Shown here piece after piece: positions 1 to 32,252 of a stretch of 32,252 nt of DNA (position 1 is its first letter; each line of letters begins with the position of its first letter). A program made the position numbers and the translations under genes. Source of the stretch: Verrucomicrobiaceae bacterium (GTDB lineage Bacteria > Verrucomicrobiota > Verrucomicrobiia > Chthoniobacterales > JAATET01); the NCBI GenBank assembly GCA_027488755.1, contig JAIYAZ010000039.1:1-32252 (forward strand). The letters run 5' to 3'. The notes beneath the pieces were generated by a model, which worked only from the letters and a program-made list of their open reading frames with translations, was not told the origin of the DNA and did not search any database.

Positions 1-48
1 CCTCAAAATCCCGATGATTTGCTCTTCACTAAATCGACTTTTTTTCAT
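1..48 (-). CDS. IS3-family transposase OrfA, N-terminal fragment at window edge
   Basis: The first 16 codons of an IS3-type OrfA read leftward from an ATG at 48-46 and encode MKKSRFSEEQIIGILR. This matches the start of the OrfA at 31036 exactly. The rest lies outside the window, so nothing can be said about whether this copy is intact. Confidence 0.85.
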   Translation of the reverse strand, partial: MKKSRFSEEQIIGILR

Positions 49-118
49 GCTCGTTCTGCTTTCGTTCTAACCTGCAAAACTCCACTTTTGAACCGTCCTC
101 TTTTCCGGGGGCAGGCCA
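1..118 (-). mobile_element. IS3-family insertion sequence, left partial copy
   Basis: The reverse complement of these 118 bp is identical, base for base, to the first 118 bp of the complete insertion sequence at 30966-32252. It includes the terminal inverted repeat starting TGGCCTGCCCCCGG and the first 16 codons of orfA. The IS end abuts unique sequence at 119. The copy is cut by the window edge, so its other end and target duplication cannot be seen. It points leftward while the other copy points rightward, so the two are inverted around about 30.8 kb. Confidence 0.95.
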
Positions 119-134
119 ATATCTACGAGAAAAC

Positions 135-923
135 ATGAGACTTTTGCTACTATCCGATCTTCACGCTCGGGAAGATTGGTATGAATGGACATCCCGAGAA
201 CGGGTCGATTTGACCGCAATCTCTGGAGATCTGCTCGACGGGTCTAGCGAGGCAGGACTACTTCCGCAGATGGTGCGTTTAAAGAGGTGGGCAGATCGAT
301 TCTCCGGAATTCTGGCGCTCTCGAGTGGGAATCATCATAGGAATCTGGAGGATTGGTCCGTGGCGGGAGAGTTGATTAATCTCAACGATCGCAGTGAGGC
401 GATTTCCCTCCTCGCTACGCCGTTTTGGATGGACGCTCTCGAGCGACCAGATGTGGTCACTGATCGTCGTTCACAATTGCTCAAGACGCCGATGGGTTCC
501 CTCGTCGTCACCACGATTCCATTCTCTGCGGAGCTGAAAGGACCAATACTCTGCGGTGAACTTTGGGAAGCCGGTGCCCGTTTGCGAAAAGAGAGCGGCG
601 CACCTTGGCTTGTTCTTCACCATGAACCCCCGGCCGAAACCGCGGTTGGGGGCACCAATGGCGATCCTTCCGTGTTCTACAAAATCCGGGAATACCAACC
701 CGACTACCTACTCTCCGGGCAGCCCTATGAACCCAACGGAGCCTTCGCCGACACGATAGGCCGGACTTGGTGTTTCAACCCAGGGTTTCCGCCCTCTCGG
801 AAACTCTCGGAAGCGAAAATGCCCAACGATATCTTGCTGGACACGGTCGCGAGAACAGCCGTTTGGCATGCTTCTCAGTCTGTTGGGCGAGAACGCGTTA
901 AACAAACCCTTCCTCTCACATGA
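135..923 (+). CDS. Calcineurin-like metallophosphoesterase paralogue with degraded metal-binding motifs
   Basis: This is a 262-aa protein of the calcineurin-like phosphoesterase fold. Visible motifs are DLH (D8, H10), GD (G31, D32), GNHH (65-68) and HHEPP (162-166). In active family members the third block is GNHD and the last block is GHxH; here they read GNHH and SGQPYE (194-199), so an aspartate and two histidine ligands are missing. It is clearly related to the intact protein at 1106, sharing block order, the HEPP motif and overall length. I infer a diverged, possibly inactive partner or regulator of the second copy. The next short gene overlaps its stop by 4 nt (ATGA), which suggests one transcript. 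No strong Shine-Dalgarno sequence is visible. The gene starts only 16 bp from the IS end, so its native promoter may have been displaced. Confidence 0.8.
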   Translation: MRLLLLSDLHAREDWYEWTSRERVDLTAISGDLLDGSSEAGLLPQMVRLKRWADRFSGILALSSGNHHRNLEDWSVAGELINLNDRSEAISLLATPFWMDALERPDVVTDRRSQLLKTPMGSLVVTTIPFSAELKGPILCGELWEAGARLRKESGAPWLVLHHEPPAETAVGGTNGDPSVFYKIREYQPDYLLSGQPYEPNGAFADTIGRTWCFNPGFPPSRKLSEAKMPNDILLDTVARTAVWHASQSVGRERVKQTLPLT

Positions 924-1102
924 ATAACCAACTCGTGGCGGTCATTGGTGACGTTCATCACCGCATCGAACTCGCAATGAAGGGACTCGAACGCATCGTG
1001 GCGGAGTTGGGAAGTTCGATCGCGCAGCTCTTTTCGGTCGGTGACTTCATTCTTTACGACCCCCAGACCCGATCGACCGAGTGGATCGATGAACCATTTT
1101 AA
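920..1102 (+). pseudogene. Truncated metallophosphoesterase N-terminus (60 aa)
   Basis: The reading frame starts in a 4-nt overlap (ATGA) with the preceding gene and stops after 60 codons. It has the first two phosphoesterase motifs, GDVHH (10-14) and SVGDF (39-43), spaced as in the family. None of the later metal-binding blocks is present, so it looks like the N-terminal stub of a third phosphoesterase whose remainder was deleted. The next gene starts 3 nt after its stop. It may still serve to couple translation of its neighbours. The alternative is a genuine short peptide; I favour a remnant. Confidence 0.55.
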
Positions 1103-1105
1103 ACC

Positions 1106-1912
1106 ATGCGCCTACTCTTGACCTCCGACCTCCACCGAGACGGGAAGAAGCTACTCTGGCTGTTCGACCATGCCCCAGAACACGACGCTCTGCTAGTTGC
1201 CGGTGACCTTCTCGACATCTTTTCAAGTGTCGATTTTGCCGAACAACATTCGGGCGCTGTGCGGTGGAAGGAGGCCTTCCTAAGATCCAAGAAGTCGATG
1301 GCTTGGTGCAGCGGCAATCACGACTTTTTCCACGGAGAGGACGCTTTAGTCACGATCGCTTCTCCGCGGTGGATGCGGGAGCAAGCTTCAACCGATAGTT
1401 TCGTCACCGACGGCGAAAGCCGCCTGCTCGCGACGGCAAACGGCAAACTGGCAGTAACGACGATCCCTTGGCCGGTCTACGGGGTCGACCACGACATTGA
1501 GGGTCGTGTGATCAGCTACCCCGACTTGGTTGAAGACCTACTGGAGGCCGGACAACGCCTTCAGAAAGAAGAGGGCGTGCCCTGGATCGTGCTTAATCAT
1601 GAACCGCCTGGGAGGACACCGCTCTCGGCAACTCACAACGGCCCGGAGGCCGATTTTGCCCGACAGAGGATTTATGCCGCTCAACCGGACTTTTCCCTCC
1701 ACGGACACATTCACCAAGCTCCCTCCGCCGAAGGCGGATCGTGGATCTGGAAACTTGGGAAGACCATTTGCTTCAACGCCGGCCAGTCTGGCCTGGGCGA
1801 GCCCCTGCATTACATTGTCCTTGAATTGCGCGAAACCGGTGACTGGACAGCCATCTGGCATGGCAATGGCCAAACTTGCCAGGTTGAGAGCAAACGCTGG
1901 GAATCCCAGTAG
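1106..1912 (+). CDS. Calcineurin-like metallophosphoesterase (intact)
   Basis: This 268-aa protein carries the full set of calcineurin-type metal-binding blocks: DLH (D8, H10), GD (G33, D34), GNHD (70-73), NHEPP (164-168) and GHIH (200-203). These predict a binuclear metal centre that hydrolyses phosphomonoesters, phosphodiesters or nucleic acid; the substrate cannot be read from sequence. There is no signal peptide, so it is cytoplasmic. It follows the truncated phosphoesterase by 3 nt and forms a tandem set with the degraded paralogue at 135. A NERD-helicase gene lies downstream on the same strand, which makes a nucleic-acid role plausible, but that is inference from context. Confidence 0.88.
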   Translation: MRLLLTSDLHRDGKKLLWLFDHAPEHDALLVAGDLLDIFSSVDFAEQHSGAVRWKEAFLRSKKSMAWCSGNHDFFHGEDALVTIASPRWMREQASTDSFVTDGESRLLATANGKLAVTTIPWPVYGVDHDIEGRVISYPDLVEDLLEAGQRLQKEEGVPWIVLNHEPPGRTPLSATHNGPEADFARQRIYAAQPDFSLHGHIHQAPSAEGGSWIWKLGKTICFNAGQSGLGEPLHYIVLELRETGDWTAIWHGNGQTCQVESKRWESQ

Positions 1913-2186
1913 ATTCAATGCGCTGGACCCGGTCCGCCTACCTCACGATCCGGACCTCATACGCCGCCGCGTATCGCTTGCCATTCTTGGTGTCTGCTTT
2001 CACTCTTTTCCAACAAACCCGCCTATTTCCTAACCCGTTTTATCAGGGAACGGCAGAAAACTGCACTTCAGCTACGGATCCAACCATCGTTTTCACGCCC
2101 ATTTTTTTCGCGTTTGAGAGGCTGCCGTAGGGTACAAAAGCGGTCACATTCCCAATCAAGAGAGTTTCAGAAATCCTTCGCTCAAA
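1913..2186 (+). other. Intergenic region upstream of the NERD-helicase gene
   Basis: This stretch of 274 bp lies between the phosphoesterase and helicase genes. An open frame at 1918-2130 shows no recognisable domain and I do not consider it a gene. Composition becomes T-rich around 2095-2110. I see no convincing terminator hairpin, attC-like site or clear -35/-10 pair. It probably holds the helicase promoter. Confidence 0.4.
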
Positions 2187-3938
2187 ATGCCCGCGACCCT
2201 GATCTCCCTCCATCCACTTGACGATCCGAACAATCCGCCCAACGAAGCGGAACAGCGCGTCTGCGATCTCCTGATGGCGCTTGGTGACGGCTTCGTGATC
2301 CGATGGGGATTCTATTACTCGAACGAAACCGGCTCCGAGCAAGGGGAGGGAGATTTTTTGGTCCAAGGGCCGGATGGCAACGTTCTGCACATCGAGGTGA
2401 AGTCAGGACCGGTCAAGTTTAACCACAAGACGCATCGCTTCCTTACGGCTGACGGTGAGGATCCCCTCCGCCAGCGGGAGCGAGTCTGGTCGCACGTTGT
2501 GCGGACGCTGAAAACCCAAGGCTTGGAAATGGGACTAAGAGAGCCGTTCGTCAAACGCATGCTTGGGTTGCCCGATGTCACAATTTCGCCCGACGAGACG
2601 ACCTACGAGACGATGCCGCGTGAAGGCATCCTGGATTATGAGGATCTGAGCGCGATCAACGCTCGGTGGAAAGGGCTCTTTCGGCGTGTCGAATCTGACG
2701 CCGATCAGCTCCGCACGGTCTTCCTCGCCGTTTACGGCGCCGGTCTGAAGCCCGGCACAACAAGACACCTGCTCGACTTTATGGACCGGATGATCGAGCG
2801 GCAGACGTCGGCCTCCTACCCGGTATTGAACGCTCTTCAAGAGAACCGCCAATTCCTTTTTCAGGGCGGACCGGGGACGGGAAAAACTTGGCTCGCGATC
2901 GAACAGGCGAAGCGCTGGGTCGGCGAAGGACGTCGCGTGCTTTTCCTCACATACAATCTCAAGCTTGCGGATCTCATCGGTCACTTGGCCATGAAACTCC
3001 CAGCTCCGGGCATGATCGTCTTCTCGTACGAAGGCCTCGCGGAGTGGATCTATGGGCAGGCTGGCGAAACGATGACCTCTCCGCACCATGGTGATCGCGA
3101 CGCGTGCAATCGCTTCTTCAACGCCGAACTCCCACGGCGTCTTCTTTCCCTCGCGGACGCCCTTGAGGAGTCGCTGTGCTTTGATGGCCTGATAGTGGAT
3201 GAGGCACAAGACCACGATACCGTATTCGATCCCGAGGTTGGGGCTAACCAAGACTCCGTCGGGTGGTGGGAGATTTACCGGATGATCCTGCGCGAGAAGA
3301 GCGCCGGCCGGGTCGCAATCTTTTGCGACATCAACCAAAGACATTTCGCGCGTTCGCGGGAACGATTTAATCCGGAGCACCTCACACGCGCCTTCCCTCA
3401 TCTCGTGCGAGTGCGACTACGGCGCAGCGTCCGTTACACCCGGCACCTCAGGGATTTTTTCATCAAGTCGGGCTTACCCGAGGCGACCGAACTTCTTGCG
3501 GACACCACCGATGAGGGTCTGCCCGAGGGACTGCCTCCCGTCATTCTGCAGGCGGCAAGCCAGAAGGAGGAAAAGAGCGCCGTCGGGCGGATTCTTGCCG
3601 AATGGTGCAAGAACGGTCCCTGTCGACCGGAGGATGTTCTTCTTCTTTATCCGACAACGAAGGCGCGGCCGGTTTGGCTAGATAACGAAAAGGTAAACGG
3701 CGTTGCTATGGCCCGCCCGGGCACCCTGGGAGTCGCGACCTCGTCCGTCAATAAGGCGAAGGGTCTTGAGGCTCAAGCCGTGATCCTCGTTGGATTCCCG
3801 CCCGTGGAACAGCTCAAGGATCCGAGCGCTGCGCTTGGATCCGGCGCTACTTGGATCATGGGCGTGACCCGCGCTCGTTCCCTCTTGGCTGTCATTGAGC
3901 GGACCGACATCGAACCCGCCGATCTCCACACGTTCTAG
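2187..3938 (+). CDS. NERD nuclease-domain / UvrD-Rep-type helicase
   Basis: This 583-aa protein combines an N-terminal nuclease-like domain with a superfamily 1 helicase. The N-terminus (about 18-110) has the PD-(D/E)xK-like pattern of NERD domains: GEGDFLV with D56, then IEVKSG with E70 and K72. The Walker A motif GGPGTGKT is at 227-234 and the Walker B motif VDEAQD at 337-342. A motif III-like segment lies near 377-385. The C-terminal helicase motifs include TSSVNKAKGLEAQAV (518-532) and GVTRAR (559-564). Such proteins couple ATP-driven DNA unwinding to cleavage, and several nuclease-helicases act in phage defence. The gene is complete and stops 14 nt from the convergent ankyrin gene. Its proximity to phosphoesterases supports a nucleic-acid role, but a defence function is inference. 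Confidence 0.88.
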   Translation: MPATLISLHPLDDPNNPPNEAEQRVCDLLMALGDGFVIRWGFYYSNETGSEQGEGDFLVQGPDGNVLHIEVKSGPVKFNHKTHRFLTADGEDPLRQRERVWSHVVRTLKTQGLEMGLREPFVKRMLGLPDVTISPDETTYETMPREGILDYEDLSAINARWKGLFRRVESDADQLRTVFLAVYGAGLKPGTTRHLLDFMDRMIERQTSASYPVLNALQENRQFLFQGGPGTGKTWLAIEQAKRWVGEGRRVLFLTYNLKLADLIGHLAMKLPAPGMIVFSYEGLAEWIYGQAGETMTSPHHGDRDACNRFFNAELPRRLLSLADALEESLCFDGLIVDEAQDHDTVFDPEVGANQDSVGWWEIYRMILREKSAGRVAIFCDINQRHFARSRERFNPEHLTRAFPHLVRVRLRRSVRYTRHLRDFFIKSGLPEATELLADTTDEGLPEGLPPVILQAASQKEEKSAVGRILAEWCKNGPCRPEDVLLLYPTTKARPVWLDNEKVNGVAMARPGTLGVATSSVNKAKGLEAQAVILVGFPPVEQLKDPSAALGSGATWIMGVTRARSLLAVIERTDIEPADLHTF

Positions 3939-3952
3939 CCGTCGGGAACCAA

Positions 3953-5773
3953 TTAGGCCGCACGAACGATTTTGCCGCTGGCGCATTCTGACGCAAACGC
4001 TCGAATCTGTAAGGCCCACGCATGGCCGCTCGGGAGGGCACACCCGCTCTGCCCATTACGAATCTGGCGGTGGATCGCGCAAAGCCATCTCCGCATTAGG
4101 GGTGACTTCGTCAAAATGCCAATCTTGAGAAACCTTTCGCTTCCCGGGAGGTCGGCCGCGAGATCCCTCGCTTGAATGCACAGCCGCTCGACCGTTTGAG
4201 TCAGATTCACTCTCACGCCTTGAAAGTCTGCCGCTGTTAGGAACTCCTCCCTCGAGATTTCCTCAACCCGGTCGGCAATCCGATCAAGGTCGGCGCCGAT
4301 GGCCCGCAGCAACACAGGAGCGGACATGGGGAGTCCGGTGTCAAAAAGAACCGCGAGATGCAAACATCCGGGTGCCCCAAGAGCCTCCTCCCGCACGCTT
4401 TGGCCCTTCCTCCATCGCCCGTTTGGAACTGCGCGCTTCAAGGCAGAGTGGCCGATCGCCGCCAGGTCCGCCAACTGAAAAATCGACTCCTTGGGAAGAA
4501 GATTGCGATCATCGGAAACTGGGAGTTGCCGGAGGATAGGCGGAGTGGAAACCCCGAACGCCTCCCAAGTTCGGTTGATGCGTTGCCGCATTCGTTCGCG
4601 CGCGACCGTTGATTTCGGAATTTCCCACGAAAAAACCATGCGCCGCAGACTGACAAGTCGCTCAAACTCAGGCGCCGCAGAGCGCGACGGCGGCAAAGCT
4701 GCAGCCTTGAGGATCCTGCGAAGCAACCCCTCAAGCATACCCCATCCCGTGCCAGGCTTCCCGCGCGATTCCGCCGCCATGGCGGCAAATATCTTCGGAT
4801 CACCGGTAGACAACGCCGCATGCGCAGGAGTCGACAAGGAAAGCGAGGCAAGGCAGCCGTTGCCGACGCGTTTGACCTCCACCGACTCGAGCACCAGGCC
4901 GTCGAGTTCGTCGCTCTCATCCCGCAGTAGGCGCTCCATCCAAGGGACGTCACCTATTTTGGCGACCTGGTGAAGAAGAACCCGTTGATACGCCCGGCGC
5001 GCGGTCACCGCCTTCCATGTGTCTTCCGCCAATTCGCTGGTGGCCAACTGCTCCAACGATGCCAGCAAGAGCTGCTTGAACTTCTCCCAACATGAATCAG
5101 GGTCGAAAGCAGCCCCAAAGCACTCTTCAAATTCATTGCCGGCGCTGTTATGCAGCTTCTCGGCCTGGACGCCAAGCCTCTCTTCGGCGCGCACGAGAAT
5201 CTGCGAAAGAAACGGATTGGAGTGTGTGCGGACCGCGGCCAAAGCCGCGCCGAGAAATTGCTGAGCCCCATCCGGATCGGCGGCGTGAAAACTTTCAAAC
5301 GCTGCGAGGAATTCCCTTTCGGCCGCTGCGGGCAGACGGCGTCGGATTGCCCCCATTTCCTTTAGAAAGGAGATCATTGCCCCGTCGCCCCGCCGCTCGG
5401 CCACATCAAGGGCCGTCCCGGCGGCGGGTGTCGCGAAGTTGACCGGCACGCCCGAGATAACCAAGCGAGCGACTTCCTCACGATCTCCGGACGCCGCCGC
5501 TTGAAGAATCGGACGAAAGTCACGGGCTCCGTTGTTTTGAAGCGCCCTGGCCATCGTGAGAAGGAGGTCCTGTTCCTGCGTTCCCTCAACGGCGCACTCC
5601 AGGCTTTCGAGGACGAGGGTATAGGCCGTCAGACCGTGAGTGGAGAGTTGGTCGACCCAGCGCACGGCGGTGAGCGTGTCTCGAAAAAGAGCGCCGTCGC
5701 GATCCATAACAGCGCTGGTCATTAGGTCAGAGATGGTCGGAGATTGGGCGGCCGGAGTTCCAAAGAGGTTCAT
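3953..5773 (-). CDS. Ankyrin-repeat protein of unknown function
   Basis: This is a large, mostly helical cytoplasmic protein of 606 aa. Residues about 83-142 form one to two ankyrin-like repeats (ILQAAASGDREEVARLVISG, then TALDVAERRGD and FLKEMGA), which normally mediate protein-protein contacts. The rest has no domain I recognise and no signal peptide. I chose the ATG at 5773 because the in-frame extension up to 5956 reads through glycine-rich low-complexity sequence made by a C-rich hairpin. It is convergent with the NERD-helicase gene with a 14-nt gap, so it has its own promoter. It could be an accessory or substrate-sensing partner of the neighbouring nuclease-helicase, but nothing in the sequence proves this. 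Confidence 0.75.
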   Translation of the reverse strand: MNLFGTPAAQSPTISDLMTSAVMDRDGALFRDTLTAVRWVDQLSTHGLTAYTLVLESLECAVEGTQEQDLLLTMARALQNNGARDFRPILQAAASGDREEVARLVISGVPVNFATPAAGTALDVAERRGDGAMISFLKEMGAIRRRLPAAAEREFLAAFESFHAADPDGAQQFLGAALAAVRTHSNPFLSQILVRAEERLGVQAEKLHNSAGNEFEECFGAAFDPDSCWEKFKQLLLASLEQLATSELAEDTWKAVTARRAYQRVLLHQVAKIGDVPWMERLLRDESDELDGLVLESVEVKRVGNGCLASLSLSTPAHAALSTGDPKIFAAMAAESRGKPGTGWGMLEGLLRRILKAAALPPSRSAAPEFERLVSLRRMVFSWEIPKSTVARERMRQRINRTWEAFGVSTPPILRQLPVSDDRNLLPKESIFQLADLAAIGHSALKRAVPNGRWRKGQSVREEALGAPGCLHLAVLFDTGLPMSAPVLLRAIGADLDRIADRVEEISREEFLTAADFQGVRVNLTQTVERLCIQARDLAADLPGSERFLKIGILTKSPLMRRWLCAIHRQIRNGQSGCALPSGHAWALQIRAFASECASGKIVRAA

Positions 5774-5894
5774 ACCAAGCCAATAGTCGACTCTTGGCTC
5801 CCGGCGCCAAATTCCCGCGAGAAAGATCGCCCCACCAAACTTGGGACCGGTTACTCGCGATTGAAATCCTGGAAAAGAAACCGACTCCCCTCCC

Positions 5895-5932
5895 CCGCCC
5901 CAAGTAAGAAAGGCGGCAGAGCAGAGGGGCGG
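5895..5932. repeat. GC-rich hairpin element (dispersed family, copy E1)
   Basis: CCGCCCC at 5895-5901 pairs perfectly with GGGGCGG at 5926-5932 around a purine-rich loop. The preceding run of C and the CCCCGCCCCA core resemble elements at 18753 and 20672. It sits between the ankyrin gene and the leftward pair of small genes, at a module boundary. It has no following T-run, so it is not a typical intrinsic terminator. Confidence 0.45.
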
Positions 5933-5939
5933 ACCACTC

Positions 5940-6263
5940 TCAAAAAAACGTTCCACTGCCGGCTGCCGCGAAAACGTAACGTCGGCGGTCGGCCTGGGTT
6001 TTCGGCGCCGCCCCCGGCGGCGGAACGGACGGGGGCCGCTCCGCAGAGGGCGGGGCAGGTTCCTCAGACGACCGGAGCGGCGACAAACGAAACGGAATCA
6101 ACGCGCCAGATCCCGGGGGGAAGAACGGTTCCTTGGCTCGCTCCTCCGGAGTGCGGGGATTTCGATTAATAGTAGCTTTGCCCATTGGGAATTTAGTTGG
6201 GAGCTCTCGCTCGGGGTTTCGGAAGAAAGTTACGCCGTCCGAAATGCGCTTCCCTTGGATCAT
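5940..6263 (-). CDS. Hypothetical proline-rich protein, coupled to upstream gene
   Basis: This is a 107-aa open frame whose ATG at 6263 overlaps the stop of the upstream gene in an ATGA arrangement, typical of translational coupling. The N-terminal half is basic and fairly ordinary (VTFFRNP, ATINRNPRTPEERAKEPF). The second half is low-complexity Pro/Ala-rich, and the frame ends just before the GC-rich hairpin at 5895-5932. I recognise no family. The overlap argues that it is real, while the low-complexity tail argues for caution: the native stop may have been earlier, or the frame may run through non-coding repeat sequence. Confidence 0.4.
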   Translation of the reverse strand: MIQGKRISDGVTFFRNPERELPTKFPMGKATINRNPRTPEERAKEPFFPPGSGALIPFRLSPLRSSEEPAPPSAERPPSVPPPGAAPKTQADRRRYVFAAAGSGTFF

Positions 6264-6730
6264 TGCGCTTCGGGCGGGAGCTTAGGGGGATTACGCGGCG
6301 CCGGAATGAAGGTGACCGAATAGGTGCGCGAAGGGGATGGGTCGGCCTCGCTCACCTTTATACCGGCGGCACCAAGGTTCGCTTCAATGGCGCGTCCGGC
6401 CAACTCCAGGGGGTGCACCGGGGCGAGTGATTCTTCAGGCGAAACACTCTCGGTCGCCGCCTTCTTGGCATGATCAAAGAATCCCCGCTCGCGTAACGCC
6501 CGGATGGTCGCCTCCTTGAATTCTTCATAGGTCTGCCCGAGTTTTAGTCCGGTCACAATCGCTTTGGGCGATTGCCCGGCTGCCGGCAGGATGAAGCTCC
6601 GCGGTGGTCCCTCCTTGGCTCCCCAATCATCGAATCGTTGGCGGCGCTTCTCCGGCGTAAGCTTCGCGGTCGCGTCGGTGGGGCCTTTGTTTTCCGGGGC
6701 GGGCTGCGGAGTCGATTCGCTGGCATTCAT
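6260..6730 (-). CDS. Hypothetical protein (156 aa)
   Basis: This 156-aa protein is of unknown function. I chose the ATG at 6730, preceded by a GGCGGAG-like purine stretch, over a TTG 36 nt upstream. Residues 1-30 are low-complexity and charged. The middle (about 30-80) has the look of a small folded helical domain with TYEEFKEATIRALRERGFFDHAKK. The end is proline-rich. It is the first gene of a leftward pair (ATGA overlap with the next) and is divergent from the recombinase at 6838, with which it shares a 107-bp promoter region. It might be an accessory protein of that recombinase module, but only by position. Confidence 0.5.
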   Translation of the reverse strand: MNASESTPQPAPENKGPTDATAKLTPEKRRQRFDDWGAKEGPPRSFILPAAGQSPKAIVTGLKLGQTYEEFKEATIRALRERGFFDHAKKAATESVSPEESLAPVHPLELAGRAIEANLGAAGIKVSEADPSPSRTYSVTFIPAPRNPPKLPPEAQ

Positions 6731-6837
6731 CGCCGTCGATTCTCCGCCCGACCGCTCCCTCCGCAATCGCGGGGCGGGTCATAAGCGAGGAGCGTTCCCT
6801 CTCGCCGAATGGATTTTAGGCGCGGGTATCTCCACGC

Positions 6838-7431
6838 ATGAACTGCGGAGCCCGTCCCTTTGAGCACAACGAAAAGCAACTCATCCTCGCCCAACTCACC
6901 GGGGATTACCGGTGGCGCGACCGCGCGCTCGTGCAGGTTGGGGTGTATACCGGGCTGAGGGTGAGTTCGCTCCTCGCGCTCCGGGTCGGCGACGTTTTCG
7001 ACGGGAAACGGTTCCTCCCGCGGCTCCGGGTCGCTCGCCGGAACCTGAAAGGCAAGCACGCCGGCCTCGACATTCCGCTGCATCCCGTCGCCAAAATCGC
7101 CCTTGGCAGGTGGCTATCCGAGCGTCGCGCGCGCGGCGAACGACTCCGACCGACAGCGCTGCTTTTTCCTTCCCGCCAGGGGAGATCCCAGCCGATCTCG
7201 CGCCGCCGCGCCCGCGAAATCATCCAGAGTGTGACCAATCGTGCGGGGCTGCCGCCGGGGATTTCTACGCAAAGTTGGCGGAAAACGTTCGCCGGGAAAC
7301 TCTATGACGCGACCGGACACAACATCCTCCTCGTGTCCCGCGCCCTCAATCACCGTCAGGTTTCGACGTCGATCACTTACCTGCGGTTCAAGCTCGACGA
7401 GAAGGCCCACGCAGCGATTCTCTCGCTCTAG
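6838..7431 (+). CDS. Single-domain tyrosine recombinase, box-II His replaced by Gln
   Basis: This 197-aa protein consists only of the catalytic domain of tyrosine recombinases, lacking the usual N-terminal core-binding domain, as in FimB/FimE-type enzymes. Catalytic positions visible are R41 (TGLRVSS), K71 or K73 (NLKGKHAG), R148 (QSWRK), H172 (LNHRQ) and the nucleophile Y181 (YLRF). The box-II histidine is replaced by Q145, whereas the paralogue at 20979 has H145. The start is supported by comparison: the upstream GGTATCTCC sequences of the two copies differ by one base in length, so homology to code begins at MNCGARPF. The stop directly abuts the SRAP start, so it is probably co-transcribed with it. 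Its target sites are unknown; GC-rich hairpins nearby are candidates. Confidence 0.88.
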   Translation: MNCGARPFEHNEKQLILAQLTGDYRWRDRALVQVGVYTGLRVSSLLALRVGDVFDGKRFLPRLRVARRNLKGKHAGLDIPLHPVAKIALGRWLSERRARGERLRPTALLFPSRQGRSQPISRRRAREIIQSVTNRAGLPPGISTQSWRKTFAGKLYDATGHNILLVSRALNHRQVSTSITYLRFKLDEKAHAAILSL

Positions 7432-8154
7432 ATGTGCGGGCGCATGGTCAACAAGCTCACGGGCGAGACGCAGGTAAGCTTTTTCGACGTCAACGAAGCC
7501 AAGGTAACCTTTCGTCCCAAGCGTCCGAGCTTCAACATTGCCCCCACCGCGACGATTGGAATTGTGAGAGAACATCCCGCGGGCGAGCGCGAAATTCGGC
7601 CCGCGGTTTGGGATCTGCGCCCGCCATGGGTCAAACCAGGCGAACGCCGTCCTCCCCTTCACAACGCCCGCGGAGAAACCGTGCATTCGCTGCGGTCGTT
7701 TCGCGACGCCTTTCGCGAGCGCCGTTGTCTCATTCCCGCTTCGGGCTATTACGAGTGGCGACGCAGCGACAAGCAGCCCTTCTACTTTTCGCGCCGGGAT
7801 GAACATCCCCTCGCCTTCGCCGGAATCTACGAGGTGAGCGCCGCGGGGGAGCTTTTCTGCTCTATCATCACGACGACCCCGAATGCCGAAGCTGCCGCCA
7901 TTCACGACCGAATGCCGGTGATCCTCCGCCGGGAGTATTGGGCGCGGTGGTTTGAGCCTCGCGAACTCACCGAAGAGGAGCGCTTGGCTATGCTTGTTCC
8001 CGCGCCTGCAGATACCCTCAGCGCATGGCCCGTGACCCGAGAAGTCGGCGCCGTTCGGAATGATAATCCCGGACTGATTCTTCCGGCAGAACCACCGCCA
8101 CTGAAAATGGCGCCGTCGGAAACCCCGAGCCTCTTCGATTTGGATTCGATCTAG
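7432..8154 (+). CDS. SRAP (YedK/HMCES-like) abasic-site shielding protein
   Basis: This is a 240-aa SRAP-domain protein. Established family biology is covalent capture of abasic sites in single-stranded DNA through the N-terminal cysteine (C2 after Met removal). The key residues are visible: MCGR at 1-4, N78 in LHNARGET, E108 in GYYEW and H158 in AIHDRMPVIL. Length is normal for bacterial YedK-like proteins. It begins immediately after the recombinase stop and lies 129 bp before lexA. SRAP genes are often linked to SOS and translesion genes, and here it precedes lexA-imuA-imuB-dnaE2, so a damage-response role fits. No separate SOS box is visible in front of it. Confidence 0.93.
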   Translation: MCGRMVNKLTGETQVSFFDVNEAKVTFRPKRPSFNIAPTATIGIVREHPAGEREIRPAVWDLRPPWVKPGERRPPLHNARGETVHSLRSFRDAFRERRCLIPASGYYEWRRSDKQPFYFSRRDEHPLAFAGIYEVSAAGELFCSIITTTPNAEAAAIHDRMPVILRREYWARWFEPRELTEEERLAMLVPAPADTLSAWPVTREVGAVRNDNPGLILPAEPPPLKMAPSETPSLFDLDSI

Positions 8155-8176
8155 GTTTTCCAGAGCTTTGGCATTC

Positions 8177-8199
8177 CCCCGCCAATGTCCAAGGCGGGG
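8177..8199. terminator. GC-rich hairpin downstream of the SRAP gene
   Basis: CCCCGCC (8177-8183) pairs with GGCGGGG (8193-8199) around a 9-nt loop, 22 bp after the SRAP stop. It could end SRAP transcription, although it lacks a T-run. It could also belong to the dispersed GC-rich hairpins seen at 5895, 18755 and 20676. Confidence 0.35.
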
Positions 8200-8274
8200 T
8201 GGCAGGATTGCAGGGTGATCTTCCGAGGAAATCCCCTCACCCGAACCCGAGTCCCGCTTGCCTGGCGGAGAACT

Positions 8275-8292
8275 ACCGAATATATGTTCGGT
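8275..8292. promoter_or_regulatory. LexA operator (SOS box) overlapping the lexA start
   Basis: This is a perfect inverted repeat, ACCGAA-N6-TTCGGT. The inner part CGAAT-ATAT-GTTCG differs by one base from the CGAAC-N4-GTTCG type of SOS box known from Gram-positive bacteria, and it is unlike CTGT-N8-ACAG of enterics. It spans the ATG at 8284 and ends exactly before a second in-frame ATG at 8293. LexA bound here would block its own operon, including imuA, imuB and dnaE2. Confidence 0.8.
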
Positions 8293-8883
8293 ATGGTCAC
8301 CCCGCGGCAACGGCAGATCCTCGAACTCCTCAAACGCGCGGAAGTCACTCCCACCGTGGAGGAACTCCGGGCCAAACTCGGACTACGCTCAGTGGCGACC
8401 GTGGCCCAGCACCTGGACGCCCTTGAGCGCAAGGGACTGATTCGGCGCGAACGCGGTCTGACCCGGAACATTCGGCTTGTTGGGAAGCAGGAAAAACGGC
8501 GGGCTTTTTCCCTCCCCTTGCTTGGCAGCGTTCCGGCGGGCTTTCCGGAAGCGGAAGCGTCAACGGCTGACTCGTTCGTGCTCGACGCCGAGAGTCTGGG
8601 TTTGGGTGCCCAGCAGAACCTCTTCGCGCTCCGCGTGCGGGGAGATTCCATGGTGGAGGCGGGGATCTTCGACGGCGACCTCGCGATTCTGGAGGCGGCA
8701 GAACCCAAGCACCGGGACATTGTGGCGGCCCTCATCGACGGCGAAACAACCCTCAAGCGCTACCTGCTCCAGCGCGGGCGGCCCTTCCTACGCGCGGAAA
8801 ACCCCCGCTACCCGGATCTCATACCGGCCCGTGAACTTGTGATTCAGGGCGTCTACCGCGCCCTCATCCGGACCGCCCGATGA
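8284..8883 (+). CDS. lexA: LexA repressor
   Basis: LexA is the SOS repressor, which binds operator DNA and cleaves itself when stimulated by RecA filaments. A winged helix fills the N-terminus (TPRQRQILELL near 6-16; recognition region SVATVAQHLDALERKGLI, 36-53). The self-cleavage Ala-Gly is at 85-86 (VPAGFP), the catalytic serine is S122 (RGDSMVEAG) and the catalytic lysine K158 (TTLKRY). The start may be the ATG at 8284 (199 aa) or the one at 8293 (196 aa, MVTPRQRQ, the more typical LexA N-terminus). Both lie at the palindromic operator, and no clear ribosome-binding site decides between them. The stop overlaps the imuA start (ATGA), so LexA heads an autoregulated mutagenesis operon. Confidence 0.93.
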   Translation: MFGMVTPRQRQILELLKRAEVTPTVEELRAKLGLRSVATVAQHLDALERKGLIRRERGLTRNIRLVGKQEKRRAFSLPLLGSVPAGFPEAEASTADSFVLDAESLGLGAQQNLFALRVRGDSMVEAGIFDGDLAILEAAEPKHRDIVAALIDGETTLKRYLLQRGRPFLRAENPRYPDLIPARELVIQGVYRALIRTAR

Positions 8884-9545
8884 CGGCGAGCCCCCAAGAG
8901 AATCGCGCCCGTCTTGAGTCCTTGCGGGCTCTCGTCGAGGAGCGCTTTCCGACGCGACGCGCGAGTCAGAAGCGCCGGCGCTCGACGGGACTGCCCGCGA
9001 TTGATGGCGAACGCGGCGGACTTCTCACGGGGGCGGTCACCGAGATTACCGGCAGCACATCGGGAGCCCAACTCGTGCTGGCTGCCATCCTCGAAGCGGC
9101 GGTGCGCGAGGCGTTTCACGTGGGGCTCATCGACGGCACGACGGAATTCTCCCCCGAGGATTGGCCGCAGCGCCAACTCTCGCGACTGCTGTGGGTGCGG
9201 TGCCAGGACGCAGAACGCGCGGTCCGCGCGGCGGATCTGCTCGTCCGCGATGGCAACCTACCCTTCCTCGTGCTGGACCTTCAGGGCATGAGTCCCCGGG
9301 AGATCGCCCGCATTCCAGCGAACACCTGGCACCGCTTTCACCGCGTCATGGAATCTCATCCGGGCGTGCTGCTCGTGCTCACGCCGCGACCGCTGGTGGA
9401 AGGCGCGGCCAGCCGAATTGCGGTCGAGCCGGCCACCCAACTGGAAAGCCGACTGGAAGAGCGCACGGAGCTCATCCGCAAACTGCGCGCCCTCGTTTAC
9501 GAGCGTGGCTACGCGGAGCCTACTCCCCTCGCCCGCTCGGCATGA
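8880..9545 (+). CDS. imuA: ImuA, translesion mutasome accessory protein
   Basis: This 221-aa protein has a RecA-like fold and is an accessory component of the ImuA-ImuB-DnaE2 translesion mutasome. The identification rests on a degenerate P-loop-like GSTSGAQ (58-64), the overall RecA/SulA-like layout and the gene order. The Walker lysine is absent, as in many ImuA proteins. Its start overlaps the lexA stop by 4 nt, and imuB begins 4 nt after its own stop. Expression should therefore follow LexA cleavage. The protein is complete. Confidence 0.88.
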   Translation: MTASPQENRARLESLRALVEERFPTRRASQKRRRSTGLPAIDGERGGLLTGAVTEITGSTSGAQLVLAAILEAAVREAFHVGLIDGTTEFSPEDWPQRQLSRLLWVRCQDAERAVRAADLLVRDGNLPFLVLDLQGMSPREIARIPANTWHRFHRVMESHPGVLLVLTPRPLVEGAASRIAVEPATQLESRLEERTELIRKLRALVYERGYAEPTPLARSA

Positions 9546-9549
9546 AGCC

Positions 9550-10998
9550 ATGTATGCGGCCCTGCATCTTCCCCGGTTCCGTCTTCAGGCGGCTCTCCGC
9601 TGGCGCCACATTGCCGGCTCGGCGGTTGTCGTAGACGGGCGGGACGCGAAGGCCATTGTCCTTGAGGCAAACGCTGCGGCCCAAGCCAAACGGATCTTCT
9701 CCGGGCAAACCGTGGCTCAGGCGATGGCGCGGGACCTTGGCGTTCTCGTGCTTCCGCGTTCGGACGCCGAGGAAGCCGCGTTGGCCGGCCTGCTGCTGGA
9801 AACGGCCCAGACGCTCAGCGCCGACGTCGAGCAAACTGCCCCCGCGGTTTGCATCGCGGATCTGCGCCGACGTCCCGCGCCCACCTGCTGGCAATCCTTT
9901 GGCGACGGCCTGCGCCAGCAACTCAGCGCCGAGCAGATTGAGGTAGCCGTGGGGCTCGCCACGACGCCGGATCTGGCGCTTCTCGCCGCGCGGGGCGGTG
10001 GCGTGGCCATCGTCTACGATCCCTCTGCCTTTGCGGCCACCCTTCCGGTTGAGGCCATGGAGTTGTCGCGGGAAATGGCCCTCACGCTCAAGGACTGGGG
10101 AATCGCCACGGTCGGCGAGCTCCTGCGTCTGCCGCGGACCGATCTTCTCGAGCGCCTGGGGCCCGAAGCGGAGGCTGCACTGCGACGCGTTTCGGGGCGG
10201 CACCGGCGTCCGCTGAAGCTGGTGCACCTGCCGCCCGGGTATCACGAGGCCTTCGACTTCGAGCATGAGATCGAATCCACCGAGCCGATCCTCTTTTTGC
10301 TGCGGAGGTTTTTGGAGCACCTCTGCGGACGGCTGCGCAGTGCCCACCGGGTGGCCCAGCGCCTAAACCTGAGTCTGCCCCTGGACGACGGCACAACCTA
10401 CGAGCGGAGCTTTTCGATTCCGGCTCCCACGACGGATGTCACCGTGCTCTACCGGATTCTCGACACGCACCTAGAAGGACTGCGGCTCGAGCAGCGTCCC
10501 GTGGGCGTGCGACTGACCGTGGAACCCGTGGCGGCCTCCGGCTGCCAACTTGGACTCTTCGAAACGGCGCTCCGCGATTTAAACGGTTTTGGGGAAACTC
10601 TTGCCCGGCTCAAGGCTCTGCTCGGCGAGAATGCGGTCGGCGTGCCCCAACGCGTGGATTCGCACGCGCCGGATGCCTACACGCTGGCGGAGACATTCCC
10701 GGAAACCTCCGAGAGCACAGAGCCCCCGGTGCGCGGATTGCCGCTGCGGCGCTTTCGACCTCCAGTGGTTGCGCGGGTGGATTGCTCGGAACTCGGGCCT
10801 TCGCACGTGGACTCGCGGGTAGTTCAGGGAGAGGTGACCCACTGCGCGGGCCCCTATCGACGAAACGGCAACTGGTGGGATCAGGATCGCTGGAGCCTCG
10901 AGGAGTGGGACGTTGCGCTCACTACCGGTGGGCTTTACCGGCTAGGACGCTCGGGAACGGAATGGCGATTGGAGGGAGCCTATGAGCACCTACGTTGA
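9550..10998 (+). CDS. imuB: ImuB, Y-family-like non-catalytic polymerase
   Basis: ImuB (482 aa) is a Y-family polymerase homologue that lacks the catalytic acidic residues. It acts as a hub joining DnaE2 to ImuA and the sliding clamp. I chose the ATG at 9550 because the typical opening MYAALHLPRFRLQAALRW starts there; the longer frame only overlaps imuA. Thumb-like DNA-binding motifs occur near 185-225 (LKDWGIATVGELLRLPRTDL). The C-terminus has the usual GPYRRNGNWWDQDRW-type ImuB ending. It overlaps dnaE2 by 17 nt, and the dnaE2 ribosome-binding site lies inside its coding sequence, indicating coupled translation. Confidence 0.9.
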   Translation: MYAALHLPRFRLQAALRWRHIAGSAVVVDGRDAKAIVLEANAAAQAKRIFSGQTVAQAMARDLGVLVLPRSDAEEAALAGLLLETAQTLSADVEQTAPAVCIADLRRRPAPTCWQSFGDGLRQQLSAEQIEVAVGLATTPDLALLAARGGGVAIVYDPSAFAATLPVEAMELSREMALTLKDWGIATVGELLRLPRTDLLERLGPEAEAALRRVSGRHRRPLKLVHLPPGYHEAFDFEHEIESTEPILFLLRRFLEHLCGRLRSAHRVAQRLNLSLPLDDGTTYERSFSIPAPTTDVTVLYRILDTHLEGLRLEQRPVGVRLTVEPVAASGCQLGLFETALRDLNGFGETLARLKALLGENAVGVPQRVDSHAPDAYTLAETFPETSESTEPPVRGLPLRRFRPPVVARVDCSELGPSHVDSRVVQGEVTHCAGPYRRNGNWWDQDRWSLEEWDVALTTGGLYRLGRSGTEWRLEGAYEHLR

Positions 10999-13900
10999 GC
11001 TCCATGCCCGCAGCGCGTTCAGCTTTCTGCGGGCGGCCTCTCAGCCCGAGCAACTCGCGGAACGGGCCGCCGCCTTGGATCTACCGGCCATGGCGCTCCT
11101 CGACCGGGACGGGGTTTATGGTTCCGCCCGCCTGCACGCGGCTGCCCGCGAACGCGGCCTGCGCGGTATCGTGGGAGCCGAACTCACGCTCGATGACGGC
11201 AGCGTGCTGCCCGTCATTGCGGCCACCCGTCCCGGCTACCGAAACCTTTGTCGGCTGCTGACAAAAGCCAAGCTGCGTGGCACCAAGGCTCACGCGCCAA
11301 TCCAATGGGCCGAGTTGGCCGCCTCCTCCGAAGGCCTTATTGCGCTCACTGGTGACGAGGAGGGCGTTCTCGCTGACCCGCTTCGCGATGCCTCCAGGCT
11401 CAAGCGGGTAGTTGAAGCCTTCGGGCATCAAAACGTCTTTGTCGAAATCCAACGTCACTTCCGGCGTGAAGAGGAGTGGCGCAACCAAGCGCTCGTCGAC
11501 CTCGCCCGCGCGCACGATCTTCCGCTCGTCGCGACCAACGGAGTGACCTGCCACGAGAAGGCCGCTCGCGGCGTGCTTGATGTCTTCACCTGCGCGCGGC
11601 ACCACACGACCTTGGACCGCGCCGGGCGCCTGCTTGCCGCCAACTCGGAACGCGCCCTCAAATCGGGCGCCGAAATGGAGCGACTGTTTGCGGACCTGCC
11701 CGAGGCAATCACCAACACGCAGCGCATCGCCGAGCGGGTCGAGTTCAGCCTCGAAAATCTCGGCTACGAGTTCCCGCGCTACGCGGTGCCCGAAGGCGAA
11801 TCCATGGATTCGTGGCTACGGCAGATGACCTACCGGGGCGCGAGAGAGCGCTACGGCGTGCTCACCGAACGGGTCACACGCCAGCTTGAGCGGGAACTCA
11901 CGCTGATCGCCCAACTCGGATTCAGTGGGTATTTCTTGATCGTCTGGGATCTCGTAAATTTCTGCCGCGAGGCGGACATCCTCATGCAGGGCCGGGGATC
12001 GGCCGCGAATTCGGCGGTGTGTTACAGCCTGGGCATCACCGCCTGCGACCCCATCGCCTGCAACCTTCTCTTCGAGCGGTTCTTGAGCGAGGGCCGCACG
12101 AGTTGGCCCGACATTGATCTCGACCTCCCAAGCGGCGAACGCCGCGAGCGGGTTATCCAGGAAGTTTACCGGCGTTACGGACCACATGGCGCCGCTATGA
12201 CGGCCAACGTGATCACGTTCCGCGGAAAGAGCTGCATGCGGGAAATCGGCAAAGCACTCAACCTTTCCCCCGACGTGCTGGACCGATTCTCGAGCCTCTA
12301 CGCCAGTGGCGACTTTCCACACACGCTCGAACTGCGCGATCAACTCGCGCAAGCCGGGCTTCCCCAAAGTCATCCCCGGGCAGGCGTGGCTGTGGCCCTC
12401 TACGAGCGGATGTATGGGTTACCCCGGCATTTGGGACAGCACTCCGGCGGCATGGTGATTTGCCAAGGGGAGCTTTCCTCGATCGTTCCGCTGGAAAATG
12501 CGTCCATGCCGGGGCGCGTCGTTTGCCAGTGGGACAAGGACGACTGCGAGGATCTCGGCATCATCAAGGTCGACCTGCTTGGCTTGGGCATGATGGCCGC
12601 CATGCAGGACACGATTGAGCTCTGCCGTCAGCGCGGACGTCCGGTGGACTTGGCTCAGATCCCCAAGGACGATCCCGCCACCTACGACCTGCTCTGCGCG
12701 GCCGACACGATCGGCACCTTCCAAGTCGAGAGCCGCGCCCAGATGGCCACCCTCCCCCGCATGAAGCCCCGGTGCTTCTACGACGTGTGCGTCGAGGTGG
12801 CGATCATCCGCCCCGGCCCCATCCAGGGCCGCATGGTGCATCCCTACCTCAATCGGCGCGAGGGGCTTGAGCCCGTCACCTACTTCGACGAGCGCTTGCG
12901 GCCCGTCCTCGAACGCACATTGGGCGTGCCGTTGTTCCAGGAGCAACTCCTCAAGATCGCCATGGTGATGGCCGACTTTAGCGGCGCGGAAGCCGAGGAG
13001 CTGCGGCGCGCGCTTTCGTTTCACCGCTCCCAGGAACGGATGAACAAGGTGGTGGTAAAGCTCCGCGCTGGGATGCTTGCCAAGGGCGTTTCGGAAGACG
13101 TCACGGAACAAATCCTCCAGGCCGTCCAATCCTTCGCGGTCTATGGTTTCCCGGAAAGCCACGCGATCAGCTTTGCGCTCATCGCCTACGCGAGTTGCTG
13201 GCTCAAGGTCCACCGGGCTCCCGAGTTTTACGTGGGTCTCCTCAATAACCAGCCGATGGGGTTCTACAGCGCGAACACCCTGCTCCAGGATGCGCGCGCC
13301 CGCGGCGTGCGCGTGCGGCCCGTCTCGGTGCTGACGTCTGAACATGACTGCACGCTTGAGCCGGAGGGCTCCATCCGACTGGGGCTGCGGATGGTTCGGG
13401 GCATGGACGCAAAGACGGGGCACCGCATCGTGGCGGCGCGAGAGCAACGCACGTTTGAGGATCTGGATGATTTCCGGTTGAGGGTTGCGCCATCCAAAGA
13501 TGTGTTGCGCACCCTTGCCCGATCCGGGGCGCTCAATGGGCTCGTCGAGCATCGCCGCGATGGACTTTGGCAGGTCACCAAGCCTGCCCTTCAACTCGAA
13601 GAGTTACCTCTCCCTAGCGAGAATGCTGAGGCCGCTCCCTTTGCTCCAATGGATGCGTTCGAGCGCATGAACGCAGACTTCACCGGGACAGGAGTCACGA
13701 CGGGGCCTCACCCGATGCGACTCATCCGGGATCAACTTTCAGCGATCACTACCGCCCGGGATCTGGGCGCAGTTCCGCATGGTCGCCGGGTCACCATAGC
13801 CGGAATGGTGATTTGCCGGCAGCGGCCGGGCACTGCCAATGGCTTTGTATTCATCAGCCTTGAGGACGAGACTGGCGTGAGCAACGCAGTCGTGCCTCCC

Positions 13901-14065
13901 GCGCTTTTCGAGCGTCGCCGCCTGGTTATCACGCAGGAATCTTTTCTCCGAATCGAAGGCGTCGTTCAGAACGCCCGGGATTCCTTGATCGTCAAGTCCA
14001 CCCGGATTGAAGGCCTGTCCTACGCAGAACTCGCTCAAGGGCCTCGATCTCACGACTTTCGCTAA
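10982..14065 (+). CDS. dnaE2: DnaE2, error-prone DNA polymerase III alpha subunit
   Basis: This is a C-family polymerase of 1027 aa, the usual DnaE2 length and shorter than replicative DnaE. It carries out mutagenic translesion synthesis with ImuB. The N-terminal PHP domain starts at YVELHARSAFSFL (4-16). The polymerase aspartates lie in PDIDLD at about 376-381. The GSAANSAV motif is near 337-344, and a C-terminal OB-fold (RRVTIAGMVICRQRPG) begins near residue 935. A strong GGAGGGA Shine-Dalgarno sits just before the ATG, within imuB. It is the last gene of the lexA-imuA-imuB-dnaE2 operon, and the protein appears complete. Confidence 0.95.
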   Translation: MSTYVELHARSAFSFLRAASQPEQLAERAAALDLPAMALLDRDGVYGSARLHAAARERGLRGIVGAELTLDDGSVLPVIAATRPGYRNLCRLLTKAKLRGTKAHAPIQWAELAASSEGLIALTGDEEGVLADPLRDASRLKRVVEAFGHQNVFVEIQRHFRREEEWRNQALVDLARAHDLPLVATNGVTCHEKAARGVLDVFTCARHHTTLDRAGRLLAANSERALKSGAEMERLFADLPEAITNTQRIAERVEFSLENLGYEFPRYAVPEGESMDSWLRQMTYRGARERYGVLTERVTRQLERELTLIAQLGFSGYFLIVWDLVNFCREADILMQGRGSAANSAVCYSLGITACDPIACNLLFERFLSEGRTSWPDIDLDLPSGERRERVIQEVYRRYGPHGAAMTANVITFRGKSCMREIGKALNLSPDVLDRFSSLYASGDFPHTLELRDQLAQAGLPQSHPRAGVAVALYERMYGLPRHLGQHSGGMVICQGELSSIVPLENASMPGRVVCQWDKDDCEDLGIIKVDLLGLGMMAAMQDTIELCRQRGRPVDLAQIPKDDPATYDLLCAADTIGTFQVESRAQMATLPRMKPRCFYDVCVEVAIIRPGPIQGRMVHPYLNRREGLEPVTYFDERLRPVLERTLGVPLFQEQLLKIAMVMADFSGAEAEELRRALSFHRSQERMNKVVVKLRAGMLAKGVSEDVTEQILQAVQSFAVYGFPESHAISFALIAYASCWLKVHRAPEFYVGLLNNQPMGFYSANTLLQDARARGVRVRPVSVLTSEHDCTLEPEGSIRLGLRMVRGMDAKTGHRIVAAREQRTFEDLDDFRLRVAPSKDVLRTLARSGALNGLVEHRRDGLWQVTKPALQLEELPLPSENAEAAPFAPMDAFERMNADFTGTGVTTGPHPMRLIRDQLSAITTARDLGAVPHGRRVTIAGMVICRQRPGTANGFVFISLEDETGVSNAVVPPALFERRRLVITQESFLRIEGVVQNARDSLIVKSTRIEGLSYAELAQGPRSHDFR

Positions 14066-14111
14066 ACTTGAGACGAAAAATGAAGTGTCCGCTCAAATTC
14101 CATTCCTGCCG

Positions 14112-14279
14112 CGATTTTCGTCAAAGGAGGGGGCCTGCAGGATAGCCACGACGGGGCATGGTCAGAGTGGCCGGAGGAGCTGCGGGCGCGGAACTGCCAA
14201 CTGCCTTCTAGACGGCTGATTCGTTCGCGGGAATCCACGAGCGACTGTCTTCGTCCGTTGACACGGCTAGAATGACAAC
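14112..14279 (+). pseudogene. Remnant of a phage Gp37/Gp68-like (DUF5131-type) gene C-terminus
   Basis: An open stretch ending at 14279 reads FVKGGG...WSEWPEELRARN. This resembles the conserved C-terminus of phage Gp37/Gp68-like proteins, which as I recall them have FVKQ...EWPEDLRVRxFP. No start codon or N-terminal part is present, so it would be a decayed fragment left between dnaE2 and hipB. Identification is from memory of the family and is tentative. Confidence 0.3.
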
Positions 14280-14324
14280 GTTCGTTATCATTTTTCTTTT
14301 GTCTTCGTTCGTTGACACACTAGA
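14247..14324. promoter_or_regulatory. Putative hipBA operator/promoter: direct repeats around a palindrome
   Basis: Two near-identical direct repeats begin at 14247 and 14301. Each reads GTCTTCGTYCGTTGACAC followed by a CTAGA, with TTGACA at 14258 and 14312. Between them, 14271-14292 forms AATGACAACG-TT-CGTTATCATT, a palindrome with 10-bp arms and one mismatch. The block ends 10 bp before the hipB ATG. HipB-type proteins repress their own operon by binding palindromes, so this is the likely operator. The -10 box is not clear. Confidence 0.55.
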
Positions 14325-14333
14325 TTACCGCCG

Positions 14334-14618
14334 ATGAACATTCCCTCGGTTAAAGATCTGGGTGCCTTGGTCCGGGATCGGCGCCACAAGCTCCGAATGA
14401 CTCAGCAGGCATTGGCCGAGAAAGTGGGCGTTAGCCGGGCCTGGCTCGTGGCCCTTGAGCAGGGCAAGCCCTCCGCCCAGATCGATCTTGTGCTCCGAAC
14501 GATTCGGGAGCTTGGTCTGTCCCTCCGAATCGAAGCGGAAAATCCGGCCGCTAGATCCCATGAGATCGACCTGAGCGCGATCCTTCAGGCGGGCAAGAAA
14601 GGTGCCCCGAAGAAATGA
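14334..14618 (+). CDS. hipB: HipB-like antitoxin, XRE-family DNA-binding protein
   Basis: This 94-aa protein has an XRE helix-turn-helix at about 10-65 (VRDRRHKLRMTQQALAEKVG, then SRAWLVALEQGK). It is followed by a short tail rich in Lys (GKKGAPKK). Proteins of this type bind and neutralise HipA kinases and repress the hipBA promoter. The stop overlaps the hipA start (ATGA), the standard hipBA arrangement. A palindrome and direct repeats lie directly upstream. The assignment rests on fold, size and partner gene. Confidence 0.88.
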   Translation: MNIPSVKDLGALVRDRRHKLRMTQQALAEKVGVSRAWLVALEQGKPSAQIDLVLRTIRELGLSLRIEAENPAARSHEIDLSAILQAGKKGAPKK

Positions 14619-15919
14619 GCGAGGAACTGAATCTCCTCTGCGGGGGCGAACTTGTTGGCCGGGTTACCCGGGATCCCCGCCGGAACAGGTTGGGGTTCCA
14701 TTACGAGGAAGCGTGGCGGTCGCATCCGAATTCCTTTCCGCTCTCGCTCTCGATGCCCCTGACCGCGAGCGAGCATCGCCATGACGTGATTGAGTCATTC
14801 CTCTGGGGGCTGCTGCCAGACAACGACGGGGTTCTGCGCCGATGGGGAACCAAGTTTCAGGCTTCCCCGAAGAACGCCTTCGCTCTTCTCTCCCATGTCG
14901 GGGAAGACTGCGCGGGAGCCATTGAGTTTGTCCGCCCTGAGAAGCTTGAGGCTTGGAAGAGGTCTGCGCCCAAAGGCAAGGTCGACTGGCTGACCGACAA
15001 GGACCTGAACGAGCGCATGGCCTTGCTTCTCCGAGACCATGCCGCAACCCGAGACGGCTCTGATTTGGGCCAGTTCAGCCTCGCTGGAGCCCAGCCCAAG
15101 ATCGCCCTCTTCCATGATGCCCAAAAAATGCGGTGGGGCATTCCATCGGGATCCGTTCCGACCACGCACATCCTGAAGCCGGCCACCGGCGCGTTCGATG
15201 GTTTCGCGGAGAACGAGCACTTCTGTCTGCGGTTGGCGGAAACGTGCGGATTGGCCACGGCTTCCTCCACCGTCCAATACTTTGGTGAGCTCCCGGTCAT
15301 CGTCGTAGAGCGCTATGACCGGTTACGTCGAGGGAAAGAGGTTCTCCGCATCCATCAGGAGGATTTCTGCCAGGCGCTGGGCCGTCCTCCGCAAAGCAAG
15401 TATCAAAATGAAGGCGGTCCTTCGGCGGCGGAGATCCTGACCTTAATCCGTCAGTATTCCGCAAACCGCGCGGAGGATGAAGCCCGGTTCATCGATGCCC
15501 TGATCCTGGCGTGGCTCACTGGAGCGACCGACGCGCACGCCAAGAATTTTTCTTTATTGATCGCACCCGGGGCGCAGGTGCGACTGGCCCCGCTCTACGA
15601 CTTTTCCAGCGCCCTTCCGTATCCCCAGCAAGTCGATCTCCGCCGGGCCAATCTCGCCATGAAGGTCGGCGGAACGTACCGACTGCGAGAAATCGGACGC
15701 CGTCACTGGGAGAAATTCGCACGCGAGAACCGACTTCGAACTGAAGGCCTGAAGGCGCGCGTATCTAAGCTCCTTGAGGAACTGCCAGAGCATTGCCGCG
15801 TCACCGCTGACCTCCTGCACGAGGAAGGCCTCACCCACCCGGTGGTTGGCAAGCTCGTGGAGACCATCTCCGCACGCGTGGCGGAGTGCCGGAAGGAATT
15901 CGGGAAATCGGGAAAATAG
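14615..15919 (+). CDS. hipA: HipA-like serine/threonine kinase toxin
   Basis: This 434-aa protein is of the HipA kinase family. E. coli HipA phosphorylates glutamyl-tRNA synthetase and causes growth arrest. An N-terminal HipA-couple domain spans about 1-107. The ATP-loop motif SLAGAQPK (155-162) carries the serine equivalent to the autophosphorylated S150. An ATP-contacting lysine is in HILKP (K188). The catalytic loop is TDAHAKN (D306, N311), and a metal-binding aspartate is in LYDF (D329). All key residues are present, so it is probably active. It is translationally coupled to the HipB-like antitoxin by a 4-nt overlap. Confidence 0.9.
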   Translation: MSEELNLLCGGELVGRVTRDPRRNRLGFHYEEAWRSHPNSFPLSLSMPLTASEHRHDVIESFLWGLLPDNDGVLRRWGTKFQASPKNAFALLSHVGEDCAGAIEFVRPEKLEAWKRSAPKGKVDWLTDKDLNERMALLLRDHAATRDGSDLGQFSLAGAQPKIALFHDAQKMRWGIPSGSVPTTHILKPATGAFDGFAENEHFCLRLAETCGLATASSTVQYFGELPVIVVERYDRLRRGKEVLRIHQEDFCQALGRPPQSKYQNEGGPSAAEILTLIRQYSANRAEDEARFIDALILAWLTGATDAHAKNFSLLIAPGAQVRLAPLYDFSSALPYPQQVDLRRANLAMKVGGTYRLREIGRRHWEKFARENRLRTEGLKARVSKLLEELPEHCRVTADLLHEEGLTHPVVGKLVETISARVAECRKEFGKSGK

Positions 15920-15993
15920 TCAGGGACGAACACGCACCGTTTGCGGGGGCACGTCCCTTCCTCAGCCTCTTTGGGTGAAAACCTGGTAGTGTC

Positions 15994-16158
15994 CTAGTTT
16001 GAATTTCCGCCGTCTGACTGATCGGTCAAACCAAGCTCCTCGAAAATTTCGTTGCGAACCCGGTCCATCGCTTCCTTTCCAATCGATTCCTCAATCTCTC
16101 TCCAGCGTCGTTGCTTGGCTTCGTAGTCGCCCACTGTTGCCCACCTCTCCTCCTCCAT
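15994..16158 (-). CDS. Small hypothetical acidic protein (54 aa)
   Basis: A 54-codon frame runs leftward from an ATG at 16158 to a TAG at 15994. The product is strongly charged and helical: MEEERWATVGDYEAKQRRW, then REIEESIGKEAMDRVRNEIF and a short polar tail. The start lies 12 nt after the stop of the gene at 16171-16467 on the same strand, so the two form an operon. The amphipathic, non-repetitive sequence and operon position make it a credible gene that length cut-offs would miss. I do not recognise the family. With its upstream partner it might be a two-gene unit of the toxin-antitoxin type, but no toxin fold is visible. Confidence 0.55.
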   Translation of the reverse strand: MEEERWATVGDYEAKQRRWREIEESIGKEAMDRVRNEIFEELGLTDQSDGGNSN

Positions 16159-16170
16159 AACTTCAAAGAT

Positions 16171-16467
16171 TTAGATAGAGCGGGCTTGCGCGGCAATAGC
16201 CGCGTCAACGGCAGTCGATGGCGAATCCTCTGGTGGAATTTCCAAAACCGCGGTGGATCGAAGCTGGCCGCCATCAACGTAGCCCCAGGCGTGCGCGCGC
16301 TTCGCTATCGGATGACCGGCAAGCTCAAAGGTCTCGACTTCGCCTTCCCATGCGGTAGCGCCCTCAAACTGAGAAGCAACCCGGCTTGTTGAAACGTGAC
16401 GCGATTCGCACCCATGCACTGCGCGAATCGCATTCTGTAATTCTTCGAGGTATCTACTTCGCTGCAT
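16171..16467 (-). CDS. Hypothetical protein (98 aa), first gene of a leftward pair
   Basis: This 98-aa protein starts at ATG 16467; a TTG two codons earlier is less likely. It begins with a helix (SRYLEELQNAIRAVHGCESR) followed by a beta-rich segment (TAWEGEVETFELAGHPIAKR, then AHAWGYVDGG) and a helical end (STAVDAAIAAQARSI). I recall similar small conserved proteins near toxin-antitoxin loci in environmental genomes but cannot name the family. It has no signal peptide. It lies back-to-back with the mobile mystery operon and forms an operon with the 54-aa gene downstream. Confidence 0.65.
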   Translation of the reverse strand: MQRSRYLEELQNAIRAVHGCESRHVSTSRVASQFEGATAWEGEVETFELAGHPIAKRAHAWGYVDGGQLRSTAVLEIPPEDSPSTAVDAAIAAQARSI

Positions 16468-16754
16468 CGACAAGATCGGAAACCTTCCACGCCGATTTTT
16501 TAACGCCTGCCGCCATCGCGGGAGCCCTTCAGTCCGCTCCCCGATTCACTGTTTCCGGTCAAGAACGGCATTCTGGTGGCCAACGAGGATCGGGATTGGT
16601 TCGTCAAAGCCGAAGCGTTCCAGCGTTGGATCGCCGCGAACAAAGACAAAGGCGCCTCGGTTCCTTTTCTTCGCCCCAGACTAACCCACTCCCTGGCTCA
16701 ATTAACCCGGGTCACGTCACCTCCGCAAGTGACGCTTCCAAAGACTGAAAGATT
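16468..16754 (+). other. Intergenic region with a possible gene remnant
   Basis: This region holds the promoter of the leftward pair. On the + strand, an open frame at about 16504-16720 lacks a good start and reads LFPVKNGILVANEDRDWFVK, then AEAFQRWIAANKDKG. That looks like the end of a once-real protein, followed by degenerate sequence. I could not assign it. No hairpin terminator is evident. Confidence 0.3.
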
Positions 16755-16828
16755 GGTTATAGCCGTTTTTATCAGTTAGAATAACTGGCTATAACCCTTT
16801 TCTTGTTGTGTGCTTCGCGGCTATAACC
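16755..16828. promoter_or_regulatory. Three 10-bp operators at 32-bp spacing plus a palindrome, upstream of mobile mystery protein A
   Basis: GGTTATAGCC at 16755-16764 is the reverse complement of GGCTATAACC at 16787-16796 and 16819-16828. Start-to-start spacing is exactly 32 bp in both intervals, about three helical turns. A palindrome, CAGTTA-GAA-TAACTG, sits at 16773-16787 between the first two. The third copy lies 12 bp before the ATG at 16841. This is a likely autoregulatory operator array for the HTH protein that follows. Confidence 0.7.
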
Positions 16829-16840
16829 TACTTTTTTTCA

Positions 16841-17293
16841 ATGACTGGAAAGCTTTCTGAACTCTGGAGGTCCCAACTCGAGCAGAAATTGAAGTTGTGG
16901 CAGGCGGTTCGACCGGCACAAGTCCCCCGTGAAGGATGGATTCGTGCGATCAGAACGAGTCTGGCTCTCACCCGTTCCGCCCTAGCTCAGCGACTCGGAA
17001 TTTCTCCGTCGAGCTTGGCGGACTTGGAGCAGTCCGAGGCGGCAGGGACCATAACCTTGAACAGCCTTCGCAAGGTTGCCGCGGCAATGGAATGCGACGT
17101 GGTCTATGCGCTCGTTCCCCGAACATCCCTGAATGGGATTCTTGAACAACGCGCCGGACAGGAAGCCCGGTCTATTCTCGGGCGCGTGCGGCAGACCATG
17201 AAGCTGGAGGCGCAGGAGGTCGAACCTTCGGACGCACAAACCAGCGAACTGGTAAAAAAACTTTTGGCGAATCCGAAGGCCCTCTGGAAATGA
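16841..17293 (+). CDS. Mobile mystery protein A, XRE-like helix-turn-helix protein
   Basis: This 150-aa protein matches in length and layout the 'mobile mystery protein A' family, which always travels with a Fic protein (mobile mystery protein B) on mobile DNA. An HTH domain lies at about 33-95 (GWIRAIRTSLALTRSALAQR, then LGISPSSLADLEQSE). A helical C-terminus follows. I chose the ATG at 16841 over the GTG at 16808 because the extension would run through the operator. The stop overlaps the B gene start (ATGA). It is probably an antitoxin and autorepressor acting on the three upstream operators. Confidence 0.88.
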   Translation: MTGKLSELWRSQLEQKLKLWQAVRPAQVPREGWIRAIRTSLALTRSALAQRLGISPSSLADLEQSEAAGTITLNSLRKVAAAMECDVVYALVPRTSLNGILEQRAGQEARSILGRVRQTMKLEAQEVEPSDAQTSELVKKLLANPKALWK

Positions 17294-17874
17294 CGGATGA
17301 CCTTCCGCCCGGGTCAACGCCGCTTACTCCAGCCGAGGAAGCCGGACTCATTCCCAGCCACATCACGACTCGCGGGGAGTTAAACGAGCTGGAACAAGCG
17401 AACATCCTTGAGGCCACCAGTTGGTTGTTTACGCGGCGCGCCATTAAGAACGTCTCCGAGACGACCTTTTTGAAAGAACTCCACCGCCGCTTGTTTGGCC
17501 AGGTGTGGAGATGGGCCGGACAATACCGCAAAGAGGACCGCAACATCGGCGTCCATTGGCCGCAGATCAGCTATGAGGTGGAGAAGCTCTGCGCGGAGGT
17601 CAGCTACTGGATTGAAAATAGAACCTATTCGGCGGAAGAAATCGCGGTTCGATTCCATCACAAGCTAGTCTGGATCCATTGCTTTCCCAATGGGAACGGC
17701 CGCCACGCGCGACTTGCTGCCGATCTCCTAGTCGTCCAATTGCAGGGCGAGCGATTCACCTGGGGCAGCACCAGCCTCGACAACCCGAGCGACGTCCGTT
17801 CCCGATACATCGAATCGCTACGTAATGCGGACGAACACGATTACGATGCGCTTCTAAGGTTCGTTCGCACGTAG
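17290..17874 (+). CDS. Mobile mystery protein B, Fic-domain protein
   Basis: This 194-aa Fic-family protein matches the 'mobile mystery protein B' family, with the opening PPGSTPLTPAEEAGLIPSHI. Fic enzymes transfer AMP or related groups to hydroxyl side chains. The active-site motif HxFxxGNGRxxR is intact at 130-141 (H130, F132, G135, N136, G137, R138, R141). It probably acts as a toxin restrained by protein A, with which it is translationally coupled. Its 3' end coincides with the breakpoint of the truncated AbiEii gene on the other strand, which suggests that the A/B pair inserted there. Confidence 0.9.
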   Translation: MTDDLPPGSTPLTPAEEAGLIPSHITTRGELNELEQANILEATSWLFTRRAIKNVSETTFLKELHRRLFGQVWRWAGQYRKEDRNIGVHWPQISYEVEKLCAEVSYWIENRTYSAEEIAVRFHHKLVWIHCFPNGNGRHARLAADLLVVQLQGERFTWGSTSLDNPSDVRSRYIESLRNADEHDYDALLRFVRT

Positions 17875-18011
17875 CCTAGACGGTAGAGCCACCATTCCAA
17901 AGCGTAGGATTGCGCGAGGTCGTTGAAGGTCCGGCCCAAAGCCATGGCGGCATTCTTGAGTCGTTGGTGAACCGATGCCCCGACGTTCGTGAGTTGGCTC
18001 GTACGATCGCG
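17841..18011 (-). pseudogene. Truncated AbiEii-like nucleotidyltransferase toxin, N-terminal fragment
   Basis: A leftward frame reads TNVGASVHQRLKNAAM and FNDLAQSYALEWWLYRLGYV. This is the typical N-terminus of AbiEii/AbiGii-type toxins (ASVxxRLLN, then a YALERLLYRL block). After YRLGYV, at about 17880, homology ends and the frame runs into the 3' end of the mobile mystery B gene before stopping at 17841. The nucleotidyltransferase core is absent, so it cannot be a functional toxin. Confidence 0.6.
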
Positions 18012-18628
18012 TTCAGATAGGGAAGCATGATTTTTTCCACCCGGCATACCCGGGCAAAATCGAGGACAAGATCGAATCGTCGCCCGCGTTTGCGCGCGTA
18101 TGCGCGAAGCGCTTCCACGGCAATTTCGAGGCCGATCCGGCTTCTAAACTTGAAGACGTCCGCCAGCGTTTTCTCCGGGCTGAACGTCCGTACGGGGATT
18201 CCGTCCATGTGGCGCTCTTCAACTCCGGCAGCGAAGGTTTCCGGCGAGAATCGAAAGACCTCAATCGGGGGATAGGGAATTTTCGGCGTGTGCCTTCCGG
18301 ATGACAGGGCGATTTGCACGACGTGGGGGATTTGGCTGGTCAGTTCATGGATGGATAGTGCGCTGATCAGACAGACCACGGCGGAGGGAACGTGCTTGGC
18401 GACGATTACGAGATCCGGCTCGCTCATCGGGGGAAGGCCGGCGAGTCGGAAAAGGCCCCGACCAGCCGGCTGGATCACGCCGGAATCCCGCATGGCATAG
18501 AGCGTCCGCGGGTGAATTCCCGCCTCCAGCGCCTCGTGGGTACGCAGCATACCGCCTCTCTTTCGAAAGAATGCAACGGCGCTCTTGGTCGAATGGTTCA
18601 TGGTTCTCAGAACGGATAGATTTCGCAT
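17876..18628 (-). CDS. AbiEi-family type IV antitoxin, with abnormal C-terminal extension
   Basis: This AbiEi-like transcriptional regulator and antitoxin is about 250 aa from the ATG at 18628. The N-terminal winged helix includes LRTHEALEAGIHPRTLYAMR and GRGLFRLAG. The antitoxin core follows, with VICLISALSIHELT-type and RTFSPEKTLADVFKFR motifs. Family members normally end shortly after the MLPYLNAIV-like segment; here the frame continues for about 45 low-quality residues that overlap the toxin remnant in another frame. I infer loss of the native stop during decay. An inverted repeat, TAGAT-N6-ATCTA (18629-18644), directly before the start is a likely autoregulatory site. Because the cognate toxin is truncated, this is an orphan antitoxin. 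Confidence 0.75.
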   Translation of the reverse strand: MRNLSVLRTMNHSTKSAVAFFRKRGGMLRTHEALEAGIHPRTLYAMRDSGVIQPAGRGLFRLAGLPPMSEPDLVIVAKHVPSAVVCLISALSIHELTSQIPHVVQIALSSGRHTPKIPYPPIEVFRFSPETFAAGVEERHMDGIPVRTFSPEKTLADVFKFRSRIGLEIAVEALRAYARKRGRRFDLVLDFARVCRVEKIMLPYLNAIVRANSRTSGHRFTNDSRMPPWLWAGPSTTSRNPTLWNGGSTV

Positions 18629-18644
18629 TAGATACTCGCATCTA
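18629..18644. promoter_or_regulatory. Inverted repeat before AbiEi start, possible operator
   Basis: TAGAT (18629-18633) and ATCTA (18640-18644) form an inverted repeat directly adjacent to the AbiEi start codon. AbiEi antitoxins are known to repress their own promoter by binding inverted repeats, so the position is suggestive, but the arms are only 5 bp. Confidence 0.35.
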
Positions 18645-18752
18645 TAGCGGTTCTTATCCAGTTCTCTTTTCCAAACAGGAAAAGCCAGCCGGATTGGCGG
18701 GCCTGGGACTGATACTGAAGCGGAGGTTCTTCGACCCCTGTCAAAGGGTTTC

Positions 18753-18811
18753 CCTCCCCCCACCCCAGCCTAATCGCTCCTTTTGCCCAAATGGAGCGAT
18801 GCGATGGGGGA
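18753..18811. repeat. GC-rich hairpin element (dispersed family, copy E2)
   Basis: The inner stem ATCGCTCC/GGAGCGAT (18773-18780 with 18793-18800) is perfect. An outer stem pairs TCCCCC (from 18755) with GGGGGA (18806-18811). The left 33 bp (18753-18785) match 20672-20704 at 28 positions. It lies in the divergent spacer between the AbiEi antitoxin and the RelE/HigB-like toxin. Confidence 0.6.
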
Positions 18812-18898
18812 GATCGCGGTTCAGCGCACCGTGCCCGTGTCGATTATTCCCATCGAAGTCTACTTCGCGTCATTTTCATAGAGGACTAAAAATGCCTT

Positions 18899-19291
18899 GT
18901 GAATATTCCGTTTTGGAATATGCTGCGGAACGTGATTTGGCAGATCGAGCCATCAAGCCAATGGCCAAAGGACCAAAAATGGTATGAAAAGAAGCGACCG
19001 CGCGAAATCGCTGCCGTCCTCCACAATTTGCAACGGTATTTGGATCAACTCAACGCTGCACCCAACGCCCGTGTCGTCCAAGGAGGCTACCTGCATCACG
19101 AACCCCATGGCGTGGTCGCGGTAGACCAGAAAGGCGGGGGTGCGAACCTACCGGAGACGCGCCTCTACACGTTTGCCGACCCAGAAACAAAGACTCTCCA
19201 TCTTATCACGGTGGGCGACAAAAACAGCCAGTCCGAAGACATTAAATTTTGCTCCGACTTTGTGAAGAGTCTTAGAAAAAGCACGACGTAG
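18899..19291 (+). CDS. Putative RelE/HigB-like toxin
   Basis: This is a small basic protein of about 130 aa with a pattern I associate with toxin components paired with XRE antitoxins. Its visible parts are WYEKKRPREIAAVLHNLQRY, VVQGGYLHHEPHGVVAVDQK and LYTFADPETKTLHLITVGDK. The fold assignment is inferred from size, charge and the antitoxin gene 2 nt downstream. The only in-frame start near the proper place is GTG 18899, yet the good Shine-Dalgarno (GAGG, 18881-18884) is spaced for the ATG at 18892. That ATG opens a different 31-codon frame. Removing one T near 18897 would join ATG 18892 to the toxin frame, so a one-base frameshift is likely. Confidence 0.65.
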   Translation: MNIPFWNMLRNVIWQIEPSSQWPKDQKWYEKKRPREIAAVLHNLQRYLDQLNAAPNARVVQGGYLHHEPHGVVAVDQKGGGANLPETRLYTFADPETKTLHLITVGDKNSQSEDIKFCSDFVKSLRKSTT

Positions 19292-19293
19292 TT

Positions 19294-19893
19294 ATGAAAA
19301 CCGCACCAGCAAAAACCGAAGGAGCGAAACCCACCGGGCGCCGTTACGGCAGTGTTTCCGACCTTCTTGCGAAGGAGAAAGTCGGCGCACAAGTCCGAGC
19401 GGAAGTCGCTTCACTCAACTCCCAAACCGTTGTCATCCGACAACTCGTCTCCCTTCGCGCCAGCGCGGGTATGACTCAAACCGATCTCGCCAAGAAAATC
19501 GGGTGCACCCAGAGCCGAATCTCCAAAATCGAGGCATCCAAGGACGAAGACATCACCCTCGGGGTGATCCGTGATTACGTGCAGGCCACCGGGGCTCGGA
19601 TCAACCTGTTTTGCGGAAAGCCCGTGACCCATGTCGAGGCCGTGAAAAACCACGCATTGAGCATCCGTCGCCACTTGGAGGCACTCGCCAATCTCGCTCG
19701 GAAGCACGATGAATTGGAGCCGCACATTGAGAACTTTTTTGGCGAGGCGTTCTTCAATATCCTAAACATTCTCTCCGAATGCCAAGAGCGTCTGCCCAAG
19801 ACGCGGCAAGATTTCGAGTTACGGGTGACGTCTGTCGGCGACCATTCCCAGACAAAGCAAAAGTCACTCCGCGGGAAGCTTTGCCATGCCTGA
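19294..19893 (+). CDS. XRE-family antitoxin with C-terminal extension
   Basis: This 199-aa protein carries a helix-turn-helix of the XRE type at about 48-105 (IRQLVSLRASAGMTQTDLAK, then SRISKIEASKDEDITLGVIR). An unusual helical C-terminal region of about 90 residues follows. It starts 2 nt after the upstream toxin-like gene, the toxin-first order seen in higBA-type modules. It probably neutralises that protein and represses the operon. The C-terminal region resembles nothing I can name and may be the toxin-binding part. Confidence 0.75.
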   Translation: MKTAPAKTEGAKPTGRRYGSVSDLLAKEKVGAQVRAEVASLNSQTVVIRQLVSLRASAGMTQTDLAKKIGCTQSRISKIEASKDEDITLGVIRDYVQATGARINLFCGKPVTHVEAVKNHALSIRRHLEALANLARKHDELEPHIENFFGEAFFNILNILSECQERLPKTRQDFELRVTSVGDHSQTKQKSLRGKLCHA

Positions 19894-20035
19894 GTGAATC
19901 CTCGCCCGCGCTTGGCGGGGTCGGTCAAAGGAAAGTTGCGAATTTTCCCAGCCTCCTTGGGCGCAGGCTGCCCTTGGGTCAAGGCCCGCAAACGTGGCCC
20001 TTGACAAACGTGGTGCCGTGGGACTCGATGCCTTC

Positions 20036-20602
20036 ATGCGCACGCCCCGGTTTCTCACGGCCGTTCTCGGGCTTTTTCTCCTTGTCACCATTGGCGCCCA
20101 GGCGGCCGGAACGGTCTCTTTCAAAACCGACGAGATTACCGTTAGCCAGGAAGCGGGCGCGGTTCTGGTGACCGTGGTTTACAGCGGAACGCCGACCAAG
20201 AGCGGATTTACCGACGCATTCATTACCTCCATCGATGGGACGGCCATCGAGGAGAAGGATTTTGAATCCATCAACGGAACCTTTGGATCCGGGATCGCCG
20301 TGGATTTCGCCGAAACGCAGCAGGAGAGGACCATTCCCATCAAGATCACCTTAACGAAGTCGCGCCTCACAAAGTTCTTTAACCTCGTGCTGGCGGGATA
20401 CAACGGCTCAACCGCCGGAACGCCTTCAACCCTGAAGGTGACCGTTCTCGGTTGGACGCCGCCAAAACAGCTCTTGAACCGACTCGAGACGCTTCGAAAA
20501 CAGCTTAAGGCCGCGCAGCGAATCAGTGACCCCGTCGTTCGAGCGAAGACCACCAAGCGCCTCAAGCGGCAGATCAATGAGGTCCTTGCCCTCTTAAAAT
20601 AA
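20036..20602 (+). CDS. Secreted Calx-beta-like domain protein
   Basis: This 188-aa exported protein starts at ATG 20036. The 14-codon upstream extension is less likely because a signal peptide begins right at this ATG (RFLTAVLGLFLLVTIGAQAA, cleavage near residue 23). Residues about 24-135 resemble a Calx-beta motif: VSFKTDEITVSQEAGAVLVT, then FGSGIAVDFAETQQERTIPI. These are beta-sandwich calcium-binding repeats common in extracellular adhesion proteins; only one repeat is present. The last 50 residues are basic and helical (LLNRLETLRKQLKAAQRISD), possibly a coiled coil. A TTGACA at 20001-20006 could be a -35 box. The role is unknown. Confidence 0.7.
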   Translation: MRTPRFLTAVLGLFLLVTIGAQAAGTVSFKTDEITVSQEAGAVLVTVVYSGTPTKSGFTDAFITSIDGTAIEEKDFESINGTFGSGIAVDFAETQQERTIPIKITLTKSRLTKFFNLVLAGYNGSTAGTPSTLKVTVLGWTPPKQLLNRLETLRKQLKAAQRISDPVVRAKTTKRLKRQINEVLALLK

Positions 20603-20671
20603 AGCATCGCGACGCGAAGTTCGTCGGCTGGCGTGTTGGCGCCCGAAAGTCGGTATCTTCCGGGAGCAACG

Positions 20672-20730
20672 CCTCCCCCCGCCCCAGCCCAGTCGCCCCT
20701 TTCGTCGCGAAGGCGGGTCGGCGGCGGGGG
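20672..20730. repeat. GC-rich hairpin element (dispersed family, copy E3)
   Basis: CCCCCGCC (20676-20683) pairs with GGCGGGGG (20723-20730), with a weaker inner stem. The left 33 bp match copy E2 at 18753 in 28 of 33 positions, and all five differences are transitions. It lies directly downstream of the Calx-beta gene. Confidence 0.6.
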
Positions 20731-20823
20731 TTTACTCTGAAAAAAGTGGGAGGGGTCCAAGGAGGCGTTGACCGGGTCCCGGCCAAGGGAGGGGAAAACG
20801 GGGGTTTTACTCTGTAAAAGCGG
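20725..20823. repeat. Pair of 25-bp direct repeats with internal palindrome
   Basis: Copies at 20725-20749 and 20799-20823 share CGGGGGTTT, ACTCTG and AAAA blocks in the same order. The second contains a perfect palindrome, TTTTAC-TCT-GTAAAA (20805-20819). Start-to-start spacing is 74 bp, about seven helical turns. They could be recombinase or regulator binding sites. Confidence 0.5.
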
Positions 20824-20978
20824 CCCGCCGACATGTCACCCGAAACCGGGCCAAAGGGGGCCCCATTAAACGGGGGTTGGACCACTTTCGGATTTTGAAG
20901 CGGAGGATTTAGGGGGGAGATACGTTCCCTGCCCCCCTCCCCCGCTTTTGGAAAATGCCCCGCCGGTATCTCCGGGGC

Positions 20979-21572
20979 ATGAACTGTGGAGCCCGCCCGT
21001 TTGAAGGAACCGAAAAGTCCCAAATCCTCGCCGCCCTCACCGGCTATAGCGCCCAGCGCGACCGGGCGCTGATCCAATTGGGGGTGTATTCGGGCCTGCG
21101 CGTGAGTTCGCTTTTGGCGCTCAAGGTGGGCGACGTCATTAACGGCCGGCGGTTCCACCCGCGGCTCCGCGTCGCCCGCCGAAACCTCAAGGGCAAACAC
21201 GCCGGCCTCGACATCCCCCTGCACCCGGTCGCCAAAATCGCCCTCGGACGCTGGCTGGTTGAGCGCCGCTCCCGGGGCGAACGGCTTTTGCCGACGGCGC
21301 CCCTGTTTCCGTCCCGCCAGGGCAAGGCCCAGCCGCTCTCGCGCCGCCGCGCCCGCGAAATCATCCAGGAGGCCGCCGCCCGCGCGGGGTTGCCGCCGGG
21401 GATCTCGACCCATTCGTGGCGGAAGACGTTTGCCGGCCGGCTCTACGAGGCGACCGGCCACAACATCCTGCTCGTGTCCCGCGCGCTGAACCATCGGCAA
21501 CTTGCGACTTCGATCTCCTACTTGCGGTGGAAGCTCGACGAAAAAGCCGACGCCGCGATCCTGTCGCTGTAG
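20979..21572 (+). CDS. Single-domain tyrosine recombinase (complete catalytic set)
   Basis: This is a 197-aa paralogue of the recombinase at 6838, with the same length and very similar sequence throughout. It consists only of the catalytic domain. Visible catalytic residues are R41 (SGLRVSS), K71 or K73 (NLKGKHAG), H145 and R148 (THSWRK), H172 (LNHRQ) and Y181 (YLRW). Unlike the first copy it keeps the box-II histidine, so it should be active. An in-frame ATG at 20955 exists, but comparison with the other copy shows the upstream part is not conserved as protein. Preceding GC-rich repeats may be its target or regulatory sites. A FimB-like inversion or integration role is possible; the substrate is unknown. 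Confidence 0.88.
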   Translation: MNCGARPFEGTEKSQILAALTGYSAQRDRALIQLGVYSGLRVSSLLALKVGDVINGRRFHPRLRVARRNLKGKHAGLDIPLHPVAKIALGRWLVERRSRGERLLPTAPLFPSRQGKAQPLSRRRAREIIQEAAARAGLPPGISTHSWRKTFAGRLYEATGHNILLVSRALNHRQLATSISYLRWKLDEKADAAILSL

Positions 21573-22248
21573 GTGGCCCGTCGGGCGGCTCCGCCTCGAA
21601 AAACGAAACCCGCCGGAATCCCTGGGGAGCAGAACGCGGATCCGAACTCACCAGCCGGCGGCGGGGAAACCGAGCAATCCCAAGACCGAGCGCGACCGAA
21701 ACCGGCGGCGAAGGCACGGGACAAACGGACGGTCGTCGTCCGCGCGCGACTCCGCCGGCCGGGGTCATTTGACAGACCCGAGGTCGGGTCAATACCCTTC
21801 CAAGGAGGTGTGCCTACGCCCCGCCCTGCGGCGGGCGGTGGGGGCCAGTCGACGGGCCATTTTCGCCCGGCCCGGGCAGGAAAAACCGCGGCGAGCGGCG
21901 CAGATCCGAGCCCGCCACCCCCCACGTATCGGCGACTCTTTTTGAAGCGAACGGGGGCCGGATGGAACTGCATTTCCAACGGCTTTTCGGGGGTCGGTTG
22001 ACGCGCCCTACCCCGGGTCGATATACTGTTTACCCTCTTTTTTATTTGTTTCCGTATAGTTAATGCTCAGCGAGCATTCGGGGGTGGTTCAAGGGCAAGC
22101 GGCGCCACCGCACCCGGGAGGACAGAAATACCTCCATCACTCTGATGGAAAGACATTTACGTGGGTTGTTTGCCCAATTTTAGCGGCGGCGATGCCCGCC
22201 GCCGGGTGCGTCGGTTGACGCGCAGGGGCCGGATCTGAACTCTCTAAT
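21573..22248. other. GC-rich spacer between small recombinase and the giant-recombinase operon
   Basis: There is no gene I trust in these 676 bp. A GTG-started frame at 21573-22001 is Pro/Arg/Ala-rich low complexity and probably spurious. The region has a C-rich/G-rich hairpin at about 21821-21845 and a 14-bp direct repeat, GTCGGTTGACGCGC, at 21993 and 22210. It also has hairpins CCATCA-CTC-TGATGG (22134-22148) and GCGGCGG...CCGCCGC (about 22182-22202). A T-rich, promoter-like patch lies at 22030-22065. The start of the 372-aa gene follows. Confidence 0.45.
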
Positions 22249-23367
22249 ATGACCACGAATCCCAGCAGTAACTCGCCCGTCACCGCCACCGACGCCATTG
22301 TCGGCGCATCGAAGTTCGAAATCAACCGACTCAAACTCCGCGAGCACGTTGGCTCCGCGTGGCTGGTGCTCCCCGATCTCGAGCGCCGGTTTTTTGAGCT
22401 TTTCTACTTCGCCCTCCCCGAGGGCGGGCGCCCGCAAACAATCGTGGATTTTATCCTCGACTGCCACCTCTCGGCCGGGAAGCGACTGTCGGCAGAACAA
22501 CATTCCGACCGCAAGAAGGCACTCTGTGCCGAACTCGGTCTCACACCTCGGCAGTATAAGTCGATTGTGAGCGGCCTGGGGATGATGATCCGGGCCGCCG
22601 AACTGAGATACGCCACCATCGTCGATATCCTCCGGGACCTGCCCCTCGCTTCCCACGACGCCGAGGAGGCGGTTAATGCACTAAAGACGGCCTTGCCTAA
22701 CCTGCGGGCGAACGGCAGTCAGGACCTGGAGAAGCCTCAGGCGCTCGCCGCTGCCGTGAAGGCACAACCCGCCAGTCCGGCAATCCAGCTTCTGCTCGAT
22801 GCAATCGAGGCTGCCGCACGGCCGATTGATTTTACGGTGCGCCCGAAACCGAAATCGTCGCGCGACGATCAACGGCAGACAGTCGTCCCGAGCCGCCCCG
22901 AACTCTGGGTCGAAAATCTTGAAAGGCAGATTAATCGCTGCGAACTAACCCAAGGTCTGCTGCCGCTTGCGTCGAGCTTCGGCGCCAACGCGACTGTATC
23001 AGTTCGGCTTTGCGAGAAGGCGGAAATCGTCCTTGCCTCGCTTCGCGGCATCATCTCCGAAACCCTGATCGCCTTGGAGGCCGTTGATCCGGAGCTGCCC
23101 GCAGCCCTCGGCAAGGGCCTCGCGCTGTCCGTTGCGGTTGCGCCTGAGCGGCCCGACCGCTGGTCAATCCAGTGGATGATGAGCATTCCGGTTCGCCTGC
23201 CGCTGCGGCTGCGGGCCTACCTGTGCAAGCACTTCAAGTTCGTCGGCGCAAAAAATTTCAGGTTCCGCGCGCCGGGCGACGCCCCCTGTCGCCAGGCCTC
23301 CGAGGCCGCCGATCCGATGCCGATGGAAATGACCGACGGATCCTCGGACCTCGACGCCGCCGCCTAG
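22249..23367 (+). CDS. Unknown protein, partner of the giant recombinase (372 aa)
   Basis: This 372-aa cytoplasmic protein belongs to no family I recognise. The N-terminal third is helical (INRLKLREHVGSAWLVLPDL) and includes a segment that could form a DNA-binding helix pair (CAELGLTPRQYKSIVSGLGM, about 88-108). The centre is Ala-rich (KTALPNLRANGSQDLEKPQ), and a folded C-terminal domain lies near 220-345. The next gene starts 6 nt after its stop, so the two are one operon and probably act together. By analogy with other mobile-element operons it might be a DNA-binding accessory factor for the recombinase, which is inference from position only. The ATG at 22249 has no strong ribosome-binding site. 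Confidence 0.75.
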   Translation: MTTNPSSNSPVTATDAIVGASKFEINRLKLREHVGSAWLVLPDLERRFFELFYFALPEGGRPQTIVDFILDCHLSAGKRLSAEQHSDRKKALCAELGLTPRQYKSIVSGLGMMIRAAELRYATIVDILRDLPLASHDAEEAVNALKTALPNLRANGSQDLEKPQALAAAVKAQPASPAIQLLLDAIEAAARPIDFTVRPKPKSSRDDQRQTVVPSRPELWVENLERQINRCELTQGLLPLASSFGANATVSVRLCEKAEIVLASLRGIISETLIALEAVDPELPAALGKGLALSVAVAPERPDRWSIQWMMSIPVRLPLRLRAYLCKHFKFVGAKNFRFRAPGDAPCRQASEAADPMPMEMTDGSSDLDAAA

Positions 23368-23373
23368 CCCGCC

Positions 23374-26300
23374 ATGGTCATCCAACTCGATAAGCCCTTG
23401 CGGTCCGGCCGGAATCCCCGAAAGCCAAAAGCTTTCGCGGCCATTCTGAGCCTCGTCGCCCCGGACCACGGCTACAACTTTGATCGGATCGCCGACCTTC
23501 CCCCAACTCGAAAGAGAATCCGGTATAAAGATGATCCGGCGGAGGCCGTGATTGATACCTTGTCGGCCAACCTGAGCTCGTGGGAGCCAGTGCTGCAACG
23601 GCCCAACTCCATCGCCGTTTTGCGCCGACTGTTCGAGCGCCGCAAGTTCGCTGACCGCGAATCCCTCCAGGACCAAGAAGCGGCATCCCGGGTCTGCCGC
23701 CGCCTCTTCAATCTGGTCGGGGCCGGTCACATCGACGACCCGAGGAACCTTGATCAAATCGAGGCACGAGTCAGGGCCTCCGATGGGCTGCCGGGGCTTT
23801 CGCCTTTTGGCCCCGACGAGCACTTCCATGCCGCGACCGGCGAGTATCTCAGCCGTTTCCCGGATGACGTGCAGCGATACTGGCGGGATGCGCCATGGCC
23901 CTATGAGCTCAACAAAGGCGAGCCCGACCTGGATCCCGCGGACGCGCCGATACGGGATCCCGCGGAGGATCGCCGATTTTGCCTCGCCGATTCGGCTCTC
24001 TACCGCGATCAGGCCCGCACCACGGAGTCCTACGCGCTCAACCCGCGCAATCTGCATCTCGCGGCAACGCTGGTCACACTGCTCGACGACGGTGACCCCG
24101 CCGAAATGCCCGCTCGCAAAATCGCGAGTTACGCCGCGTTCGGGCTTTGCTTGGGCAGCGGCATGAAAATCGAGAAGTGCCTCGAGGTTGTCCTTCGTCC
24201 CGGCGCCGAAGGCGCCGCGGATGCGCCCGCCCGCTACGACGCCGAGACGGGGTTGGTGTGGGTTCAGATTGGCACCTACCGCCACGCCCTCTCGGGGCGG
24301 ATCCCCCGCCAGGATGTGCCGGTGCCGCTGCCGGACTTCGCCCGCAAGTATGTTGATGCCGTCGTGCGTTCGGGCGCCGACTCGATCGCGATGGCCCTTA
24401 AAAATGCCCTCGGGGGCAAACCCCGGAAAAACTGGACACCGCTCAACAGTTTGAGGGCCGACGCGCCGAAATGGGAAAACATCTCCTGCGGGAGCGACTG
24501 CCGTCGTCTCCACATGGCCGTCGCCTACATTGCGGTGGTCCAAGCGGACCTGCCGCCGGCTTGGTTGGGCCTCATCCGCGGCGATCACGTCAACCCGTAC
24601 CGGAGCGACAGCAGTTACATCGGCTATTCGCGAGCGGAGCACTGCAAAAACCTCCTCACCTTCCACCAAGAACTCGCCCGTTTTTCCGGACGGCCCTACC
24701 ACATATCGGTCTCGGCGATCCCCAAGATCCCGCCGCTCGCGGCCGAAGTCCCGGACGGAGCAAACGTTTTTTCCGCGTTTGTCGAGCGGGCCGAAGCCGC
24801 CACCACCCAATCCCAGCTTTGGCGGCTCGCAGACGTCATCACGCTCCAAGCTCTCGGGACGAGGCAATTTCTGGAGCAACCCCATGCTCCGTCGCTTCTT
24901 GCCGGCGACGGGACGATTGCGCTGCTCGGAGACAAGAGCGTAAACGGCGAGAAAGTCCGCGAGCGCCCGGTTGCCGTCTGCGAGCCGGTGATGGCTGCCA
25001 TGAGATTGGTCGGGGCGAATTGCGGCGACACCGATCTCAACCGGGAGGTTGGCTACCGCGATGCCAAGACCGGCGAGATGGTGACCTACCGCGATGTGCA
25101 AGACCCCGAGGCGGAAGGCGATCGATGGGTGGTTTCCCCACGGAATGCGTTGCGGAAGGTGTATATCAGCGAGTCGAGCAAGTTCTCCCCCTACCTCAGC
25201 CAGGAAAACTGCGGCCACGGCACGTCCACGACCGCCGCGAGCGGTCCGTTCGGTCTGATTCCGATCGATCATCACTTCGCGCAATCCCGCCGAATTGCCG
25301 AAGCCATCCTGGAAAAATGCGGGTTCGAGCGCGCGGTAACGGCCTACCGCGCCGCAAAAGAACGACTCGGAGCAGGCGACATTCCGAGCGTGACATCGTC
25401 TCGCACCGAGTTGCTTGAGTGCGAGGATGCGAGCGGGATCTTCGCGGTTCCGACCGTTCGCGAGCTTGAGCGCGTGCAGCAGGCGCGCGAGGCGATCCGC
25501 TCCACGCCGGTCTCCGCGTTTACCCTGCCCGACGTTCGCAAAGCGCTTTTTGTCCTCCTTACGATGGGTGGAGTCCTGCCGGTGGAATACCTTCGTCGCG
25601 GAGATTTCCGCCGCTACCTTTGCCCGAACTCGTTTTTTTGGCAGGGGGGCAACCTCTGTCTCGATACCCCCATTCGCCAACGCGACCGCAAAATGGGCAA
25701 GATTCCGCTTCGGATCCCGCCGGACCTTGCACCCGCCATCCTAGACCTGCTTGCCCGCTTCAATTCCCTCTCACCCGGCTCGCAGTCCAGCCGCGCCGAA
25801 ATCTTCCGAGCGCGTGACCTTCAGCAGCGGCCGGTCGCCCAATTTCTGCGTCGATTTTGCCCCGAACTTCGCGGCACCCGCATCGCCGACATATCCACCT
25901 CAATCAACAGTAGCGGAAACTGGCTCTGCCTCCTCCGGCAACCCAGCGCGATCGTGTGCGGCTTACTCAACAAACTGATGTTTCCCCTCGACTACGTCAG
26001 TCTTCCGAGCCTTTTGGATTTGTCTGAGGGAGACTTCCTTTCGGTCACGGGCGGCCCCTGGATTTGCCCCTACACGCAGTCGGCAGCGGCAAAAAAACGG
26101 GAGCGGCTTGCCATCCCCATCCTTGATCTGTGCCGCGGTATCAAGGAGCCGCGAAGGGGGCGGCCGATCGTCATTCCACGGTACATCCCGCGCGACGACA
26201 ATGGGACCCCCTGCCCGCCGGAATCGTGGACCGACGAGGTGTGGATTAAGTTCCTTCGGGAATTCCATCCCGAAGCCTCTCCCGAACAACTCAAGATCTG

Positions 26301-27327
26301 GCTTGAGCGCCGCGGCCTCGGTGAGATGGCCTCGAGGGCCAGCACGTTTTGTCGCGGCATTCACGCGGCGCGGGCGGCCTCGCTCGGCTCGCCCGTCCGC
26401 CTCCTCAAATCCTCCCAGGCTCCCGCGTTTTTTACTCGCCTCAGACCGCACCTCACCCGCGAGCAGATGATCATCTGTCTGCTTTGCTACCTGTTCGGCG
26501 TGCGTTCCGCCGAGGCGGCTTCGTATCTCGTGGGAGACCTCCGCTGCATCGGCGATGCCATTTCGCTCATCGACCGGGGAACAAAAACGCGCCGAGCAAA
26601 CCGTGTGATCGACGGCCATCTTTTCATTGGTGACGATGCCAATTCCCAACTCCTGCTCCGCGAACTCCAGTCGCACCTCGAAGCCCTGCGGCGCGAACGC
26701 AAGAGGCGCGATGGACTGCAAGAGCCGTTGATTCCCCCCAAGAAGAGAGGAGCGGTCGCCAATAAAATCAATGCCCACCTTCGGCGCCTCAATGCCGAAG
26801 ATACCGCAGCACTTCCCGACCATCTCAAGTGTCTTGCCGGCCGCTTCAGTTTGCATTCGTTCCGCCACGCCTGCGCAGTTCGGGTGGTCACGGAAGTGGT
26901 CCGCACCGCTTACAAATCCAACTATCTGAACAAACTCTGCAGCGTAGCCCGCCAACTGGGACACACTTTGGGGTGTTTGATTGGCACTTACGTTGGCGGT
27001 GCACTTATCCTGATGCCGCTCCCGGAGGAACCGATAATTGAGTTTGCTCAACCAACGTCCGCAGAGGATGGGTTGCCCGAAGCCGAGTTGGCTCCCGTTG
27101 AATCAACCCCCATAAGTTTACCTCTTGGAGATTACCTGCCGATTTTCCCGCTGGAACCGCCCACAGAAAAAAAACGGCCAGGATCTTCGAAGGTTTCTCA
27201 AAACTGCCGACGTAAGACCGTTCCGGCTGGGCAAAAATCCGATGGATCTGGCCGGAGCAGTCGCAAGAAGAACACACGGTGTCTCGACTTGCCAGGTCAG
27301 ATCTACATTGCTTATATTTCTCCGTGA
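23374..27327 (+). CDS. Giant protein (1317 aa) with C-terminal tyrosine recombinase domain
   Basis: This protein is roughly three to four times larger than ordinary integrases. Its C-terminus (about 1020-1215) has the complete tyrosine recombinase signature: R1044 (FGVRSAE), K1071 (GTKTRR), H1161 and R1164 (LHSFRHA), H1197 (QLGHTLG) and Y1206 (GTYVG). Two earlier segments may be degenerate repeats of the same fold without catalytic residues. One is near 710-870 (LLTMGGVLPVEYLRRGDFR, IPLRIPPDLAPAI). A weaker one is near 245-440 (ASYAAFGLCLGSGMKIEKCL). The first 230 residues are novel. It is translated 6 nt after the 372-aa gene. About 120 residues follow the tyrosine; the last 70 or so are low complexity and basic, so the end may have been altered. 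It lies directly upstream of the attC array. A mobilisation role is likely; its target site is unknown. Confidence 0.82.
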   Translation: MVIQLDKPLRSGRNPRKPKAFAAILSLVAPDHGYNFDRIADLPPTRKRIRYKDDPAEAVIDTLSANLSSWEPVLQRPNSIAVLRRLFERRKFADRESLQDQEAASRVCRRLFNLVGAGHIDDPRNLDQIEARVRASDGLPGLSPFGPDEHFHAATGEYLSRFPDDVQRYWRDAPWPYELNKGEPDLDPADAPIRDPAEDRRFCLADSALYRDQARTTESYALNPRNLHLAATLVTLLDDGDPAEMPARKIASYAAFGLCLGSGMKIEKCLEVVLRPGAEGAADAPARYDAETGLVWVQIGTYRHALSGRIPRQDVPVPLPDFARKYVDAVVRSGADSIAMALKNALGGKPRKNWTPLNSLRADAPKWENISCGSDCRRLHMAVAYIAVVQADLPPAWLGLIRGDHVNPYRSDSSYIGYSRAEHCKNLLTFHQELARFSGRPYHISVSAIPKIPPLAAEVPDGANVFSAFVERAEAATTQSQLWRLADVITLQALGTRQFLEQPHAPSLLAGDGTIALLGDKSVNGEKVRERPVAVCEPVMAAMRLVGANCGDTDLNREVGYRDAKTGEMVTYRDVQDPEAEGDRWVVSPRNALRKVYISESSKFSPYLSQENCGHGTSTTAASGPFGLIPIDHHFAQSRRIAEAILEKCGFERAVTAYRAAKERLGAGDIPSVTSSRTELLECEDASGIFAVPTVRELERVQQAREAIRSTPVSAFTLPDVRKALFVLLTMGGVLPVEYLRRGDFRRYLCPNSFFWQGGNLCLDTPIRQRDRKMGKIPLRIPPDLAPAILDLLARFNSLSPGSQSSRAEIFRARDLQQRPVAQFLRRFCPELRGTRIADISTSINSSGNWLCLLRQPSAIVCGLLNKLMFPLDYVSLPSLLDLSEGDFLSVTGGPWICPYTQSAAAKKRERLAIPILDLCRGIKEPRRGRPIVIPRYIPRDDNGTPCPPESWTDEVWIKFLREFHPEASPEQLKIWLERRGLGEMASRASTFCRGIHAARAASLGSPVRLLKSSQAPAFFTRLRPHLTREQMIICLLCYLFGVRSAEAASYLVGDLRCIGDAISLIDRGTKTRRANRVIDGHLFIGDDANSQLLLRELQSHLEALRRERKRRDGLQEPLIPPKKRGAVANKINAHLRRLNAEDTAALPDHLKCLAGRFSLHSFRHACAVRVVTEVVRTAYKSNYLNKLCSVARQLGHTLGCLIGTYVGGALILMPLPEEPIIEFAQPTSAEDGLPEAELAPVESTPISLPLGDYLPIFPLEPPTEKKRPGSSKVSQNCRRKTVPAGQKSDGSGRSSRKKNTRCLDLPGQIYIAYISP

Positions 27328-27683
27328 ACTTGAAGTCTCGATCGCTTCGACGACCAAGGGCGGCAGCATCCCGCGACATTGCAAGTAGTGTCGCTCACTG
27401 CATCAACATTTCGATTTAAGTACACACCTTACTGTTGTTCTCATCCGAGCTGTCCCGCTGATTTCCTTGTCGCACCTCTACCTCCGGCAAAAGCTCGAAC
27501 GTGCGATAGGTTCTCGACACAGGCTCGTTGTTTTCCAAGAAGGTCCGCCCCTCAATCTCCTCGAGGTATCCACCTACAACAAGCTCAGTCTATAAAGTAG
27601 ATCACAACGCTCAAGCGTTGGCCTACTTTTGTCTATTTAACCATACCCCTTTCCCTCCAATTTACTGTTAGGCTAAAATCAAA
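27328..27683. other. Spacer between the giant recombinase and the first cassette gene
   Basis: Composition drops sharply to AT-rich here. No credible gene is present. It contains an intrinsic-terminator-like hairpin (27595-27631) and, just before the first cassette ORF, a consensus integron core site GTTAGGC (27667-27673). No matching left-hand inverse core (GCCTAAC) is seen in the preceding 130 bp. Confidence 0.5.
27595..27631 (+). terminator. Intrinsic terminator-like hairpin
   Basis: AAAGTAG (27595-27601) pairs with CTACTTT (27624-27630), and CAACGCT/AGCGTTG pair perfectly inside, followed by T-rich sequence. It lies about 270 bp beyond the giant recombinase stop and just before the cassette array, so it probably ends read-through from the recombinase operon. 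Symmetry means it could also act on the other strand. Confidence 0.6.
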
Positions 27684-28328
27684 ATGCTTGTTGTCGCAAC
27701 TATCTGTTTGGCTCTCGGCTTTTTGCTCGGATACTCGCGCAGCTATTACATTCACAAACGCAACCTCGGGGAGGCGCTTGTCATAGAGCAAATTCGCAAA
27801 GTCGCGAAAATGCCGTTTCACTTGATCAACAATGTCACTCTTCCAACTCAAAGTGGATCGACACAAATTGATCACATATTAGTTAATAGATTCGGAATTT
27901 TTGTTATTGAAACAAAACACTATAAAGGTTGGATTTTCGGAAACATGCACAGCCCACGCTGGACTCAGGTTATCTATAGATTCAAAACTTCATTTAGAAA
28001 TCCGATCCTACAAAATCACGGACACATTCTAGCACTCAGAGCGATTTTCACGCTTCCGGATGAAGCCTTCTATAACTTGGTCATCTTTTCAGGAGGCGCT
28101 GTTTTTAAGTCGGATCTCGGTCCCGACGTAATTGTCGCCGCTCAAATACAATCATACTTGAATGAAGATCGGGAAGTAATATTTGACGAGCGTAAACTCG
28201 CCTACATTGTTGGCAGAATTGAGATGACTCGTCTTTCACGCTCGACTGAGACGGACGAGTATCATGTTAACTCGCTTGTCCGTAAGCTCAAAAATGCAGC
28301 TCAGCAAGACGCTGCAGCTAACCCCTAG
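27684..28328 (+). CDS. Cassette gene: membrane-anchored NERD nuclease-like protein
   Basis: This 214-aa protein has one N-terminal membrane helix (about 1-20, LVVATICLALGFLLGY). A NERD domain (about 27-145) follows, with the nuclease-like pattern QIDHILV (D63), FVIETKHYKG (E76, K78) and a later WTQ. NERD domains are thought to cleave nucleic acid; anchoring at the membrane could place it to meet incoming DNA, which is speculation. Its last codons (QDAAANP) and stop are supplied by the attC site. The start lies 10 nt after the integron core site GTTAGGC. It is the first cassette of the array. The helicase at 2187 also has a NERD domain, but the two proteins are otherwise unlike. Confidence 0.82.
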   Translation: MLVVATICLALGFLLGYSRSYYIHKRNLGEALVIEQIRKVAKMPFHLINNVTLPTQSGSTQIDHILVNRFGIFVIETKHYKGWIFGNMHSPRWTQVIYRFKTSFRNPILQNHGHILALRAIFTLPDEAFYNLVIFSGGAVFKSDLGPDVIVAAQIQSYLNEDREVIFDERKLAYIVGRIEMTRLSRSTETDEYHVNSLVRKLKNAAQQDAAANP

Positions 28329-28427
28329 GCGCACACTGGACGCTATTGTTCGGACCGATCGGCCTTTCCTTAACCCCTCACCTTACGCATGGCCTCCCGT
28401 TCGGGGTAGCTGAGCTTGGCGTTCGGC
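28299..28427 (+). other. attC recombination site 1
   Basis: The inverse core is degraded (GCTCAGC at 28299, versus GCCGAAC in the others). The left arm GCTGCAGCTAACCCC and right arm GGGGTAGCTGAGC pair with the extra G characteristic of attC. The right core GTTCGGC (28421-28427) fits the GTTRRRY-like consensus loosely, with a C in one purine position. It contains the stop of the NERD cassette gene. Confidence 0.82.
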
Positions 28428-28455
28428 TATAACAATCAATCCATCCTAAATTACT

Positions 28456-28755
28456 ATGTCCGTCAAAATCTCAGTCAAATACCCAGAAGCTTCAGAATCA
28501 ACACCTGACACAGACCTTTCCATACTAAAGTCTGTTGAAGAGATTATTAAAGATAATGGAGTCAGAATTTTTTGCTCCACATCAAATTACACTTGGCGGC
28601 TCTCAAAAAGTTATGATTGGGACAGTTTTTATATTTTAGAAAAGGACTATGACAACACTCAGATCATCGAAATAGGGATAAGAGAAATTCGACGAATTGG
28701 ACCTGAGAAATTCAAGGATCGCTTGATTGAAAGATCGCATCAAGATTCACAATGA
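28456..28755 (+). CDS. Cassette gene: hypothetical acidic protein (99 aa)
   Basis: This 99-aa cytoplasmic protein is of unknown function. It is acidic and predicted mixed alpha/beta, with a central beta-rich part (GVRIFCSTSNYTWRLSKSYD) and a polar helical end (RRIGPEKFKDRLIERSHQDS). It fills the second cassette alone, and its TGA is immediately followed by attC 2. The start ATG lies 29 nt after the core of attC 1. No family is recognised, as is usual for integron cassettes. Confidence 0.7.
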   Translation: MSVKISVKYPEASESTPDTDLSILKSVEEIIKDNGVRIFCSTSNYTWRLSKSYDWDSFYILEKDYDNTQIIEIGIREIRRIGPEKFKDRLIERSHQDSQ

Positions 28756-28884
28756 GCCGAACAAGGCGCTGCAGCTAACCCCTAGACGCGCACTGGGCGG
28801 TTTCGCTTCGACCGACCGGCTTTTCCCTCACCCCTATCTTTACGCTTAGTCGCCCGTTCGGGTTAGCTGAGCTTGACGTTCGGT
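28756..28884 (+). other. attC recombination site 2
   Basis: This is the most complete copy. The inverse core GCCGAAC (28756-28762) pairs with GTTCGGT (28878-28884). The arms GCTGCAGCTAACC and GGTTAGCTGAGC pair perfectly apart from the extrahelical G. Total length is 129 bp. Confidence 0.88.
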
Positions 28885-28910
28885 TATAAAAATATTTGAA
28901 CATCCAGCTT

Positions 28911-29135
28911 ATGGGAGTCATCGATAACACGACACATTCATTTCGTTGTCCAAACTGCCAAAAAACAGAAATAGTCAAAATTCTAGATAAAGGTTCTGTT
29001 TGGAGCGCTTCATGGTGGCAAGCAGGCCCAATATTGAATGATTTCAATGTCATATGGACAGGGGGAGGTAGAACCGAGCCAAAAATTGAATCTGCAATCT
29101 GCAAAATATGCGGCACATACGTCACAGTAACATAA
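28911..29135 (+). CDS. Cassette gene: small zinc-ribbon protein (74 aa)
   Basis: Two CxxC knuckles, CPNC at about residues 14-17 and CKIC near 65-68, frame a segment rich in Trp and Gly. This suggests one zinc-binding ribbon of the kind used for nucleic-acid or protein binding. I chose the ATG at 28911; a TTG at 28896 would add five residues. It is the first of two genes in the third cassette and lies 26 nt after attC 2. The function is unknown. Confidence 0.65.
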   Translation: MGVIDNTTHSFRCPNCQKTEIVKILDKGSVWSASWWQAGPILNDFNVIWTGGGRTEPKIESAICKICGTYVTVT

Positions 29136-29201
29136 CAATTGAAGCAAATTCTCCGACATAATAATTAGACATTCATAACCACAAGCAAGTCCTGGCATTT
29201 T

Positions 29202-29705
29202 ATGAAAACTAAAAGTCTCACCTCCGTAATCTCTCTCTGTTTATTTCTTTTTGTGCAGGAATGCCTTTCGCAGAGCTATGACATAACGATTCACGACGCT
29301 AATGCTCCCACGAGAAAAGAGAAGGATTCCCAGCGACTTATAGATGCTACTAAAACCTATTCTGATAGCATGCAACAGTTATCAAAATCAAAAATGGAGC
29401 TTGAAGAACATCAAGCACGAATGCGGCTAATGAAGTTGGAGGAAGAACAAAAAAGGAAGGAATTAGGCATCAGTTCTTCAGCGACAGCTGAAAAACAAAT
29501 AGTCATTTCCGAGAGAGAGTTCCTCCAAATTATTACAGAGTTTGTAAAATACCGAGCCGTAATCGAAGGCTTGAAACGCGACTATCCCACTGAGAAAGCG
29601 AACATCGAAAAGAGAATGATTCAAGCGAATGATGGTGCCGCAGATTTCGCAAAGTCTACCCTAGATAAATGGGTTGCCGAACAAGGCGCTGCAGCTAACC
29701 CCTAG
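29202..29705 (+). CDS. Cassette gene: secreted coiled-coil protein
   Basis: This 167-aa protein has a signal peptide (LTSVISLCLFLFVQECLSQS, cleavage near residue 23). A long charged helical region (about 45-100, QLSKSKMELEEHQARMRLMK) is probably a coiled coil, and a second helical segment lies near 108-160. It would be periplasmic. The last residues (EQGAAANP) and stop are encoded by attC 3, the same tail as in the NERD cassette protein. No family is recognised. It follows the zinc-ribbon gene inside the same cassette with a 66-nt gap. Confidence 0.72.
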   Translation: MKTKSLTSVISLCLFLFVQECLSQSYDITIHDANAPTRKEKDSQRLIDATKTYSDSMQQLSKSKMELEEHQARMRLMKLEEEQKRKELGISSSATAEKQIVISEREFLQIITEFVKYRAVIEGLKRDYPTEKANIEKRMIQANDGAADFAKSTLDKWVAEQGAAANP

Positions 29706-29811
29706 ACGCGCACCGACCTATTTTGTTTCGACTGACCGGCCTTTCCCTCACCCCTCTCCTTACACTTGGTCACCCGTTCGGGGTAGCTGAGATTGACACT
29801 ATCCGTTAAAA
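29676..29811 (+). other. attC recombination site 3 with altered right core
   Basis: The inverse core GCCGAAC (29676-29682) and the left arm are intact. The right arm continues GGGGTAGCTGAGATTGAC, but the core GTTCGGY is not at the expected place. A GTTAAAA seven bases after GATTGAC (29805-29811) is the best candidate. It may recombine poorly. It supplies the end of the coiled-coil gene and almost directly abuts the next start codon. Confidence 0.75.
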
Positions 29812-29814
29812 AAC

Positions 29815-30312
29815 ATGAACCACATTATCCAGACTTGTCTCGCTGTCCTCCTTTCCACCAGCATGTGCGCCTGCAACATTACGAGCGGTTCGCGGATTGT
29901 AGTAGGAACGACTCGTGCAGCCATCGCCCCTGAGAACGTTAGAGTTTATCTGCACCCGCCAGCCAAATACGAAGAAATTGCCATCCTTAACGCAACCAGC
30001 AAAAACGCCTTTGCTAGCGATCAAAGTCTTACTGATTCAGTGCTACTACAAATGAAGAAAGATGCAGCCAAATTAGGTGCGAATGGCATTCTGCTTTCAG
30101 GCGTCGGCACACAACAGATTGGCTCTGTAGGGCAGTCATTTGGAAGTGCATCGGCATATACGACCGCATCGGCTTCAGCTTATCGATACGGAAATTCCGT
30201 CAACGCTTATGGCACCGGAACAACTAATGTTTATGGAAGCGGAACCACGTTCAATACTCCAATGTTTCAGAAGGTCTCTGGTGGTATGGCAATATTCGTC
30301 CCCCAGGAATGA
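29815..30312 (+). CDS. Cassette gene: probable lipoprotein, YdgI/RcsF-like small-domain candidate
   Basis: This 165-aa exported protein has an N-terminal hydrophobic segment (IIQTCLAVLLSTSMCAC). The Cys could be lipidated, although the lipobox is not canonical. The core (about 45-100, YEEIAILNATSKNAFASDQS, then AAKLGANGILLSGVG) is like small envelope domains that start with a 'KYEEIG' strand and end 'LGANAIL'; the family is uncertain. A Ser/Ala/Tyr/Gly-rich low-complexity stretch follows (about 108-145). The start lies 3 nt after attC 3, with no room for a ribosome-binding site. The next gene overlaps by 4 nt, an operon within one cassette. Confidence 0.65.
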   Translation: MNHIIQTCLAVLLSTSMCACNITSGSRIVVGTTRAAIAPENVRVYLHPPAKYEEIAILNATSKNAFASDQSLTDSVLLQMKKDAAKLGANGILLSGVGTQQIGSVGQSFGSASAYTTASASAYRYGNSVNAYGTGTTNVYGSGTTFNTPMFQKVSGGMAIFVPQE

Positions 30313-30851
30313 GTGAGTCGGATAATGTAATTAATCGATTCTCCGCACTTCTTTTGCTGGCCGCCTTGATGTCGTGTCAGGCACGGCGTCCCTCGGCTGA
30401 TTTTCCATCTTCCTACACTTACAATTCAGATCTAGCAACCACTTCCATCATACCAGATCCAGTTCCGACACCTCCTTCTCCACCAACAGTCTCTTCAAGA
30501 TTCCAAGCATATACACGCATCAATCCGAACTATCACTATCCAGCGATTGCCCCGACACCAGACGATTTAACATGGGAGATGCGTCGGCTACGACGCAATG
30601 CCGACCAATATGACTCCGATGAGTATCGCAGAAGACTGCGGCGATTACAGAATGATACGGAGGACATGTCCGCCCGTGAACAAATGCAGGCAAGAGATTC
30701 TAACGTCTATGACGATGCAGCAGATCAGCTAAGAAGAATGCGACGCGATATCGATTTCGATCCACCCTCCTACTATCGAGACAGTGACGACTATGACCGC
30801 AGATTGAAGCGCATGGAGTCAGATATTGAGCTCGATTCCATACTCGAGTAA
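30309..30851 (+). CDS. Cassette gene: lipoprotein with charged arginine/aspartate-rich repeats
   Basis: This 180-aa protein has a signal sequence and a credible lipobox (LLLAALMSC, lipidated Cys about residue 23). A Pro/Ser-rich linker (about 40-70) follows. The charged C-terminus carries three loose repeats of the form YDSDEYRRRLRRL, YDDAADQLRRMRRD and YDRRLKRMESD. The repeats suggest a coiled or calcium/peptide-binding structure, but the function is unknown. The start overlaps the preceding gene's stop (ATGA). The stop lies immediately before attC 4. Confidence 0.7.
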   Translation: MSESDNVINRFSALLLLAALMSCQARRPSADFPSSYTYNSDLATTSIIPDPVPTPPSPPTVSSRFQAYTRINPNYHYPAIAPTPDDLTWEMRRLRRNADQYDSDEYRRRLRRLQNDTEDMSAREQMQARDSNVYDDAADQLRRMRRDIDFDPPSYYRDSDDYDRRLKRMESDIELDSILE

Positions 30852-30965
30852 GCCGAACAAGTCGCTGCAGCTAACCCCTAGACGCACACCGGCCGATCGT
30901 GCTTCGACCGACCGGCTTTTCCCTCACCCCTCTCCTTACGCTTGGTCGCCCGTTCGGGGTAGCTG
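30852..30965 (+). other. attC recombination site 4, truncated by IS insertion
   Basis: The inverse core GCCGAAC (30852-30858), the left arm GCTGCAGCTAACCCC and the central part match the other sites. The right arm stops after GGGGTAGCTG at 30965, where the IS inverted repeat begins. The remaining arm and core would lie beyond the IS, outside this window, if the insertion was simple. Confidence 0.82.
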
Positions 30966-31035
30966 TGGCCTGCCCCCGGAAAAGAGGACGGTTCAAAAGT
31001 GGAGTTTTGCAGGTTAGAACGAAAGCAGAACGAGC

Positions 31036-31302
31036 ATGAAAAAAAGTCGATTTAGTGAAGAGCAAATCATCGGGATTTTGAGGGAGGCGGCGGCCGGAAA
31101 GAGCGTGAAGGCGGTGTGCGGAGAGCACAACGTGAGCGAAGCGACGTATTACGGGTGGAAGAAAAAATTCGGGGGGATGGAGGTGAGCGAAGCCCGACGG
31201 CTACGGGCGCTGGAGGAGGAGAACGGGCGACTCAAGAGGATTATCGCCGACCTGAGCGTGCAGAACCACATCCTCAAAGAGGTGAACGCAAAAAAGTGGT
31301 GA
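31036..31302 (+). CDS. IS3-family transposase OrfA
   Basis: This 88-aa protein has an N-terminal helix-turn-helix (EEQIIGILREAAAGKSVKAV, then VSEATYYGWKKKFGG). A leucine-zipper-like helix (RRLRALEEENGRLKRIIADL) follows, the usual OrfA build for end recognition and dimerisation. At its 3' end A-AAA-AAG (31290-31296) precedes the stop, and a shift to the -1 frame there leads directly into orfB. A fused OrfAB transposase is therefore expected. Confidence 0.92.
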   Translation: MKKSRFSEEQIIGILREAAAGKSVKAVCGEHNVSEATYYGWKKKFGGMEVSEARRLRALEEENGRLKRIIADLSVQNHILKEVNAKKW

Positions 31303-32213
31303 GCCCGTCAGCGCGACGACGGGCGGTAAAGATGAGCATGGAAGAGGGATGGAGCGGATCGACGGCGGCGGCATGCCGGGCGTTGGGCTTGGCGCGATCG
31401 AGCTTTTACCGGGAAAGCCGGGAGGCCGTGGAGAGCCGGCGGGTTCGCAAGGAAGTCGTGGAACTCAGCGGCAAGCACCCGCGCTACGGCTACCGGCGGA
31501 TCACGGCGCTGCTGCGCCGTGACGGGTTCGCGGTCAACCCGAAGCGGGTAGCGCGCCTGCGGCGCGAGGAGGGCTTGAAGGTCAGCAAGCGTCAACGGCG
31601 CATGCGCCGGCTGGGAACCTCGACCTCGGAGCGGCAGCGGGCCGAGCGCCCGCGGCAGGTCTGGAGCTGGGACTTCGTAGAGGACCAGACCGAAGCGGGC
31701 ACCCGGTTCCGCATCCTCACGTTGATCGACGAGCACACCCGCGAGTGCCTGGCCACGCACGCGGCGTGGTCGATCCGGGCCGTGGATGTCATCGGGGTCG
31801 TAGAGGTGGCCATCGCCCGTTACGGAGCCCCGGAGCACATCCGCAGCGATAACGGGCCGGAGTTTATCGCCTACGCGATCCAGGACTGGCTGGCCGCTCA
31901 ATCCATCAAGACGATCTACATCAAGCCGGGCTCGCCTTGGGAGAACGGCCACATCGAAAGCTTCCACGACAAGCTGCGCGACGAGTGCCTCAACCGGGAG
32001 CTCTTCGCCAGCCTGGCCGAAGCCCGCGTCATCCTTGAAGGCTGGCGCGTGGAATACAACACTCTCCGTCCGCATAGCTCCCTGGGATACCAAACCCCGG
32101 GCGAGTTCGCGGCGGCGTGCAAGTCCCGCCTCCAGTCGCCCTCCGGGCTCCTTCCGTCGGGACTTGCTTCAAACCCACAAACCAACCAAACATCACAACC
32201 AATCCCCGCTTAA
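31296..32213 (+). CDS. IS3-family transposase OrfB (DDE integrase core)
   Basis: The catalytic part of the transposase lies in the -1 frame relative to OrfA. Visible are an HTH_21-like segment (HPRYGYRRITALLRRDG) and the DDE triad: D in WSWDFVEDQT, D in IRSDNGPEF and E in ENGHIESFHDKLRDE. The usual IS3 ending (YNTLRPHSSLGYQTPGEF) follows. I give the start as the GTG at 31296, just after the slippery run; production as an OrfAB fusion by frameshifting is more likely than independent initiation. The frame appears intact. Confidence 0.9.
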   Translation: MVSPSARRRAVKMSMEEGWSGSTAAACRALGLARSSFYRESREAVESRRVRKEVVELSGKHPRYGYRRITALLRRDGFAVNPKRVARLRREEGLKVSKRQRRMRRLGTSTSERQRAERPRQVWSWDFVEDQTEAGTRFRILTLIDEHTRECLATHAAWSIRAVDVIGVVEVAIARYGAPEHIRSDNGPEFIAYAIQDWLAAQSIKTIYIKPGSPWENGHIESFHDKLRDECLNRELFASLAEARVILEGWRVEYNTLRPHSSLGYQTPGEFAAACKSRLQSPSGLLPSGLASNPQTNQTSQPIPA

Positions 32214-32252
32214 CCTCTACTTACAAACTGTCCCACCTTCGGGGGCAGGCCA

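Follow-up and report, generated by a model that had tools for sequence, protein, structure and literature searches.

Tyrosine recombinases (YRs) normally act as four separate subunits in the synapse; what restricts activity to two of these four at any one time is a central question. RIT (RitA, RitB, RitC) and Tn554 (TnpA, TnpB, TnpC) are elements with several YRs. No YR is known to us that combines several catalytic folds in a single chain; a literature search for such a protein found none, which is weak evidence. YR elements that need pseudo-YR partners include GInt (PMC5385486), the strand-biased circularizing integrative elements (SE; PMC10214605) and TnsF/Tsy (PMC10293859). In GInt, reported from one Verrucomicrobia genome, recombination needed all four genes (those of GinA, GinB, GinC and GinD), and GinC lacks the catalytic residues (PMC5385486). 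SE encode IntA, Tfp, IntB and Srap, of which Tfp is a pseudo-YR (PMC10214605). TnsF of Tn6022 is an inactivated protein of 498 aa with N-terminal zinc fingers and tandem core-binding domains (PMC10293859). That a YR can carry core-binding domains in tandem is already known from TnsF (PMC10293859) and from RitA of RIT elements, which has two (PMC8138268). Archetype RIT recombinases have 315–410 aa, each with a catalytic tyrosine (PMC10214605).

The window analyzed here is the whole stretch of 32,252 nucleotides, an entire contig (C97) of a genome of 3.48 Mb in 169 contigs. The sequence-only reading had described a pair of ORFs of 372 and 1317 aa, separated by 6 nt. The ORF list bears out these coordinates, with both genes on the + strand. 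We named the upstream protein P0002 and the giant recombinase P0001; all features are collected in Table 1. A codon model was trained on the other genes of the window. By codon preference, the frame of P0002 and P0001 beats all other frames from 22249 to about 27000, and an antisense ORF of 838 aa scores below it. Both are coding genes, and P0002 is probably translated together with P0001. No Pfam or NCBIfam family was found at a meaningful level for P0001. P0002 had been described as a partner of no recognized family, and indeed Pfam, NCBIfam, PHROG and PADLOC are all silent on it; a search of 197 related genomes gave P0002 no homologue with a meaningful E-value.

Table 1. Features of the gene pair, its domains and its surroundings (window coordinates unless a locus is named)
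Feature	Coordinates	Strand	Basis
P0002, 372-aa partner, family unrecognized	22249..23367	+	ORF with ATG start, codon test
P0001, 1317-aa giant tyrosine recombinase	23374..27327	+	ORF with ATG start, codon test, YR profiles, homologue
Segment c1, residues 222-448, putative degenerate YR catalytic domain	24037..24717	+	Profile match, low-confidence model
Segment c2, residues 452-685, possible degenerate YR catalytic domain	24727..25428	+	Profile match; weakest by structure
Segment c3, residues 698-915, candidate degenerate YR catalytic domain (first half)	25465..26118	+	Cre/XerH structural match
Helical bundle, residues 905-1000, probable core-binding domain	26086..26373	+	AF2 model; assignment inferred
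Segment c4, residues 1012-1222, YR catalytic domain, intact by sequence	26407..27039	+	YR profiles, PDB sequence matches
Catalytic R1044 codon	26503..26505	+	Present in sequence, conserved in homologue
Nucleophile Y1206 codon	26989..26991	+	Present in sequence, conserved in homologue
Tail, residues 1223-1317	27040..27324	+	Missing from homologue, negative codon score
Sigma-70-like promoter TTGACG-18-TATACT, upstream of operon	21998..22027	+	Consensus match only
14-bp exact direct repeat GTCGGTTGACGCGC, copy 1	21993..22006	+	Exact match
14-bp exact direct repeat GTCGGTTGACGCGC, copy 2	22210..22223	+	Exact match
Terminator-like hairpin after operon	27605..27620	+	Consensus match only
attI-like motif (CACCCCATTCAATCCAATATACTGTT type)	L049:1-26; L153:5537; L154:13528; L156:13186; L157:6856; L159:4357; L161:4870		

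Compared with the described systems, P0001 resembles GInt, by description, in that several YR-type proteins cooperate there and one is catalytically dead. GInt differs in having separate genes in another order, where P0001 is a single chain. At our locus one short YR gene lies 677 bp upstream, followed by P0002 and P0001; three adjacent integrase-type genes with a ginD were not found. SE are alike in pairing an ordinary YR with a large one and adding a pseudo-YR (Tfp), but have four separate genes. The order intA-tfp-intB-srap is absent from the neighborhood of P0001, and the SRAP gene of the window belongs to an SOS cassette at a distance of 14 kb. RIT and Tn554 have multiple YRs in common with the putative modules of P0001, but in separate genes; no three adjacent YR genes with terminal inverted repeats were found at P0001. 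TnsF/Tsy are alike in placing a YR-derived protein beside Tn7-like genes, as is the case for the only homologue found for P0001 (locus L168), whereas TnsF has 498 aa and is inactivated and P0001 has 1317 aa with an intact active site. When the TnsF/Tsy operon (TniQ, or YRec with HTH) was looked for, the window had none, and L168 had TnsB-like and TnsC-like genes with no TniQ recognized. The nearest solved folds are Cre, by the sequence profile of c4, and both Cre and XerH by the structure of c3. These are single-module proteins of about 340–360 aa, whereas P0001 is about four times the usual YR length.

The C-terminal part of P0001 carries the evidence for its family. The residues R1044, K1071, H1161, R1164, H1197 and Y1206 are present in order and with normal spacing, so the claimed R-K-H-R-H-Y set was recovered in full at its positions. 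Against a YR profile built from phage and host YRs, residues 1015-1215 scored 17.1 bits (best of 1000 shuffles, 6.2). PHROG matches for residues 991-1219 were to integrases (phrog_1, E 3.9e-5; phrog_216, E 1.3e-3). A two-sequence profile of P0001 and its homologue matched the YR profile with E 4.5e-12 in a profile–profile comparison, and its PDB sequence matches at E<=10 were YRs in 13 of 13 cases (XerC-like, Cre and the Cre-derived Tre). The segment scores below detection by Pfam PF00589. By its residues and profile matches, the module at the C-terminus is a YR catalytic domain that has stayed intact. Thus the claim of a YR domain ending an oversized protein holds: an active-looking c4 stands at the end of a chain several times the normal length. 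Ahead of it, residues 905-1000 were modeled by AF2 as four helices (pLDDT about 70) with no clear YR match; this bundle is the probable core-binding domain of the active module. Behind it, the tail of residues 1223-1317 has a non-coding-like composition with a negative codon score, and the GC content drops from about 0.60 to 0.52. The tail is probably a frame extension, because the homologue, in which these residues are missing, stops shortly past the catalytic tyrosine.

The homologue was the sole one found in a sample of 384 genomes of the class (G604:C99, a 1310-codon open frame; 26% identity over 723-996, E 2.8e-8). It has 1307 aa (L168:9686-13609) and is collinear with P0001, with a blastp E of 2e-11 over 589-1222 and a full-alignment identity of about 23%. 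Its active site reads RK-Y-RHY, a Y replacing H1161. No second copy of P0001 was found in 213 genomes of the same order, none in 197 relatives and none in 388 genomes of the phylum. Collections of plasmids and phages, IMG/VR and GTDB also gave none, within the sensitivity of the searches. No further copy of the homologue was detected in 207 relatives of its genome. Searches with the homologue or the two-row profile added no member, nor did degenerate motif probes against IMG/VR or GTDB (artificial alignments with invented rows, used as probes only). Several candidates were rejected. The weak matches L023-L025, L027 and L030 are by sequence a TonB receptor, a LOG-like protein, RecQ, an aminopeptidase and a glycosyltransferase. 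L026 is an ordinary XerC/D and L171 an ordinary XerC/D-like YR, and the frame of L170 looks antisense. From the one homologue and these searches, the giant form is real, old and very rare, with two members known. Since these two giants are diverged and collinear, the architecture is old and selected and not an assembly accident; an intact collinear homologue at such identity requires long-term selection.

The surroundings of the homologue were analyzed in the same way. A 247-aa ORF overlaps its start by 4 nt, but shows no detectable sequence relationship to P0002 (score 35, with 90 of 300 shuffles as good). The sequence-only reading had proposed profile searches for a conserved pair in other genomes; at the sole other giant locus known, conservation of the partner in sequence was not found. 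A TOTE-type primase-helicase lies upstream of the homologue (L168:6135-8651). On the same strand, further genes begin 102 bp downstream: the first two are TnsB-like (TnsB_0_V-K, E 3e-17) and, with an AAA protein, of TnsC/TniB type, and an unrecognized protein of 291 aa follows. No TnsA was found in the examined part of L168, and L168 contains no relative of the short YR of the window (20955-21572). A second, degraded TnsB-like fragment lies near the homologue in an island with repeated pieces; this island is a mosaic.

The long region upstream of c4 was tested for degenerate copies of the YR fold, which had been proposed for residues of about 245-440 and 710-870. Two-sequence profiles of three segments (c1 taken as 225-445, c2 as 450-680 and c3 as 695-920) were compared with the YR profile. 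For c1 the E-value was 0.012 (equaled by 2 of 400 column shuffles), for c2 0.038 (10 of 400) and for c3 0.13 (68 of 400, not significant alone). Combined, the column shuffles gave a Fisher p of about 0.002; these p-values are somewhat optimistic, because the segment limits were set by eye, before testing. The alignments of c1-c3 are in register on the YR motifs (box I, the strand-to-helix region and LRK...GH, the last also for c2 by itself), and an N-terminal control was unlike them. An alignment of c1 with phage YRs was rejected, its second half being misaligned. Residues 690-1222 were then modeled by AF2 from the two family sequences only, with no YR sequence in the input. The pLDDT was about 58 for residues 690-797 and low outside these and the helical bundle; overall it was low in both models, 35 for residues 1-690 and 43 for 690-1222. 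Model residues 694-806 aligned with Cre (1kbu_A 133-247; Z 4.6, 98 aa, rmsd 3.8) and XerH (5jk0_B 171-278; Z 4.1, 99 aa), Z values that are middling by the structure-alignment tool's own warning. They ranked 3 and 8 among 147 chains re-aligned from Foldseek's best, with unrelated helical chains at similar Z. In this model the match is unlikely to have arisen by chance, because two YRs were hit in the right register and the model was built without YR sequences. In the poor single-sequence model of 1-690, c1 has the order helix-helix-three strands-helix-helix-helix, as in c4; this order of helices and strands is common to c1, c3 and c4 in the low-confidence AF2 models. Fold searches with the 1-690 model (pLDDT 35, single sequence) gave noise only, and a viral structure library returned nothing meaningful. 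Structure prediction, proposed as the check on the duplication, therefore answered in part: 694-806 partly matches Cre and XerH, and the 1-690 model is too poor to use. Both proposed copies have moderate backing, strongest by profile for 225-445 and by structure for 694-806, but the segments do not match each other in profile comparison. A third segment at 452-685, beyond the two first proposed, is a weaker candidate.

The flanks of the operon yielded few signals. One sigma-70-like promoter was found where 0.2 were expected in shuffles, and two terminator-like hairpins against 1.2 expected. The repeat GTCGGTTGACGCGC has only two exact copies in the window, both before the operon. No repeats flanking the operon as possible att sites were found, and an Rfam search gave no match. 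Element ends, which were to be sought by comparing strains, were not established: the congeners share no alignable flanks, and neither ends of an element nor att sites or an empty site came to light. Within window 14000-31000, the DNA matches to three congeners are confined to attC and cassette-array sequences. Two YRs of about 200 aa (6838-7431 and 20955-21572) are 82% identical and consist of the catalytic domain only. We rejected the one at 20955-21572 as a third component of the operon, its paralogue at 6838-7431 having no giant partner. Directly after the short YR gene at 6838-7431, an SOS mutagenesis cassette (7432-14065) encodes SRAP, LexA, ImuA-like and ImuB-like proteins and DnaE2. 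Other genes of the window are a HipA toxin gene (14615-15919), HTH, Fic (PDC-S04-like, E 5e-24) and AbiEi-type genes (16808-18763), and a helicase (2187-3938) with N-terminal similarity to reverse-transcriptase-defence NERD-helicases (RTasNERD-Hel, E 7e-18). On contig C98 of the same genome, a YR gene (13668-14195) is broken by TGA and TAG and is probably a pseudogene.

The operon had been placed directly before an attC array. The array is indeed next door, but the end of P0001 is 342 bp from the attI-like cassette boundary (27669) and about 970 bp from the first attC (28298). It starts at an attI-like motif of the CACCCCATTCAATCCAATATACTGTT type (window 27644-27669, roughly 26 nt). The same motif adjoins the true IntI of the genome (L049:1-26 on C52). 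Among the array heads of congeners it has intI upstream at two loci and unrelated genes at four, and these congeners carry attC arrays without the giant gene. The adjacency is not evidence of a link, and a functional connection between operon and array is not supported. We rejected the array as part of the operon; it has its own attI-like head. The most natural reading is that an ordinary integron array begins at this place by coincidence. As a side observation, each genus has several attC arrays headed by the motif, and intI adjoins only some of these heads; this may bear on the origin of intI-less arrays. The integron integrase in L049 (81-1731 of C52) is 550 aa long, about 236 of them in an N-terminal extension, and those of congeners at the same kind of site have 462 and 479 aa. 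The contig end at window 32134-32252 is identical to C98:1-119; therefore, an IS3-type element interrupts the attC array, which continues in C98 with four more attC copies.

Several explanations of the giant protein have to be weighed against each other. P0001 could act as an ordinary YR through a single catalytic module, with a very long N-terminus of unrelated DNA- or protein-binding domains in which the copies have been over-read. Such a protein would account for the failure of the generic YR profile to detect c1-c3 in single-sequence searches, for the absence of PHROG and Pfam matches to them and for the background scores obtained when c1-c4 were compared mutually by profile. It is less easily reconciled with the Cre and XerH matches at 694-806, the profile matches in register and the helix/strand order shared by c1, c3 and c4, and we consider it unlikely. 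Degenerate YR modules are the preferred reading: that one or more lie upstream in P0001 is likely, and that all of c1, c2 and c3 are such modules is a tentative extension. A decayed or chimeric gene without function is scarcely credible. The non-coding composition of the tail and the extreme rarity of the gene would fit decay, but 1317 uninterrupted codons with coding bias, a complete active site and the intact collinear homologue at about 23% identity do not.

Two further explanations draw on the neighbors. The TnsB-like and TnsC/TniB-like genes 102 bp downstream of the homologue, together with the precedent of TnsF as a YR-derived selector (PMC10293859), raise the idea that P0001 serves a Tn7-like transposon as a co-integrate resolvase or a TnsF-like target selector. 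This is improbable, as the window has no Tn7-like genes, and the adjacency is seen at one locus only, may be accidental and stands in an island that the degraded second TnsB-like piece marks as a mosaic. It is less probable still that P0001 belongs to the neighboring integron, for example as an alternative integrase at the attI-like site 27644-27669, to which the closeness of the attI-like head and attC cassettes might point. The genome has a bona fide IntI (C52:790-1731, 432 bits) with its own attI of the same motif, and P0001 gave no match to the integron-integrase model TIGR02249. Furthermore, congeners without the giant gene have arrays headed by this motif next to unrelated genes, and no such neighbor was recognized in the examined stretch of the genome of the homologue.

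We return to the degenerate-module reading and to what such a protein might do. The distribution of P0001 is accessory: it is absent from the other genomes of the order examined and from three congeners. It is about an even chance that P0001 carries out strand exchange for a rare accessory element, probably a mobile one, and that its degenerate modules are architectural or targeting parts. The active C-terminal module would break and rejoin DNA via Y1206, and the degenerate modules would hold the DNA arms or the target site. P0002 might be an accessory DNA-binding or directionality factor, as its position suggests. One P0001 chain would then supply what GInt, SE or Tn554-type elements split over two or three YR or YR-like proteins. 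A new type of mobile-element integrase, as proposed from the sequence, is a reasonable if tentative reading. The fullest version is possible, at somewhat less than even chances: one polypeptide with four YR catalytic folds, three of them inactivated, would be much of a synapse in one chain, belonging to a rare mobile element. In other words, and with the same reserve, the active subunit and its pseudo-enzyme partners may be joined in one polypeptide.

If this is true, the linkage of one active module to several dead ones in a natural chain would set their order and stoichiometry, and would make the question of half-of-subunits activity directly testable. P0001 would then stand at the far end of a trend that GInt, SE and TnsF display, in which pseudo-recombinases were turned into architectural or targeting factors.
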